A stretch of DNA of 61,515 nucleotides from the NCBI RefSeq assembly GCF_001598255.1, contig NZ_BCYP01000023.1, positions 1-61,515 of the forward strand, read 5' to 3'. Below, piece by piece: positions 1 to 61,515 of the stretch. This stretch comes from Mitsuaria chitosanitabida ATCC BAA-476 = NBRC 102408. Its GTDB lineage: Bacteria > Pseudomonadota > Gammaproteobacteria > Burkholderiales > Burkholderiaceae_C. Position 1 is the stretch's first letter. Each line of letters opens with the position of its first letter. The notes under the pieces were generated by a model, which saw nothing but the letters and a program-made list of their open reading frames with translations, did not search any database and was not told the DNA's origin. The translations under genes and the position numbers were made by a program.

Positions 1-2
1 CC

Positions 3-92
3 CAGCCCCAGCCCCAGCCTCAGCCTCAGCCTCAGCCTCAGCCTCAGCCTCAGCCTCAGCCTCAGCCTCAGCCTCAGCCTCAGCCTCAGCCC
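3..92. repeat. Hexanucleotide tandem repeat, 15 copies of CAGCCT/CAGCCC
   Basis: Fifteen head-to-tail six-base units; the first two and the last end in CCC and the rest in CCT. The unit is a multiple of three, so slippage would change the length of the encoded Gln-Pro tail without breaking the frame. The following bases (93-122) continue as a degenerate CGGCCC/GGGCCT version. Confidence 0.9.
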
Positions 93-134
93 CGGCCCCG
101 GCCTGGGCCTGGGCCTGGGCCTGAGCCAAGCTGA
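3..134 (+). CDS. 3' end of a protein with a Gln-Pro repeat tail (partial)
   Basis: One frame stays open from the window edge to a TGA at 132-134. It reads as fifteen Gln-Pro dipeptides, then Arg-Pro and Gly-Pro pairs, then Glu-Pro-Ser and stop. Such X-Pro tails occur as rigid spacers in TonB-like and other envelope proteins and at the ends of cytoplasmic proteins. The body of the gene lies outside the window, so its function cannot be named. Other frames through the repeat are also open (Pro-Ala/Ser-Ala or Leu-Ser), so the choice rests on the clean stop and the regular Pro pattern continuing past the perfect repeat. Confidence 0.35.
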   Translation, partial: QPQPQPQPQPQPQPQPQPQPQPQPQPQPQPRPRPGPGPGPEPS

Positions 135-307
135 GCCGCCCCCGCCGAGCCCGGAGCCCGCGCCCATCACGAGCGCGTGAAGGCGGGCGGACTTCCGTCA
201 CGACTCGTCGACGGGCACGAAACGCCCGCCGGTGATTCGATGAATAAGGCGCATCCGGGCGTGGATCGCCCATCGCCTTCGGGCGGGCGCTCGACTACTC
301 TGCGCGG

Positions 308-586
308 ATGGCCGCGTTCATCGACACATGCATCATCTGGGTGGTGGGATACCGCCTGGACGGGCGCGACCGCCAGTGGGTCCGCGCGCTGCCGCCCTCG
401 GCGGAGGCGCCGGTCCGCACCATGCTCCTGGAGGAGCTCGACGAGCTCTATGGCGCGCGCGCCGAGCTCGTCTGGCTGCGTCGCGCGACCGACGAGGAGC
501 GCCAGACCTTCCTGGCCGGCGGGCAGCCCTTCTGCCCGGTGACCGCGCCGGTCGCGTCGCCCACGCCGCCGGCACCCGCCGCCTGA
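308..586 (+). CDS. Small hypothetical protein, 92 aa
   Basis: The frame has GC-rich third positions and a protein-like composition: a hydrophobic start, a central acidic Leu/Glu-rich stretch (MLLEELDELYGARAEL, about residues 39-54) and a Pro/Ala-rich tail. I do not recognise a family. No clear Shine-Dalgarno sequence precedes the ATG. An overlapping 121-aa frame at 177-542 has a far less protein-like composition and was not chosen. It lies upstream of an eight-base tandem repeat and the MATE gene. Confidence 0.5.
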   Translation: MAAFIDTCIIWVVGYRLDGRDRQWVRALPPSAEAPVRTMLLEELDELYGARAELVWLRRATDEERQTFLAGGQPFCPVTAPVASPTPPAPAA

Positions 587-606
587 CCCGCGACGCTCGA
601 TCTCCT

Positions 607-662
607 GATCGCTGGATCGCTGGATCGCTGGATCGCTGAATCGCTGAATCGCTGAATCGCCG
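607..662. repeat. Eight-base tandem repeat, 7 copies of GATCGCTG-like unit
   Basis: Seven head-to-tail octamers: four GATCGCTG, two AATCGCTG and a final AATCGCCG. The array sits in the gap between the small hypothetical gene and the MATE exporter gene, ending 118 bases before its ATG. The unit is not a multiple of three and the array is not in a recognised gene, so length changes would alter promoter or leader spacing rather than a protein. Confidence 0.9.
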
Positions 663-780
663 CGCGCGGTGGCGCCGGCGCGACATATCGCCGGCCCTTC
701 GCCCCGTGATCTCGTTGTCATCGCGGTTTCATCGCGGTTACGCGGTCCGCCGCGGAATCGCCACGTGAGAATCCGCCGCC

Positions 781-2169
781 ATGTCGTCCGCGTCGCTCTC
801 GTCCCCATCCGCTCCCGCCGCCGCCGCGCCCCCCGCGCCGCGACTGTTCTCGCTGGCCTGGCCGCTGTTCCTGGAGCTGTGCCTGGGCATCGCCGTCGGC
901 GTGATCGGGACCATGATGGCGGCGCGGATCTCCGACCCCGCCGGCGCCGCCTTCGCGCTGGCCAACCAGCTGGCGGCGACGCTCTTCATCCTCTTCCGCA
1001 TCATCGGCGCCGGCATCAGCGTGGTGATCACGCAGGCCCTGGGCGGCGGCCGCCGCGCGGTGGCCGACGCCACCGCCCGCGCCGCGCTGGGCGCCAGCAG
1101 CTGGCTGGGCGGCTTCACCGCGCTGATGGCCTTGCTCTTCGCGGGGCCGCTGCTGCGCCTCATGAACGCGCCGGCCGAGGTGCTGCCGCTGTCGCAGCCC
1201 TTCCTGATGGCGCTGGCGCCGGCCATGATGCTGGACGCCTGGAATGCCTCGATGGCCAGCGTCATGCGCGCCCACCTGCGCAGCCGCGACACGCTGATGG
1301 TGCTGGTGGCGATGCAGATCGCGCAGCTGCTGCTGTCCACGCTGCTGATGCCGCTGCTGGGCCTGCCGGGCTTCGCGGTGGCGCTGGCGATCAGCCGCGC
1401 CTTCGGCCTGGGCCTGCACGTCTGGCTGTGGCGCGAACGGCTGGGCCTGCGCCCGCGGGCCTCGGACTGGTGGCGCCTGCCGCGCGCGGAGCTGGCGGCG
1501 GTGCTGCACATCGGGCTGCCGGGCGCGGCCGAGAACATCGCCTACCGGCTGGCCTACATGGTCAGCGTCGCCATCGCGGGCCACCTGGGCGCGTCGGCGC
1601 TGGCGGCGCACAGCTATGCCTCCCAGCTGATGTACTTCGTGCTGCTGCCCGGCCTGGCGACCGGCTTCGCGGCGGAGATCGTCGTCGGCCACCTGATCGG
1701 TGCCGGCCAGTTGCACGAGGCGCACCGGCTCGTGCGCCGCGCGCTGGCACGGGGCCTGGCGATCAGCGTCGCGGTGGCGGCGCTGGCGGCGGCCGCCTCG
1801 CCCTGGCTGCTGACGATGTTCACGCACGACGCGCGCATCCTCGCCAGCGCCGTCGTGCTGATGTGGATCACGGTGGTCCTGGAGCCGGGCCGCACCTTCA
1901 ACCTCGTCGTCATCAACGCGCTGCGCGCGGCGGGCGACGCCAGGTACCCGGTGATGGTGGGCGCGGGATCGATGCTGCTGGTGCTGGCCGGCGGCAGCTG
2001 GCTGCTGGGCGAAGTGCTCGGACTCGGCCTGGTGGGGTTGTGGATCGCCTACGCGGCCGACGAGTGGATCCGCGGCCTGCTGATGTGGCGCCGCTGGGCG
2101 CGCCTGGGCTGGGTGCCGAAGGCGCGGGCGGTGCACCGCCGGTTGAAGCTGGTCGCGCGGTCGCATTGA
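781..2169 (+). CDS. MATE family efflux transporter
   Basis: The 462-residue protein has about twelve hydrophobic segments in two pseudo-symmetrical halves, the usual length and layout of MATE (MatE) drug/sodium or proton antiporters in the inner membrane. Recognisable stretches include the opening WPLFLELCLGIAVGVIGTMM segment, the GLPGAAENIAYRL turn that begins the second half, and the long basic tail after the last helix. Substrate cannot be told from sequence. It stands alone, preceded by the octamer repeat and followed by the protease gene on the same strand. The N-terminal 20 residues are Ser/Pro/Ala-rich, and a later start is possible. Confidence 0.9.
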   Translation: MSSASLSSPSAPAAAAPPAPRLFSLAWPLFLELCLGIAVGVIGTMMAARISDPAGAAFALANQLAATLFILFRIIGAGISVVITQALGGGRRAVADATARAALGASSWLGGFTALMALLFAGPLLRLMNAPAEVLPLSQPFLMALAPAMMLDAWNASMASVMRAHLRSRDTLMVLVAMQIAQLLLSTLLMPLLGLPGFAVALAISRAFGLGLHVWLWRERLGLRPRASDWWRLPRAELAAVLHIGLPGAAENIAYRLAYMVSVAIAGHLGASALAAHSYASQLMYFVLLPGLATGFAAEIVVGHLIGAGQLHEAHRLVRRALARGLAISVAVAALAAAASPWLLTMFTHDARILASAVVLMWITVVLEPGRTFNLVVINALRAAGDARYPVMVGAGSMLLVLAGGSWLLGEVLGLGLVGLWIAYAADEWIRGLLMWRRWARLGWVPKARAVHRRLKLVARSH

Positions 2170-2447
2170 CGGGCCTCCCGTGTCGATCCCGTGGCGGCCG
2201 CGTCAGTCGCCCGTGAGGGCGCGCGAACCCGCTGGGCATCGGGGCTGTCGGCGGATTTGACACTTCGCCGCGAACGTCCTGGCCTGTCCCCGAAAACGTC
2301 AATCGCCACCGGGAGTTGCCGATGTGGCCCGAGGTTTGCTCGCTTGTGTTCGCTGGCGAACATAGACGCGCCGGCAAGAAACAGGGAGGGTTCTCGACGA
2401 CCCGCGAGCGACGCGCGGCAGCCGCGCGGCTCGAGGAGGAGCTAGCC

Positions 2448-4652
2448 ATGCCCGTTCTTGCCTCGCTCGTGCTGGCCGCCGCGGCCAGTGCCCATCCCGC
2501 GCCCACCGCACCTGCTTCGGCCGCCGCCGCCTTGTGCGCGCCGGCCAGGCCCACGCAGCTGCAGTCCGACCTGGCGCCCGTCACCGGCCTCGATCGCTAC
2601 ACCGACCTGAGCCCCGAGGTCCGCATGGCGCTGTCCGAGCGGATCGCCCGGCTGCGCGTGGACGACGTCGTGACGCTCGGATCCTCCGGGGTTGTCGGGC
2701 AGTACCGCTATGACGGCGAGATCCGCCATGCGCTGACCCAGGGCCAGCTCTGCGACCGGCTCGACCTGTCGGCCTGGAAGTCCGACATCCGCGTGCGCGC
2801 GCTGGTCTATTGCGAGGGCGACGCCTGTGTCGCGGTGACGGTCGACAGCCATGTGATGGCCCGCTTGACGCGGCACAAGCCGGACGCGCTGGACGCGCTC
2901 GCGCAGGCGCTGCGGGTGCGGCCGGGCGGGCCGCAACAGGAGCTGCTGCTGCCGCCGCCGGCCGCCGGCGCGCCCGCCAACGGCTGGGCGCGGCAGCGGC
3001 TGCTGGTGCAGACGCGCGCGGGGCTGTCCGACAAGGATCTGGCCAAGATCCTGTCCTCGCATGGCGGCGGCAAGGCGCGGCGCATCGGACGCTCCCAGCT
3101 GGCCGTGGTGGACCTGCCGGCCAACGCGTCCGAGACCGCCATCGCGATGCTGCTGGCCCACCATCCGCAGCTCAAGTCGGCCGAGCTCGACATGCGCGTC
3201 GCGCCGGCGCTCACGCCCAACGACCCCTATCTGGGCAGCGAGTGGCACATCAACCGCATCGGCGCGCCCGCGGCCTGGGACAGCGCGCAGGGCAGCGGCG
3301 TCCGCGTCGCCATCCTGGACACCGGCATCGACGGCACGCACCCGGACCTCGTGGGGCGCATGGTCCCGGGCTGGAATTTCTACGACGGCAACTCGGACAC
3401 GAGCGACGTGAACGGCCACGGCACGGCGGTGGCGGGCGCGGCGGCGGCCTCGACCAACAACGCCACCGGCGTCGCGGGCGTGGCGGGCCAGGCGCAGCTG
3501 ATGCCGGTGCGCATCGCCGATCCCAATGCCTATGCCTACTGGAGCACGGTCGCGCAGGGGCTGACCTGGGCGGCCGACCAGGGCGCGAAGGTGGCCAACA
3601 TTAGCTACAGCGGCGTGGCCGGCAGCGCGACGGTGCAGAGCGCCGCCAGCTACATGCGCAGCAAGGGCGGGCTGGTGGTGGTCGCGGCCGGCAACAACGG
3701 CATCGACGAGGGCATCACGCCGACGACGACGATGATCCCGGTCTCCGCGGTCGACGACACGGACACGATCACCAGCTGGTCCAGCTACGGCAGCTTCGTG
3801 GCGATCTCCGCGCCGGGCCTGAACATCTGGACCACCACGCGCGGCGGCGGCTACGGCGCCTGGTGGGGCACGTCGCTGGCCAGCCCGGTGGTGGCGGGGA
3901 CCGTGGCGATGCTGATGTCGGCTCGGCCGGCGCTGCCCAACACCACGATCGAGAGCCTGCTCTACGGCACCTCGGTCGATCTGGGCGCGGCGGGCCGCGA
4001 TCCCAAGTACGGCTACGGCCGGGTCAACGCGGCGGCCGCGATGCAGGCCGTGCTGGCGGCGGCCACCCCCGACACCCAGGCGCCGACGGTCTCGTTGAAC
4101 GCGCCGCTGGCCGGGGCGCTGGTCAGCGGGCTGGTGGCCATCGACGTGGGCGCGACGGACAACGTCGGCGTGGTGCGGGTGGACCTGTCGGTCAACGGGA
4201 CCAAGGTCGCCTCGGACACGGCGGCGCCGTACGGCTTCAGCTGGGACTCGACGACCGTGGGCAACGGCAGCGTGACGCTGACCGCCACGGCGGTCGACGC
4301 GGCCGGCAATGCCGCCACGAGCCGCGCGGTGACCTTGTCCGTGTCCAATGCCGGATCCGCCACGATCGTCGACTCGACGCCGCCGCAGCTGACGATCAAC
4401 AGTCCGGTGAACGGCGCGCGGGTCAGCGGCAACACGGTGACCGTCTCCACGTCCGCCAGCGACAACGCCGGCGCGTCGGGGATCCGGCAGACCCTGTACA
4501 TCGACGGCCAGCAGGTCGCCTCCGGCAGCGGGGCCAACCTGAGCTACAGCTGGAACGTGAAGAAGGCCTCGAGCGGGGCGCACACCATCCAGGCCGTGGC
4601 GCGCGACGCGGCCGGCAACACGACGACGACGACCTCGCAGGTCACCAAGTAG
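2448..4652 (+). CDS. Secreted subtilisin-like S8 serine protease with two C-terminal Ig-like domains
   Basis: The start at 2448 is chosen because GAGGAGGAGCT lies just upstream and it gives a signal peptide (MPVLASLVLAAAASAHP); a frame extension to 2316 has no export signal. The 734-residue protein has a prosegment of about 250 residues, then the subtilase catalytic domain with Asp291 in VAILDTGIDGTHPDL, His324 in NGHGTAVAG and Ser476 in GTSLASPVVAG. Two Ig-like repeats follow (about residues 545-630 and 640-734), each starting after an Asp-x-x-Pro-Pro/Ala-Pro-Thr motif and ending in DAAGN. Such tails commonly bind substrates or cell walls. All catalytic residues are present, so an active extracellular protease is expected. 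Confidence 0.93.
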   Translation: MPVLASLVLAAAASAHPAPTAPASAAAALCAPARPTQLQSDLAPVTGLDRYTDLSPEVRMALSERIARLRVDDVVTLGSSGVVGQYRYDGEIRHALTQGQLCDRLDLSAWKSDIRVRALVYCEGDACVAVTVDSHVMARLTRHKPDALDALAQALRVRPGGPQQELLLPPPAAGAPANGWARQRLLVQTRAGLSDKDLAKILSSHGGGKARRIGRSQLAVVDLPANASETAIAMLLAHHPQLKSAELDMRVAPALTPNDPYLGSEWHINRIGAPAAWDSAQGSGVRVAILDTGIDGTHPDLVGRMVPGWNFYDGNSDTSDVNGHGTAVAGAAAASTNNATGVAGVAGQAQLMPVRIADPNAYAYWSTVAQGLTWAADQGAKVANISYSGVAGSATVQSAASYMRSKGGLVVVAAGNNGIDEGITPTTTMIPVSAVDDTDTITSWSSYGSFVAISAPGLNIWTTTRGGGYGAWWGTSLASPVVAGTVAMLMSARPALPNTTIESLLYGTSVDLGAAGRDPKYGYGRVNAAAAMQAVLAAATPDTQAPTVSLNAPLAGALVSGLVAIDVGATDNVGVVRVDLSVNGTKVASDTAAPYGFSWDSTTVGNGSVTLTATAVDAAGNAATSRAVTLSVSNAGSATIVDSTPPQLTINSPVNGARVSGNTVTVSTSASDNAGASGIRQTLYIDGQQVASGSGANLSYSWNVKKASSGAHTIQAVARDAAGNTTTTTSQVTK

Positions 4653-4847
4653 CGCCCACGCGCGCCGCTCCCCCCGGGACGGTGTCCGTCCCGGCCGACA
4701 GCCCGGCGATCGATGGATCGGCCGGGCCGTCGGCGCCTGGGGACTGTCGGATTCCTTGACATCGGGGCTCGCCGGAGGGGCGCGGGTCGACGGACGGCGT
4801 CACCGGCCAGGACAAAGTCAGGCCAAGAGAAAAGCCAGGCCAAGAGA

Positions 4848-4869
4848 AAGGCCCGCCGAAGCGGGCCTT
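4848..4869 (-). terminator. Rho-independent terminator after the PEP-CTERM gene
   Basis: A perfect nine-base-pair stem (AAGGCCCGC / GCGGGCCTT) with a CGAA loop. Read on the minus strand it is followed by a T-rich tract (TTTCTCTT), 43 bases after the PEP-CTERM stop codon. A 14-base direct repeat (CAGGCCAAGAGAAA at 4818 and 4836) lies just beyond it. Confidence 0.8.
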
Positions 4870-4911
4870 GCGTGCGCGGTGGCGAGACGCCGAGTCGAGG
4901 GACGAGGACGC

Positions 4912-5628
4912 TCAGCCGCGCCGCGCGCCCAGGAAGCGCCGCGACAGGCCGGCCGCCAGTGCGCCGATTGCGATCAGCGCGAGGATGTCGGGCTCCGGCA
5001 CGTCGCCGCCGCCGCCGCCGGCACCACCGCCACCACCACCCCCACCACCGCCGCCGCAGCCCTGGGTGTTCAGGATGCAGCCGGCGAACTCGAAGGACTG
5101 GCCGCTGCGTCCGACGTCCTGGAACTTGATGCCGTAGGGATCAGAGAACTGGATCCCGCTGGTCATGAAGTTGCCGCCGGTCGTCAGCATCAGGTTGAAG
5201 CTGGCGGATGCCCCTTCGCCCAGGCCGTTGTTGATGTTGCCGCCGGAGCAGTTGTTGCTGTCCCAGATGCACAGGCTGACGGTCTGGAAGGACGGCAGGT
5301 TCTGATTGACGCCGGCGCTCCAGGACGCGTTGTTGGTCGAGGCGCCGGAGAGCATGGGTGTCACCATGCCGATGCCGAAGGACATCAGCCGGTTGGTGCC
5401 CGGCCCGGAGGACATGTTGCTGACGATGGTCGAGAACGTGGCCGTGGTCGCGGTCCAGCTCGTCAAGGTGAATTGCACGGAGGCGTTGAGCGAGGCGCCG
5501 TCCTGCGTGGCGACGAAGGACAAGGTGGAGGTCTGGTTCAGTCCCGTGAACGTGACCGGCACGGCTTGCGCCTGCGAGGCGAGTGTCAAGGCCGCGGCGA
5601 GCGCGACCCAACGGATGCTTGGCTTCAT
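4912..5628 (-). CDS. PEP-CTERM sorting domain protein
   Basis: This 238-residue exported protein has a signal peptide (about residues 1-23, ending SQAQA), a Ser/Thr/Asn-rich body with two cysteine pairs, a run of about fifteen glycines, and a C-terminal tripartite signal: VPEP, a hydrophobic helix (ILALIAIGALAAGL) and a basic SRRFLGARRG tail. This is the PEP-CTERM signal recognised by exosortase for surface or extracellular-polymer targeting. The exosortase is not in the window. AGAGGGA upstream of the ATG supports the start. The glycine run is encoded by imperfect GCC/ACC triplets and may vary in length. A sigma-54-type promoter lies 58 bases upstream. Confidence 0.88.
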   Translation of the reverse strand: MKPSIRWVALAAALTLASQAQAVPVTFTGLNQTSTLSFVATQDGASLNASVQFTLTSWTATTATFSTIVSNMSSGPGTNRLMSFGIGMVTPMLSGASTNNASWSAGVNQNLPSFQTVSLCIWDSNNCSGGNINNGLGEGASASFNLMLTTGGNFMTSGIQFSDPYGIKFQDVGRSGQSFEFAGCILNTQGCGGGGGGGGGGGAGGGGGDVPEPDILALIAIGALAAGLSRRFLGARRG

Positions 5629-5685
5629 GATCGGTCCCTCTCCGGGCGATGCACGTGGCTTATGGGCTCCCTGTGCCCGCGGGCA

Positions 5686-5701
5686 TGCATATTGCGCGCC
5701 A
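5686..5701 (-). promoter_or_regulatory. Sigma-54-type promoter of the PEP-CTERM gene
   Basis: On the minus strand the sequence TGGCGCGCAATATGCA matches the -24/-12 consensus TGGCAYG-N4-TTGCA, with the invariant GG and GC separated by exactly ten bases. A start near 5674 would leave a leader of about 46 bases. PEP-CTERM genes in related bacteria are known to be driven by RpoN together with the PrsK/PrsR pair, so the context fits. An inverted repeat, ATTGATT-TCTC-AATCAAT (5714-5731), lies just upstream and could bind a regulator. Confidence 0.7.
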
Positions 5702-5792
5702 GCCCGCCAAGCCATTGATTTCTCAATCAATTCGATAAATGTGATTCCTTGACTGTAAAAAATGGCGACACCGTATGGTAGTGGAGTGCAAA

Positions 5793-6833
5793 TCAGTCGC
5801 ACCACAGCGGCAGGGACTGCCAGTCGCGCGGGAAGCCGGCAGAGCGCGGGCTGAGGCCGCCGTCGGCGGGAAAGGAATCCATCAGCGCCTTCAATTGCCG
5901 ATGCCATGCCGATTGCGGAGAGATCACCTTGAGCATCCATTGCATGCAGCAGAGGGCGCCGAAGAGGCGTGTCCGCGCGTGCTTGTCGTCGTGGAGGAAT
6001 GACAGGTTGGGGTGAAGGTCACGCGATGGCAGGAGCGGAATCTTGGTCGTGGTGCGGTTCCACAGACGGGCGTGATGCGCGGCGCGATTGCGGATGACAT
6101 TGAACATGTGGAGCCATGAGCACAGGACGCCGGCATGTCCGACCTTGAAGCTCTTGGCGATCGACTCGCGGTCCCGGCTTTGGAGCCCGGCGACAAACCG
6201 CGACAGCAGTCCGAAATCGAGCACCTCCATGGCGGCCCAGACGGGCAATCTGCCGTCGTAGCGGCGCCGATGATGCTCGATGAAGTCTTCCTTGGATCGA
6301 GCGCAAAGTTCGTCGAAGCGACGACGCCACGCTTCGTAGGCGGATACGCCGCTGGCGGGATCGATCAGGGTGAACTTGCGGTCGAGCAGCCGTTCGTTGC
6401 GATGAGCCTCCACGTCGAGGTGACCGATGCGCGCAGAAACGGCCGCACGAATGGCGAGCTCGATCGCCTCGAGTCCACCGAGGACCGCGGCGCGTAGCGC
6501 CTCATCGAACTGGATCAGTCCCTCGATGGTGTCGAAAGAGGCGTCACGGCGAAACGTTTCCGAATCGTCGAGCGGGGACGCGCGCGACTTGAGCGAGTGG
6601 GCGTAGCCGGAAAATCGAAAGTAACCGATTCGTCGAAGCACTGCGCGGGCGTGCTGCTCGTCGCTGATGGCAAGGCCTCTTGATCGCAGCAGTTCGATCT
6701 GCTCGGGAATCGATGTGAAGCGCTTCAGGGGACGAGGCGAGTCGTCCGAAGCCATGGGGGAAAAGAAGTCCCCCACATGCCGATCCGCGCTTTCGCCGGG
6801 GACAGAGGTGGGGGAGCTATTGCCGCGAATCAT
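5793..6833 (-). CDS. Abi_2-family abortive infection protein with HEPN RNase motif
   Basis: The 346-residue protein matches the Abi_2 (AbiD/AbiF-like) pattern: an N-terminal IPEQIELLRSRGLAI segment, RRIGYFRFSGYAHSLK (about 67-82), the Glu-rich LEAIELAIRAAVSARIGH helix and the diagnostic FNVIRNRAAHHARLWNR near residues 244-260. Arg248 and His253 form the R-x4-H active site of HEPN ribonucleases. In characterised relatives such proteins kill or stall phage-infected cells, probably by cleaving RNA. The start at 6833 is set by GGAGG six bases before the ATG; a second in-frame ATG (6755) lacks such a site. It is a single gene with no obvious partner. Confidence 0.88.
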   Translation of the reverse strand: MIRGNSSPTSVPGESADRHVGDFFSPMASDDSPRPLKRFTSIPEQIELLRSRGLAISDEQHARAVLRRIGYFRFSGYAHSLKSRASPLDDSETFRRDASFDTIEGLIQFDEALRAAVLGGLEAIELAIRAAVSARIGHLDVEAHRNERLLDRKFTLIDPASGVSAYEAWRRRFDELCARSKEDFIEHHRRRYDGRLPVWAAMEVLDFGLLSRFVAGLQSRDRESIAKSFKVGHAGVLCSWLHMFNVIRNRAAHHARLWNRTTTKIPLLPSRDLHPNLSFLHDDKHARTRLFGALCCMQWMLKVISPQSAWHRQLKALMDSFPADGGLSPRSAGFPRDWQSLPLWCD

Positions 6834-7010
6834 ATCGAGCCTCCAGCGGGTCGAAAGCACACAAATGAGTAGAGATCCGGCTGAGCGCTTGCAAGCGTCG
6901 CGTCGGCATCGATGAGCGCGAGAGCTTCGATCCACGGTGCGCGCACAGCAATCGCAAACTCCAGTGTTCTTGCGGCGGGCGTGGCGTCCACGCCTATGAT
7001 CCCGCCCGCC

Positions 7011-7973
7011 ATGACCTATCTCCTCAAGCGCCTGGCGGTCCTGGGGCTGACGCTGCTGGCCGCCTCGGCGCTGATCTTCGGCGCGCTGGAGTGGCTGCCC
7101 GGCAACGCCGCCCAACTGATCATGGGTCCCGAGGCCCCGCCCGAGGCCGTCGCCGCCTTGGCCGCCCAGCTCGGCCTCGATCAGCCCGCCTGGCATCGCT
7201 ACCTCGACTGGCTCGCCGGCCTCGCGCGCGGCGACCTCGGTCTGTCCTACGCCTATGGCGCGCCCGTCGTCGACCTGATCCGCGAGCGCCTCGCCCTCAC
7301 GCTGCCACTCGCGCTGCTCGCGATGACCCTGACCGTCGCCCTCGCGCTCGCCGCGGGCTGGTGGGCGGCGAGCCAGCAGGGGCGGCTCGGCGACCACCTG
7401 GTCATGGGGCTGACCCAGCTCGGGCTCGCCGTGCCGAGCTTCTGGCTCGGCATGCTGCTGGTGCTGCTCTTCGCGGTGAAGCTGCAGTGGGTCGACGCGG
7501 GCGGCTTCCCCGGCTGGGACGCGGAGCTCGGCGGCGGCTGGTGGCCCGGACTGCGCGCGCTGCTGCTGCCGGCGGTCGCGCTGGCGCTGGTGCAGGCGGC
7601 GATCCTGGCCCGCATCGCGCGCTCCGCGCTGCTCGACATCGCCCGCGAGGACTTCATGCGCAGCGCCCGCGCCAAGGGGCTGTCGCGCCGCGGCGCCCTG
7701 TGGCGCCACGGCCTGCGTCATGCGGCGATCCCGCTGCTGACGCTGGGTGGCTTGCAGTTCGCCAACCTGCTGGCCGGCACCATCGTCATCGAGAACGTCT
7801 TCACGCTGCCCGGCCTGGGCCGTCTGATGGCGCAGGCCATCGCCAACCGCGACCTCATCGTGGTGCGCAACGGCGTGATGCTGCTGGCCGCGCTGGTGCT
7901 GCTGATCAACTTCGCCGTGGACCTGCTGCACGGCTGGATCGACCCGCGTCTGCGCACGCGGACCCAGGCATGA
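7011..7973 (+). CDS. Peptide-type ABC transporter permease 1 (DppB/OppB-like)
   Basis: The 320-residue integral membrane protein opens with the usual MTYLLKRLAVLGLTLLAAS helix of DppB-type permeases and has about six membrane segments. The cytoplasmic EAA loop is visible as DIAREDFMRSARAKGLS, followed by the conserved WRHGLRHAAIPLLTLGG stretch. It forms the import pore together with the next gene product. An in-frame ATG 15 bases upstream is possible, but the start at 7011 matches family length. It is the first gene of a five-gene operon, and its stop overlaps the following start by four bases. Confidence 0.92.
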   Translation: MTYLLKRLAVLGLTLLAASALIFGALEWLPGNAAQLIMGPEAPPEAVAALAAQLGLDQPAWHRYLDWLAGLARGDLGLSYAYGAPVVDLIRERLALTLPLALLAMTLTVALALAAGWWAASQQGRLGDHLVMGLTQLGLAVPSFWLGMLLVLLFAVKLQWVDAGGFPGWDAELGGGWWPGLRALLLPAVALALVQAAILARIARSALLDIAREDFMRSARAKGLSRRGALWRHGLRHAAIPLLTLGGLQFANLLAGTIVIENVFTLPGLGRLMAQAIANRDLIVVRNGVMLLAALVLLINFAVDLLHGWIDPRLRTRTQA

Positions 7974-8779
7974 GGCGCGCCGGCTTCCACCTCGGCGCGG
8001 TGCTCACCGCGCTGCTGATGGCGACGGCGCTGCTGTCGCTGATCTGGACGCCCTGGCCGCCCGAGCAGATCGACATGGCGCGCCGCTTCGCCGCCGCCGA
8101 TGCGTCGCACTGGCTGGGCTGCGACCAACTGGGGCGCGACGTGCTCAGCCGCCTGATGGCCGGCGCGCGCAGCGCCTGGCTGGTGGGCATCGTCGCCGTC
8201 GGGATCGGGCTGATCGCCGGCACCGCGCTGGGTTTGCTGGCCGCCGCGCGCCAGGGCTGGGTCGAGGGCCTGGTGCTGCGCGCCGCCGACCTCGGTTACG
8301 CCTTCCCCGCGTTGCTGCTGGCGATCCTGCTGGCCGCGGCGCTGGGGCCCGGCATGACGATCGCGATGGTCGCCATCGGCTTGCACGCCGTCCCGTCCTT
8401 CGCGCGCCTGGTCAACGGCAGCGCCAAGAGCTGGTGGACGCGCGATTTCGTCCAGGCGGCGCGCGTCGCGGGCCAGGGCCGCGCGGGGATCACCTGGCGC
8501 CATGTGCTGCCGCAGCTGATGCCGCTGTTGATCGTGCAAGGCACGACGAGCTTCGCGCTGGCCATCCTGGCCGAGGCCGGGCTGTCCTACCTGGGCCTGG
8601 GCACGCAGCCGCCGCAGGCGAGCTGGGGCCGCTTGCTGGCCGAGGCGCAGACGCTGATGCTCGAGGCGCCACAGCTCGCCCTGGCGCCGGGCGTGGCGAT
8701 CACGCTGGCGGTGCTGGGCCTGAACCTGCTCGGCGACGGGCTGCGCGACCGGCTCGATCCCAAGGAGCAACCGAGATGA
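7970..8779 (+). CDS. Peptide-type ABC transporter permease 2 (DppC/OppC-like)
   Basis: The 269-residue second permease has the DppC hallmark HWLGCDQLGRDVLSRLMAGARS near residue 45 (a variant of the usual LGTDxLGRDxxSR), five to six hydrophobic segments and an EAA loop (FVQAARVAGQGRAGITWRHVLPQ). It pairs with the preceding permease in the inner membrane. Translation starts within the stop codon of the upstream gene (ATGA), indicating coupled expression. The long upstream extension of this frame runs antiparallel to real coding and is not part of the gene. Confidence 0.92.
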   Translation: MRRAGFHLGAVLTALLMATALLSLIWTPWPPEQIDMARRFAAADASHWLGCDQLGRDVLSRLMAGARSAWLVGIVAVGIGLIAGTALGLLAAARQGWVEGLVLRAADLGYAFPALLLAILLAAALGPGMTIAMVAIGLHAVPSFARLVNGSAKSWWTRDFVQAARVAGQGRAGITWRHVLPQLMPLLIVQGTTSFALAILAEAGLSYLGLGTQPPQASWGRLLAEAQTLMLEAPQLALAPGVAITLAVLGLNLLGDGLRDRLDPKEQPR

Positions 8780-9807
8780 CGGCCGCGACCGGGACCCTCG
8801 AGCCCACCGGCGCGATCGGCACGGCGGACCGGACGCGGGCGACCGCCTCGACGTCTGGCGCGCCGCTGCTGGCTGTTCGCGATCTCCACGTGCGTCTGCC
8901 CGGCCGCGGCGGCGCGAGCCTGCACGCGCTGCGCGGTCTGGACTTCGACGTCGACCGCGGCGAGAGCCTCGCCCTCATCGGCGAATCCGGCAGCGGCAAG
9001 ACGCTCACCGCGCTGGCCGTGATGGGCTTGTTGCCCGAGGGGGCGACGGTCGAGGGCCAGGTCTTGCTCGAGGGCCGTGATCTGCTGGGGCTGGACGAGG
9101 ACGACTGGTGCGGCCTGCGCGGCCGTCGCGTCGCGATGGTCTTCCAGGAGCCGCTGACCGCGCTGAACCCCTTGCAACGCGTGATCGCGCAAGTGATGGA
9201 GCCGATCCGGTTGCATCGCCTCGCGTCGGAGCGGGCGGTGGCTCGGGCACGCGCGATGGCGCTGCTGTCGCGGGTGGGCCTCGACGAGCGCCAGGCCCAG
9301 GCCTATCCGCATGAGCTCTCGGGCGGCCAGCGCCAGCGCGCGCTGATCGCGATGGCGCTCGCCGCCGAGCCCGACCTGCTGATCGCCGACGAGCCCACCA
9401 CCGCGCTCGATGCCCGGCTGCGTGTGCAGGTGCTGGAGCTGCTCAACGAGCTGGTCGCCGAGCGTCGCATGGGCCTGCTGCTGATCTCGCACGACCTGGC
9501 GCTGACGGCCCGCCGCGTGGACCGCATGGCCATCCTCTACGGCGGTCGCGTGATGGAGCAGGGCGGCGCGCGGGACCTGCTCGAGCATCCGCGGCACCCC
9601 TACACCCAGGCGCTCTGGGCCGCGCGTCCACGGCTCGGCGCCGGACGCGATCAGCCCCTGCACCCGCTGCCCGGCAACGTGCCGGCGCTGACCCAGCTCG
9701 GCGCGGGCTGCCCCTTCGCGCCGCGTTGCCCGCTCGCGACCGCGCGATGCGCCGCGGAGCCGCCCGTCTTCGACGGCCGCGTCGCCTGCTGGGAGGTCGG
9801 CCCATGA
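8776..9807 (+). CDS. Peptide-type ABC transporter ATP-binding protein (DppD/OppD-like)
   Basis: The 343-residue ATPase has Walker A GESGSGKT, the Q-loop in VFQEPLTALNP, the signature LSGGQRQR, Walker B LLIADEPTTALD and the H-loop in LISHDLAL. The tail contains the Cys-rich GCPFAPRCPLATARC segment that in OppD/DppD relatives binds an iron-sulphur cluster. About 30 residues rich in Ala/Thr precede the conserved start of the domain. It energises the transporter together with the next gene product and shares ATGA overlaps on both sides. Confidence 0.93.
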   Translation: MTAATGTLEPTGAIGTADRTRATASTSGAPLLAVRDLHVRLPGRGGASLHALRGLDFDVDRGESLALIGESGSGKTLTALAVMGLLPEGATVEGQVLLEGRDLLGLDEDDWCGLRGRRVAMVFQEPLTALNPLQRVIAQVMEPIRLHRLASERAVARARAMALLSRVGLDERQAQAYPHELSGGQRQRALIAMALAAEPDLLIADEPTTALDARLRVQVLELLNELVAERRMGLLLISHDLALTARRVDRMAILYGGRVMEQGGARDLLEHPRHPYTQALWAARPRLGAGRDQPLHPLPGNVPALTQLGAGCPFAPRCPLATARCAAEPPVFDGRVACWEVGP

Positions 9808-10640
9808 GCGCGTCCTCGTCGACGAGCGCCGCTGGGCAGGTCGCCTCCGCCGCCCACCCCGGCGCGGCCGGTACCGGATCGACGCCGCCCCTGGGCGGCG
9901 CGCCGCTGCTCCAGGTCGACGCGCTCGGCCAGCGCTATGGCGGACGCGAGGTGCTGCGCGGCGTGTCGTTCTCGCTGGCGGCGGGCGAGTCGCTCGGGGT
10001 CATCGGTGAATCCGGCGCGGGCAAGAGCACGCTCGCCCGGCTGGTGATGGCGCTCGAGCGGCCGCACGCCGGCACGGTCCGCTGGTCCGGCGAGGACGTG
10101 AACGCGATGTCCTCGACCGCCCGGCGCGCGCGGCGACCCGCCGTGCAGATGGTGTTCCAGGATCCCTATGGCTCGCTCGATCCGCGCTGGCGTGTCGGGC
10201 GCAGCGTCATGGAGCCGCTCGCCGCGCTGGCGATGGACGAGCCCCGCCGGCGCGCGCGGCTGGGCGAGGTGCTGGCCGCCGTCGGCCTGGAGGCCGACGC
10301 CGCGGAGCGCTATCCGCATCAGTTCTCCGGCGGACAGCGGCAGCGGCTCGCCATCGCGCGGGCCCTGTCGACGCGACCCCGGCTGATCGTGGCCGACGAG
10401 CCGCTCTCGGCCCTGGACGTGTCGGTGCAGGCCCAGATCCTGGCCCTGCTGCGCGAGCTGCAACGGCGCGAGGGCATCAGCCTGGTGCTGGTGAGCCACG
10501 ATCTCGCGGCGGTCGAGGTGCTGTGCGACCACGCGCTGGTGCTGCGCGGTGGCGAGGTCGCCGAGCAGGGCCCCGCCGCGCGCGTGCTGGGCGAACCGCG
10601 TCACCCCTATACCCGGGAGCTGCTGGCCGCTTTGGCATGA
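9804..10640 (+). CDS. Peptide-type ABC transporter ATP-binding protein (DppF/OppF-like)
   Basis: The 278-residue second ATPase has Walker A GESGAGKST, Q-loop MVFQDPYGSLDPRW (the typical DppF version), signature FSGGQRQR, Walker B LIVADEPLSALD and H-loop LVSHDLA. An Ala/Ser/Gly-rich leader of about 35 residues precedes the domain, and the protein is slightly shorter than OppF at its C-terminus. Start and stop overlap the neighbouring genes by four bases each. Confidence 0.93.
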   Translation: MSASSSTSAAGQVASAAHPGAAGTGSTPPLGGAPLLQVDALGQRYGGREVLRGVSFSLAAGESLGVIGESGAGKSTLARLVMALERPHAGTVRWSGEDVNAMSSTARRARRPAVQMVFQDPYGSLDPRWRVGRSVMEPLAALAMDEPRRRARLGEVLAAVGLEADAAERYPHQFSGGQRQRLAIARALSTRPRLIVADEPLSALDVSVQAQILALLRELQRREGISLVLVSHDLAAVEVLCDHALVLRGGEVAEQGPAARVLGEPRHPYTRELLAALA

Positions 10641-12199
10641 TCCGCGCCATGGATCGACGCCACTTCAATCGCCTGGCCGGCGGTGCGCTCGCGAGCGCCG
10701 CCTCGACGCCTCTTGCCACGACCACCGCGGCCTCCGCCGTGATCGGCCTGGGCGCCGCGGCCTTGCCGGCACGCGCGCAGGGGGCGGCCGGCAAGCCGCT
10801 GGTGATGGGCATGACGCTGGAGCCGCCCGGCCTGGATCCGACCGCGGGCGCCGCGTCGGCCATCGGCGAGATCGTGCTCTACAACGTGCTGGAACCGCTG
10901 ACCAAGGTGGCCGAGGATGGCAGCGCGCAGCCCTTGCTGGCCCTGCGCTGGAGCGCCTCCGCAGACCAGCGCGCCTGGACCTTCACGCTGCGCCCGGGCG
11001 TGCGCTTCCACAACGGCGAGGCCTTCGACGCCCGCGCGGTGAAATTCAGCTTCGAGCGCGCCGCCGCGGCCGGCAGTCTGAACAAGGATCGGCGCGTCTT
11101 CGAGAACATCGCCGCCATCGCGACGCCCGATCCGCTGACCGTGGTGCTGACGCTCAAGAACCCCGAGCCGCTGTTGCCCGAGCTGCTCGGCCAGTCGACC
11201 GCGGTGATCGTCGAGCCCAGGAGCGCCGCCGGCAACGCGCAGAACCCGATCGGCACGGGGCCCTATCGCGTGGCCCAGTGGCAGCGCGGCGCCAGCCTGA
11301 GCGTCATCGCCTGGCCAGGCTATCGCGACGCCGCGAGGATCCGCATCCCGCGCGTGCAGTTCCGCTTCATCGGGGAACCCGCCGCGCAGGTCGCCGCGCT
11401 GCTGGCCGGCGATGTCGACGTCTTCCCTCGCGTGGCCGCGGCGCGCGCGCTGGCCCAGTTCAAGGCGCAACCCAAGCGCTTCCAGGTGCTCACCGCGTCC
11501 TCGCGCGCCAAGACCATCCTGGCCATCAACAACGCCCGCCCGCCGCTGAACGATGCGCGCGTGCGCCGCGCCATCGCCATGGCGATCGACCGCAAGGCGG
11601 TGGTGCAGGCCAGCGCCGACGGCTTCGGCGTGCCCATCGGCAGCTACGTCACGCCGGACACGCCGGGCTATGTCGACTGCACCGCGATCAACGCCTACGA
11701 CCCCGCGGCCGCCAAGGCCCTGCTGGCGCAGGCCAAGGTCGCCGGCCTGTCCCTGTCGCTGAAGCTGCCGCCGGTCCCCTACGCCCGCCAGGGCGGCGAG
11801 CTGATCGCCGCCCAGCTCGGCGCCATCGGCATCCAGGTCAGGATCGAGCACATCGAGTGGGCCCAATGGCTGTCGGGTGTCTACGGCAACAAGGCCTACG
11901 ACCTGACCTTGATCTCGCATGTGGAGCCGCACGACTTCGGCAACTTCGCCCGGGCGGACTACTACTGGGGCTACCGCAGCGAGGCCTTCAACGCGCTGTA
12001 TGCCCGCATGCAGGCCAGCGCCGATCCGGCCCGGCGCCTGCAGCTCTTCGGGGAGGCGCAACGGCTGGTGGCCCAGGACGCGGTCGCGGCCTTCCTCTAC
12101 CAGCCCCAATGGATCACCGTGGCCCGCGCCGGGCTCCAGGGCCTGTGGGCGCGCACGCCGCTGTTCGCCAACGATCTCGCGGCGCTGAACTGGTCCTGA
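10637..12199 (+). CDS. Periplasmic substrate-binding protein of the peptide-type ABC transporter (SBP_bac_5)
   Basis: The 520-residue protein has the family-5 solute-binding layout, with LVMGMTLEPPGLDPT after the signal, RPGVRFHNGEAFDARAVKFSFER near residue 120 and the later NNARPPLNDARVRRAIAMAIDR block. The N-terminus MDRRHFNRLAGGALASAA is a twin-arginine signal, implying folded export by Tat, with cleavage near ARAQ. The ATG at 10637 overlaps the upstream stop; ATG 10649 is the alternative. The substrate (dipeptide, oligopeptide or another small molecule) cannot be fixed from sequence. A palindromic hairpin without a T-tract follows at 12212-12240. Confidence 0.92.
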   Translation: MIRAMDRRHFNRLAGGALASAASTPLATTTAASAVIGLGAAALPARAQGAAGKPLVMGMTLEPPGLDPTAGAASAIGEIVLYNVLEPLTKVAEDGSAQPLLALRWSASADQRAWTFTLRPGVRFHNGEAFDARAVKFSFERAAAAGSLNKDRRVFENIAAIATPDPLTVVLTLKNPEPLLPELLGQSTAVIVEPRSAAGNAQNPIGTGPYRVAQWQRGASLSVIAWPGYRDAARIRIPRVQFRFIGEPAAQVAALLAGDVDVFPRVAAARALAQFKAQPKRFQVLTASSRAKTILAINNARPPLNDARVRRAIAMAIDRKAVVQASADGFGVPIGSYVTPDTPGYVDCTAINAYDPAAAKALLAQAKVAGLSLSLKLPPVPYARQGGELIAAQLGAIGIQVRIEHIEWAQWLSGVYGNKAYDLTLISHVEPHDFGNFARADYYWGYRSEAFNALYARMQASADPARRLQLFGEAQRLVAQDAVAAFLYQPQWITVARAGLQGLWARTPLFANDLAALNWS

Positions 12200-12440
12200 G
12201 CCCGGCACCTTCGATCGGCCGGTCCCGATCGGGCCGATCGAGCCGGTCGAGCCGCGCGGTCCGAACCCGGTCCTTCCCCCTCGGATGCGGGGTGGCCTGT
12301 GGCGCCGCGACCTCAAAGCCGGGGCGGTCGGCGGCGGCTCGTCGGCTGTCATCCACCGGCCATCCGCGCAGAGGGCTTTTCCTCTACAGTGGCGCCCCCG
12401 GCCGGTGTAGCGTGCCCGGTTCGGAGGAGTCGGAGGAAGC

Positions 12441-13046
12441 ATGCCGTTTGATTTGCCAGAGACCCTGCAGCCATTCCTGTTGCCGCTGCTGATCGCCATC
12501 CCGCTGGCCATCGTGATCATCATCATCACGGTCCGCCGCGGTGATCACCGCGACGTCGGCGCGCCGCCTCCGCCCCCCCGTCCGCAGCCCGCGCCGCCAC
12601 GCCCGGCTCCCGCCGTCGCCCACGCTCCGGCCACGCCCCCAGTGGCACCCGCCGCGCCCGCGCAGCGCCTGCCGCTGCTGGTGGTGGACGACTCCGCCGT
12701 GGTGCGCGCCAAGCTGCTCAAGCTGTTCAGCGAGGCCGGCCATGAGGTCGTCGCCGCGCGCGACGGCGTCGAGGCGCTGGAGCTGCTGGGCCAGACCCGC
12801 TTCGGCGTGCTGATCACCGACCTCGAGATGCCCAACATGGACGGCTTCGAGCTGATCCGCGCGGTGCAGGGCGCGCTCGAGACCGAGGACCTGCCCATCA
12901 TCGCCATCAGCGGCCACGAGGAGCTGCACGCCCGCCTGCATCAGGTGCAGGGCCTGTACGGCATGTTCCAGAAGCCCTGGAACGACCGCGAGCTGATCAA
13001 GCGCGTCGAGGCGCTGGCCCAGCTCCGCCAGCCGGCCAAGACATGA
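12441..13046 (+). CDS. Membrane-anchored single-domain response regulator
   Basis: The 201-residue protein starts with a hydrophobic helix (LPLLIAIPLAIVIIIITV, about residues 14-31), then a Pro/Ala-rich linker of about 45 residues, then a complete receiver domain. The acidic pair and phospho-acceptor are visible as VVDDS and LITDLEMPNMDG, and the conserved lysine as FQKPW. No DNA-binding or enzymatic output follows. GGAGGAAGC directly before the ATG fixes the start. Its stop overlaps the following acylase gene by four bases, so the two are co-translated. No histidine kinase lies nearby. Confidence 0.88.
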   Translation: MPFDLPETLQPFLLPLLIAIPLAIVIIIITVRRGDHRDVGAPPPPPRPQPAPPRPAPAVAHAPATPPVAPAAPAQRLPLLVVDDSAVVRAKLLKLFSEAGHEVVAARDGVEALELLGQTRFGVLITDLEMPNMDGFELIRAVQGALETEDLPIIAISGHEELHARLHQVQGLYGMFQKPWNDRELIKRVEALAQLRQPAKT

Positions 13047-15448
13047 GCACTGCGGGTCGCTGGTTCAAGCGGGGACTGATCTCGCTGGCGGTGCTGGTCG
13101 CCGTCGGCGCGGCCGGTGTCACCTGGCATGTGCGCGCCAAGCTGCCGCAGCGCGACGGCGAGCTCACCCTCACGGGCCTGAGCGCCCCGGTGCAGGTCCG
13201 CTACGACGAATGGGGCGTGCCCCACATCGACGCCCGCAACGAGGCCGACCTCTATCGCGCGCTCGGCTACCTGCATGCGCAGGACCGGCTGTTCCAGATG
13301 GAGATGCTGCGCCGGCTGGCGCGCGGCGAGCTGTCCGAGGTGCTCGGTCCCAAGCTGGTCGAGACCGACCGGCTCTTCCGCACCCTGGGCATCCGCGCGA
13401 GGGCCGACGAGATCGCGGCGCAGGTCGCCAGGCAGAACCCCGATTCGGCCTCGCTGCGCGCGCTGCGGGCCTACCTGGACGGCGTCAACCAGTACCAGGC
13501 GACGCGTCCCGCGCCGCTGGAGTTCGAGGTGCTGGGCATCCCCAAGCGCCCGTTCACCGAGGCCGACACCCTGAGCGTCGCCGGCTACCTGGCCTACAGC
13601 TTCGCCGCGGCCTTCCGCACCGAGCCCGCGCTGACCGCCGTGCGCGACCAGCTGGGCCCCGATTACCTGCGCATCTTCGATCTCGACTGGCATCCGCAGG
13701 GCATGCTGCAGCCGCAGGCGGCGGGGACGCTGGGCAGCGCCGGTCCGATGCTGATGCGCATCGCCGCGGCCAGCGACCGCGCGGCCGAGCTCGCCGGCCT
13801 GCCGCAGTTCGAAGGCAGCAATGCCTGGGTCGTGTCGGGCAGCCGCACCGCGAGCGGCAAGCCGTTGCTGGCGGGGGATCCGCACATCGCGTACTCGACG
13901 CCGGCGGTCTGGTGGGAGGCGCATCTGCGCACGCCGGACTTCGAGCTCTACGGCCATCACCTCGCGCTCAACCCGATGGCGCTGCTGGGACACAACCAGC
14001 GCTTCGGCTGGAGCCTGACGATGTTCCAGAACGACGACGTCGACCTGATCGCCGAGAAGATCAACCCGGCCAATCCCAACGAGGTCTGGGTGCATGGGCA
14101 GTGGGTGCCGATGACGTCGCGCCAAGAGGTGCTTAAGGTCAAGGGCCAGCCGGACCAGATCCTGACGCTGCGCCGCTCGCCGCACGGCCCGATCATCAAC
14201 GACGCCGTGCCCGGCGACAAAGGCGAGCGCCCGATCGCGATGTGGTGGGCCTTCCTCGAGACCGAGAACCCGGTGCTCGACGCCTTCTATCAACTGGGCC
14301 GCGCGGACACGCTCGACAAGGCGCGCCAGGCGGCGAGCCTGGTCCACGCGCCCGGCCTGAACATCGTCTGGGCCAACGCGGCCGGAGACATCGGCTGGTG
14401 GGCCTCGGCCAAGCTGCCGCAGCGCCCCGAGGGCGTGAACCCGACCTTCATCCTGGATGGCACGCAGCCGGAGTCGGACAAGCTCGGCTTCCTGCCGTTC
14501 TCGTCCAACCCGCAGGAGGAGAACCCGGCGCGCGGCTACATCGTGTCGGCCAACTTCCAGCCGGTGTCCGGGACGCCGGTGCCCGGCTACTACAACCTGG
14601 CCGAGCGCGGCCGGCGCCTGGACGGGCTGATCAGCCAGGGCAAGCGCTGGGACACGCAGAACAGCCAGGCGCTGCAGCTGGACGTGCAGACCGACTACGG
14701 CCCGCAGGTGCTGCGGCCGCTGATCCCCGAGCTGCGCGGCGCGGCCTCGATCGAGGAGCAGTCGCTGGTCGAGGCGCTGGTGCGCTGGAACGGCGCCTAC
14801 AAGGCCGATGGCCTGGCCCCCGTGCTGTTCCAGCAGTTCATCGCCGAGCTGCTGCGCGCGACGATGAAGGACGAGCTGGGCGACGCCCAGTTCGAGAACT
14901 TGCGCCGCACGCGGGCGCTGGACCATGCGCTGCCGCGGCTGGTGGCGGACGAGAACTCGCCCTGGTGGGACGACCGCACGACGCCGCAGCGCGAGACGCG
15001 CGCCGACATCGTGCGCCGGGCCTGGAAGGCGGCGCTCGCGCATCTGCAGGTCACGCTGGGGCCGGACAGCGGCCAATGGCGCTGGGACCGCGCGCACACG
15101 CTGACGCACGAGCACCCGCTGGGCAAGCAGAAGCCGCTGGACAAGATCTTCAACGTCGGCCCGTTCCCGGTGCCCGGTGGTCACGAGGTGCCCAACAACC
15201 TGGCGCAGCGCAACGGCGACGGGCCCTGGGCGGTGACCTACGGCCCGTCCACGCGCCGGCTGATCGACTTCGCCAAACCGCAGGAGGCCCTGGGCGTGAA
15301 CCCGGTGGGCCAGAGCGGCGTGTGGCCGGATCCGCATTACGACGACCAGGCGCCGCTGCTCGCCAAGGGCCAGTACCGGCGCGAGTGGCTCTCAGAGGCC
15401 GATGTCCAGGCGCACGCGCGCGGCCTGCTGGTGCTGAAGCCGCGATGA
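13043..15448 (+). CDS. Penicillin acylase family (S45, Ntn-hydrolase) amidase
   Basis: The 801-residue precursor has an N-terminal membrane anchor or signal (GLISLAVLVAVGAAGVTWHV), the conserved DEWGVPHIDARNEADLYRALGYLHAQDRLFQMEM block written here only in part (VRYDEWGVPHIDA, LGYLHAQDRLFQME), and the self-processing site GSNAWVVSG with Ser259, which becomes the N-terminal nucleophile of the beta chain. Later AGDPHIAY and HNQRFGWSLTMFQNDD are typical. Members cleave amide bonds in penicillins, acyl-homoserine lactones or other N-acyl compounds in the periplasm; the actual substrate is unknown here. It is translationally coupled to both neighbours. Confidence 0.92.
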   Translation: MSTAGRWFKRGLISLAVLVAVGAAGVTWHVRAKLPQRDGELTLTGLSAPVQVRYDEWGVPHIDARNEADLYRALGYLHAQDRLFQMEMLRRLARGELSEVLGPKLVETDRLFRTLGIRARADEIAAQVARQNPDSASLRALRAYLDGVNQYQATRPAPLEFEVLGIPKRPFTEADTLSVAGYLAYSFAAAFRTEPALTAVRDQLGPDYLRIFDLDWHPQGMLQPQAAGTLGSAGPMLMRIAAASDRAAELAGLPQFEGSNAWVVSGSRTASGKPLLAGDPHIAYSTPAVWWEAHLRTPDFELYGHHLALNPMALLGHNQRFGWSLTMFQNDDVDLIAEKINPANPNEVWVHGQWVPMTSRQEVLKVKGQPDQILTLRRSPHGPIINDAVPGDKGERPIAMWWAFLETENPVLDAFYQLGRADTLDKARQAASLVHAPGLNIVWANAAGDIGWWASAKLPQRPEGVNPTFILDGTQPESDKLGFLPFSSNPQEENPARGYIVSANFQPVSGTPVPGYYNLAERGRRLDGLISQGKRWDTQNSQALQLDVQTDYGPQVLRPLIPELRGAASIEEQSLVEALVRWNGAYKADGLAPVLFQQFIAELLRATMKDELGDAQFENLRRTRALDHALPRLVADENSPWWDDRTTPQRETRADIVRRAWKAALAHLQVTLGPDSGQWRWDRAHTLTHEHPLGKQKPLDKIFNVGPFPVPGGHEVPNNLAQRNGDGPWAVTYGPSTRRLIDFAKPQEALGVNPVGQSGVWPDPHYDDQAPLLAKGQYRREWLSEADVQAHARGLLVLKPR

Positions 15449-16296
15449 CGGGCACCACGCGATCGGTGGCTCGGTCGACGGCGCTGTCGATGGCGCTTCG
15501 GATCGGCGCCGCGATCGCCACCGGGACCGCCGCCGGCGCGGCAGGCGCCGTCGAGCTGCCCACGCCCGCGGCGGCGCGCGAGCAGCTCGCCCAGGACGCC
15601 GTGCCGACCGAGGTCGTCACCGTGCTGGAACCGCATCTGGCGCGGAAGGGCCGGATGCCGGAGGTCCGCTATGTCGGCTTCCCGGCCGACGCGGCGCTGG
15701 CCAAGCTGCTCGGTCCCGACTGGAACGCCGCGGGACGGGAGCTGGAGTTCCGTGCGCTCGACGGCTTCGTGTCGCGCATTCCAGTGGAGCGTTTCGCGCA
15801 GCATCGCGCCTGGCTGGTGATCGCGCGAGAGGACGGCCGGCCCTTCCAGGTCGACAACCATCTGCAGGGCGAGCAGCAGGTGCCGCTGGGACCGTTCTAC
15901 CTGGTGTGGGACAACCGGCGCTCGAAGGCGCTTCAGGCCGAAGGCGGCGCGCTGTGGCCCTACCAGGTGGGCGCGGTGAGCAGCGGCCCCTCGTCGACGC
16001 GCGCGCTCTTGCCGGGCGGCCTGGCCCGTCGCTACGGCGCCGCGGCCGATCTCGCCCGCACGAACTGCCTGAGCTGCCACCGCATCCGCGGCTACGGCGG
16101 CGACAAGATGCCGCTGGACCTCGATGTCGCGGTGAAGGGATTCGACGCGGCGGCCTGGCGGCGATGGCTGCTCACGCCGTCGGCGGTGCGGCCCGGCACG
16201 ACGATGCCGCCGCTCGCCGAGGGCCGGTCGGAGGCCGATCGCGCCGCCATGGCGCAACAGCTCTACGACTACCTGCGCGCCTTGCCGGCGCGCTGA
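15445..16296 (+). CDS. Exported c-type cytochrome with N-terminal oxidoreductase-like domain
   Basis: The 283-residue protein has a signal-like N-terminus, a domain of about 150 residues (with PLGPFYLVWDNRRSK near 150) and a C-terminal cytochrome c domain. The heme motif CLSCHR is at residues 208-213 and the candidate distal ligand Met lies in TTMPPLAEG. The N-terminal part resembles the fold used by sulfite-oxidase-like molybdopterin proteins but I see no clear cofactor ligands, so that is inference. It acts in periplasmic electron transfer. Its ATG overlaps the acylase stop; the longer upstream reading frame is a shadow. Confidence 0.8.
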   Translation: MTGTTRSVARSTALSMALRIGAAIATGTAAGAAGAVELPTPAAAREQLAQDAVPTEVVTVLEPHLARKGRMPEVRYVGFPADAALAKLLGPDWNAAGRELEFRALDGFVSRIPVERFAQHRAWLVIAREDGRPFQVDNHLQGEQQVPLGPFYLVWDNRRSKALQAEGGALWPYQVGAVSSGPSSTRALLPGGLARRYGAAADLARTNCLSCHRIRGYGGDKMPLDLDVAVKGFDAAAWRRWLLTPSAVRPGTTMPPLAEGRSEADRAAMAQQLYDYLRALPAR

Positions 16297-16350
16297 GCGC
16301 GTCCGGCGCTCAAGCGGCCGGGCGGCTCCGGCCGGTGCCGCTGTCCCGGC

Positions 16351-17013
16351 TCAATACCAGGGCTTCGGCAGCTTCTCGGTCTCGGCCGTCCTGATCAGCG
16401 CGGGGCGCTGCGCCATGCGCTCGAGGAAAGCGCCCAGTGCCGGGCGGCTGCGCGCCGGATCGCTGAAGTTGCGCGTCCAGCGGCACAGCATGAACGCGAA
16501 CGGATCCAGCACCGAGAACTGCTCGCCCAGCAGGAAGGGGCCGCCATGGCGCTCGAACTCCGCGGCCAGCAGGTCCAGCTGCGCGGCGGCGCGGACCTGG
16601 GCCTGGGCCTTCACCTCGGCGCTGCCGGCGGTGTTGCCCGGCGCGACGAAGCGGTCCGGGTAGTAGTAGGTGATGACGGTGGGCTGCAGCGTGTTGGTCA
16701 GCCACATCAGCCACTTGTAGGCCGCGGCGCGGGCGGGCGTGCCCAGCGCGGGCATCAGGCCGGCCTCGGGATGGGTGTCGGCCAGGTGCAGCAGGATCGC
16801 GGCGGTCTCGAACAGCACCAGCCCGTCCTGGCCGGGCCGGGTGTCGCGCAGCGCGGGCAGCAGGCCGTTGGGATTGATCGCGAGGAAGGCGGGGCTCTTG
16901 TGCTCGTCCTGATCGCGGTCGACCAGGGTCAGCTGGAAGGGGACGCCCAGCTCGTTCAGGACCACGTGGGGCGCGAAGCTGGCGTTGCTGGGGAAGTAAT
17001 AGAGCTCGATCAT
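16351..17013 (-). CDS. Glutathione S-transferase family protein
   Basis: The 220-residue protein has the thioredoxin-like N-terminal domain (MIELYYFPSNASFAPHVVL, then INPNGLLPAL and FETAAILLHLAD) and an all-helical C-terminal domain (FLLGEQFSVLDPFAFML). The cis-Pro in NPNGLLPAL and the Glu-Thr/Ser pair in LFETAAI that bind glutathione are present. The FSVLDPFAF stretch takes the place of the usual N-capping SxAD motif. It is a cytosolic enzyme of unknown substrate and convergent with the cytochrome gene. Confidence 0.9.
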   Translation of the reverse strand: MIELYYFPSNASFAPHVVLNELGVPFQLTLVDRDQDEHKSPAFLAINPNGLLPALRDTRPGQDGLVLFETAAILLHLADTHPEAGLMPALGTPARAAAYKWLMWLTNTLQPTVITYYYPDRFVAPGNTAGSAEVKAQAQVRAAAQLDLLAAEFERHGGPFLLGEQFSVLDPFAFMLCRWTRNFSDPARSRPALGAFLERMAQRPALIRTAETEKLPKPWY

Positions 17014-17270
17014 GGCGGCGGCAGGGTGGCTGCTGGGACGGAAGGGGCTGTACGCCGCGGCCGGGTGCGGCCCGCGACGGCGCGCATCATCGCCGATGGC
17101 GCCGGCGTGTCCGTTCGGTCACGGGCGAGCGTGGCTTCGCGCGCGGCGGTGCGAGGACCCGCGCGAAGCAATGGTTCTTTACCCCGGCGAAACCCCCTCC
17201 CGTAGACGCCCCCGGAGCAGGCGGCGTTGAATGGACTCCTGACTTCCTGCGCCGTTGGCGGAGATCCATC

Positions 17271-17888
17271 ATGAGCAAGCTTCGTTGGCTGATCCCTCTC
17301 GCGCTGGCCCTGGGCACCGGGCTGGCATCCGCGCAACACCACGGCGGCCCCGGCCCGCGGGTCGACATCGGCCTGCACTTCGACGCCCGCTATCACCACG
17401 ACCACTACTACCCCGCGACCGGCTACGTCGCCCGCGGCCTGCCGACCGGCGCGGTCTTCGTGGGCGGGCGCTACTGGTACCACGGCGGGGTCTGGTACCA
17501 GCCCTGGGGCCCGAGCTTCCGGGTCATCGTCCCCCCAGTGGGCATCATCGTCCCCGTGCTGCCGTCGGCCTACGTGAGCCTGCGCATCGGCGGCTATCCG
17601 TACTACTACGCCAACGGCGTCTACTACCAGACCGCCGTCGCGGGTCCGGGCTACGTGGTCGTCGCACCGCCGCCGGGTGCGGACACGGCGACACCGGCAC
17701 CCGTCGCGCCGCCCCGGCCGGATCCCATCATCTATCCGCGCAACGGCCAGTCCCCGGAGCAGACCGAGGCCGATCGCCAGGCGTGCAATCGCTGGGCGAC
17801 CTCGCAGCCCTCGGCGATGAACGACGCCGGCGTGTTCAACCGCGCCGTCGAGGCCTGCATGGACGGACGCGGCTACAGCATGCGATGA
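17271..17888 (+). CDS. DUF6515 family exported protein
   Basis: The 205-residue protein has a signal peptide (MSKLRWLIPLALALGTGLASA), a His-rich segment (RYHHDHYYPATGY), a Tyr/Gly/Val-rich beta-like middle containing YYYANGVYYQ, a Pro/Ala linker and a C-terminal helical tail with two cysteines (RQACNRW and EACMDGRGYSM). This matches DUF6515 proteins, which are common in Burkholderiales envelopes and have no assigned function. GGAG seven bases before the ATG supports the start. Confidence 0.8.
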   Translation: MSKLRWLIPLALALGTGLASAQHHGGPGPRVDIGLHFDARYHHDHYYPATGYVARGLPTGAVFVGGRYWYHGGVWYQPWGPSFRVIVPPVGIIVPVLPSAYVSLRIGGYPYYYANGVYYQTAVAGPGYVVVAPPPGADTATPAPVAPPRPDPIIYPRNGQSPEQTEADRQACNRWATSQPSAMNDAGVFNRAVEACMDGRGYSMR

Positions 17889-17907
17889 GCCGCGGGGAGG
17901 GGCGGGC

Positions 17908-18915
17908 TCACAGCACGCAGCCCGCCTCGCCCGCGCCGCCGGGCACGGCGGTGCTGCCGAGCTTCACCCCGTAGCGCTCCGCCGTCATGTGCGCCAGGAT
18001 CGCCAGCGCGATCTCCGGCGGCGTGCGGGCGCCGATGTGCAGGCCCACCGGGCCGTGCAGCCGATCCAGCTGCGCGTCGGTCAGGTCGAAGTGCTCCTTC
18101 AGGCGCGCGCGCCGCCTGGCCTGATTCACCCGCGAGCCGATCGCGCCCACGTAGAACGCCGGGCCGCGCAGCGCCTCCATCAGCGCCAGGTCATCGAGCT
18201 TGGGATCGTGTGTCAACGCCACGATCGCCGTGTGCCCGTCGGGCTGGAGCCGCTGCACCACGTCGTCCGGCATCTCGCGCGTCAGCGGCGCGGCGAGCAG
18301 GGTCCAGGGGTAGTCGTCCCGCGGATCGCAGACCTGCACCTGGTAATCGAGCGCCAAGGCCATCTGCGCCAGGTACTGGCTCATCTGTCCGGCACCGATG
18401 ATCAGCAGCCGCCACTGCGGACCGTGATGCGTCTCCAGCCGGGTCTCGCTCAGCTGCAGCCGATCGGCGCCGCCGAGCGCATGCGCGGGCGGCTCCGACA
18501 GCGTCACCGATCCCGTCGCCAGGTCCAGCGTCCGCAGGACCCGCTCGCCGCGGGACAGGCGGGCCAGCAGCTCGGCGATCGCGGAGTCGGGGCCGACCGG
18601 CTCCAGCATCAACTCCAGCGTGCCGCCGCACGGCAGGCCGAACCGCTGCGCGGCTTCCGCGCCGACGCCGTAGCGGATCAGCTCCGGGGATCGCAGCGTC
18701 AGCGCGCCCTCGCGCACCTTGGCGACCAGGTCGTCCTCGATGCAGCCGCCCGAGACCGATCCGGCGATCAGGCCATCCCCCCGCACCGCGACGATGGATC
18801 CCACCGGCCGGGGCGCCGAGCCCCAGGTCCGCGTGATCGTCCCGAGCACGACGCGCTGGTCGGCGTCCAGCCATTGCTGCACCTGGCGCAGCACCTGCAG
18901 GTCCATGTTGTCCAT
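17908..18915 (-). CDS. xdhC: XdhC/CoxI family molybdoenzyme maturation protein
   Basis: The 335-residue protein has both parts of the family: an N-terminal XdhC_CoxI domain (VVLGTITRTWGSAPRPVGS, SVSGGCIEDDL) and a C-terminal Rossmann domain (LLIIGAGQMSQYLAQMA, VCDPRDDYPW, PAFYVGAIGSR, GLHIGARTPPEIALAILAHM). Relatives bind the molybdenum cofactor and help insert it, with its sulfido ligand, into xanthine-dehydrogenase or CO-dehydrogenase-type enzymes. No such enzyme is in the window. It is divergent from a CoxG-like gene with only 66 bases between starts. A second in-frame ATG lies at 18906. Confidence 0.88.
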   Translation of the reverse strand: MDNMDLQVLRQVQQWLDADQRVVLGTITRTWGSAPRPVGSIVAVRGDGLIAGSVSGGCIEDDLVAKVREGALTLRSPELIRYGVGAEAAQRFGLPCGGTLELMLEPVGPDSAIAELLARLSRGERVLRTLDLATGSVTLSEPPAHALGGADRLQLSETRLETHHGPQWRLLIIGAGQMSQYLAQMALALDYQVQVCDPRDDYPWTLLAAPLTREMPDDVVQRLQPDGHTAIVALTHDPKLDDLALMEALRGPAFYVGAIGSRVNQARRRARLKEHFDLTDAQLDRLHGPVGLHIGARTPPEIALAILAHMTAERYGVKLGSTAVPGGAGEAGCVL

Positions 18916-18981
18916 CCGCGCACCATAGCGAAATTCGATGCGGTCCGCCTCGGGCCGTCCGCGCCAGCCACAATCCGGCGC

Positions 18982-19551
18982 ATGCCCACCCTCGCCCTGA
19001 ACGACGACCTCGTCCTGCCCGTGGCGCAGTCCACCGTCTGGAAGGCCCTGCACGACCTGGCCCTGGTCGGCGACGCGCTGCCCGACGGCGCCTCGCTGGC
19101 CGCCGCCGACGCGGCGCGCGCCTTCACCCTGGCGATGCCGGGCTTCGACGGCCGCGTGCTGCTGCTCGACCTCGACGCGCCGAGCCGGCTGCGCCTGAGC
19201 TTCGACGGGCAGGGGCCCGACACCGGCGGCGTCAGCGGCCAGATGCAGCTCCGGCTGGAGACGCTCGGCCCCGACCGCACGCTGATGCACGTGGCCCTGG
19301 TCCTCCAGGCCGAACGCGTCGTCCCGTCCAAGATCGCCGGCCTCCAGAGGCTGCGTCAACGGCTCGCCGCCTTCGAGCGCGCCGTCGAGCAACGCCATCC
19401 CTCCGATTGCCCCAAGCCGGTGCCGGCCGCGCCCAAGCCCTGGCCGCAACGCCTGCTCGACTGGTACCTCGGCTGGTTCGCCGCGATGTTCAACGGGACG
19501 CTGTTCCCGCCGCCGAAGCCGCGTCCGCGGCGCCACCGCGGGCCGCACTGA
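18982..19551 (+). CDS. CoxG-like SRPBCC protein
   Basis: The 189-residue protein fits the CO-dehydrogenase subunit G/SRPBCC pattern: LPVAQSTVWKALHDLALVGDALPDGA at the start (pocket-forming helix-grip fold), a central LSFDGQGPDTGGVSGQMQLRLE strand pair, and a long amphipathic or hydrophobic tail (LLDWYLGWFAAMFNGTLFPP) that could anchor it to the membrane, as reported for CoxG. Its pairing with XdhC suggests a shared role in maturation or membrane docking of a molybdenum hydroxylase encoded elsewhere. Confidence 0.72.
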   Translation: MPTLALNDDLVLPVAQSTVWKALHDLALVGDALPDGASLAAADAARAFTLAMPGFDGRVLLLDLDAPSRLRLSFDGQGPDTGGVSGQMQLRLETLGPDRTLMHVALVLQAERVVPSKIAGLQRLRQRLAAFERAVEQRHPSDCPKPVPAAPKPWPQRLLDWYLGWFAAMFNGTLFPPPKPRPRRHRGPH

Positions 19552-19682
19552 AGCGCTCCCGCGCCTCTCGGAACGCCGGTCGGCTGGCGCCCCCGGCGCG
19601 CCCATCCGGGCGTCATGCGTTCGTCACGCCACCTGTACGCGAACGTAACTTGTTGATTCGCATATAGAATCTCGTTCGTCTG

Positions 19683-19711
19683 ACGGCCACCTCACGGTGG
19701 CCGTTGCCTTT
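19683..19711 (+). terminator. Hairpin terminator after the CoxG-like gene
   Basis: A perfect nine-base-pair stem ACGGCCACC / GGTGGCCGT with a TCAC loop, followed by TGCCTTT. It lies 131 bases after the CoxG-like stop and ends only 12 bases before the acyltransferase ATG, so it could also act as an attenuator for that gene. Confidence 0.6.
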
Positions 19712-19723
19712 GGCGCTCTCCCT

Positions 19724-20803
19724 ATGGCTTCCCGTCTGCTCCCGCTGGACGCGCTGCGCGCGGTCGCGGCGCAATTGATCGTCCTGCACCATCTGTCCGT
19801 CTACGGCCCCATCGCCGAGGCGATGCATGGCCTGTTCCCGCTGCTGACGGGCTGGCTGTACGACTACGGCCGCATGGCGGTGCAGGTCTTCCTGGTGCTG
19901 GGCGGCTACCTGAGCGCCCGCGCGCTCTCGGCGCAGGAAGCGCAGCTGCGGCAGTTGGCCCCGGCGCTGCTGGCCCAGCGCTACTGGCGCCTGGTGCCGC
20001 CCTTCATGGCCGCCGTGGGCATGACGCTGCTGACCTCCTGGCTGGTCGCGCCGCTGCTGCCGGAGCTGGTGCCCGGCGATATCCACCTGACGCAGATCCT
20101 GGCCCACGCGCTGCTGCTGCACGACCTGATGGACGTCGAGGCCCTGACCGTCGGCGCCTGGTACGTGGCCATCGACTTCCAGCTCTTCGCGTTGCTGCTG
20201 CTGCTGATGTGGGGCCTGCGCTGCCTGCCGCTCAAGCGTGGCGTGCGCGCCGTGCTGGCGCCGGTGCTGGTGGGCCTGCTCTGCGCGGCCTCGCTGCTCA
20301 AGTTCAACCGCATGGCGGGCCTGGACGCCTACGCCATCTATTTCTTCGGCGCCTACGGTCTGGGCGTGTTGCTGTACTGGTGCCAGGGCTGGTCGGCGGG
20401 CGCGCGTCGCGCGGGCCTGATCGCCCTGGGCGCGTTGATGGCGGCGGCCCTGGTGCTGCAGTTCCGCGAGCGCCTGGTCGTGGCCGCGCTGACGGCCCTG
20501 GTCATCGTGCTGTGGCGCGGTGGCGCCGGTCCGCGCTGGCTGCAGGACGGTCTGCAGGGCATGGCGCGCCATGCCTATGCGCTGTTCCTGATCCACTTCC
20601 CGATGTGCCTGCTGGTCAACGCGCTGTACGAGCACCGCGCCGAGAGCCCGGCGCCGATGCTGGACGCGCTGGCCCCGCTGGCGCTGGTGGCCGCCTGGGC
20701 GCTGAGCAACATGGCCGCCGTGCCCTTCCACCGCTGGATCGAGGCGCCGCTGCTGCGCTGGCGTCCGGCCGCCACCGCGCTGCCGCGCGTGGCGATCCGC
20801 TGA
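19724..20803 (+). CDS. Acyltransferase 3 family membrane protein
   Basis: The 359-residue multispanning protein begins with RLLPLDALRAVAAQLIVLHHLSVYG, containing the conserved Arg and His of the acyltransferase-3 (OafA/NodX) family, then FLVLGGYLSARAL in place of the common FFxxSGF/xxS motif. About ten hydrophobic segments follow, ending in HAYALFLIHFPMCLLVNAL and a basic tail. Members transfer acetyl or other acyl groups to cell-surface sugars or small molecules. An in-frame GTG at 19697 lies inside the terminator hairpin, so the ATG is preferred. Confidence 0.82.
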   Translation: MASRLLPLDALRAVAAQLIVLHHLSVYGPIAEAMHGLFPLLTGWLYDYGRMAVQVFLVLGGYLSARALSAQEAQLRQLAPALLAQRYWRLVPPFMAAVGMTLLTSWLVAPLLPELVPGDIHLTQILAHALLLHDLMDVEALTVGAWYVAIDFQLFALLLLLMWGLRCLPLKRGVRAVLAPVLVGLLCAASLLKFNRMAGLDAYAIYFFGAYGLGVLLYWCQGWSAGARRAGLIALGALMAAALVLQFRERLVVAALTALVIVLWRGGAGPRWLQDGLQGMARHAYALFLIHFPMCLLVNALYEHRAESPAPMLDALAPLALVAAWALSNMAAVPFHRWIEAPLLRWRPAATALPRVAIR

Positions 20804-20863
20804 TCGACCGGCCGGTCGTCCGGTCCTGCCGGGCCCCGATAACCGTCGCCCGGCGGGGCCGCC

Positions 20864-21574
20864 TCAGGCCCAGTTCTCGCGCGCGTTCTCGCGGCGCTGC
20901 AGATCGGCCAGCGTCTTGCCGGGCTCGTCCCGGAAACGCTCCTCCATCACCTCCAGCTGCTGCACGCGGTCCACGCGGAAGCTGCGGAAGTCCTCGCGCA
21001 GCTCGCACCAGGCGGAGAAGGTCCACACCGGCCCCCAGAAGAAGCAGGCCAGCGGCCGCACTAGGCGGGTGCTGGTCTGGTCGCTCAGGTCCAGGTAGTG
21101 CAGGCGCAGCTTGGTGCGGGACTCGGTGGCCTGGCGGAGCTGGGTGAGCCGCTCCCGCGTGACGTCGTCCAGGCCGCGCTGCGGCGCGTAGACGGTCAGG
21201 CTCTCGGCCGCCGCGCGGGCGGTGCCCGGCAGCACCGCGAAGATCTTGCCCAGCGCCTCCTCGGCGCGCTGGCCCAGCACCGCGTCCAGCTGCGGCTGCG
21301 CCAGCCGCACCGCGGCGACCAGCGATTGCGCCTCCTCCGCGCTGAACATCAGCGGCGGCAGCTCGAAGCCCACCCGCATGCGGTAGCCGACGCCGGCCTC
21401 GCCGTCGATGGGCACGCCCTGCTGCTGCAGCGCCGCCACGTCGCGATAGACGGTGCGGATCGAGACTTCCAGGCGCTGGGCCAGGAATTCGGCGGTCGTG
21501 AGGCGGCGTCCACGGATGAGCTGGACGATCTGGAACAGGCGGTCGGCGCGTCGCATCGGGCGATTGTCAGCCAT
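20864..21574 (-). CDS. YafY-type WYL-domain transcriptional regulator
   Basis: The 236-residue protein has an N-terminal DeoR-like winged helix (RLFQIVQLIRGRRLTTAEFLAQRLEVSIRTVYRDVAAL), the spacer GVPIDGEAGVGYRMR, and a WYL-type sensor domain in the second half (LRLHYLDLSDQTSTRLVRPLACFFWG and WTFSAWCELREDFRSFRVDRV). WYL domains bind ligands or nucleic acids and control the regulator. It is divergent from the NADH dehydrogenase gene and may regulate it; the two starts are 44 bases apart. A second ATG at 21556 is possible. Confidence 0.87.
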   Translation of the reverse strand: MADNRPMRRADRLFQIVQLIRGRRLTTAEFLAQRLEVSIRTVYRDVAALQQQGVPIDGEAGVGYRMRVGFELPPLMFSAEEAQSLVAAVRLAQPQLDAVLGQRAEEALGKIFAVLPGTARAAAESLTVYAPQRGLDDVTRERLTQLRQATESRTKLRLHYLDLSDQTSTRLVRPLACFFWGPVWTFSAWCELREDFRSFRVDRVQQLEVMEERFRDEPGKTLADLQRRENARENWA

Positions 21575-21618
21575 CGGATTGACACATCCGGGTCGTCATC
21601 CCCGCTAGGATGTGCTGC

Positions 21619-22959
21619 ATGGATGCCGACCCTGCCGCCCCCTCCGCCTCGCCCGCCACATCCGCTTCTTCCGTGCCCCATGTGGTGATCGTCGGCTGCG
21701 GCTTCGGCGGCCTCGAAGCGACCAAGGTTCTCGACGGCGCGCCGGTGCGCATCACCCTGATCGACCGCAGCAACCACCACCTCTTCCAGCCGCTGCTCTA
21801 CCAGGTGGCCACGGCCGGTCTGTCGGCCCCGGCGATCGCCTCGCCGATCCGGCACATGCGCCGCCACCAGCGCAACCTGACGGTGCTGATGGCCGAGGTC
21901 CAGGCCATCGACAAGGCGCGCCGCGAGGTCCGGCTCACCGACGGCCAGCACATCCCCTACGACGTCCTCATCGTCGCCGCCGGCGCGACGCACAGCTACT
22001 TCGGCAACGACCAGTGGCAGGCGCACGCGCCCGGCCTGAAGACCCTGGCCGACGCCTTCAAGCTGCGCGCGCGGCTGCTGAGCGCCTTCGAGCGCGCCGA
22101 GACCCTGCCCGATCCCGCGGCCCGCGACCCGTGGCTGACCTTCGTCGTGATCGGTGGCGGACCGACCGGCGTCGAGATGGCCGGCACGCTGGCCGAGATC
22201 GCCCGCCACACGCTGCGCGACGAGTTCCGCCGCATCGACCCGAGCCGCGCGCATGTGCTGCTGGTCGAGGGCTCGGACCGGGTGCTGGCCGCCTTCCAGC
22301 CCAAGCAGTCGGCGCAGGCGCGGGCCCAGCTGGAGAAGCTGGGCGTGCAGGTGCGCACCGGATGCCGCGTCGTCGGCATCGACGAGGAGGGCGTGGACTT
22401 GCAGACGGCCGACGGCAGGACCGAGCGCATCGCCTCCAAGACCAAGGTCTGGGCGGCGGGCGTGGCCGCCTCGCCGCTGGCGCGCACGCTCGACGTGCCG
22501 CTGGACCGCGCGGGCCGCGTCGTCGTCGACGAGCACCTGAACATCCCCGGCCATCCCGAGGTCTATGTCGTCGGCGACATGGCCGCGGCGACCAGCCTCC
22601 AGAAGGACGGCAGCCGCAAGCCGGTGCCCGGCGTGAGCCCCGGCGCCAAGCAGGCGGGGCGGCACGCGGCGCGTCAGATCCTGGCGCGCCTGCAAGGGCG
22701 GTCGATCGCGCCCTTCCACTACAACGACTACGGCAACCTGGCCACCATCGGCCGCAAGGCCGCGATCGCGGACCTGGGCTCGATCCAGTTCAGCGGCCTG
22801 TCCGCATGGCTGTTCTGGCTGTTCGTCCACGTCTACTTCCTGATCGGCTTCCGCAACCGCGTCCGCGTCTTCGCCGATTGGGCCTGGGCCTACTTCACCT
22901 TCCAGCGCCACGCGCGCATCGTGGTCGAGGCCCAACCCCACGACCACCAAGACGCCTGA
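21619..22959 (+). CDS. ndh: Type II NADH:quinone oxidoreductase (NDH-2)
   Basis: The 446-residue flavoprotein has an FAD Rossmann motif (VVIVGCGFGGLEATK), the active-site stretch NHHLFQPLLYQVATAGLS, a second NADH-binding Rossmann motif (VVIGGGPTGVEMAGTLAE) and a C-terminal membrane-binding region (LSAWLFWLFVHVYFLIGFRNR). It oxidises NADH and reduces quinone at the inner membrane without pumping protons. AGGA eight bases before the ATG at 21619 supports this start over the ATG at 21610. Confidence 0.93.
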   Translation: MDADPAAPSASPATSASSVPHVVIVGCGFGGLEATKVLDGAPVRITLIDRSNHHLFQPLLYQVATAGLSAPAIASPIRHMRRHQRNLTVLMAEVQAIDKARREVRLTDGQHIPYDVLIVAAGATHSYFGNDQWQAHAPGLKTLADAFKLRARLLSAFERAETLPDPAARDPWLTFVVIGGGPTGVEMAGTLAEIARHTLRDEFRRIDPSRAHVLLVEGSDRVLAAFQPKQSAQARAQLEKLGVQVRTGCRVVGIDEEGVDLQTADGRTERIASKTKVWAAGVAASPLARTLDVPLDRAGRVVVDEHLNIPGHPEVYVVGDMAAATSLQKDGSRKPVPGVSPGAKQAGRHAARQILARLQGRSIAPFHYNDYGNLATIGRKAAIADLGSIQFSGLSAWLFWLFVHVYFLIGFRNRVRVFADWAWAYFTFQRHARIVVEAQPHDHQDA

Positions 22960-23080
22960 CGCGCCCGAGCGGCGCGCGCAGGGGCGGGCACTCGTCGTTG
23001 CGAATGCTCGCCGTAGCCCCGCTACGGCTGTGCTTCGCGCCTAGATTGCCCACCCCTGCACGCGCCGCTCGGACGCGTCA
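22957..23080. repeat. Long imperfect inverted repeat with nested hairpin between convergent genes
   Basis: Two 34-base arms (22957-22990 and 23047-23080) match with three differences, and the 56-base spacer holds a second hairpin (GCCGTAG-CCCC-CTACGGC-like). The left arm starts in the NDH-2 stop codon. All three arm differences are C/T, so a minus-strand RNA keeps G-U pairs while a plus-strand RNA has C-A mismatches. It probably acts as a transcription terminator for both flanking genes or as a dispersed intergenic element. Confidence 0.8.
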
Positions 23081-23098
23081 GGGGGAGCGGATCGGGGA

Positions 23099-23488
23099 TC
23101 AGATCGGGGTGCAGATCTCGACGAGCGTGCCGTCGGGGCAGCGGACGTAGGCGACGACCTGGCCCCAGGGCTTGGTCGTGGGCGGGGTCAGGCCTTGCGC
23201 GCCGGCGGCCAGCGCCTTGGCGTAGGCGGTCGGGACGTCCTGTGTCGACAGACCGATCTCCATGCCCAGCGGGGAACCGTCCTCCGCCCGGCGGTAGTCC
23301 TGACCGAGGTTGCCGCGGGCGATGTCGTGGCGGGCGAAGGACAAGGTGGTGGAACCGGTCTCCAGCTCCCCGTAGGCGCCGGACTCGTGCAGGAAGCGGC
23401 GCTGCAGGCCGAAGGCCCGCTCGAAGAAGTCCAGCGAGGCCGGCACGTCCGCGACGTAGACGATGGTGTAGGCGAAGCGCATGCTCAT
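23099..23488 (-). CDS. VOC (glyoxalase/bleomycin-resistance) family protein
   Basis: The 129-residue protein shows the two beta-alpha-beta-beta-beta modules of the vicinal-oxygen-chelate fold: RFAYTIVYVADVPASLDFFERAFGL at the start and MEIGLSTQDVPTAYAKALAAGA, VVAYVRCPDGTLVEIC in the second half. A candidate metal-binding Glu is seen in VEIC. AGGGAG upstream of the ATG at 23488 supports the start. Function could be a glyoxalase-like lyase, dioxygenase or resistance protein; the sequence does not decide. Confidence 0.87.
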   Translation of the reverse strand: MSMRFAYTIVYVADVPASLDFFERAFGLQRRFLHESGAYGELETGSTTLSFARHDIARGNLGQDYRRAEDGSPLGMEIGLSTQDVPTAYAKALAAGAQGLTPPTTKPWGQVVAYVRCPDGTLVEICTPI

Positions 23489-23669
23489 GAAGACTCCCTG
23501 CCGGTCCGCCCGGCGTGTGTGAGGCGTGTGAAAGGGTCCTGGAGGCGCCGCGGCTGTCCCTCGCCCGTGGGGCAAGCCTTCCTCGACGTCGCGATCGCTC
23601 GTAGGACGATGTCGCGCCGATGATGCGGACCCGCTGCTGACAGCGGATTGGCAGCTACGATCACGCCCC

Positions 23670-25148
23670 ATGAGCGCTCCCAGCCCCGAGATTCAACGTC
23701 TCCCGAACGGCCTGCTCTGGCTGGCGCGGCCCGCTCCCGGCGCGCTGGCGACGGTGCGTGTCGTCTACCGCTGCGGCGGGCGCGACGATCCCACCGGCCG
23801 CAGCGGCTTGTCGCACCTGACGCTGCGCCTGATCGCCGGCGCCAGCCGCTACCTCGAGCCCGGCCAGTTCAATCGCCTCATCGCCTCCGCCGGCGGCCGC
23901 GGCGTGATCGAGATCGACGAGGACTACGCCGCCCTGCAGACACGCGTGCCCGCGCATCAGCTCGAACGCCTGCTCTGGGCCGAGGCCGAGCGCATGAGCA
24001 ACCCGCGCATCGATGCCGACACGCTGGCCTCGGCGCGCCTGCAGCTGCGCCAGGCGGTGCAGGCGCCGCAGCTCAATCCCTATGCGCGTCTGGACCTCGC
24101 GGTCGAGCGCCACGGCTATCTGACGCATCCCTACCAGCGGGGCGCGCTCGGCGATCCGGAGCAACTGCGCGATCTCGAGGTCGACGCGGTGCGGATGTTC
24201 CACGCCGCCAACTTCCGCTGCGACCGCGCGCTGGTCATCGTGACCGGCGCTTTCGACGAGGGCGCCGTGGCGCGCTGGATGCTGCACTACTTCGGATCGA
24301 TCCGGCCGCCGATGCTGGTCGGCGCGGCGCGCGAACTCCCCGCGACTTCGACCGCGAGCGCCTCCGGCGCGTCTGGGCCGTCCGCCGCCGTCAGCGCATC
24401 GGGTCCCTCCGCCGCCGCCGCGAGCGGATCGTCGACCGCGGCCAGCGCCGGCAGCGCGCCGGCGTCCGGCCCGCCGAGTCCCGCGGTCTCGCCGAGCGCC
24501 TCTCCCATCATCCCGTCGGCGCCCCTCGTCGCCCAGCCGGCCGAGCTGCGCGAATCGCGCCGCCCGCAAAGCCAGACGCTGAAGCTGTCGCTCTCGCAGG
24601 CGCCGCTGCCGGCCGCCGCGCTGGTGTGGCAGGTGCCGCGCGCCGACGACGCCTCGACGCCGGTCTGGCAGCTCGCCCAGGCCTTGCTGGGCCTGGGCCG
24701 GTCGGGCCGGCTGACCGACACGCTGGTCGACGAGAAGGCGCTCGCGCATCAACTCGGCCTGCGGCTGCTGCAGCACCGCGAGGCGGGACTGCTGGTGGCG
24801 CAGGCACTGGCCGCGCATGGACAGACGGCGTCGCCGGTCGCTCAAGCCTTGCAGCAGGAAGTCCTGCGGCTGGCCGATGAGCCGATCACCGATGAGGAAC
24901 TCGACAAGGCCAAGGCGATGCTGCGACGCGAGACCCAATCGCTCGAATGGACCGCGGAGCGCTGGGCCCGCGCCTTGGGGGAGGCCTGGGCGGTGCGGGG
25001 CGACGTGAACGCCGCCGCCAAGGACGCGGCCATCCGCGCCAAGCTGACCGCCGCCGAGGTGCAGCAGCTCTGGCGCAAGCACATCGTGCAGGCGCCGGTG
25101 CTGACGCTGCTCGCGGACATCGGCACGGCAGCGGGAGTGGCGGCATGA
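23670..25148 (+). CDS. M16 (insulinase) family protein without zinc motif, first of pair
   Basis: The 492-residue protein follows the M16B layout: RLPNGLLWLARPAPGALATVRVVYRCGGRDDPTGRSGLSHL (in part) at the N-terminus and a second homologous domain. The catalytic HxxEH is replaced by HLTLR in GLSHLTLRLIAG, so the Glu and second His are missing and metal catalysis is unlikely. A Ser/Ala/Pro linker of about 65 residues (230-295) joins the two halves. No signal peptide is visible. It overlaps the next M16 gene by ATGA. Confidence 0.82.
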   Translation: MSAPSPEIQRLPNGLLWLARPAPGALATVRVVYRCGGRDDPTGRSGLSHLTLRLIAGASRYLEPGQFNRLIASAGGRGVIEIDEDYAALQTRVPAHQLERLLWAEAERMSNPRIDADTLASARLQLRQAVQAPQLNPYARLDLAVERHGYLTHPYQRGALGDPEQLRDLEVDAVRMFHAANFRCDRALVIVTGAFDEGAVARWMLHYFGSIRPPMLVGAARELPATSTASASGASGPSAAVSASGPSAAAASGSSTAASAGSAPASGPPSPAVSPSASPIIPSAPLVAQPAELRESRRPQSQTLKLSLSQAPLPAAALVWQVPRADDASTPVWQLAQALLGLGRSGRLTDTLVDEKALAHQLGLRLLQHREAGLLVAQALAAHGQTASPVAQALQQEVLRLADEPITDEELDKAKAMLRRETQSLEWTAERWARALGEAWAVRGDVNAAAKDAAIRAKLTAAEVQQLWRKHIVQAPVLTLLADIGTAAGVAA

Positions 25149-26668
25149 CACGCGATCCGATCGTCACTCTGGGTGCGGCTTCCGCCGCCACATCGGTCGT
25201 CTCGTCGTCGCCCGTCGTCGCCGAGGGGCCGGGCGCGCCCCGCGAGGGCGGCCTGGGTCCGCCTCGGCTGAACCGGCGTGAGCTGATGCTCGGCGGCATG
25301 CTGGCCACGGGGGCGACGGCGGTGCCGGCGCTCGCGCAGGACGGCTTCGAGCGTCCGCCCGAAGCGCCTGCCGCGGCGGCGGTGTCCGCGCTGCCGCTCG
25401 AGCAGGCCAAGCTGCCCAATGGCCTGCGCATCCTGCTGCTGCCCCGGCCCGGCGTGCCGCGCACCGCGATCCGGCTGATCGGCGACGGGGGCTGGGTGCG
25501 TGACCCCTCGGGCAAGGAAGGCCTGGCGGAGGTGGCGCTGTCGATGCTCGCGCAGGGCGCGAAGCGGGACGGCGAGGCCATGGACTCGGCCGACATCGCC
25601 TACGCGGGCGATCTGCTGGGGCTGCCCTTGGCCCTGGAGCTGAACGCGCTCTCGGCGGAGATCGCACTCGAGGCCTTGCCCGACCAATGCGACGACGCCG
25701 TCAACCTGATGGCCGACCTGACGCAGCGGCCCGCGCTGGCCTTCGAGTCGCTGGAGCACATCCGCAGCCGCGCGCAGGACGCGCTGGTGCTGCGCCGGGC
25801 CGACGCCCTGCTGCTGGGCCTCTGGGCCGCGCGCCGCGCGTTCTGGGGTCGCTTGCAGCCGGTGCAGACCTCCAGCAGTCTCAAGCGGCTCAAGCGCGAG
25901 GACGTGCAGGCCTTCCACCGCCAAGTCTGGCGGCCGGAGCGGAGCACGCTGCTGTTCGTCGGCGAGTTGTCGATGGAGACGGCCAAGGGCCTGGCCACCG
26001 ACTTCATGGCCGACTGGCGCCCCCCCAAGGCCGCCGCGGCCGCGCCGAACGCGGCCGCGGCGCTGGCGACGGCCGTGCCGGGTCCGGGGTCCGCGCAGTT
26101 CCTGCAGTTGCCGCAAGGGCAGGGCTGCCGGCTGATCGTGCAGTCGCCGATCCCGCGTGGCACGCCCCCCGTGCTGCGCGTGCTGGCGCGTGAGCTGATG
26201 CATCTGCGCCTGGCCGCCAGACTGCCCTGGCCCTGGGAGAGCGAGATCGAATCGCTGGGCGGCGCCTCGCGCTGGAGCTTCAGCGTGACCCTGCCGGTGG
26301 CGGCGGTGCCGGAGCAACTCGCGCTGCTGCGCGAGCAGCTCCCGCTGCTGGCGGCCGAGCCGGTCACGGCCGAGGATCTGTCGACCGCGCAGGCCCTGGC
26401 GCTGGGTGACTGGCAGGGCGCGCTGGCGGAGGAACCGGATGCCCTGATCGCGCGCGCGCTGGCGCGGGGCGAGCTCGACGACTGCGTGCAATGGCCGCAG
26501 CGCCTGAAGGCGGTGAGCGCGCCGGTGCTGCAGCTGCTGATGGGCGCGAGCTGGCGCGACAACCGCACGCAATTGCTGCTTTTGGGCGATGCCGGGCCGC
26601 CGGAACCCGCGCAGCGGGCATGGCCGGGATTGAACCTGGCTACAATTCGCGCCGTCATTGGGGAGTAG
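25145..26668 (+). CDS. M16 (insulinase) family protein without zinc motif, second of pair
   Basis: The 507-residue protein has a Tat-like N-terminus (LNRRELMLGGMLATGATAVPALAQ in part: NRRELMLGG) about 45 residues in, then an M16 domain starting at KLPNGLRILLLPRPGVPRTAIRL. The zinc-motif position reads GLAEVALSMLAQG, with none of the three ligands. M16B proteins usually work as active/inactive pairs; here neither partner keeps the motif. Its stop codon lies inside the conserved 5' element of the downstream riboswitch. Confidence 0.82.
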   Translation: MTRDPIVTLGAASAATSVVSSSPVVAEGPGAPREGGLGPPRLNRRELMLGGMLATGATAVPALAQDGFERPPEAPAAAAVSALPLEQAKLPNGLRILLLPRPGVPRTAIRLIGDGGWVRDPSGKEGLAEVALSMLAQGAKRDGEAMDSADIAYAGDLLGLPLALELNALSAEIALEALPDQCDDAVNLMADLTQRPALAFESLEHIRSRAQDALVLRRADALLLGLWAARRAFWGRLQPVQTSSSLKRLKREDVQAFHRQVWRPERSTLLFVGELSMETAKGLATDFMADWRPPKAAAAAPNAAAALATAVPGPGSAQFLQLPQGQGCRLIVQSPIPRGTPPVLRVLARELMHLRLAARLPWPWESEIESLGGASRWSFSVTLPVAAVPEQLALLREQLPLLAAEPVTAEDLSTAQALALGDWQGALAEEPDALIARALARGELDDCVQWPQRLKAVSAPVLQLLMGASWRDNRTQLLLLGDAGPPEPAQRAWPGLNLATIRAVIGE

Positions 26669-26832
26669 CCGCTGCACCCCGCCCGTCGCCCGACGGGCTC
26701 ATTCAGCAGACCCGCGTCAACAGACTTGAGCTTCGGCTCATGGCGCGAGGTAGCCAGGAACCTTCGTGTTCCCAGCCTGGCGAGACCTTTGACCACGCTC
26801 CCGGGTTGCGGCCGGCGGAGGCGTGGTCATTG
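26658..26832 (+). promoter_or_regulatory. yybP-ykoY manganese riboswitch
   Basis: Two hallmark blocks are present: GGGGAGTAGCC at 26660-26670 and GGCGAGACCTTTG at 26779-26791, the latter leading into a helix GACCACGC (26791-26798) / GCGTGGTC (26821-26828). This is the two-legged manganese-sensing yybP-ykoY fold, known to switch on manganese exporters including UPF0016 proteins. The gene it precedes is exactly such an exporter. The 5' block contains the TAG stop of the upstream gene. Boundaries are approximate, and the switching segment probably lies between 26800 and the start codon. Confidence 0.9.
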
Positions 26833-26859
26833 GTGCGTCTCGGCCGCTGAGTGCTATTC

Positions 26860-27438
26860 ATGGAAGCCTTCCTCATCTCCACCGGGCTCGTGGCCCTGGC
26901 CGAAATCGGCGACAAGACCCAGTTGCTGGCCTTCATCCTGGCCGCGCGTTTCCGCAAGCCGGGACCGATCGTGCTGGGCATCCTGATCGCGACGCTGGTG
27001 AATCACGCCTGCGCGGGCGCGGTCGGCAGCTGGATCACGACGCAAGTCTCGCCGCACACGCTGCGCTGGGTGTTGGGCGTGGGCTTCATCGCGATGGCGG
27101 TGTGGACGCTGATCCCCGACAAGATCGACGACGCCGAGACCGGCGGCAAGTTCAAGCTGGGCGTGCTGGGCACGACCATCGTGGCCTTCTTCCTGGCGGA
27201 GATGGGCGACAAGACGCAGATCGCGACCGTGGCGCTGGCCGCGCGTTTCAATGACCTGTGGCCGGTGGTGGCGGGCACGACGCTGGGGATGATGATCGCC
27301 AACGTGCCGGCGGTGCTGGTGGGCGACAAGCTGGCGCACAAGCTGCCGGTGCGACTCGTTCATGGGATCGCCGCGGCCATCTTCGCCGTGCTGGGCGTGC
27401 TGACGCTGCTGGGGGCGGGCGAGGCGATGGGGATCTGA
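26860..27438 (+). CDS. TMEM165/GDT1 (UPF0016) family manganese exporter
   Basis: The 192-residue membrane protein has six hydrophobic segments and two inverted repeats, each with the family motif E-x-G-D-K-T: LAEIGDKTQLLAF and LAEMGDKTQIATV. Bacterial members (such as MneA and Mnx) export Mn2+. The manganese riboswitch directly upstream supports that role here. An in-frame GTG three codons earlier is possible. The final 79 bases overlap the tail of the PIN toxin gene on the other strand. Confidence 0.92.
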   Translation: MEAFLISTGLVALAEIGDKTQLLAFILAARFRKPGPIVLGILIATLVNHACAGAVGSWITTQVSPHTLRWVLGVGFIAMAVWTLIPDKIDDAETGGKFKLGVLGTTIVAFFLAEMGDKTQIATVALAARFNDLWPVVAGTTLGMMIANVPAVLVGDKLAHKLPVRLVHGIAAAIFAVLGVLTLLGAGEAMGI

Positions 27439-27830
27439 TCCACGAGGGTCATGCCCGCCGACCGGGCCGCGGCCCGGTCGAACGTCATGGTTCTGGCGCA
27501 GCCAGCGCCGAAGCATCGACGCTCGACCAGGTAGTCCTGCAGGCTGGCGCGGCCTTCGACGAAACGGGCCACCGCCTCGGCCACCTCATCCTCATGCTCG
27601 ATTCGCAAGTGCGGAGAGGCCAGAAGCCGTCGGACGGTGCGGACCAGTCCGATCTTCTCCATGTCGTACCTGCCTCCCAGCACCCACCAGAGTTCCAGAA
27701 GCGCGACGGTGGACACGTAGCCGGGGTTCTCCGGGGTGAGGGATTCCAGAAAGCGGCGGGCCACCTCCGTCTGCGCGGCGTCGTCGTCCGCAAAGTAGCG
27801 GACGAGGATGTTGGTGTCGATGCCGGTCAT
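27360..27830 (-). CDS. vapC: PIN-domain toxin (VapC type)
   Basis: The 156-residue protein has the PIN acidic residues: Asp5 in GIDTNILVRY, Glu46 in LLELWW, Asp99 in SLQDYL and Asp118 in TMTFDRAA. These coordinate the metal of a ribonuclease. The last 25 residues (after SAGMTLV) lie antisense to the exporter gene and are unusual for the family, so the gene has probably gained a C-terminal extension by overlapping its neighbour. Its ATG overlaps the antitoxin stop by four bases. Confidence 0.87.
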   Translation of the reverse strand: MTGIDTNILVRYFADDDAAQTEVARRFLESLTPENPGYVSTVALLELWWVLGGRYDMEKIGLVRTVRRLLASPHLRIEHEDEVAEAVARFVEGRASLQDYLVERRCFGAGCARTMTFDRAAARSAGMTLVDQIPIASPAPSSVSTPSTAKMAAAIP

Positions 27831-28090
27831 ATCGTGTGCCCTCCGCGTGCGCGGATGGCGCGATTCATGTCCTTGATCGTCACCTTGCGCCTGGGCTTGC
27901 CGATCATCCCCTGCATGCTCAGCGGATGCTCGGCGGAGTAGATCAGGTACTCGTGCGGTGCCAGCCTCAGGAACTCGACGCGATCGCCCGGATTCAGGCG
28001 GAGCTCGTCGCGGACGGCATCGGGAATGTTGAGCATCTGACCTTCGCCATAGATGCCCATCTTGATGAACTCATCGAACTTGGTCGCCAT
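27827..28090 (-). CDS. vapB: AbrB/MazE-type antitoxin of the VapBC pair
   Basis: The 87-residue protein has a SpoVT-AbrB swapped-hairpin DNA-binding domain (GEGQMLNIPDAVRDELRLNPGDRVEFLRL) and a C-terminal part that would wrap the toxin (KPRRKVTIKDMNRAIRARG). It would neutralise the PIN nuclease and repress its own promoter. The order antitoxin then toxin with a four-base overlap is typical. The GlpK stop lies 140 bases upstream, with a CCCCC/GGGGG hairpin in the gap. Confidence 0.85.
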   Translation of the reverse strand: MATKFDEFIKMGIYGEGQMLNIPDAVRDELRLNPGDRVEFLRLAPHEYLIYSAEHPLSMQGMIGKPRRKVTIKDMNRAIRARGGHTI

Positions 28091-28230
28091 GGGGCCTCTC
28101 CGTTGTGGAAGCCCGTCACTCTATGGATGCCGCCGGTCCTCCGCACTTCCTCAAATCAGTCATTGAGGGGGGAGAGACCCGACCCCCTGACGGGGGAGGC
28201 GCGTGATCGCCCTTCGCGAGGCGGGGCGCC

Positions 28231-29724
<1,494 letters not shown>

Positions 29725-29822
29725 GGCTTGTCTCGCTCGTGTCGCGGCGTCATCGCCGCGGGATGATGGCGTCGTTGTCGTCGCGGCCTCGTCCGGGCCG
29801 CTGTCGTCGTGGATCGTGCCGT

Positions 29823-30587
29823 TCAGTCGGCCACCACCAGCTCCACGCCCGCGTCGCTCATCAACGCGGGGAAGGGCTCGGGCGGCGGCTCGTCGGTGAA
29901 CAGCGCGTCGATCTGGGGCAATCGAGCCACCTCGGCCATCGCGGGCCGGTTGAATTTCGTCGCGTCGGCGGCGACCCAGACCTCGCGCGAATGCTCGACG
30001 ATGGTCCGCGCCACCATCACCTCGCGGTAATCGAAGTCGCGCAGGCTGCCGTCGGACTCGATGCCCGAGATGCCGATCAAGCCGATGTCCACCTTGAACT
30101 GCCGGATGAAGTCGACCGCCGCCTCGCCGACGATGCCGCGGTCGCGGTGTCGCACCGAGCCGCCCACCATCACCAGCTCGCAGTCCGGGTTGTCGCTCAG
30201 GATCATCGCCACATTCAGGTTGTTCGTGATGACCCGCAGGCCCTTGTGGTGCAGCAGCGCGTGCGCCACCGCCTCGGTGGTCGTGCCCAGGTTCAGGATC
30301 AGCGAGCAGCCGGCCGGGATGCGCGCCGCGATGGCGCGCGCGATGCGCGCCTTGCCGTCGGCCTGCATGGCCTGGCGCTGGCGGTAGGCGATGTTCTCGG
30401 TGGTCGAGGCGGGCACGCGCACGCCGCCGTGGAAGCGCTGCACCAGGCCGGCCTCGGCCAGGCGCTGCACGTCGCGGCGGACGGTCTGCAGCGTCACGCC
30501 GAACTGCTCGGCCAGCGACTCCACGCTCACCGAGCCGCGTGCGCGCACCTCCTGCAGCAGGTCGTTCTGGCGGGGATTGGGATTCAT
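29823..30587 (-). CDS. glpR: DeoR-family glycerol-3-phosphate regulon repressor
   Basis: The 254-residue protein has an N-terminal DeoR winged helix ([36 protein letters not shown] in part) and the sugar-phosphate sensor domain ([53 protein letters not shown]). GlpR represses glycerol genes until glycerol-3-phosphate binds. Its position between glpK and the divergent glpD, facing a palindrome in the shared promoter region, fits this role. Confidence 0.93.
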
Positions 30588-30621
30588 GGCGCGCAGGCTA
30601 AAGGAACCGAAACGAACAATT

Positions 30622-30640
30622 GACCGGGTTAACCCTGGTC
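30622..30640. promoter_or_regulatory. Candidate GlpR operator in the glpR-glpD intergenic region
   Basis: A 19-base palindrome GACCGGGTTAACCCTGGTC with one mismatched pair, centred on the perfect core GGGTTAACCC. It lies 35 bases before the glpR start and 151 bases before glpD, in an AT-richer stretch that should hold both promoters. That GlpR is the binder is inference. Confidence 0.5.
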
Positions 30641-30791
30641 TTAAACGCGCGTAATCGCGCTAAAAAGAAAAAAGAAGAACAGAACTGCGAACTTCAGCGG
30701 CGCGCGATCCCAGGCGCCGGCCGATGTCCCGGGCCCCCGGCCGGACCGGTCCGCCGCATCGTCCTGAAGCCGCTCCAAGGAGACCTCGCCC

Positions 30792-32417
30792 TTGACCACC
30801 GCCTCGACCTCAGCGCCAGCGGCCGCCACTGCGGCGACCACCGCCCCCGACGGCTGCGACGTGCTCGTCGTCGGCGGCGGCATCAATGGCGCCGGCATCG
30901 CGCGCGACCTCGCCGGCCGCGGCTGGAAGGTCGTGCTCGCGGAGGCCTCGGACTTCGCGTCCCACACGTCCTCCTCCTCGACCAAGCTGATCCATGGGGG
31001 CCTGCGCTACCTGGAGTACTACGAGTTCTCGCTGGTCCGCAAGGCGCTCCAGGAGCGCGAGGTGCTGCTGCGCAGCGCGCCGCACATCATGTGGCCGCTG
31101 CGTTTCGTGATGCCGCATGACGCGGCCATGCGCCCGGCCTGGATGATCCGCATCGGCCTCTTCCTCTACGACCACCTGGCGCGCCGCGAGGTGCTGCCCG
31201 GCTCCGAGGGCGTGGACCTGCGCGGCTCGCCCTACGGGGCGCCGCTCAAGCGCACGTACACCAAGGGTTTCGTCTACTCGGACGGTTGGGTGGACGACGC
31301 GCGGCTGGTGCTGCTCAACGCGCTGGACGCGCGCGAGCACGGCGCCGTGCTGCACACCCGCACGACCGTCACCGCCGCGCAGCGCCACGCCGACCACTGG
31401 ACGGCCACGCTGCGCTGCGCCGACGGCGAGCGCCCGCTGCACGCCCGCGCGCTGGTCAACGCCGCGGGGCCCTGGGCCGAGGGCTTCCTGCGCCAGGTCG
31501 CGCGGCCCGCGCACGGCGAGACCATCGCCACCAAGAGCCTGCGTCTGGTGAAGGGCAGCCACATCATCGTGCGCAAGCGCTTCGACCACGACCACGCCTA
31601 CATCTTCCAGAACCCCGACAAGCGCATCATCTTCGCCATCCCCTACGAGGACGACTTCACCCTGATCGGCACGACCGACGTGGAGCTGCCCGCCGACGCG
31701 CTGGCCGGCTTTGCGAAGGCCCGTATCGACGAGGGCGAGATCGCCTATCTCTGCGAGCAGGCCAGCCGCTACTTCGCGGATCCGGTGACGCCGGCCGACG
31801 TGGTCTGGACTTACGCCGGCGTGCGGCCCTTGCTGGACGACGCTTCCGGCGACCCGTCCGCGGTGACGCGCGATTACCTGCTGGAGACGCATGCCGACTC
31901 CGGGGCGCCGCTGCTCAGCGTGTGGGGCGGGAAGATCACGACGTTCCGCAAGCTGGCGGAGGACGCGGCCGATCTGCTGGGCGACATGCTCGGCGATCGG
32001 CGGCGGGCCTGGACCGAGCATGCGCATCTGCCGGGCGGCGATCTGCGCGACTGGATCGGCGCGCCGCAGCGGCCCGACACCGACTTCCAGCGCCTGCTCG
32101 TGGCCATCGGCCAGCGCCATCCCTGGCTGCCGCCCTCGCTGGCGCGGCGTCTGGCGCGGGCTTATGGGGCACGGGTCGATCGGGTCTTGCACGGGGCCGA
32201 CTCGCTGGCCGATCTCGGTCCGGAAATTGCCCCGGGGCTGCATCAGGCGGAGCTGGAGTACCTGGTGCGTGAGGAATGGGCTCGCGCCGCGGACGACGTG
32301 CTGTGGCGGCGCTCCAAGTTGGGACTGCATTACACGGAGGCGCAGCGGCTGGCGGTGCTGCGCTGGTTCGAGGAACGCGAGCATCTGTGGGTGAGGCCGC
32401 CGGGGGTGTCGGCATGA
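30792..32417 (+). CDS. glpD: Glycerol-3-phosphate dehydrogenase (quinone-linked)
   Basis: The 541-residue FAD enzyme has the dinucleotide motif VLVVGGGINGAGIARDLAGRG (GGGINGAG at 28-35), SSSSTKLIHGGLRYLEYYEFSLV, and the later FAIPYEDDFTLIGTTDVE and VWTYAGVRPLL. It oxidises glycerol-3-phosphate to dihydroxyacetone phosphate at the inner membrane and feeds electrons to quinone. The start is a TTG preceded by AAGGAG nine bases upstream; no ATG lies in a suitable place. It is followed by a repeat-rich gap and the importer operon. Confidence 0.95.
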   Translation: MTTASTSAPAAATAATTAPDGCDVLVVGGGINGAGIARDLAGRGWKVVLAEASDFASHTSSSSTKLIHGGLRYLEYYEFSLVRKALQEREVLLRSAPHIMWPLRFVMPHDAAMRPAWMIRIGLFLYDHLARREVLPGSEGVDLRGSPYGAPLKRTYTKGFVYSDGWVDDARLVLLNALDAREHGAVLHTRTTVTAAQRHADHWTATLRCADGERPLHARALVNAAGPWAEGFLRQVARPAHGETIATKSLRLVKGSHIIVRKRFDHDHAYIFQNPDKRIIFAIPYEDDFTLIGTTDVELPADALAGFAKARIDEGEIAYLCEQASRYFADPVTPADVVWTYAGVRPLLDDASGDPSAVTRDYLLETHADSGAPLLSVWGGKITTFRKLAEDAADLLGDMLGDRRRAWTEHAHLPGGDLRDWIGAPQRPDTDFQRLLVAIGQRHPWLPPSLARRLARAYGARVDRVLHGADSLADLGPEIAPGLHQAELEYLVREEWARAADDVLWRRSKLGLHYTEAQRLAVLRWFEEREHLWVRPPGVSA

Positions 32418-32427
32418 GCTGACCCCG

Positions 32428-32670
32428 GAAGACCCTCACCCCCGCCCTCTCCCGCCAGCGGGAGAGGGAGTAAGAGCGAGCGACAGCAAGAAGATCCGCT
32501 GACTCTCTCGAGGGAACTCACCGGGGACTCCCTCTCCCGCTAGCGGCACAGCGCTGGCGACTCCCTCTCCCGCTGGCGGGAGAGGGCAGGGGAGAGGGTC
32601 TTCGGGCTCTCCCTCCGGCGACTCCCTCTCCCGCTTGCGGGAGAGGGTGGGGGTGAGGGTCTTCGGGCTC
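32428..32670. repeat. Cluster of intergenic palindromes (CCCTCTCCCGC..GCGGGAGAGGG)
   Basis: Three complete 24-base palindromes (32445-32468, 32563-32586, 32624-32647) and one partial copy (32529-32545) fill the gap between glpD and glpS. The outer two carry inverted flanks GAAGACCCTCACCCCC and GGGGGTGAGGGTCTTC, so the whole block has mirrored ends. This resembles the dispersed REP/BIME-like intergenic elements of GC-rich proteobacteria. It can act as a terminator or mRNA stabiliser between glpD and the importer genes. Confidence 0.85.
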
Positions 32671-32721
32671 CAAGACAACGGCACAACAACAACCGGAGAG
32701 ACAAGCGATGGAGTTGAGCGA

Positions 32722-33791
<1,070 letters not shown>

Positions 33792-33792
<1 letters not shown>

Positions 33793-34939
33793 TGGCTCGC
33801 ATCGACCTGGACCTGGCCCATGCCTACCGGCCCGATCCGAAAGAGGACAGCGACTACGCGCTGCTGCCGCTGAAGATGACGTTCGAGGACGGCGGCGCCT
33901 ACGCGCTGCTGGGCCCCTCGGGCTGTGGCAAGACGACGCTGCTCAACATCGTGTCGGGCCTGCTTCAGCCCTCGCAGGGCTCGGTGCGCTTCGACGGCCG
34001 CGAGGTCACCGCGCTGTCGCCGCAGCAACGCAACATCGCGCAGGTGTTCCAGTTCCCCGTCATCTACGACACGATGACCGTGGCCGAGAACCTCGCCTTC
34101 CCGCTGCGCAACCGTGGCGTCGCGCCCGACCGCATCAAGGCGCGCGTGGGCCGCATCGCCGAGATGCTGGAGCTCAACGCCCAGCTCGACCGACGCGCCT
34201 CGGGCCTGTCGGCGGACGCCAAGCAGAAGATCTCGCTGGGCCGCGGCCTGGTGCGGGAGGATGTGTCGGCGGTGCTCTTCGACGAGCCGCTGACCGTCAT
34301 CGATCCGCATCTGAAATGGCAGCTGCGGCGCAAGCTCAAGCAGATCCATCACGAGCTCAAGCTCACGCTGATCTACGTCACCCATGACCAGGTGGAGGCG
34401 CTGACCTTCGCCGACCGCATCGTCGTCATGACGCGCGGCCGAGCGGTACAGGTGGGTACGGCGGGCGAGCTCTTCGAGCGGCCCAGCCACCGCTTCGTCG
34501 GCCACTTCATCGGCTCGCCGGGCATGAACTTCCTGCCGGCGGCGCTGGAGGGCGACGGCGGTCTGAGCGTCGCGGGGCAGCCGGTGGCGGGATCGGTCGA
34601 TCCCGGCGCGGGCGCGGCCTTGTCGCGCGCCGAGCCCTTCATGCTGGGCGTGCGGCCCGAATACATCCAGGTCGACGACATCGGCGACGGCGACGAGCGC
34701 CTGCCGGGCGCGATCACCGGCGTGGTCAGTCAGGTGCAGGACATCGGCACCTACTGGCTGCTGACCGCCAAGGTCGGCGAGCACACCTTGAAGGCGCGCC
34801 TGTCCGCGCATGCGCGTCCGCCGGCGCCCGGCGCGACGGTGGCGCTGCGGGTGCTCAATCCCCACACCTGCTTCTACGGCGCCGACGAGCGCCTGATCGC
34901 CACCCCCGCGGCGGTGGCCCGCGCCCAGGAGGGCCTCGC

Positions 34940-34943
<4 letters not shown>
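33792..34943 (+). CDS. glpT: Glycerol ABC importer ATP-binding protein GlpT
   Basis: The 383-residue second ATPase has Walker A GPSGCGKTT, Q-loop VFQFPVIYDTMTV, Walker B VLFDEPLTVIDP and H-loop YVTHDQVEAL. The ABC signature is degenerate (LSADAKQKISLG instead of LSGGQ), a trait I associate with this family. The C-terminal TOBE-like region includes FMLGVRPEYIQV. It forms a heterodimer with GlpS. Its ATG shares one base with the GlpS stop codon. Confidence 0.93.
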
Positions 34944-35816
<873 letters not shown>

Positions 35817-35824
<8 letters not shown>

Positions 35825-36629
35825 GCGCCGTTTCAAGAAGCGATCGATCTTCCTGATCGCGTACCTGATCTTCGCGCTGCTGCCCATCTACTGGATGGTC
35901 AACATGAGCTTCCGCAGCAACGAGGAGATCCTGTCCAGCTTCAGCCTGTGGCCGCAGCACTTCACGCTCGCGAGCTACAAGACCATCTTCACTGACCCCA
36001 GCTGGTACGACGGCTACATCAACAGCCTGATCTACGTGGCGATCAACACGGTGATCTCGGTCAGCGTGGCGCTGCCGGCGGCCTACGCCTTCAGCCGCTA
36101 CTCGTTCCTGGGCGACAAGCACGTCTTCTTCTGGCTGCTGACCAACCGCATGACGCCGCCGGCGGTGTTCCTGCTGCCGTTCTTCCAGCTGTACACGACG
36201 CTGGGCCTGATGGACACGCACATCGCCGTCGCGCTGGCGCATCTGCTGTTCAACGTGCCGCTGGCGGTGTGGATCCTCGAGGGCTTCATGAGCGGCATCC
36301 CGCGCGAGATCGACGAGACCGCCTACATCGACGGCTACGGCTTCCCGCGCTTCTTCCTGACCATCTTCCTGCCGCTGATCAAGGCCGGCGTGGGCGTGGC
36401 GGCCTTCTTCTGCTTCATGTTCTCGTGGGTGGAGCTGCTGCTGGCGCGCACGCTGACCAGCGTCAACGCCAAGCCCATCGTCGCGACGATGACGCGCACG
36501 GTGAGCGCCTCGGGGATGGACTGGGCGACGCTGGCCGCGGCCGGCACGCTGACCATCGTGCCGGGCGCGATCGTGATCTGGTTTGTCCGTCACTACATCG
36601 CGAAGGGTTTCGCGATGGGCCGCGTCTAA
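35817..36629 (+). CDS. glpQ: Glycerol ABC importer permease GlpQ
   Basis: The 270-residue second permease has the typical late-permease start (KKRSIFLIAYLIFALLPIYWMVNMSFR), six membrane segments and the EAA loop EIDETAYIDGYGFPRFFLTIFLPLIKAG. It completes the pore with GlpP. Named by position and similarity; it is not the GlpQ phosphodiesterase of enterobacteria. Confidence 0.93.
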
Positions 36630-36639
36630 GGAGATCGCG

Positions 36640-36948
36640 ATGTTCGACTGGATGGTGTGGACCACCCCCGTGGCCGTGTTCTTCACCTGCATCGTGCTGA
36701 TGCTGATCGGCATGACGGTGTGGGAGATCAAGTCCCCGACGACCCTGCGCAAGGGGTGGCTGCCGATGCGCACGACGCGCGGCGATCGCCTGTTCATCGG
36801 GCTTCTGACGGCCGCGTACATCAACCTGGCCTTCGTCGGCCTGGGCGGTCGGATGGCCGAGTGGTTCCAGCTCGAGGCCGAGCCCAGCGTCTGGATCAGC
36901 TTCGTCGCCTCGATGCTGGTGCTGGCGCTGATCCTGCGCAAGGGCTGA
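36640..36948 (+). CDS. glpU: DUF2160 small membrane protein of the glycerol importer operon
   Basis: The 102-residue protein has three hydrophobic segments (VAVFFTCIVLMLIGMTV, LFIGLLTAAYINLAFVGL, VWISFVASMLVLALIL) and belongs to DUF2160, found only within glpSTPQUV-type operons. Its role is unknown; a stabilising or regulatory membrane subunit is likely. A strong AAGGAG six bases before the ATG sets the start and excludes the longer frame. Confidence 0.88.
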   Translation: MFDWMVWTTPVAVFFTCIVLMLIGMTVWEIKSPTTLRKGWLPMRTTRGDRLFIGLLTAAYINLAFVGLGGRMAEWFQLEAEPSVWISFVASMLVLALILRKG

Positions 36949-37062
36949 CCCCGCGCGGCATCGACCGCTGACGTTGAAGGTTCAAGGAATTCGGCTTCCC
37001 GTTCCCCCGGAGCCGCGATTCGTCCTCAAGCAGGGGGAGATCGACGACAAGAGGAGACAAGC

Positions 37063-38799
37063 GTGAACAAGAGCAAGTATTCCGCGCTGGCCGTGGCGGC
37101 GCTGCTGGCGCTGGGCGCCCATTCGGCGTGGGCCGGCGAGGCCGAGGCCAAGAAGTGGGTCGACAGCGAGTTCCAGCCCTCGACGCTGAGCAAGGACAAG
37201 CAGCTGGCGGAGATGAAGTGGTTCATCGACGCGGCCAAGAAGCTGCAGGCCAAGGGCGTGAAGGAGATCTCCGTGGTGTCGGAGACGCTCACCGTGCATG
37301 AGTACGAGAGCAAGGTGCTGGCCAAGGCCTTCGAGGAGATCACCGGCATCAAGGTCAAGCACGACATCATCCAGGAGGGCGACGTCGTCGAGAAGCTGCA
37401 GACCTCGATGCAATCGGGCAAGAGCATCTATGACGGCTGGATCTCGGACTCGGACCTGATCGGCACGCATTACCGCTACGGCAAGATCATGAACCTCACC
37501 GACTACATGGGCGGTGCGGGCAAGGAGTGGACCAATCCGGGCCTCGACCTGAAGGACTTCATCGGCACCAGCTTCACCACGGCGCCGGACGGCAAGCTCT
37601 ACCAGCTGCCCGACCAGCAGTTCGCCAACCTCTACTGGTTCCGCGCCGACCTGTTCGCGCGCAAGGACCTGCAGGACAAGTTCAAGGCCAAGTACGGCTA
37701 TGAGCTGGGCGTCCCGCTGAACTGGAGCGCCTACGAGGACATCGCCGAGTTCTTCTCGACCGACGTGAAGACCATCGACGGCAAGCCGATCTACGGCCAC
37801 ATGGACTACGGCAAGAAGGACCCGTCGCTGGGCTGGCGCTTTACCGATGCGTGGCTGTCGATGGCGGGCGCGGCGGACAAGGGCATTCCCAACGGCATGC
37901 CGGTCGACGAATGGGGCATCCGCGTGGCCGACGACAAGTGCACGCCGGTGGGCGCGTCGATGGCCCGCGGCGGTGCGACCAACTCGCCGGCGGCGGTCTA
38001 CGCGCTGACCAAGTACGTCGACTGGATGAAGAAGTACGCGCCCAAGGAGGCGACGGGCATGACCTTCGGCGAGGCCGGTCCCGTCCCGGCGCAAGGTCAG
38101 ATCGCGCAGCAGATCTTCTGGTACACGGCCTTCACCGCGGACATGGTCAAGCCGGGCCTCCCGGTGGTGAACGCCGACGGCACGCCCAAGTGGCGCATGG
38201 CGCCGGGCCCCAACGGTCCGTACTGGAAGGCGGGCATGCAGAACGGCTACCAGGACGTGGGCAGCTGGACCTTCTTCGCCAACACCGACCCGAGCCGCAC
38301 GGCGGCGGCCTGGCTGTACGCGCAGTTCGTGACCGCCAAGACGGTCAGCCTGAAGAAGAGCATCCAGGGCCTGACCTTCATCCGCGACAGCGACATCCGC
38401 AGCGACTACTTCACCAAGAACGCCAACAAGTACGGCGGCCTGATCGAGTTCTACCGCTCGCCCGCGCGCGTGGCCTGGACGCCGACGGGCACGAACGTGC
38501 CGGACTACCCGAAGCTGGCGCAGCTGTGGTGGAAGAACGTGGCGCAGGCGGTGACGGGCGAGAAGACGCCGCAGGCCGCGATGGACAACCTGGCCGACGA
38601 GATGGACGCGGTGATGGCGCGTCTGGAGCGGGCGGGCATGGCGCGCTGCGCGCCCAAGCTCAACAAGAAGGAAGACCCGAAGAAGTGGCTGTCGGACAAG
38701 GGCGCTCCGTGGGCCAAGCTGGCCAACGAGAAACCCAAGGGCGAGACCATCGCCTACGACAAGCTGCTGACGGCGTGGAAGGAAGGCCGGGTGCGCTGA
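37063..38799 (+). CDS. glpV: Glycerol ABC importer periplasmic binding protein GlpV
   Basis: The 578-residue protein has a signal peptide (SALAVAALLALGAHSAWA) and a large family-1-type binding fold with KVLAKAFEEITGIKVKHDIIQEGDVVEKL and IYDGWISDSDLIGTH. It would capture glycerol for GlpSTPQ. The start is a GTG preceded by GAGGAG, 114 bases after DUF2160. A strong terminator follows, ending the operon. Confidence 0.93.
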   Translation: MNKSKYSALAVAALLALGAHSAWAGEAEAKKWVDSEFQPSTLSKDKQLAEMKWFIDAAKKLQAKGVKEISVVSETLTVHEYESKVLAKAFEEITGIKVKHDIIQEGDVVEKLQTSMQSGKSIYDGWISDSDLIGTHYRYGKIMNLTDYMGGAGKEWTNPGLDLKDFIGTSFTTAPDGKLYQLPDQQFANLYWFRADLFARKDLQDKFKAKYGYELGVPLNWSAYEDIAEFFSTDVKTIDGKPIYGHMDYGKKDPSLGWRFTDAWLSMAGAADKGIPNGMPVDEWGIRVADDKCTPVGASMARGGATNSPAAVYALTKYVDWMKKYAPKEATGMTFGEAGPVPAQGQIAQQIFWYTAFTADMVKPGLPVVNADGTPKWRMAPGPNGPYWKAGMQNGYQDVGSWTFFANTDPSRTAAAWLYAQFVTAKTVSLKKSIQGLTFIRDSDIRSDYFTKNANKYGGLIEFYRSPARVAWTPTGTNVPDYPKLAQLWWKNVAQAVTGEKTPQAAMDNLADEMDAVMARLERAGMARCAPKLNKKEDPKKWLSDKGAPWAKLANEKPKGETIAYDKLLTAWKEGRVR

Positions 38800-38830
38800 T
38801 CGCGTCCGAATCCGCCCCTGCCGCATGAAC

Positions 38831-38862
38831 AAGGCCGCGTCCTCGGACGCGGCCTTTGTCCT
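38831..38862 (+). terminator. Rho-independent terminator of the glycerol importer operon
   Basis: A perfect twelve-base-pair stem AAGGCCGCGTCC / GGACGCGGCCTT with a two-base TC turn (so effectively a four-base loop), followed by TGTCCTT. It lies 32 bases after the glpV stop. Confidence 0.9.
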
Positions 38863-38925
38863 TGTGGGGACGATGGCTGGCGGGTTTAAGACCGACGTAA
38901 GCCCCGATCCCACGACCGTGCCACC

Positions 38926-39405
38926 ATGGGCCCCATGTTCAAGTCGCTCATGGATTTCATCGACGGACTCGCGCCGCTGGACGGCGCCGCGGCCGCGCGC
39001 AAGCCCTCGATCCAGCTCGCGGCCGCGGTGCTGCTGGTCGAGGTCATGCGCGCGGACGCCGATTACTCGCAGCTCGAGCGCGCCGCCGTGCGTCGCGCGC
39101 TGATCGAGCTCTTCCCCCAGTCCGACAGCGAGGCCGACGTGCTCATGACGCAGGCCGAGTCGTCCTCCCGCATGGCCAGCGACCTGTTCGCGTTCACCTC
39201 GCCGATCGACGAGCTCTGGGACATGCCCGCCAAGCTGAGGCTGGTCGAGCTGATGTGGGGCGTGGCCTACGCGGACGGCCGACTCAGCGAGATCGAGCGC
39301 CACACGATGTTGCGCATCGTCTATCTGCTGCACATTCCCCCCGGGGCCCAAGTCCATGCCCGCATGCGGGCGAAGGCGGCGGCGGGACTCGATCACGAGG
39401 ACTGA
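38926..39405 (+). CDS. TerB-like family protein
   Basis: The 159-residue helical protein fits the TerB/DjlA-like domain: AAAVLLVEVMRADADYSQLERAAVRRALIELF followed by LRLVELMWGVAYADGRLSEIERHTMLRIVYLLHI (each seen in part), two metal-type repeats containing the D-x-D/E-x-S pattern (MRADADYSQLE and AYADGRLSEIE). Such proteins are linked to tellurite resistance and membrane stress. The start may be 38926 or 38935; neither has a clear ribosome site. Confidence 0.82.
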   Translation: MGPMFKSLMDFIDGLAPLDGAAAARKPSIQLAAAVLLVEVMRADADYSQLERAAVRRALIELFPQSDSEADVLMTQAESSSRMASDLFAFTSPIDELWDMPAKLRLVELMWGVAYADGRLSEIERHTMLRIVYLLHIPPGAQVHARMRAKAAAGLDHED

Positions 39406-39464
39406 CGCGCCGCCTCCGCCGAAGCCCCCTTCGCCTGCCGCGGCGGCGGGGCACCGACCAGAAG

Positions 39465-39488
39465 AAAGGCCCTCGACAGAGGGCCTTT
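39465..39488. terminator. Bidirectional terminator between TerB-like and RDD genes
   Basis: A perfect ten-base-pair stem AAAGGCCCTC / GAGGGCCTTT with a GACA loop, flanked by an A-rich side and a T-rich side. It sits between two convergent genes, 60 bases after one stop and 18 bases from the other. Confidence 0.85.
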
Positions 39489-39506
39489 TGCATGCGGAGG
39501 AGGCGC

Positions 39507-41480
39507 TCAGCGCGGGTTCTGCAGCGCGACGCGCTCGGCCAGCTCGCGCGGCGCGACCGGCGTGCGCTGGATCTGGTCCAGCACCTGGGCGGCGCGTTCG
39601 CAGGACACGGGCGCGGCACCGGCGCGGCCGTCCGTCCACAGGCGGGAGAACGCGCCCGAGGCCGTCGCGCCGACCGTGCGGGTCACGACCTCCATCTCCA
39701 GCGCCGTCGGCGTGAGCGAGCGGGTGCGGCTCTGCGGCGGATCGTCGGCCGACTCGATCAGCCAGCTGGTCTCCCAGGCCATGGACTCCGCGGACAGCAG
39801 GCGCCGCGCCGCGGGCGAGCCCGACAACCAGGCCTGGCAGGTCGGGGCGCCCAGCGTCTGCGCGGCGGCAAGCTGCACGCGCACCACCTGCAGGTAGCGG
39901 CGGCGCAGGTCGGGCGAGCCGTTGAGCAGCAGCTCGCGCACCATCGGCGCGAGCACGCTCTGCGCCGCCATCTGCGCGGCGTCCACTTCCTGCGGGGTGC
40001 CGGCCAGCGACTCGCGGGCGGTGCGCATCGCGGCGGCGGCGGCGTCGATCAGGCCGGGGAAGCGCTGGTCCAGCCGGAACCAGGCCTCGCTGGCGCGCAG
40101 CGCGTTGACGTAGTCGGTGAGCGGCGCCGGCACGCCGGGCTTGTCCGGCTCGGGCAGGGCGACGTCCAGCGTCTTGGGCGGGACCATGATCAGCGCGTGC
40201 CGCACCAGCTCGTCGCTGGTCGGGTACCACATGCGATGCGGCGGGGTGCTGAGCGTCTGCTTGATGAATTCCTCGGGCAGGTCCATGCGCCGGTAGGTCC
40301 GGGCGAGCTGCTGGTTGGCGAGCTCGTCGAAGGCCGGGTTGAAGGTGCCGGTGGAGGCGCGGTGGAAGCCCAGCTGCGCGCCGGGCATCAGCTGGCGCTT
40401 GGCGCCGGCCAGGAAGACCAGGGTGCAGGCGCTCTGGCAATTGCCGATGGCGCGGGTGCTGCCGCCGCGCTCGCGCACCAGCTCCACGATGCGTTCGGCC
40501 TCGACGACGCGGCCGCCGGGCGAGGCCAGTTCGAACATGCGCACGGCGGGGGCGGTGTCCAGCAGCGCGCCCAGGCGGCGGGCGTCCCCCATGCCGATCG
40601 GGCCGTTGAGCTGCATCGTGCGGCCGTCGGCGCTGAGCTCCAGCCGGACCTGGCCGATGGGGTCGATGCCGCGGGCCATCTTCCAGTAGTTGCCGAACTG
40701 CGGGATCAGGCCGAGGCAGAGCGAGGCGAGGATCTGCGCCGCCGACAGCATGAGCAGCACGCGGGCCAGGAAGCCGATGAAGGCGGAGCCCTCGTCGTCG
40801 CGATAGCCGCGCACCGCGCGCCAGGCGCCGACGACGCCCCAGGTCTCGAGCACCAGCACCAGGGGCCAGCCGATCAGGATGGCGATGGCGCCGCCCTGCA
40901 GGCCGTCGCCCTTGGTGGCGATCCAGGTCATCAGGCCGTAGACGCCCGCGACCAGCGGCGTCATCAGCAGCACGTGATTGAGCCAGTAGCTGCGGGCCAG
41001 GCCCTGCTCGCCGCGCCAGTGGGAGCCGATGTAGTCGACCAGCAGGCCCTGGCCGTCGGCGGGGGCGGGGCGGCTGCGCAGCACCGCGGTGCGGGCGATG
41101 CGGTCGTGCCAGGCGCGGCCTTCGGCGTCGACGCGGGCCCACAGGAAGCCGGCGAAGAGCGGGATCGCGGACACCAGGTAGCCGATCCAGCGCAGCAGGG
41201 CCTGGAGCGGGGACGGGCGGCGGCCGGTCCTGGCGTCGACGACCTTGATGCCGACGAAGAGCTTGCCGGGCGTGGCGCCCTGCCAGCTCCAGAACACGAC
41301 GCAGGCGATCAGCGGCAGCAGCCAGTTGATGACGATGCTGCCGGGACGCAGGTCGTCCCATTTGGCGATCGGTTGGCCGTAGGTGGCCCACATGAGCAGG
41401 GCGCTCAGGCTGGCCATCAACACCCCGTCGATGACCATGGCCAAGGCGCGTGGCGCCAGGCCGGCGGATTGATTCGACAT
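39507..41480 (-). CDS. RDD membrane domain fused to a ClpP/SppA-fold protease-like domain
   Basis: The 657-residue protein begins with an RDD domain (LAPRALAMVIDGVLMASL, then GATPGKLFVGIKVVD and AWHDRIARTAVL), has further membrane helices up to about residue 265, and then a periplasmic-type domain with LNGPIGMGDARRLGALL, ELASPGGRVVEAERIVEL and GNCQSACTLVFLAGAKR. The SPGG turn and the Ser of QSACTLVFLAG are the oxyanion and nucleophile signatures of the ClpP/SppA-like COG3904 group. A membrane-bound serine protease is inferred. The remaining 230 residues are helical and unrecognised. Confidence 0.78.
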   Translation of the reverse strand: MSNQSAGLAPRALAMVIDGVLMASLSALLMWATYGQPIAKWDDLRPGSIVINWLLPLIACVVFWSWQGATPGKLFVGIKVVDARTGRRPSPLQALLRWIGYLVSAIPLFAGFLWARVDAEGRAWHDRIARTAVLRSRPAPADGQGLLVDYIGSHWRGEQGLARSYWLNHVLLMTPLVAGVYGLMTWIATKGDGLQGGAIAILIGWPLVLVLETWGVVGAWRAVRGYRDDEGSAFIGFLARVLLMLSAAQILASLCLGLIPQFGNYWKMARGIDPIGQVRLELSADGRTMQLNGPIGMGDARRLGALLDTAPAVRMFELASPGGRVVEAERIVELVRERGGSTRAIGNCQSACTLVFLAGAKRQLMPGAQLGFHRASTGTFNPAFDELANQQLARTYRRMDLPEEFIKQTLSTPPHRMWYPTSDELVRHALIMVPPKTLDVALPEPDKPGVPAPLTDYVNALRASEAWFRLDQRFPGLIDAAAAAMRTARESLAGTPQEVDAAQMAAQSVLAPMVRELLLNGSPDLRRRYLQVVRVQLAAAQTLGAPTCQAWLSGSPAARRLLSAESMAWETSWLIESADDPPQSRTRSLTPTALEMEVVTRTVGATASGAFSRLWTDGRAGAAPVSCERAAQVLDQIQRTPVAPRELAERVALQNPR

Positions 41481-41615
41481 CCTCTTCTCTCCCTCGTGGG
41501 CGGGGAGTGTAGGGAGCGTTCACGACCTCCACACACCGTCGCCCCCGAGGGGCGAGGGCGCTGTATTGATTACGTCACAGCTGACACACGGGCTTCCCCC
41601 TTTGGGAGGAGTGCT

Positions 41616-42079
41616 CTAACCGCCGAATGACCTGCCATCGCGCAGCAGGGACACCGCTTCTGCCGAACTCACGATACGCATGTGCCGGAAGGAACCGAGC
41701 TTGACCAAGTGCTCATCGCCCGAAACGATCAGGTGAGCTCGACAGGCGAGCGCAGTCGCCAGCACCACATCATCGTCCGGGCATCTGGGACAGTCCTGGG
41801 AATCGACGGCGGGACGACGGTTCGGACACGGTCCGCGTACTCGGCCAGCAGCCTCTCCGCCGTCCAGCCCTTGAGCGCGAGTTGCTTGCTGAACTTCTGA
41901 CGAGTGATGACGTTGCGCAGTTCCGTGTGCAACGGATCGCTGCTGAAAAGGTCGACCGTCAAGATGTTCTTCATCGCGATCGCGATGAGGTCCGACGGGG
42001 GACCGTTCCACAGGTAGCCGGATACGACGGTGTTGGTGTCAAGAACCAGACGGACGACGCCTGCTCGCGCGGTACGCAT
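41616..42079 (-). pseudogene. PIN-family toxin gene with a single-base frameshift
   Basis: The first frame (from 42079) gives the PIN N-terminus MRTARAGVVRLVLDTNTVVSGYLWNGPP with Asp14 and continues to about 41790. The expected C-terminal half, CPDDDVVLATALACRAHLIVSGDEHLV, continues only in another frame to the stop at 41616. One extra C in the CCC run (GGG at 41787-41789 on the plus strand) would rejoin them. Either the toxin is dead or the base call is wrong. The antitoxin upstream is intact. Confidence 0.75.
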
Positions 42080-42275
42080 CGATCTCGGCCTGGATCTCTT
42101 CGGACGTCATGGGCGGTTCCGAGGGCGGACCCGATCGTGACTCATGTTCGAGGCGGAACGTCTCGAGGCGAAGGTGCTTGCGCAGGATCTGCGCAATCTG
42201 ATCGGAATCGAAAAGACCGGCGAGCCTGGCCTCGCGCGCCAGGCCTTCGGGCAAAAGAATCTCCACGGACGTCAT
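42039..42275 (-). CDS. Putative antitoxin partner of the frameshifted PIN toxin
   Basis: The 78-residue protein starts MTSVEILLPEGLAREARLAGLFDSDQIAQIL (first part shown), a short ribbon-helix-like start with helices that resembles antitoxins of the PIN-family pairs, and ends in a charged Arg/Ser-rich tail that would contact the toxin. It overlaps the toxin start by 41 bases. I do not recognise the exact family. A longer frame to 42353 has an unlikely N-terminus. Confidence 0.6.
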   Translation of the reverse strand: MTSVEILLPEGLAREARLAGLFDSDQIAQILRKHLRLETFRLEHESRSGPPSEPPMTSEEIQAEIDAYRASRRRPSGS

Positions 42276-42368
42276 GCGTTCATCCCCTTCATCACCGCCC
42301 GACCGGGCGTTGTCGTCATCGGGAATCGTCACAGCGTCAGCCCTCCATTTCAATTGCTCAGATGAGGA

Positions 42369-42881
42369 TCAATCCCACAAGAATCGGCGGTCCGGATACA
42401 CGACGCTCTGCGAGGTGCGGGCCACCCGGTGGTCCTTGAAGTGCACGTTGAAGCGCAGCATGTAGCCGTTCATCTCGGGCGCGACGTTCCAGTCCCAGAC
42501 GTCCTCGCCGCTGAGCTGGAAGAACACCCGCGAGCGCTCCCGGCCCAGCATGCGCAGCACCTGCTCCTCGGTCATGCCGGGCTCGACGCGGAAGCGGTTC
42601 TTCTCCGTCAGCCCGTCCACCACGCCGACCAGCCGGTCCTGCGCGTCCAGCCGCACCATGTAGCAGGTCTGCCCGAAGGGCTGGGTCGCGTACTCCAGCG
42701 TGCGGCCGCCATCGGTCTCCGGCCAGATGCGCGACGGCGCGCCGTAGTACTGCTGGACCTCCGCGCCGGTGCTCACGCCCGGACGCATCCGCTCGTCCTT
42801 CACGGGCGTCGCGCAGCCGCTCAACGCCACCATCACGACCATCGCCATCGTGGCGCCGGTCATCGTCAACCACTCGCGCAT
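42369..42881 (-). CDS. Outer-membrane-type lipoprotein with two BamE-like repeats
   Basis: The 170-residue protein has a lipoprotein signal with lipobox ALSGC (about residue 20). Two similar segments follow, each with a G-[MV]-[ST]-x-E-[QE]-V start: GVSTGAEVQQYYGAPSRIW and GMTEEQVLRMLGRERSRVF, as in SmpA/OmlA (BamE-like) domains, each followed by a beta hairpin. It is probably anchored in the outer membrane; the function is unknown. AGGAGG five bases before the ATG at 42881 sets the start. Confidence 0.75.
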   Translation of the reverse strand: MREWLTMTGATMAMVVMVALSGCATPVKDERMRPGVSTGAEVQQYYGAPSRIWPETDGGRTLEYATQPFGQTCYMVRLDAQDRLVGVVDGLTEKNRFRVEPGMTEEQVLRMLGRERSRVFFQLSGEDVWDWNVAPEMNGYMLRFNVHFKDHRVARTSQSVVYPDRRFLWD

Positions 42882-42983
42882 CGGAACCTCCTGGGATGCT
42901 GATCGGCCATTGTGCTGCGCCGTCGCCGCCGCGCCACGGCCGGAGGTCATCTCCCTGCCGACAGCGCACAATCCGCCCCCATC

Positions 42984-43718
42984 ATGCCGAGCCGTACCCT
43001 GTCCGCCATCGTCGCCCCTTCTCCGCGCGTCCGTCGTCGCCCGCGCGGGGCGATCCGGGCCGTGGTCATGACCTTGGCGTCCGTGCTCGGCGTCGGCGCG
43101 CTCGCGCAGTCGAACAGCTCACCGGGCGCGGCGGTCGCGCCGCCGACGTCCTCGGCCCGGCCCGCGTCCTCTCCCCCGACGCTCCCGTCGGCGGCCCCCG
43201 CCGGGGTGACGCCGGTCGCCAGTGCCCAGCCCGGCCCGGTGGCCGGCGCGCCATGCGTGCTGCTCTTCGGCCAGGGCCGCAACTTCGATCCGCAGCGGCA
43301 GGACCGCAACCGCTACTGGGACGACGCCAACACCGCGTTCAACCTCGCGGTGCGGGAGCCGCTCGCCACCGCCGGCCTGCCGGTGATCAACGTGGTGCTG
43401 CCGGTCTCCGCCACCGACGTGCCGGCCAACCTGCGCGGCCTGATGGACGAGATCCGCCGGCGCGGCTGCAGCCGGGTGCTGGAGTCGACGGTGTTCTCCG
43501 ACCCGTCGGCCCGCCTGCTGATCGCGCGGCTGAGGCTCTATCCGGTGGTGGGGCTGCTCGGGCCGCAGGCGCCTGACAGCCAGCCGCGCATCGGCGCGCC
43601 GTCGTACACGCAGCAACGCGAGTTCGCGCTGGACAGCCGCACCGTCGAGCGCATCAACCCGAGCCTGATCGGCCGCCTGATGGGCGAGGAGGCGATCGCC
43701 GCGCTGCGACCGCGCTGA
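42984..43718 (+). CDS. Exported hypothetical protein, 244 aa
   Basis: After a basic N-terminus and a hydrophobic signal (GAIRAVVMTLASVLGVGALAQ) comes a Pro/Ser/Ala-rich linker of about 50 residues, then a compact domain starting CVLLFGQGRNFDPQRQDRN with RYWDDANTAFNLAVREPL and a second cysteine in RRRGCSRVLE. I do not recognise the family. The alternation VLLFGQG...VINVVLPV and VLESTVF suggests an alpha/beta fold. It is divergent from the lipoprotein gene. Confidence 0.7.
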   Translation: MPSRTLSAIVAPSPRVRRRPRGAIRAVVMTLASVLGVGALAQSNSSPGAAVAPPTSSARPASSPPTLPSAAPAGVTPVASAQPGPVAGAPCVLLFGQGRNFDPQRQDRNRYWDDANTAFNLAVREPLATAGLPVINVVLPVSATDVPANLRGLMDEIRRRGCSRVLESTVFSDPSARLLIARLRLYPVVGLLGPQAPDSQPRIGAPSYTQQREFALDSRTVERINPSLIGRLMGEEAIAALRPR

Positions 43719-43833
43719 GGTCGCGTTGCCGGGCCACGGCCCGCGCGCGAGGCGCCGGTTCATCTGCGCGTCCGACCTCGGAGCTCGGTCCCCGGACCTC
43801 CCGCACGACGCCGAGAGGCAAGGGTGCGCGCGC

Positions 43834-45081
43834 TCAGTGGTTCTTCGCGAGCCCCAGCACCGGCGAGAACAGGTACTCGACGATGCGGCGCTGTTCCAGC
43901 ACCAGGTCGGCCTGCAGCGTCATGCCGGCGCGCAGCGAGGGCGCCTCGCCCGCCAGGCCCGGGAGGCCCTGGTCGAGCGACACCAGCACCCGGTACACCG
44001 GGCCCTGCGCGAGCAGGCCCATCGGCAGTTCGCGCGCGTCGACGGCCGCGCGCGACACGCTGATCACGCGCCCGCGGCCGACGCCGAACTTCTGATACGG
44101 GAAGGCGTCGTAGCGCAGCCGCACCTCGTCGCCCGGCTTGACGAAGCCGATCGCGCGGCTGGGCGCGAAGAGCTCGGCCCGCAGCGCGCCGTCGGCGGGC
44201 AGCAGGTCGGCCACCAGCGTGCCGGCCTTCACCGCCGCGCCGGGCTCCACCCGCACGTTGGCCACGCGGGCGGCGATCGGTGCCACCAGCACGACCTTGC
44301 CGCGCCGCGTCGCCTCCGCGCTGCGCTGATCCAGCGCGGCGATCTTCTCGCCCACCTCGGCCAGCGCGACATCGCGATCGTGGCCCACGCCGGCCAGCTC
44401 ATGCCGCGTGCTGCCCAGCGTCGTGTCGCGCGCCAGCATGTCCTGCTTCACCGATTCGCGCTGCTCCGTGACCGCCAGCACCGCGTCCTCCAGCCGGTCC
44501 GCGTCGCGCCGCGAGATGTAGCCCTGCTTCGCCAGGTCCGCCTGATCACGCACCTGACGCTGCGCCAGCTCGGCGCGGCGCTCCAGCGTCTCCAGCTGTC
44601 GGCGGTACTGCGCGATCTCGGCCTCGAGGTTGCGGACCTCGCCGCGCAGCCGCGTCTCGCGCAGCTCGTAGCGCGAGCGCACCGCATCGCGCTGCTGCTC
44701 CAGCTGCTCGCGTTCGCGCGCCAGGTCGACCAGCAGCCGGCCCGACAGGCTCTGCCCCTGGTCGAGCTGCCCATCCAGCCGCAGTGTCGCGAGCTCCGCG
44801 CCGCGCGCGACCGCGTCGCCCTCCGACGCATGCAGCGCCTCGATGACGCCGTCGCTCTGCGCCTCGACGCGAATCACGCCGCGCTCGGGCCGCAGCCAGC
44901 CGCCGACCGTTTCCTTGCGCGCGTAGGTGCCGAGGAACAGGAAGCCCAGCAGCAGCGCGAAGACCAGCACCACCAGCGCCGTCACCCAGCGCGCGCTCGC
45001 GGGCACGTGCAGCAGCACCTCGCCGAGCAGGCGCTGGCCGCGATGCTCGATGGCCTCCTTGCGGAACAGGTTCGGTCTCAT
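43834..45081 (-). CDS. HlyD-type membrane fusion protein for peptide export
   Basis: The 415-residue protein has one N-terminal membrane helix (WVTALVVLVFALLLGFLFLG, about 32-51), the lipoyl/barrel half VIRVEAQSDGVIEALHASEG, a long helical hairpin of about 150 residues rich in Glu/Arg/Gln, and the closing barrel VVLVAPIAARVANVRVEPG. It links the inner-membrane exporter to an outer-membrane channel. Its ATG overlaps the stop of the C39 transporter gene by four bases, so the two act together. No TolC-like gene is present in the window. Confidence 0.9.
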   Translation of the reverse strand: MRPNLFRKEAIEHRGQRLLGEVLLHVPASARWVTALVVLVFALLLGFLFLGTYARKETVGGWLRPERGVIRVEAQSDGVIEALHASEGDAVARGAELATLRLDGQLDQGQSLSGRLLVDLAREREQLEQQRDAVRSRYELRETRLRGEVRNLEAEIAQYRRQLETLERRAELAQRQVRDQADLAKQGYISRRDADRLEDAVLAVTEQRESVKQDMLARDTTLGSTRHELAGVGHDRDVALAEVGEKIAALDQRSAEATRRGKVVLVAPIAARVANVRVEPGAAVKAGTLVADLLPADGALRAELFAPSRAIGFVKPGDEVRLRYDAFPYQKFGVGRGRVISVSRAAVDARELPMGLLAQGPVYRVLVSLDQGLPGLAGEAPSLRAGMTLQADLVLEQRRIVEYLFSPVLGLAKNH

Positions 45082-47300
45082 GGGCGGCGCTCCTCGTGGG
45101 AGGCCTCGGGGGCGGCCGGGGTGCGGGACGCGGCCGCCGCGGCGGCTTCGGCATCCAGCGGTTCGAGCTCCTGCGGCGCCGACGGCGCCGCGCCCTTGCG
45201 GCGGCGCTCGACGAGGCGGCCCTGCACCAGCTCCAGCACGCGATCGGCGCGGTCGACCAGCTCGGGCCGGTGCGCGACGACGATGCGCGTGATGGGCATG
45301 TCCTGCACGAGGTCGGCGATGCGGCGCTCGGCGCCGGGGTCGAGGTTGGCGGTGCCCTCGTCGAGGAAGAGCACGGCGGGCTTGCGGTACAGCGCGCGGG
45401 CCAGCAGCACGCGCTGGCGCTGGCCGCCGGAGAGCGTGGAGCCCATGTCGCCGACCATGCTGAGGTAGCCCATGGGCATGGCCTGGATCTCGTCGTGGAC
45501 GGAGGCGGCCTGGGCGCTCTCGACGACGCGGGCCATGTCGACCTGCGGGTCGAAGAAGGCGATGTTGTCGGCGATGGTGCCCATGAGCAGGCCGTCGTCC
45601 TGCTGCACGACGCCGATGGACTGGCGCCAGGCGCGCACGCCGAAGGATTGCAGCGGCATGCCGTCGATGAGGATGTCGCCGCTGGTCGGGGGGAGCAGGC
45701 TGAGCATCAGCTTGAGCAGCGTGGTCTTGCCGCCTCCGGAGCTGCCGACGATGGCGACGTACTCGCCGGGCGCGATGTCCAGCGAGATCGACTGCAGCAG
45801 CAAGGGCTCGTTCTGCGCGTAGCGGAAGGCGACGTCGCGCAGGCTGAGCGCGCCGCGCGGGGTGCGTTCGGGCAGCGCGGCGGAGGATTCGAGCCCGGCT
45901 TCGCGCGGCGTGGTCACGATGTCGGCCAGGCGCTCCATGTGCAGGCGCAGGAGGCGGAACTGCACGACCTGGCGCAGCAGCGCCTCGGCGCGGTCGCCGA
46001 ACTGGTTGCGGTAGAGCAGGATCGCGAACAGCATGCCCGCGCTGAGCGAGCTCTCCATCACCATCAGCGAGCCGAAGTAGACGACGAGCACCAGCTGCAG
46101 GTTGAAGATCAGGCTGCGCGCGAACTGGGTGCCGACCTCGACCTGGCCGGTGCCGAGCGCGGCGTTGACGACCTGGCCGAAGTGGTTGCGCCAGACGACC
46201 TCGCGCTGCGACTCGCGGCCGTAGAGCTTCACGGTCTTGGAGGCGCGGATCGATTCGATGAGGTAGGTCTGGGCCTCGGCCTGGGCGATGAGCTGTTCCT
46301 CCTCGCGGCGGCGGCGCAGCGGGTAGAGGCCCAGGACGAAGGCCGCGTAGATCACGAGCGAGACCAGCACGATGCCGCCGAGCGCGGGGCTGTAGATCAT
46401 CAGCAGCACGGCGGTGGCGATCATCATGACGCCGTCGATGAGGGCGGTGACGGCGGACTGGGTGAGGGCTTCCTGGATGGGCCGCACGGCGCCCATGCGG
46501 GAGAGGATGTCGCCGACGATGCGTTTCTCGAAGAACTCGGCGGGCAGCCGCAGCAGGTGGCGCAGCACGTTGCCGGAGAGCTGGAAGCTCATGGCCTGGC
46601 CGAGCTGCAGCACGGTCCAGCCGCGCAGCGCCTCGGTGAGGGACTGCAGGAGGTACATCGCGCCGAAGGCGAGCGCGAGCACGAGCAGGAAGTTCTGGTC
46701 GAGGCGGGCGACGGCGTCGTCCATGGCGAGCTGCAGGAAGGCCGGGGCGGCCATCGTGAACAGCTGCAGCATCACGGACAGCACGAGGGTCTGGAGCAGC
46801 GGGCCCTGCCAGCCGCGCACGCGGGTCCAGAGGTCGCGCATGCGGGCGCGGATGCGGACCTCGCGGGGTTGGAACGACGCGGTGGGGGTGAGCTCGAGGG
46901 CGACGCCGGTGAAGCTCTTGGCCATCTGGCGCGGCGAGATGCGGCGCACGCCGAGGGCGGGGTCGTGAATGATGGCGTCCTCGCCGCGGAGTTCCTTGAG
47001 GACGACGAAGTGGTTCATGTCCCAGTGCAGGATGCACGGGAGCTGGAGCTTGCCCAGATGGGAGGGTTCGAGACGCAGCGGGCGGCAGCCGAAGTCCATG
47101 CCGTCGGCGATGCGCATGAGGTCGGAGAGGGTGGCGCCCTTGAGCGAGAGCGCGTAGCGCTGGCGCAGGCCGTTGAGGTCGACGTGATGCCCGTGATACG
47201 CCGCGATCATGGCGAACGACGCGAGGCCGCATTCAGCGACCTCGGACTGATGGAACATCGGCAGCTCGCGCCGGCCGCGCAGCCAATCGAAGGGGTTCAA
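45078..47300 (-). CDS. C39-peptidase ABC transporter for double-glycine peptides
   Basis: The 740-residue protein has three parts: an N-terminal C39 cysteine protease (Gln18 and Cys24 in FHQSEVAECGLASFAM, His97 in WDMNHFVVL, Asp113 in IHDPALGV, all present), a six-helix exporter domain (about 160-440) and an ATPase with Walker A GSSGGGKTT, signature LSGGQRQR and Walker B AVLFLDEGTANLD. Such transporters cut leaders after Gly-Gly and export the released peptide. Seven matching precursor genes lie directly upstream. The C-terminal 40 residues are Ala/Glu/Pro-rich. A terminator separates it from the precursors, so it may have its own promoter or depend on readthrough. Confidence 0.94.
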   Translation of the reverse strand: MNPFDWLRGRRELPMFHQSEVAECGLASFAMIAAYHGHHVDLNGLRQRYALSLKGATLSDLMRIADGMDFGCRPLRLEPSHLGKLQLPCILHWDMNHFVVLKELRGEDAIIHDPALGVRRISPRQMAKSFTGVALELTPTASFQPREVRIRARMRDLWTRVRGWQGPLLQTLVLSVMLQLFTMAAPAFLQLAMDDAVARLDQNFLLVLALAFGAMYLLQSLTEALRGWTVLQLGQAMSFQLSGNVLRHLLRLPAEFFEKRIVGDILSRMGAVRPIQEALTQSAVTALIDGVMMIATAVLLMIYSPALGGIVLVSLVIYAAFVLGLYPLRRRREEEQLIAQAEAQTYLIESIRASKTVKLYGRESQREVVWRNHFGQVVNAALGTGQVEVGTQFARSLIFNLQLVLVVYFGSLMVMESSLSAGMLFAILLYRNQFGDRAEALLRQVVQFRLLRLHMERLADIVTTPREAGLESSAALPERTPRGALSLRDVAFRYAQNEPLLLQSISLDIAPGEYVAIVGSSGGGKTTLLKLMLSLLPPTSGDILIDGMPLQSFGVRAWRQSIGVVQQDDGLLMGTIADNIAFFDPQVDMARVVESAQAASVHDEIQAMPMGYLSMVGDMGSTLSGGQRQRVLLARALYRKPAVLFLDEGTANLDPGAERRIADLVQDMPITRIVVAHRPELVDRADRVLELVQGRLVERRRKGAAPSAPQELEPLDAEAAAAAASRTPAAPEASHEERRP

Positions 47301-47390
47301 CGGGATTCCCGATTCAAGGTTGGACCGGCGGTATTGTGCCGAGGGAGCAGGGGGATGCGAGGGGGAAAACGGGGGGAGGAAGAGGGAATG

Positions 47391-47415
47391 AAAAAAGGGC
47401 CGCGATGCGGCCCTT
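47391..47415 (-). terminator. Rho-independent terminator after the peptide gene array
   Basis: On the minus strand a perfect seven-base-pair stem GGGCCGC / GCGGCCC with an ATC loop is followed by six T residues. It lies 20 bases after the last precursor stop and about 90 bases before the transporter start, so most transcripts from the array should end here. Confidence 0.9.
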
Positions 47416-47435
47416 GGGATGCCGATCCGGGGGGA

Positions 47436-47750
47436 TCAGCCGATGCCGTCGTTGGTGACTTGCGGGCCGCCGGCGATGGCGGACAGGTCATCGTTGGCGA
47501 TCAGCGACGGACCATCGTTGACGACCTGGGGGCCACCAGCGACGGCGGACAGATCGTCTTGGGCGATGAGCGTGGGTAGGTCATTGACGACCTGCGGGCC
47601 GCCGGAGATGGTGGACAGGTCGTCTGGGTTGACGAGAGTCGGCCAGTCATTGATCACCTGCGGTCCGCCGGTAGTGGCGAGGACCTCTTCGGCAGTCATT
47701 TCACGCAGTTCGACGATGTCGACCTGTGGAGGCGTCTTCTTCTGGTTCAT
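47436..47750 (-). CDS. Double-glycine precursor peptide with four cores (P7)
   Basis: The 104-residue precursor has a 29-residue leader ending MTAEEVLATTGG, then three 22-residue units and a final nine-residue one. Each unit begins PQVxND (PQVINDWP, PQVVNDLP, PQVVNDGP, PQVTNDGIG). Between cores the linkers (for example NPDDLSTISGG, AQDDLSAVAGG, ANDDLSAIAGG) repeat the leader's recognition residues, so the C39 protease could cut at four Gly-Gly sites. GGGAGAAGC precedes the ATG. The family is not one I recognise; signal or antagonistic peptide are the leading guesses. Confidence 0.88.
   Translation of the reverse strand: MNQKKTPPQVDIVELREMTAEEVLATTGGPQVINDWPTLVNPDDLSTISGGPQVVNDLPTLIAQDDLSAVAGGPQVVNDGPSLIANDDLSAIAGGPQVTNDGIG
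47466..47663 (-). repeat. Three 66-base degenerate tandem repeats coding for peptide cores
   Basis: Three consecutive in-frame 66-base units each encode a 22-residue core-plus-linker; a truncated fourth follows. The protein repeats are closer to each other than synonymous DNA drift would require, indicating duplication under selection for the PQV-ND core and the Gly-Gly site. Confidence 0.85.
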
Positions 47751-47769
47751 TTGCTTCTCCCTGGATGAT

Positions 47770-47958
47770 TCAGGTCGGCGGACCGTCATTGACGACCTGC
47801 GGACCGCCGGAAACGGCAGCGAGGTCTTCGGTCGCGATGAGGGCTGGACCGTCGTTGAGGACTTGGGGTCCGCCGGAGGTGGCCAGGACTTCCTCCGAAG
47901 TCAGGTCCCGGACTTCGATCACGTCGTCTTGCGATTGAGGTTGTTGTTTCTGATTCAT
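47770..47958 (-). CDS. Double-glycine precursor peptide with two cores (P6)
   Basis: The 62-residue precursor has a 30-residue leader ending LTSEEVLATSGG, a 22-residue first unit starting PQVLNDGPALIATEDLAAVS and ending in Gly-Gly, and a final core PQVVNDGPPT. The ATG lies nine bases after the P5 stop, with only a weak ribosome site, so translational coupling is likely. The position -4 residue in the leader is Thr rather than Ile/Val. Confidence 0.87.
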   Translation of the reverse strand: MNQKQQPQSQDDVIEVRDLTSEEVLATSGGPQVLNDGPALIATEDLAAVSGGPQVVNDGPPT

Positions 47959-47967
47959 GGTGGAGAC

Positions 47968-48093
47968 TCAATACGGGGGGCCGTCGTTCTGGACCTCGGG
48001 ACCACCAGCGACTTCCAACAGTTCCTCGGAAGTCAGCTCGCGGAACTCCGCAAGATCGAGATCCTTCTCATTGATTTCGTACGTGACGTTCAA
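47968..48093 (-). CDS. Double-glycine precursor peptide, TTG start (P5)
   Basis: This 41-residue gene is short and starts with TTG, so it is easily missed. CAGGAG six bases upstream supports the start. The leader (MNVTYEINEKDLDLAEFR, then ELTSEELLEVAGG) has the full classical pattern and the core is PEVQNDGPPY, with Glu in place of Gln and a terminal Tyr. It lies 15 bases after the P4 stop. Confidence 0.82.
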   Translation of the reverse strand: MNVTYEINEKDLDLAEFRELTSEELLEVAGGPEVQNDGPPY

Positions 48094-48108
48094 GTGGAGC
48101 TCCTGGCG

Positions 48109-48231
48109 TTAGACCGGTGCATCGTTGATGACCTGAGGGCCACCGGCGACCGTGGCGATCACCTCATCGGCCGTCAAGGCGCGAGGCTCGATGGACTCGG
48201 CCAGAGGCTGCAGCGATTGGATTTGATTCAT
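48109..48231 (-). CDS. Double-glycine precursor peptide (P4)
   Basis: A 40-residue precursor with leader ending RALTADEVIATVAGG and core PQVINDAPV. The leader has one extra residue between the conserved Glu and the Gly-Gly pair compared with its paralogues. GGGAGAAG precedes the ATG, which lies 19 bases after the P3 stop. The longer upstream frame is a shadow of P3. Confidence 0.87.
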   Translation of the reverse strand: MNQIQSLQPLAESIEPRALTADEVIATVAGGPQVINDAPV

Positions 48232-48250
48232 TGCACTTCTCCCTGTGAGA

Positions 48251-48427
48251 TTAGGTCGGTGGACCGTCGTTGAGGACTTCGGGGCCGCCGGCGACTGCTG
48301 CCACTTCCTCATCGGTGAGCACGGTAGTGTCATTAATGACCTGCGGACCGCCTGCAATCGCATGCGTCTCTTCGGCAGTCATTTCGCGAAGCCGCTGAGC
48401 TTCAATGTCTTGGGTCTTCTTGCTCAT
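48251..48427 (-). CDS. Double-glycine precursor peptide with two cores (P3)
   Basis: A 58-residue precursor with a 27-residue leader ending REMTAEETHAIAGG, a first unit of 21 residues starting PQVINDTTVLTDEEVAAVA and ending Gly-Gly, and a second core PEVLNDGPPT. The first unit lacks the usual Pro after Asn-Asp. The ribosome site is weak; the ATG is 13 bases after the P2 stop. Confidence 0.86.
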   Translation of the reverse strand: MSKKTQDIEAQRLREMTAEETHAIAGGPQVINDTTVLTDEEVAAVAGGPEVLNDGPPT

Positions 48428-48440
48428 GACGTCTACCAGT

Positions 48441-48563
48441 TCAACCCGGCCAGTCATTCGTGACTTGCGGCCCACCCGCGACCTCGAGGATCTCCTCAAA
48501 GGTCAACTGGCGTGGCTCGACCAGATCGGCCTGCTCGATCTGGAGATCCAACATCTCGTTCAT
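48441..48563 (-). CDS. Double-glycine precursor peptide (P2)
   Basis: A 40-residue precursor with leader ending PRQLTFEEILEVAGG and core PQVTNDWPG. GGAG lies six bases before the ATG, 14 bases after the P1 stop. It is closest to P1 in both leader (MNxM start, VEPRxLT) and core, which differ only at the last residue, indicating recent duplication. Confidence 0.86.
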   Translation of the reverse strand: MNEMLDLQIEQADLVEPRQLTFEEILEVAGGPQVTNDWPG

Positions 48564-48577
48564 ATGAATCTCCATGA

Positions 48578-48703
48578 TCAGCTCGGCCAGTCATTGGTGA
48601 CTTGCGGGCCACCGGCGATGACGAGGAGTTCGTCAAGAGTGAGCTCGCGAGGCTCAACGATGTCGAGCTCCTGAGGCAAATGCGCTTCTTGCATGTCGTT
48701 CAT
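48578..48703 (-). CDS. Double-glycine precursor peptide (P1), first of array
   Basis: A 41-residue precursor whose leader ends PRELTLDELLVIAGG, matching the classical double-glycine consensus exactly (Leu -12, Thr -11, Glu -8, Leu -7, Ile -4, Gly -2, Gly -1). The core is PQVTNDWPS, nine residues. GAGAGG precedes the ATG. It is the promoter-proximal gene of the array. Confidence 0.87.
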   Translation of the reverse strand: MNDMQEAHLPQELDIVEPRELTLDELLVIAGGPQVTNDWPS

Positions 48704-48947
48704 TGATTCCTCTCCCACGTGAATGGATGCGATCGCGAACACCTTTGTCCGCGCGGCTGATTCTGCTGGTCAGATACGTCGCCGACAAGAGGAAACGCGA
48801 ACGTACTTTCTTACGTGCGGAGTTGAAGAAGGAGAACAGTGGTACGGCCTCCCTTTCCTCACCACCATGGCTGTCATCGGTAGCCAACTGAGACGAGAGG
48901 TGGCAGCCGTACATCGTCGAGCAAGAGCGCCGAGGATGACGATGCAA
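48704..48947 (-). promoter_or_regulatory. Promoter region of the peptide array with a candidate operator
   Basis: This gap lies between the terminator of the 129-aa gene and the first precursor and holds no convincing gene. Parts of it are about 50% GC by hand count, far below the neighbourhood. A 16-base inverted repeat ACGTA-N6-TACGT (48801-48816) about 100 bases before the P1 start is a candidate operator. I could not identify a clear -35/-10 pair; an ECF-type promoter is possible given the sigma factor upstream. Confidence 0.5.
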
Positions 48948-48976
48948 GAAAAAAAGGAGTCGCATAGCGACTCCTT
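48948..48976 (-). terminator. Rho-independent terminator after the 129-aa gene
   Basis: On the minus strand a perfect ten-base-pair stem AAGGAGTCGC / GCGACTCCTT with a TAT loop runs into an eight-base T-rich tract. It separates the sigma-kinase-129 aa unit from the peptide array. Confidence 0.9.
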
Positions 48977-49013
48977 CTTGTGAACGCGCGACCGCGCGAT
49001 CAAGCGCGGAACA

Positions 49014-49403
49014 TCACAGGCCAGGCGCGTCGTTCGTGATCTGCGGATCGCTGCTGGGGTACAGGCCCTCGACAGTGCCACGCGTCGAGAACAGCAGGAC
49101 AACGCCCTTGGTCACGGTCGTGCTGGTCGGCATGGTGATGCTGACAACGTTCTCGTCATCGGCCGGAGCGAAGTTGCTCAGGTTCATGCCAGGCGTGGCA
49201 CCGATCGTCTTGAACGTTGCGCCGATGAGCATCAGATCCGATTCATTGGCCGGAGCGAATTGGCACTCACCAGTGGTGGGCGAAACGTGAAGGGATGAGC
49301 TGTCAATTGGCTCTTTGCGAGCTTGATCCCGGAAGTACTGGCACGAGGCAAAGTTTCCATCCGGGCTGATCGAGGCAGCGACATAGAAAGTGGTGGTCGG
49401 CAT
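49014..49403 (-). CDS. 129-aa protein ending in the peptide-family motif (P0)
   Basis: AAGGAGAATCC before the ATG fixes the start. The protein (MPTTTFYVAASISPDGNFAS start) is Thr/Ser/Asp-rich, has two cysteines (ASCQYF, GECQF) and no signal peptide or Gly-Gly leader. Its last residues, DPQITNDAPGL, match the PQVxNDxP core of the seven precursors nearby. I do not recognise the rest. It follows the kinase gene by 32 bases and may be a cytoplasmic partner, a carrier or a non-processed relative of the peptides. Confidence 0.82.
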   Translation of the reverse strand: MPTTTFYVAASISPDGNFASCQYFRDQARKEPIDSSSLHVSPTTGECQFAPANESDLMLIGATFKTIGATPGMNLSNFAPADDENVVSITMPTSTTVTKGVVLLFSTRGTVEGLYPSSDPQITNDAPGL

Positions 49404-49435
49404 TGGATTCTCCTTGAGCGGGTGTCGTTGATGGG

Positions 49436-52171
49436 TCATGAAGGCTGACCGGCACGTTCGCTGGCAAGCCATCCTTCGGCCGCCTTCACGCTATCTCGGT
49501 TCCCCCTGCCCAAGCAGGATTGGGCCTCAACCCAGGCGCGTGTAATCTGCTGATGAACCATGAGGAGCCCACCCTTCTTCTCAATCTTGTCAATAACGTC
49601 GAGGCAGAGGGCCTCGCGTCGAGCGATGGAGTTCGGAGCTGAGGTTCCTCGCAATAGATCCATTTGCGCCAGTCGTGCCATGGTCCAGGATGCAAGTTGC
49701 CGCAGGTCCGCGGGGAAGCCCTTTGCGGCTTGATTTGGATCCGGAATCGTTTCGGCCAAGAGTCGATCCGCCCCGGCCGTATCGCCGATATCGTTGAGCG
49801 CTTTCGCATACAGCGCTGCCCATCGGAATCGAACGTCGTTGGTCCGAATCACTCCGGCCGGAGAGAGTTTCTTGACATAGTCGTCGATGCGGACGCCGAT
49901 CTCGCGTAGTTGTGCTGCACGCATAGACGACGGGGTATCGCTCCAGCGAATTTCCGAATCGATCACTTCGCTATGGAGTCCATTCACGCGCCATTGCGTG
50001 TTTGCCGGATCTTTCGCGATGAGAGCCTTGATCTGCTCAAGGGAGCGGCGGGATTCATCCACTGCGGCGGCATGATCTCCCTGCTTCTGAAGAGATTCCG
50101 CATGCCAGCGCCTGAGGATCGCTTCCCGGTACGCCCATCCATCGTCCAATGGTGCGGCTTTGCGGACATCTGAAACGAGTCCGACGCTTTCTGCAAAGTT
50201 TGCCGTCGCGGCGGTCGCCATGCCTTGCCAGAGAAGCGATGTACCAAGCCAACTAAGGCTGTCAGCCAACTCCATGCGCGCGGTGGCTTGATCTGGTGCC
50301 TTGCTGCCCTCAAGCGCCTTTCGTTTGAGATCGATAGAACGCTTGAAGTAGTCCGAAGCGCCACGCAGGTCCGACGTATCCAAGCGCAGGCTTCCAAGGC
50401 TGTTGTATGCATAGGAAAGCTCGAGCAAGGCCTCTTGGCTGTCCGGCTCGGCATCAAGCCAAGCTTGTTCGGCATCCCGATAGGCAAGAATCGCCTCGGT
50501 CGCTTGCTCAAAGGCACTCTGTCGATAGTGCGCTTGACCGAGCCAGAACGCGGCGGCGCCTTGCGCCTTGCGCCAGTCCCCAGTGGCGATTGATGTTGGT
50601 ACCGATCCTGCAAGCAGCCGCTGAGCGGCCATCAAAGGCTCGATGGCTTCCTTGAGACTCCGCTTCGTCACCCGCACCTCACCAATGACGGTCAACGCCT
50701 TCGCGCGCTGAAGCCGTTCCTGCGGTGATGCCTTGTCATCCTGCGCCAGATACGTCAGCGCCTTGCTCCCCACGCTGTCCAGCAGCTCCAATCGCCCGAC
50801 CGGCCGCAGCTTGTCCGCGAACTCCCCGAGCATGTAGCTCAGCAAGTCATCGGCCTGCTGCCTCCGCTCCTGCGCCTGATGCTCCGCCATCGACGCCCTT
50901 CGCGCCTGCAACACGCTCACCGTCGTCAACCCCACCAGCACCATCACCGCCGCGCTGCCCGCCGCCACGCTCCACCGGTGCCGGCGCACGAAGCGCCCCA
51001 TCACATACAGCCGCGTGTCCGGCCTCGCCGTGATCGGCTCATGCGCCAGCCAGTGCCGCAGGTCGACGGCCATCGACTCCGCATTCGCGTAGCGCTCCGC
51101 CGGGATCTTCTTCAGCGCCTTCCCGACGATCGTGTCCAGATCCCCCCGCAACAGCTTCGACTGCCGCGCCACCACCGGATCCAGCTGGTTCTCCGCCACG
51201 TCCGACAGCCGCTTGGGGACCAGCTCCACCACGGCCTTGAGCCGTTCCAGGTGCTGCTGCGTGTCGTCCGCCGTCGGGTGCCGGCCGCCGAGCAGCTGAT
51301 AGAGCAGCACGCCCAGCGCGTACACGTCGGTCGCCGTCGTCACGTCGCCTTGCTGGACCTGCTCCGGCGCCGCGTACTGCGGCGTGAACGCGCTGCCCGC
51401 GCGCTGCGTGAGCTCCGTCGCCGCGCCCGATTGCGTCGCGTCGTCGAGCAGCTTCGCGATGCCGAAGTCGAGCAGCTTCACCTGTCCGTCATGCGTGACC
51501 AGGATGTTGCTGGGCTTGAGGTCCCGATGCAGGATCAGCCGTTGATGCGCGTGCGCCACCGCCGCCAGCACGTCGAGGAACAGCTTCACCCGCGCCTCGA
51601 CATCCAGCCCGTTCACCTGGCAGTAGCGGTCGATGGGCAGGCCGTCGACGTACTCCAGCACCAGATAGGCCTGATGCCCGTGATGCAGCCCCGCGTCCAG
51701 CAGCCGCGCGATGTGCGGGTGCGAAAGCCGAGCGAGGATCTGCCCCTCGCGCTCGAAGCGGCCGCTGTCGCCCTTGCCGAACAGCCCCGACTTCAGGAAC
51801 TTGACCGCGACCTCGCCCTCGAAGCGGCCGTCGGCGCGGCGGGCCAGCCACACGGCGCCCATGCCGCCTTGCCCGAGCTCCCGATCCAGCACGTAGGGCC
51901 CGATCGATTCCCCGGTGAAGTCCGGCCCCTCCGGCGCGAAGCCCAGCGGCGCCGGCGTGCCTTGCAGCGCCTCCGCGGCCGGTTGCTCCAGGAAGCGCTC
52001 CTGCCCCAGCGCGGCATCGCGCGCGAGCAGCGCCTCCAGGTGCTCCCCCATCGCCGCATCGGCGGCGCGGATCTCCGCCAGGCGCGCCGAGCGCCGGGGC
52101 TCCTCCAGGTCCAGCAGCTCGTCGAGCAGCGGGCTCAGCGCGATCCAGCGCTGTTTGTCGAGTGCGTCCAT
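49436..52171 (-). CDS. Transmembrane Ser/Thr protein kinase with helical-repeat C-terminal half
   Basis: The 911-residue protein has an N-terminal helical region, a PknB-type kinase domain (about 90-385: glycine loop ELGQGGMGAVW, Lys124 in VAVKFL, HRDLKPSN with Asp217, DFG at 235, PQYAAPEQ), a single membrane helix (about 400-422) and a C-terminal TPR-like half of about 480 residues. It probably senses an external cue and controls the neighbouring ECF factor by phosphorylation, as in known ECF-kinase pairs. GC content falls visibly after about residue 480 (below 50720), suggesting a mosaic gene. Confidence 0.92.
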   Translation of the reverse strand: MDALDKQRWIALSPLLDELLDLEEPRRSARLAEIRAADAAMGEHLEALLARDAALGQERFLEQPAAEALQGTPAPLGFAPEGPDFTGESIGPYVLDRELGQGGMGAVWLARRADGRFEGEVAVKFLKSGLFGKGDSGRFEREGQILARLSHPHIARLLDAGLHHGHQAYLVLEYVDGLPIDRYCQVNGLDVEARVKLFLDVLAAVAHAHQRLILHRDLKPSNILVTHDGQVKLLDFGIAKLLDDATQSGAATELTQRAGSAFTPQYAAPEQVQQGDVTTATDVYALGVLLYQLLGGRHPTADDTQQHLERLKAVVELVPKRLSDVAENQLDPVVARQSKLLRGDLDTIVGKALKKIPAERYANAESMAVDLRHWLAHEPITARPDTRLYVMGRFVRRHRWSVAAGSAAVMVLVGLTTVSVLQARRASMAEHQAQERRQQADDLLSYMLGEFADKLRPVGRLELLDSVGSKALTYLAQDDKASPQERLQRAKALTVIGEVRVTKRSLKEAIEPLMAAQRLLAGSVPTSIATGDWRKAQGAAAFWLGQAHYRQSAFEQATEAILAYRDAEQAWLDAEPDSQEALLELSYAYNSLGSLRLDTSDLRGASDYFKRSIDLKRKALEGSKAPDQATARMELADSLSWLGTSLLWQGMATAATANFAESVGLVSDVRKAAPLDDGWAYREAILRRWHAESLQKQGDHAAAVDESRRSLEQIKALIAKDPANTQWRVNGLHSEVIDSEIRWSDTPSSMRAAQLREIGVRIDDYVKKLSPAGVIRTNDVRFRWAALYAKALNDIGDTAGADRLLAETIPDPNQAAKGFPADLRQLASWTMARLAQMDLLRGTSAPNSIARREALCLDVIDKIEKKGGLLMVHQQITRAWVEAQSCLGRGNRDSVKAAEGWLASERAGQPS

Positions 52172-52217
52172 CTTCCTCGCGTGGGCGTCTTGTCGAGATG
52201 CGGGATTCTGACCGGGG

Positions 52218-52772
52218 TCAGGTCTTGAGACTCATCGAAAGCAGGATGCGGGCCTTCTGCCAGTCGCGCTGGACCGTGCGCTCGGTCACGCCGAGCGCCT
52301 CCGCGATCTCCGTCTCCAGCAGCCCGCCGAAGTAGCGCATCTCCACCACCTGCGCCAGCCGCTGGTCCACCGCCGCCAGTTCCTCCAGCGCCTCGTGCAC
52401 CCGCAGGATGTCCTCGTCGGTCTGCGGCGTCTGCTCCGCCACCGCGGTGTTCAGCGTCACCGCCGGCTGGTCGCCGCCCCGCCGCTCCGCCTGGCGCGCG
52501 CGCACCAGGTCGATCACGACGTGCCGCATCACCCGCGCCGCATAGGCCAGGAAGTAGCGCCGATCCGGAAAGCTCTTGCCCTGCGCGCCGGCCAGCCGCA
52601 GCCAGGCCTCGTGCACCAGCGCCGTGGTGTCCAGCAGCGTCATCTCGCCCGCCGCCCGGATGCGCTGGCGCGCCAACCGCTGCAGCTCGCCGTACAGCTC
52701 CGCCACCACCTGGTCGGCGGCGGCACGGTCGCCTTGGCCGGCGGCCTGCAGCAGTTGAGTGATCTCCGTCAT
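52218..52772 (-). CDS. ECF-type sigma factor (TIGR02999-like)
   Basis: The 184-residue protein has sigma region 2 (YGELQRLARQRI, TALVHEAWLRLAG, FLAYAARVMRHVVIDLVRARQAERRGG) and region 4 (DQRLAQVVEMRYFGGLLETEIAEALGVTERTVQRDWQKARILL). This is the ECF subgroup usually encoded next to Ser/Thr kinases rather than an anti-sigma factor, and no anti-sigma gene is seen here. It is a good candidate to drive the peptide array. The ATG at 52772 is preferred to a GTG three codons earlier. Confidence 0.92.
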   Translation of the reverse strand: MTEITQLLQAAGQGDRAAADQVVAELYGELQRLARQRIRAAGEMTLLDTTALVHEAWLRLAGAQGKSFPDRRYFLAYAARVMRHVVIDLVRARQAERRGGDQPAVTLNTAVAEQTPQTDEDILRVHEALEELAAVDQRLAQVVEMRYFGGLLETEIAEALGVTERTVQRDWQKARILLSMSLKT

Positions 52773-53078
52773 GGGCGGCACTCTAGCGGCCTCGTATGAC
52801 CTTGTTACATCCGCCGGGCGACAGACCGGTCAAACCTGACCCTCCTGGCGTCATTTCAAGGGTTTCCACCTAGAAGATTTTTGTTAGCGAATGTCGGGAG
52901 CGCCGGCGGGATTCCGTTCTGTATTGATGAGAGCGCGATTCGGTCATGTGGCAAGGGAGGCCGGCATGGACGGGCTGCTTCAGCAGGGTCGCGCTCTCAC
53001 CCCATTCGAACGCGTCCCCGTGACGGCCCAGGCGGCCGGCGGCGGGCGCGACATCCAGAAGTCCGCAGGGAGTCGCGC
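52773..53078. other. Divergent intergenic region between ECF sigma and degenerate GGDEF genes
   Basis: This 306-base gap holds the candidate ECF promoter and an AT-rich patch (about 52870-52900, AGATTTTTGTTAGCG) that may serve the plus-strand gene. Small frames such as 52891-53082 lack a ribosome site and protein-like composition. I see no RNA gene. Confidence 0.6.
52804..52833 (-). promoter_or_regulatory. Candidate sigma-70 promoter of the ECF sigma factor gene
   Basis: On the minus strand TTGACC (52833-52828) and TGTAAC (52809-52804) are separated by 18 bases, a 5/6 and 4/6 match to consensus. The predicted start falls about 25 bases before the ATG. Confidence 0.35.
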
Positions 53079-53627
53079 ATGAGCTTGTCCACCGTCACCG
53101 CCACGTCCGGCGATGGGTCCGCGCCCGCGGAGACAGCCCGGATGGACCGCGCCAAACCTGCCCGCCACACCCCGGCCCTGTGGGTCCCCCGCGTGGATGC
53201 GCTGGCCGAGTTCGGCCTGATGATCTCGCGCCACCTGACGCAATGCCGCCGCTACGGCGGGCACCTCGCGGTGCTGTGGCTGGAGGCCGCGCCGCTGGCG
53301 CGCGAGGGCCAGTCCTGGCCCCACGACGCCCAGGACGCGCTGATGCTGGCCGTGGGTCGCCGCCTGCGCAGCCGCGTGCGCGGGACCGACATGGTCCTGC
53401 AGGTCGGCGAGTCCAGCTTCGCGGTGATGCTGCTGGACGCGGGAACGCCCGAGGCCAACCTCGTGCAGCAACGCCTGATGCAGGTGCTGAACGGGCCCTA
53501 CAACGTCGACGAGCACACCATGCACGTCGGCCTGAGCATGGGCGCGGCCGCCTTCCCCGAAGGCGGAGTGCGCGGGGCCGACCTGGCCGAGAGCGCCCGC
53601 GCCGACCTGCGCCGCCGCCAGGGCTGA
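53079..53627 (+). CDS. Degenerate GGDEF-domain protein
   Basis: The 182-residue protein has the fold of a diguanylate cyclase domain (FGLMISRHLTQCRRYGGHLAVLWLEA, then VGRRLRSRVRGTDMVLQVGESSFAVMLLDAG in part), but the GGDEF signature reads GESSF, so it should not make c-di-GMP. The region HVGLSMGAAAFPEGG matches the usual SIGxA segment. It may bind nucleotide or partner proteins. AGGGAG before the ATG supports the start. Confidence 0.78.
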   Translation: MSLSTVTATSGDGSAPAETARMDRAKPARHTPALWVPRVDALAEFGLMISRHLTQCRRYGGHLAVLWLEAAPLAREGQSWPHDAQDALMLAVGRRLRSRVRGTDMVLQVGESSFAVMLLDAGTPEANLVQQRLMQVLNGPYNVDEHTMHVGLSMGAAAFPEGGVRGADLAESARADLRRRQG

Positions 53628-53643
53628 GCGCCCGCTTGACGCG

Positions 53644-54105
53644 TCAGACGTCGCGTCCGTAGACGATGAAGCCCTGATGCTGGGCCACGCGGTCGTAGAG
53701 CGCGCGGCCGGTCGCGTTGGTCTCGTGCGTCTGCCAGTAGAGCCGCTCGCTGCCCTGCGCCTTCGCCGCCGCGGCGGTGGCCTCGATCAGCGCCCGTCCG
53801 ACGCCCTTGCCGCGCAGCGCCGGCGCGGTGAACAGGTCCTGCAGGTAGCAGACCCCGCCCGGCCGCGTGGTGCTGAGGTGGAAGAGGTAGTGCGACAAGC
53901 CCACCACCTGACCGTCGAGCTCCGCCACCAGCGCGTGCATCGGTACCTGCTCGTCGAAGAAGCGCTCCCACAGGATGCGGGTGCGTTCTTCCGGAAGGGC
54001 GGTCTCGCCCGCGCGTCCGTAGAAGGCGTTGTAGCCGTCCCAGAGCGGCCGCCAGGCGGCGAGGTCGGAGGAACGGATCGGGCGGATGACGAGATCGGTG
54101 GGCAT
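53644..54105 (-). CDS. GNAT family N-acetyltransferase
   Basis: The 153-residue protein shows the GNAT fold: IRPIRSSDLAAWRPLWDGYNAFY at the start, the central strand and motif A LQDLFTAPALRGKGVGRALIEA, in which R-G-K-G-V-G binds acetyl-CoA, and the closing ETNATGRALYDRVAQHQGFIVY. The substrate is unknown. The ATG at 54105 suits family length; a longer frame has an Arg/Pro-rich unlikely N-terminus. Confidence 0.9.
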   Translation of the reverse strand: MPTDLVIRPIRSSDLAAWRPLWDGYNAFYGRAGETALPEERTRILWERFFDEQVPMHALVAELDGQVVGLSHYLFHLSTTRPGGVCYLQDLFTAPALRGKGVGRALIEATAAAAKAQGSERLYWQTHETNATGRALYDRVAQHQGFIVYGRDV

Positions 54106-54224
54106 GCGCGCGTGAGGTGAGGGGTCGAGCGGGACCCGGGCGAGACGCCCGTGCACCGCGGGGGTGGAAGGAGCCCGGATCATCCGTGCTGGCCCGCCCC
54201 CGATCAATCGTCACCCTGGGGGAC

Positions 54225-56114
54225 TCAGCGCGCCGGACCCTCGATCACCCGCCGCACCTCGCTCCACGGCACCAGTTTGAAGTTCTGGCGTCCCATCGGC
54301 CAGCGCTTGTGGCCGTCCTGCACGACGAGCAGGCCTTCGCCGTACTCGCCGCCCAGCGACACCGAGGTCACGTCCAGACCGTCCGTCTCCGACGTGCCGT
54401 CGATGCCCCGGGCCGTGTTCAGGCCGATGCGGAAGCGACCCTTGACCGCGTATGGCGCGTCGGCGTCCAGCACCACGTAGCTGTCGTTGCCCTGCGAGGA
54501 CACCACCAGCCACGCGCCGCGCGGCCCGCGATGCACCGCCATGCCTTCGACGTCCGCGTGCAGCATCTCGCCGATCGGCAGGATCAGCCGGGACTCGCCC
54601 AGCTTGCCGTCGGCGTCCAGCGCCACGCGCCACAGGCCGCGCTTCTCCTCCCCGACGAAGAACTGATGCCCCGCCTCGTCCGCCACGCATCCTTCCGGTT
54701 GCGTGGCCAGCTTGAGCGTGGCCACCGTGGTCGAGGTCCACGCGCCGCGCTCGCGCGCCACGCGCATCTGGATCAGGCGGCCGTCCTTGTCGTTGACGAA
54801 CACGTCGAGGCCGCCGCCCGGGTGGCGCGCGCTGCAGATGCCGTAGACCTCCTCGAGGCCCGTCGGCAGCTCGGCCAGCGTCGAGAGCCGGCCCTGCGCG
54901 TCGATGTCGAACAGCACCACCGACTTCCGGTCCCGCTGCGTCGCCACCGCCAGGTCCCGGTCACGGCCGTCGTAGCGCAGGCGCTGACGGACGTCCACGT
55001 TGTTGACCCGGCCGACCGGCAGGAACTGCGTCTCGCGGCCCTGCAGGTCGTAGACGCCCAGGCCGCGCTTCTTGTCCGTGCCGAGGATGCGGCTGCGCGC
55101 CGGCGCCGCGGTGTCGATCCAGATCGCCGGATCGTCGGCCGCGTCACCCCCGCCGCGCACCGGCTCGGTCTGCGCGCTGGGCACCGCCACCGGGATCACC
55201 GGCAGCGGCTGCGAGGCATGCGCGTCCAGCCACAGCGACAGGTCGGCCGGCGCCAGGCCCGGCGCGACCAGCGCGCGGCCGGCTCGCTCGGGATCGGTGT
55301 TGAACGACCACAGCCCCACGTCCGCCTCGGCGACGTACAGCCGGCCCTCGTCGTCGCGCACCGCGCAGGCCTTGGCGTCCGGCACGGTCGCGAGTTGGCG
55401 CAAGACCTGGCCCTCTCGGGCGACGGGCGCCGAGGCGGAACGTGTCGTGGCCGGCGATGTCGCGGTCCGTCCGTGGGTCGATCGCGCCATCGCGCCGGGC
55501 GCGGAGGGGCCGGCTTCGTTCAGCAACCATTGCTCGGTCAGCCCGTCGCCGCCGAGGAGGAAGGCCTGCAGCGTCTGCTGGCGCGGCTCGAGGTAGAGGC
55601 AGACCGCCTCCACGTCGTAGGCCGGGCCCGCCCAGTGCGCGCGCTCGCGCAGCTTGCCGTCGCGGACCTCCAGCAGGCGCAGCGCGCCGTTGTCGGCGTC
55701 CTGGAGCAGCGCCACGGTCGTGCCGTCGGCCAGCACGCGGCGGTCCCAGCGCTTGGCGCGCAGCCCGAACTCGTCGAGCGTCCGCCCCTGCGCGTCCAGC
55801 AGCGTCAGGCCGTGCTTGCCGAGCGCCAGGATCGGCGCCGTCGAGGCCGTCGCCTTCGCCGTCTCCGTCGCCGCGATCGCGGACGGCGCGAACGTGCCCA
55901 AGGCCGCCATCGCGCCCGCCGCGAGCAGCGTCCCGCGACAGGTCCGGCCAGCCGCTCGGATCGTCCCGATCGCTGCCCTCGCCGCAGTCGCCGCCGTCGT
56001 CGCTGCTGTCGAGACCGTCGTCATCGCGCGCGCCGTTCCCGTCGTCGTGGTGGTGGCCGTCGTGTTCGTGCTCGTCGTCGTGGCCGACATCGTCTTCGCG
56101 TTCATCGTCGTCAT
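54225..56114 (-). CDS. Beta-propeller phytase with tandem domains
   Basis: The 629-residue protein has a Thr/Ala-rich low-complexity start, an export signal (RGTLLAAGAMAALGTFAPSAIA), a first incomplete propeller-like half (about 90-300) and a full catalytic half. The latter carries GGGDAADDPAIWID, GTDKKRGLGVYDLQG, VNNVDVR, EVYGIC, QPEGCVADEAGHQFFVGEEKRGLW, DVEGMAV and SQGNDSYVV, the calcium- and phosphate-binding motifs of 3-phytases. It releases phosphate from phytate outside the cytoplasm. It lies 11 bases after the TonB receptor gene, and such receptor-phytase pairs are known. Confidence 0.88.
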   Translation of the reverse strand: MTTMNAKTMSATTTSTNTTATTTTTGTARAMTTVSTAATTAATAARAAIGTIRAAGRTCRGTLLAAGAMAALGTFAPSAIAATETAKATASTAPILALGKHGLTLLDAQGRTLDEFGLRAKRWDRRVLADGTTVALLQDADNGALRLLEVRDGKLRERAHWAGPAYDVEAVCLYLEPRQQTLQAFLLGGDGLTEQWLLNEAGPSAPGAMARSTHGRTATSPATTRSASAPVAREGQVLRQLATVPDAKACAVRDDEGRLYVAEADVGLWSFNTDPERAGRALVAPGLAPADLSLWLDAHASQPLPVIPVAVPSAQTEPVRGGGDAADDPAIWIDTAAPARSRILGTDKKRGLGVYDLQGRETQFLPVGRVNNVDVRQRLRYDGRDRDLAVATQRDRKSVVLFDIDAQGRLSTLAELPTGLEEVYGICSARHPGGGLDVFVNDKDGRLIQMRVARERGAWTSTTVATLKLATQPEGCVADEAGHQFFVGEEKRGLWRVALDADGKLGESRLILPIGEMLHADVEGMAVHRGPRGAWLVVSSQGNDSYVVLDADAPYAVKGRFRIGLNTARGIDGTSETDGLDVTSVSLGGEYGEGLLVVQDGHKRWPMGRQNFKLVPWSEVRRVIEGPAR

Positions 56115-56125
56115 GCCTCGTCGCC

Positions 56126-58747
56126 TCAGAACATCGCCAGCTTCAGGCTGACCTTGTAGGCGCGGCCGTACTGCTCGTACTGGACGTTGCGGGACTTGAG
56201 GTCCTGATAGACGTAGTAGCGCTCGTTGCTGAGGTTCAGCGCCTCGAGCTGCAGCTGCAGACCCTTGGTGAGCTGCACCCGCATCGACGCGTCGATCTGG
56301 TTCTGCGTGTCGACCTTGCGATCCTGCGAGGCGTCGAAGACGTCACCGACCTCCAGCAGGTAGGGCGACTTGTGGTTCAGCGCGACGCGCGCGCCGAAGG
56401 CCGGTGACTCCCATCCCAGGCTCAGGTTGAGGCTCCGGTCCGACTGGCTGGGCAGCGCGATGCGGCGCGTCACGAGCTTGCCGTCCGCGTAGCCGCCGAT
56501 GGTCGCGCGCGACTTCACGAAGCTGCCGTTGGCGCCCACCACCAGGCCGTTCCACGGCGCGGGCAGCGTGCTCAGCGCCTGGCTCCAGGCCAGCTCGAGT
56601 CCGCGCACCGTCGCGTCGCCGCCGTTGGCGTAGGTCGTCACGTGGCTGAAGTCCTCCCAGCCCTTGGTCCCGGCCAGATCGGTCTGGAAGGCGAAATCGC
56701 GGATCTTCTTGTGGAAGACATAGGCCGACACCGCGCCGTCGCGACCCAGGCGGCGCTCGACGCCCAGGTCCAGGTTGCGCGAGCGCAGCGGCTTGAGCAG
56801 CGGGTTGCCGACCGTCGCCTCGTCACCATCGACGGTCAGGCCGGGCGTCAGCTGACCGAAGGCCGGCCGCACCACCGAGTTCGTGAGCGCCGCCCGCAAC
56901 GCCGTGTCCGCGCCCAGCTGCTGCTTGAGCAGCAGCGCCGGCAGCCAATGGCGGCTGCTGCTCTCGGCATGCACCGGCGCGACCTTGCCGTCGGTGGAGG
57001 AGGTGCCGTCCGCGGTGAAGCGCACGCGCTCGTGGCGCAGGCCCACCAGCCACTGCGTGCCGCCTTGCTCGACCTGCGCCTGCAGGTAGCCGGCGTCGAC
57101 GCGCTCCTTCATGCCGAAGTCGTTGACCACCGAGGCCACCGCATCGCGGAAGCCGTTCAGGTCGTAGGGGGCGAACAGGCCGCGCAGCTTGCCGGTGTCG
57201 ATGCCGGGACCGAACGAGGTCCACGGGTAGTCGACGGCCTCGCCCGACACGACGTTCGCCAGGCCCAGCTGCGAGGACGTCAGGTTGTAGGGCGCCTTCT
57301 TGAGCGCCTTCGCGCTGGGCGCGTAGGTCTCCTGCTCGTTGTCCTTGTCGCGGCGCGAGGCCTTCAGGCCGGCCTTGAGGTCCAGGTCCCAGCCGGCGAC
57401 CTCCAGCTCGCGCTGCACGTCGGCCTTCAGGTGGCGCACGCGGTCGGTGGCCAGGCTCTTCTCGATCTTGGCCTTGTTGAACGCGTACTTGGACGCGTCG
57501 TTCAGACCCGGGGCCGCGGTGGGCAGCGGCTTCATCGTGTCGCCGTAGCCCAGGCCGGTGAGGTCGGCGGTGAAGGCCGACGAGCTCAGCGTGTCGGGCT
57601 TGTCCTCGCTGGCGCGGCCCAGGCCGCCCTCGGCCCAGAACTTCCAGGGACCGCGCGTCAGTTCCGTGCCCAGCACGGCGGCCTTGGACTCGTTGATCTC
57701 GCGGCGTTCCTTCAGGCCGCGGCTGACGGTGCCCGCGCCGACCTCGCCGGGCGATTGCGGCTTCGCGAAGGCGACCTTCAGCGACTGGCGGTTCTCATGG
57801 TCGGTGAAGCGGCTGCCGAAGCTGCGCAGGTAGAAGAGCGAGCCTTCCTCCGGCTTCCAGTCCAGGTTGAGCGCGCCACCCAGGCGCTCGCGGGTGATCG
57901 TGTAGCGGCGCAGCTCGAAGCTGGCCAGCTTGGCGCCGTCCCAGTCCCCACCGGTCTCGACGTTGTCGCTCGCGAAACGGCGCTGGTCGGCCGACAGCGC
58001 CACCGCCACGCCCAGCGTGCCGCCCGCGAAGCGGTCCGCGAAGGCGACCGAGCCACGGGGTCGGGTCTTGCCCGCATTGGCGTCGACGTTGCCGCCCAGC
58101 TCCAGCGTGAACAGCCGGCCCGGCTGATCGAAGGCGCTCAGCGTGCGCACGGTGACGGTGCCGCCCAGCGAGTTGGCGTCCTGGTCCGGCGTCAGCGTCT
58201 TCTGCACCTCCAGCGCGCGGATCAGACCGGCGGGCACCAGGTCCAGCGCGGGCGCGCGGCGGTCGGACTCGGAGGCCGGGGTCAGCGCGCCGTTGATGTT
58301 CACGGCGTTGTAGTCGGGGCCCAGGCCGCGCACGCGGATGAAGCGGCCTTCGCCCTGATCGCGCTCGACGGACACGCCCGGCAGCCGGGCCAGCGCCTCG
58401 GCGGCGTTGTTGTCGGGCAGCTGCCCGATGCCGTCGGCATGCACCACGTTGACGATGCCCTGGGCGGCGGTCTGCTTGTCCAGCGCGGAACGCAGCGCGG
58501 CGGCCTGGCCCACGGTCACGACGGTGTCGAGCTGGCGGGCCTCGGGGGTCGCCGGCGCGGCCGCTCGCGCGGCGGGTTGGGTCTCGGGCTTGGCCGCCGC
58601 CTTCGGGTCGGCCGGGGCGCCGGACTTGGCATCGGCCTTCGCGTCGGTCGGGGTCTGCTGGGCCAGCGCCGGCATCGCGGCGAAGGCGCCGGACAGGCAC
58701 AGCGCGAGCAGGGTGGGGCGGGGGAGGGAACGGATCGGCGTGCGCAT
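56126..58747 (-). CDS. TonB-dependent receptor (TIGR01782-like), phytase-linked
   Basis: The 873-residue outer-membrane protein has a signal peptide (LLALCLSGAFAAMPALAQ), an Ala/Pro/Lys linker, a plug domain (AAEALARLPGVSVERDQGEGRFIRVRGLGPDYNAVNING in part, then LEVQKTLTPDQDANSLGGTV) and a beta barrel ending in the aromatic F at the C-terminus (KVSLKLAMF). The RGLGPDYN pattern places it in the TonB-Xanth-Caul (TIGR01782) group. Co-transcription with the phytase suggests uptake of phytate or its products. Confidence 0.92.
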   Translation of the reverse strand: MRTPIRSLPRPTLLALCLSGAFAAMPALAQQTPTDAKADAKSGAPADPKAAAKPETQPAARAAAPATPEARQLDTVVTVGQAAALRSALDKQTAAQGIVNVVHADGIGQLPDNNAAEALARLPGVSVERDQGEGRFIRVRGLGPDYNAVNINGALTPASESDRRAPALDLVPAGLIRALEVQKTLTPDQDANSLGGTVTVRTLSAFDQPGRLFTLELGGNVDANAGKTRPRGSVAFADRFAGGTLGVAVALSADQRRFASDNVETGGDWDGAKLASFELRRYTITRERLGGALNLDWKPEEGSLFYLRSFGSRFTDHENRQSLKVAFAKPQSPGEVGAGTVSRGLKERREINESKAAVLGTELTRGPWKFWAEGGLGRASEDKPDTLSSSAFTADLTGLGYGDTMKPLPTAAPGLNDASKYAFNKAKIEKSLATDRVRHLKADVQRELEVAGWDLDLKAGLKASRRDKDNEQETYAPSAKALKKAPYNLTSSQLGLANVVSGEAVDYPWTSFGPGIDTGKLRGLFAPYDLNGFRDAVASVVNDFGMKERVDAGYLQAQVEQGGTQWLVGLRHERVRFTADGTSSTDGKVAPVHAESSSRHWLPALLLKQQLGADTALRAALTNSVVRPAFGQLTPGLTVDGDEATVGNPLLKPLRSRNLDLGVERRLGRDGAVSAYVFHKKIRDFAFQTDLAGTKGWEDFSHVTTYANGGDATVRGLELAWSQALSTLPAPWNGLVVGANGSFVKSRATIGGYADGKLVTRRIALPSQSDRSLNLSLGWESPAFGARVALNHKSPYLLEVGDVFDASQDRKVDTQNQIDASMRVQLTKGLQLQLEALNLSNERYYVYQDLKSRNVQYEQYGRAYKVSLKLAMF

Positions 58748-58934
58748 GGCAGGAGGTCGGTGAGTCACGGATGGCGGCGCACGTTAGGAATCGCGGATGG
58801 CGGGTCCGTGACAGCGTGGCATTCTCGACGCGGTGCTGCGCGGACGGCTCCGGCGACCGGTCCGCGTGAGCCGATCCGACCCCCGTCCGCGTCCATGACA
58901 GCCGCGTCACACAGGCCGCCTAGCATCGCGCTCC

Positions 58935-59858
58935 ATGAAACTCGTGCTGCCCCGTCCGCCGCTGGTGCTCGCGCCCGTCGCGGGCTCGCGCCACTTCGGC
59001 CATGCGTTGCTGCTCGCGATGGCGGGCATCACCTGGCTCTTCGCGTACTGGGCCGTGGCCAAGCCGGTCGCGATCTGGCGCTTCATCGACATCGTCAGCG
59101 AGGGCGCCATCGTCGCCATGCTCGCCACCTGGCTGGTGCAGCTGCGCGCCAGCCGGCCTGCCGGCCGCGTCACGACCTGGCTGTGCCTGGGCCTGTCCGG
59201 GATGCTGCTGGGCGGCTGGGCCGACCTGATGGACGAGTTCTGGAAGTTCCCACGCCACTACACGCTGCTGCTGGGGATGGAGTCGACCTTCCACGTGGTC
59301 GGCATGGTCGGGCTGACCTTCGGCCTGCACCTGTGGCGGCAGGAGCAGCTGGCACTCAACACCTTGCGCGCCGGCCGCGAGCGCGGCTATCGCGAGCACG
59401 CGCAGATCGACGGCCTCACCCAGCTGGGCGACGGCGCCTACCTGCTCGACCAGATCCGGCTGCAACAGGAGGCCCAGCGTCGCGACGAGCGGGAGGGCCA
59501 CGAGACCCGGCCCGCGACGCTGGTGATGCTGGGCTGGCAGGACCTGGCCCCCCTGGCGCGGCAGCACGGGCTGGCGGAGTCGGAGCGGCTGCTGCAGGCC
59601 ACCGGCCCGCTGTTGCTGCTCCAGCTGCGGCCCGGCGATCTGCTGTGCCGTTACGCGGCCGACCGCTTCGTCGCGCTGCTGCCCGGCGCCGATCCGGCGC
59701 TGGCGGGTGATCTGCTGGCGGCGCTGTCCTCGCACGTCCATCCCTGCGCCGACGGACGCACCCGGATGCGGCTGGACGCCCGCATGGCCAGCGTGACGCT
59801 GGACGCCGGCGAGGATGCCGAGGCGCAGCTGCTGCGCTTGCTGGAGCGGCTGCGGTGA
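58935..59858 (+). CDS. Membrane protein with degenerate GGDEF domain
   Basis: The 307-residue protein has four hydrophobic segments (about 22-130) and a C-terminal GGDEF-like domain opening with HAQIDGLTQLGDGAYLLDQI. The active-site signature is replaced by AADRF in LLCRYAADRFVALLPG, so cyclase activity is unlikely. It is translationally coupled to the following AraC-type regulator (GTGA overlap) and may act as its membrane sensor or partner. Confidence 0.82.
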   Translation: MKLVLPRPPLVLAPVAGSRHFGHALLLAMAGITWLFAYWAVAKPVAIWRFIDIVSEGAIVAMLATWLVQLRASRPAGRVTTWLCLGLSGMLLGGWADLMDEFWKFPRHYTLLLGMESTFHVVGMVGLTFGLHLWRQEQLALNTLRAGRERGYREHAQIDGLTQLGDGAYLLDQIRLQQEAQRRDEREGHETRPATLVMLGWQDLAPLARQHGLAESERLLQATGPLLLLQLRPGDLLCRYAADRFVALLPGADPALAGDLLAALSSHVHPCADGRTRMRLDARMASVTLDAGEDAEAQLLRLLERLR

Positions 59859-61063
59859 GCGCCGGCCGCGGGCCCGTCGCTGGCGCGAGTGCCTCGTCGA
59901 TGGCGGCATCGTCCGCGACGACCGCGACGACCGCGACGGCCATGACGAAGGCGATGCCCGCATCACCCGTGTTGTCGGCGTCCGGGCTGCAGGGCGAGAT
60001 GCTGGCGGGCAGTCCGTCCGACGATGCGCTCGCTGCGTTGCGCCTGGCGCTGCCGACGCGCGACGTGCCGCACTACGGCGCCGATCACGCTTTCCTCCCC
60101 TGGGCCTACCAGGGCGCGCTGCTGGCCGAGTTCGCCCGCAGCCGGTCCATCGCGCCGGAGGAGTGGCTCGCGCGCTGCGGTGTGACGCCGGGGCAGATGC
60201 TGTCGACGCGGCAACTGCTGGGGATGTTGGCGGCGTTGCAGCCGCTGGCGCGCGACGTCGGTTTCGTCGTCGGCCAGCTGAGCCTGCCCGGCCATTACGG
60301 CCTGGCCAGCCAGGCCTTGCAGCAGGCCGGCGACCTGCGGCAGGCGCTGCGCACGCTGTGCGCGTGGCCGGCCCGGCTCACGCCGCTGCTGACGCCGCGC
60401 CTGGTCGAGACCGCCGACGAGCTGCTGCTCGTGTGGACCGAGTCCTGCGGCGCGCCGCCGACGCTGCAGCCGCTGCTGGTGGACATGCAGATGAGCGCGG
60501 TGGTCGCGATGGCGCACTGGCTGGGTGGCGCGGCCCCTGGCGGCCGGCCGCTGCCCTGGACCTTCAGCTTCAACCGCACCCGGCCACGCGAGCTCTCCCA
60601 GCACGCGGCCTACCTGGGCGCGGACCTGCACTTCGGCTGCCAGGTCGACGCGATGCGGCTGCCGCTGGCCGCGGCGACGCAGCCCTGGCCCGCGGCGGCC
60701 ACGGGACGTCCCGCGATGGCGCTGGGCGCGCTGGAGCAGGGCGCCGATCCCGAGGCCGGCTGGCGCGGGCAGCTCGCCGCGCTCTACGACCACCTGCTGG
60801 CCGAGGTCGGCGGCGATGCCTCGCTGGAGCGCAGCGCCCAGCGTTTCGGCGTCAGTCCGGCCACGCTCAAGCGCCAGCTGGCGCAGCTGGGCACGCACCA
60901 CCAGGCGCAGCTGGACCAGGTGCGCGCGCACGCGGCGCTCTACCTGATGACGCTGCGCGGCCAGCGCGGCGAGGCGGTGGCGCGCTCGCTGGGCTTCAAC
61001 GACAAGAGCAATTTCCGGCGCTCGTTCCGCCGCTGGACCGGGATGACGCCGGGGATGCTGTGA
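59855..61063 (+). CDS. AraC family regulator with OruR-type N-terminal domain
   Basis: The 402-residue protein starts with GTG inside the stop of the preceding gene, has a low-complexity Ala/Ser/Thr start, a ligand-binding domain (LPGHYGLASQALQQAGDLRQALRTLCAW in part) of the arabinose-binding/OruR type, and a C-terminal HTH_18 (SLERSAQRFGVSPATLKRQLAQLGT and VARSLGFNDKSNFRRSFRRWTGMTPG). It is a DNA-binding activator; its target is not evident. An ATG about 30 codons in could be the true start. Confidence 0.88.
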   Translation: MSAGRGPVAGASASSMAASSATTATTATAMTKAMPASPVLSASGLQGEMLAGSPSDDALAALRLALPTRDVPHYGADHAFLPWAYQGALLAEFARSRSIAPEEWLARCGVTPGQMLSTRQLLGMLAALQPLARDVGFVVGQLSLPGHYGLASQALQQAGDLRQALRTLCAWPARLTPLLTPRLVETADELLLVWTESCGAPPTLQPLLVDMQMSAVVAMAHWLGGAAPGGRPLPWTFSFNRTRPRELSQHAAYLGADLHFGCQVDAMRLPLAAATQPWPAAATGRPAMALGALEQGADPEAGWRGQLAALYDHLLAEVGGDASLERSAQRFGVSPATLKRQLAQLGTHHQAQLDQVRAHAALYLMTLRGQRGEAVARSLGFNDKSNFRRSFRRWTGMTPGML

Positions 61064-61105
61064 ACGTCCGCGCCTGGGAGGCCGCCCGGGCATAGACTCC
61101 CGGCC

Positions 61106-61515
61106 ATGTCGCCGTTCGAGCATCCCGAGGACCAGGCCCAGTACCGCCGCCCCGCGCATCGCGCGGGCGTCGAGCTGTACCACGCCCACATCCTGCGGCA
61201 CAGCTTCGATCCGCACACCCACGAGGCCTACGGCCTGGGCGCGATCACCCAGGGCGTCGGCCGCTTCCGCTGGCGCGGCGGCGAGCATCTGGCCCCGCGC
61301 GCCACGCTGATGCTGATGAATCCCGAGGACATCCACACCGGCGAGGCCGCCACCGAGGACGCCTGGGGCTACCGCATGGTCTACCTGGACGAGGCGGTGC
61401 TGTCGGCGCTCTACGGCGGGCCGGCCTGGCGCTTCGACGCCGCGGTCGCCCACGACGCGGAGGCGGCCTCGCGCGCGGCCGCGCTGATGGCCACGCTGTG
61501 GCGGGCGCGCGAGCC
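61106..61515 (+). CDS. AraC-type regulator, N-terminal part (cut by window end)
   Basis: The first 136 codons remain open to the window edge. The sequence (MSPFEHPEDQAQYRRPAH start, SFDPHTHEAYGLGAITQG, APRATLMLMNPEDIHTGEA, WGYRMVYLDEAVL) is the cupin sensor domain of AraC regulators of the type often found beside LysE exporters. The DNA-binding half would lie beyond the window. Confidence 0.8.
   Translation, partial: MSPFEHPEDQAQYRRPAHRAGVELYHAHILRHSFDPHTHEAYGLGAITQGVGRFRWRGGEHLAPRATLMLMNPEDIHTGEAATEDAWGYRMVYLDEAVLSALYGGPAWRFDAAVAHDAEAASRAAALMATLWRARE

Follow-up and report, generated by a model that had tools for sequence, protein, structure and literature searches.

We describe an array of seven small double-glycine peptide genes that forms, at a probability of roughly 55%, the secreted half of a signalling system based on peptides, in which free versions of a neighbouring protein's tail would be sensed by a TPR receptor. 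The array lies in a stretch of 61,515 nucleotides of bacterial DNA, hereafter the window. Judged from sequence, the motif of its peptide cores recurs in the tail at the C-terminus of the DP-EP-like protein encoded next to it, and between strains core and tail are often identical residue by residue. This points to a new form of peptide signalling in some environmental bacteria.

Table 1. Features of the peptide locus (positions in the window)
Feature	Position	Strand	Description
HlyD-type membrane fusion protein	43834..45081	-	415 aa; open, over Pfam cut-off
C39 peptidase / ABC exporter	45078..47300	-	740 aa; C39, ABC membrane and ATPase domains over Pfam cut-offs
Terminator-like hairpin with T run, between array and exporter	47395..47415	-	hairpin scan
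Precursor 7	47436..47750	-	104 aa, four GG cores
Precursor 6	47770..47958	-	62 aa, two GG cores
Precursor 5	47968..48093	-	41 aa, TTG start, core PEVQNDGPPY
Precursor 4	48109..48231	-	40 aa, core PQVINDAPV
Precursor 3	48251..48427	-	58 aa, two GG cores (PQVINDTTV..., PEVLNDGPPT)
Precursor 2	48441..48563	-	40 aa, core PQVTNDWPG
Precursor 1	48578..48703	-	41 aa, core PQVTNDWPS
DP-EP-like protein	49014..49403	-	129 aa; last residues SSD-PQITNDAPGL bear the core motif
Ser/Thr kinase	49436..52171	-	911 aa; open, over Pfam cut-off
ECF sigma factor	52218..52781	-	Sigma70_ECF, TIGR02999; LLDTTALVHEAW motif

All seven minus-strand precursor ORFs that a first-pass annotation of this DNA had described (47436-48703, 40-104 aa) were found (Table 1). 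The double-glycine leaders that it had read in them were borne out, and among the seven precursors the NCBIfam leader signature TIGR01847 was above its cut-off in precursor 7 alone (18.6 bits vs 15.7). The seven genes hold 12 copies of GG-P[QE]-V-x-N-D, because precursors 3, 6 and 7 contain two, two and four cores, respectively. The first-pass annotation had not mentioned that these three are multi-core. By eye, a purine-rich ribosome-binding site is present at five precursor starts (48703, 48563, 48231, 48093 and 47750) and none at 48427 and 47958. If the exporter cleaves after GG only, the earlier prediction of 9-10-residue products would hold for the seven terminal cores, but the five internal cores would be released as 21-22-mers ending in GG. 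Predicted unmodified products include the cores PQITNDGITPPA and PQITNDSFQPPS.

To quantify how specific the core is to this locus, we queried the 5.82 Mb genome with the core as a degenerate DNA pattern. All 12 matches were at the array locus, with nine for a narrower core pattern and zero for a reversed control. The core DNA pattern was found in three of 299 genomes of the family. Pattern matches in genomes G164 and G266 were rejected, because they fall only within longer ORFs that are unrelated and face another long ORF on the other strand. A profile of the seven precursors, a check that had been proposed with the annotation, matched 44 proteins at E <= 0.1 among 5.8 billion. Each of the 44 contains GGP[QE], six being the window's own precursors or their clusters. 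Precursor 5 has a near-identical relative (P0022), and the same gene arrangement recurs in Roseateles depolymerans and in two Rubrivivax MAGs. These comparisons indicate that the precursor array is not due to chance. As the annotation had supposed, no described family for the core turned up, and the relatives are named 'hypothetical protein' or, twice, 'Bacteriocin'.

Other double-glycine peptides were seen outside this family. Elsewhere in the window's genome, a second C39 region (L002, 1960-2160) has a different GG peptide (GGGFFSKLGKFLG...). Three loci in other genomes of the genus (L097, L098 and L099) have longer Gly-rich GG precursors with unrelated cores, which are microcin-like by eye.

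The C39 exporter and fusion protein that had been placed downstream of the array both proved to be open ORFs that pass Pfam cut-offs, and by eye the Cys, His and Asp contexts and the Walker A motif are present in the exporter. The GG leaders thus adjoin a C39-ABC transporter and a fusion protein, the arrangement that defines C39-exported leader peptides. The hairpin between array and exporter is weak evidence by itself, because the region contains four such sites vs 4.5 expected by shuffling.

Between the kinase and the array lies the DP-EP-like gene, which the first-pass annotation had missed. The encoded protein ends in SSDPQITNDAPGL, a tail that bears the core motif, and its C-terminal end YPSSDPQITNDAPGL reads as that motif with D replacing the second G. 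It had no matches in Pfam or NCBIfam. An AlphaFold2 model based on 50 aligned sequences is a beta sandwich (pLDDT 92.7) in which the tail forms the last strand (residues 121-124; mean pLDDT 77 for residues 121-129). The best PDB fold matches of this model were to Shewanella SO1698, titled aspartic peptidase. In profile comparisons, the window family matched an SO1698-like alignment (probability 96.6, E 6.6e-10) and a second Roseateles family (probability 97.2, E 4.6e-11), while the latter two had no direct match to each other (1.9). On the model and these alignments, we regard the window protein as a distant relative of SO1698.

The tail is widely kept. All 16 genomes of the window's genus contain the DP-EP-like gene, with the D-P-Q tail conserved in each. 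We found 133 homologues; among the 120 of these that were listed, 118 have D-P-[QEK] near the C-terminus and the other two D-P-V. Only 84 of the 118 have tails that fit P[QE][VILM]xN[DEQ]. D119-P120 was invariant in all 18 sequences compared.

We next compared the window protein with the deposited structures of SO1698. The long chain has 119 residues and ends at Asp116 in the wild type and in the K98A, Y26F, P115A and Q118A variants, and has 128 residues in D37A, S114A, D116A and P117A. We read these deposits as cleavage of SO1698 between Asp116 and Pro117, with nine residues removed; self-cleavage of this protein was reportedly the subject of a 2012 JBC paper. Like SO1698, the window protein is predicted to be a beta sandwich, the fold of DUF1888, and carries S-x-D-P-[QE]-[VI]-x-N at its C-terminal end, the Asp-Pro being in the same position. 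As in DP-EP proteins, this Asp-Pro (D119-P120) opens the C-terminal tail. Of the residues whose mutants are uncut (D37, S114, D116 and P117), the window protein has S117, D119 and P120. Unlike SO1698, it has Ser36 at the D37 position (hhalign), so self-cleavage may not occur in the window protein; D37 is also variable among clear DP-EP members. PF08985 had no match in the window protein and one among 13 relatives (E 0.21), and scored 21.7 in a Rugamonas protein vs the cut-off of 25 and 58.4 in a true member (L092). As the PF08985 cut-off is missed, we use the name 'DP-EP-like'.

Upstream, the annotated ECF sigma factor and transmembrane kinase were likewise found to be open ORFs above Pfam cut-offs. 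PF07638, which we take to be equivalent to ECF43, scored 153.6 bits vs 21.1 on the sigma factor. This factor lies beside the Ser/Thr kinase and has the Thr of the TTA motif (LLDTTALVHEAW), as expected for an ECF43 factor with a kinase. In the kinase, a single hydrophobic segment (near residues 402-420) precedes an all-helical C-terminal TPR solenoid. This sensor part is shared (E 1e-36 to 1e-47) with the C-terminal ends of regulators that start with Trans_reg_C and nSTAND1 domains, as found in six regulators scanned.

The sensor and the DP-EP-like gene are strictly paired. In all 16 genomes of the genus, the DP-EP-like gene is found behind an ECF factor and a transmembrane TPR kinase, and in 12 of them a paralogue lies behind a wHTH-STAND regulator bearing the same sensor. 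Strong sensor matches number 28 in the 16 genomes (16 of the kinase type and 12 of the wHTH type); a further match, weak and partial (E 7.6e-7), was left out. Each of the 28 is followed on the same strand, at a distance of 36-711 bases, by a DP-EP-like match. Conversely, all 30 DP-EP-like matches, two of which are tandem second copies, are on contigs bearing such a sensor. In the G1042 family, the DP-EP gene was over the cut-off in six of 59 genomes, each time directly behind such a regulator, and the same pairing was found in Rugamonas and in G582. The pair of candidate receptor and DP-EP-like protein is thus far more widespread than the peptide array.

The tandem second copies are of the paralogous DP-EP-like gene and occur in G304 and G288 (L057, ~5250-5960; L058, ~6000-6700), where their ends depart from the tail motif (VATADPGS; GATVDSAAHGKSI). 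In G524, a regulator with the same domains is followed by a 130-aa ORF ending in HDPEVVNTGH.

The peptide genes are less constant than the sensor. While the ECF, kinase and DP-EP-like genes are present in all 16 genomes of the genus, the exporter and HlyD genes are found at the kinase-type locus in eight (counting this locus only in each genome) and the precursors in seven. Seven of the eight exporter loci have precursors. This distribution marks the exporter and array as an optional module. Because the exporter is off the locus in eight genomes and the precursors in nine, the sensor pair does not need them. As the module is optional and the other three genes are present throughout these genomes, the sensor is more than a regulator of a peptide cluster.

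Several loci vary in detail. The only precursor found in G310 is an inverted gene with the core PEVTNSVG. Inverted precursors of this kind are present at the kinase-type loci of G310 and G299 (L050, ~8348-8449; L055, ~7696-7788), and their core is unlike the others at kinase-type loci. In G218 (L052, 6531-8942), the exporter is directly behind the DP-EP-like gene and no precursor was seen between them. Tails ending in Cys (e.g., PQVLNDGPLTC) were found in five of the eight genomes without an exporter at the locus (L042, L043, L046, L047 and L048) and in none of the eight with one. Overall, 25 of the 118 homologue tails end in Cys and none of 55 cores contains it.

The optional presence of the module, together with many variants per strain, could also indicate bacteriocin-like competition, with peptides inhibitory to relatives and a DP-EP-like protein that shares their motif and serves as immunity factor or decoy. 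A GG leader with C39/HlyD export is typical of class II peptides, and the TIGR01847 match on precursor 7 and the two databank 'Bacteriocin' labels point the same way. Nevertheless, we consider this explanation unlikely. The cores are short and polar and depart little from PQVxND, which is unlike pore formers. Bacteriocin class IIc (PF10439) scored 16.1 and 16.6 bits vs a cut-off of 27.1 in the two of seven precursors scanned with Pfam (NCBIfam was run on all seven). Moreover, the DP-EP-like gene and sensor persist in the eight genomes without an exporter at the locus, as well as at six loci in gammaproteobacteria in which we saw no GGP[QE] precursor. Unlike the window array, these six DP-EP loci showed no secreted tail copies. 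Such persistence without exporter or precursors suggests that immunity is hardly the basic role of the DP-EP-like gene and sensor.

We then determined whether cores track tails. Kinase-type tails read DPQ[VI]xN[DQ] and their cores GGP[QE][VIL]xND, except for the two inverted PEVTNSVG genes. The wHTH-type tails are DPEVGNGSSN (two genomes) and DPEVEAGSSS, and the cores GGPEVEGSSSN, GGPEVEGGSSN, GGPEVGNTSSN and GGPEVGSGSSN. With a profile that is mostly PQ-type, wHTH-type precursors were found in three of 12 genomes and none in the other nine, where the tail is present. In Rugamonas, the tail DPQVVNEPGQQ is accompanied by GGPQVQNDPQV and six other cores, two of which depart from NDP/NEP. In the three genomes with both systems and precursors, tail-core identity was 0.54-0.78 within a type and 0.11-0.28 across types. 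Over all clusters, a pairing as good arose in 21 of 20000 permutations (10 clusters) or 36 of 20000 (11 clusters). Cores thus track tails by system type.

Exact matches were found between strains. Comparing 108 tails with 55 cores yielded 22 pairs identical over at least nine residues (match lengths 9-11), whereas shuffled cores gave 2.8 on average and at most 10. The window tail is identical to a P0001 core and one of the window cores to the P0088 tail; these two relatives may come from one genome. Among kinase-type loci, the fit between own tail and own core was no better than chance (85 of 720 permutations for six clusters, 797 of 5040 for seven). In eight hand-picked groups, none of 38 own-strain pairs matched over nine residues, while five cross pairs did; the own-strain result has no power, as only ~0.7 self matches are expected.

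That exact matches lie between strains, and that the tail is a strand in the model, would fit strand exchange, with secreted cores of the same strain or of others replacing the tail strand of a DP-EP-like receptor in which the tail is a placeholder. We find this distinctly unlikely: nothing indicates that the DP-EP-like protein leaves the cytoplasm, binding is purely hypothetical, and the strict pairing with the TPR receptor would be unexplained unless the complex is its ligand. Less likely still is modification of the cores by an enzyme before export (RiPP), which the RiPP-like precursor layout and a GNAT-family acetyltransferase gene at 53644-54207 might suggest, given that the cores are free of Cys, that a scan of six flanking window genes yielded phytase, GNAT, GGDEF and a weak BamE match only (flanks of other loci were viewed by eye only), that a GNAT-like gene (by eye) is also at the array-less locus L047, and that the core matches a protein tail that is itself unmodified, which speaks for a product without modification.

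We therefore return to the array as the secreted half of a signalling system. A precursor would be made and cut after GG by the C39 domain, and the released peptide, starting with Pro-[Gln/Glu]-Val/Ile-x-Asn, would leave the cell. The DP-EP-like tail would be the same kind of Pro-starting peptide, either released through Asp-Pro cleavage or active while still part of the protein. The TPR domain of the receptor may bind the motif both in the secreted peptide and in the tail of the partner protein, and binding would set the kinase, which would activate the ECF factor. Because tail and core are alike, the array and exporter could make a diffusible version of the receptor's partner-derived ligand. 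Against this, by eye the tail protein has no visible signal peptide, although the TPR domain that it would have to meet is predicted to lie beyond the membrane. TPR solenoids, moreover, look alike whatever they bind. The weak points are the missing export route of the tail, the missing D37, the lacking own-strain fit and the lacking promoter link, as no promoter motif common to arrays and ECF genes was found.

More tentatively, and on balance doubtfully, the system may be a two-source peptide language, in which a self-cleaving Asp-Pro protein frees its C-terminal nonapeptide as ligand of the membrane TPR receptor and, in some lineages, a C39 exporter secretes many copies and variants of it. 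If so, neighbours' tails and secreted peptides would be compared in Gram-negatives, as in self/non-self recognition or quorum sensing. A two-source ligand would, if confirmed, be a new kind of peptide signalling.

The leader, GG, C39-ABC and HlyD are shared with double-glycine pheromone and bacteriocin systems. Unlike in those systems, the core family is new to the searches made, precursors can be multi-core and the core is similar to the tail of a folded protein encoded next to it. The receptor of double-glycine peptide systems is typically a histidine kinase, while the candidate here is a TPR kinase or wHTH-STAND protein. RRNPP receptors such as Rap and PlcR are cytoplasmic and act after peptide import, whereas hydropathy places a hydrophobic segment immediately ahead of the TPR domain in the window kinase and thus argues against a cytoplasmic TPR receptor. 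In Xanthomonas citri, PknS, a single-pass kinase with periplasmic TPRs, acts on the ECF43 sigma factor EcfK by direct phosphorylation, with Thr in the TTA motif of the consensus QTTA (PMC13147305). As far as the available part of that account goes, the window kinase, with its single segment and TPRs beside an ECF factor with a TTA motif, is similar. The same part leaves the periplasmic TPR signal for future work and, unlike the window system, includes no DP-EP-like partner or peptide (PMC13147305).

GG/C39 export, TPR peptide receptors, ECF43 kinases and SO1698 are thus already known parts. In the literature searched, which was of limited extent, we found no description of a family of secreted peptides whose members copy a folded partner protein's tail. 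Our reading gives the nine-residue fragment that is cut from SO1698-type proteins a function that can be tested, and points to a possible route of peptide signalling in Gram-negatives. Going by the available part of the PknS-EcfK account, it also supplies a class of candidate ligands for the TPR-bearing receptor kinases that belong to ECF43 factors. The prediction is specific, with named 9-10-mers and a named receptor domain, and three genomes have the paralogous system with the other motif in the same cell as a built-in control.

Two further observations concern the surroundings of the locus. At 41616-42353 of the window, a candidate toxin gene, presumably PIN-type from its resemblance, extends over two frames beside a small ORF for which Pfam gave no match. 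In gammaproteobacteria, a GGDEF-type gene (two by Pfam, the rest by eye) is found behind the regulator/DP-EP pair (L092, L125-L129), in the same orientation at five of six loci and the opposite one in L092. In the window, a GGDEF gene (52881-53627) adjoins the ECF gene, and a link to c-di-GMP is possible.
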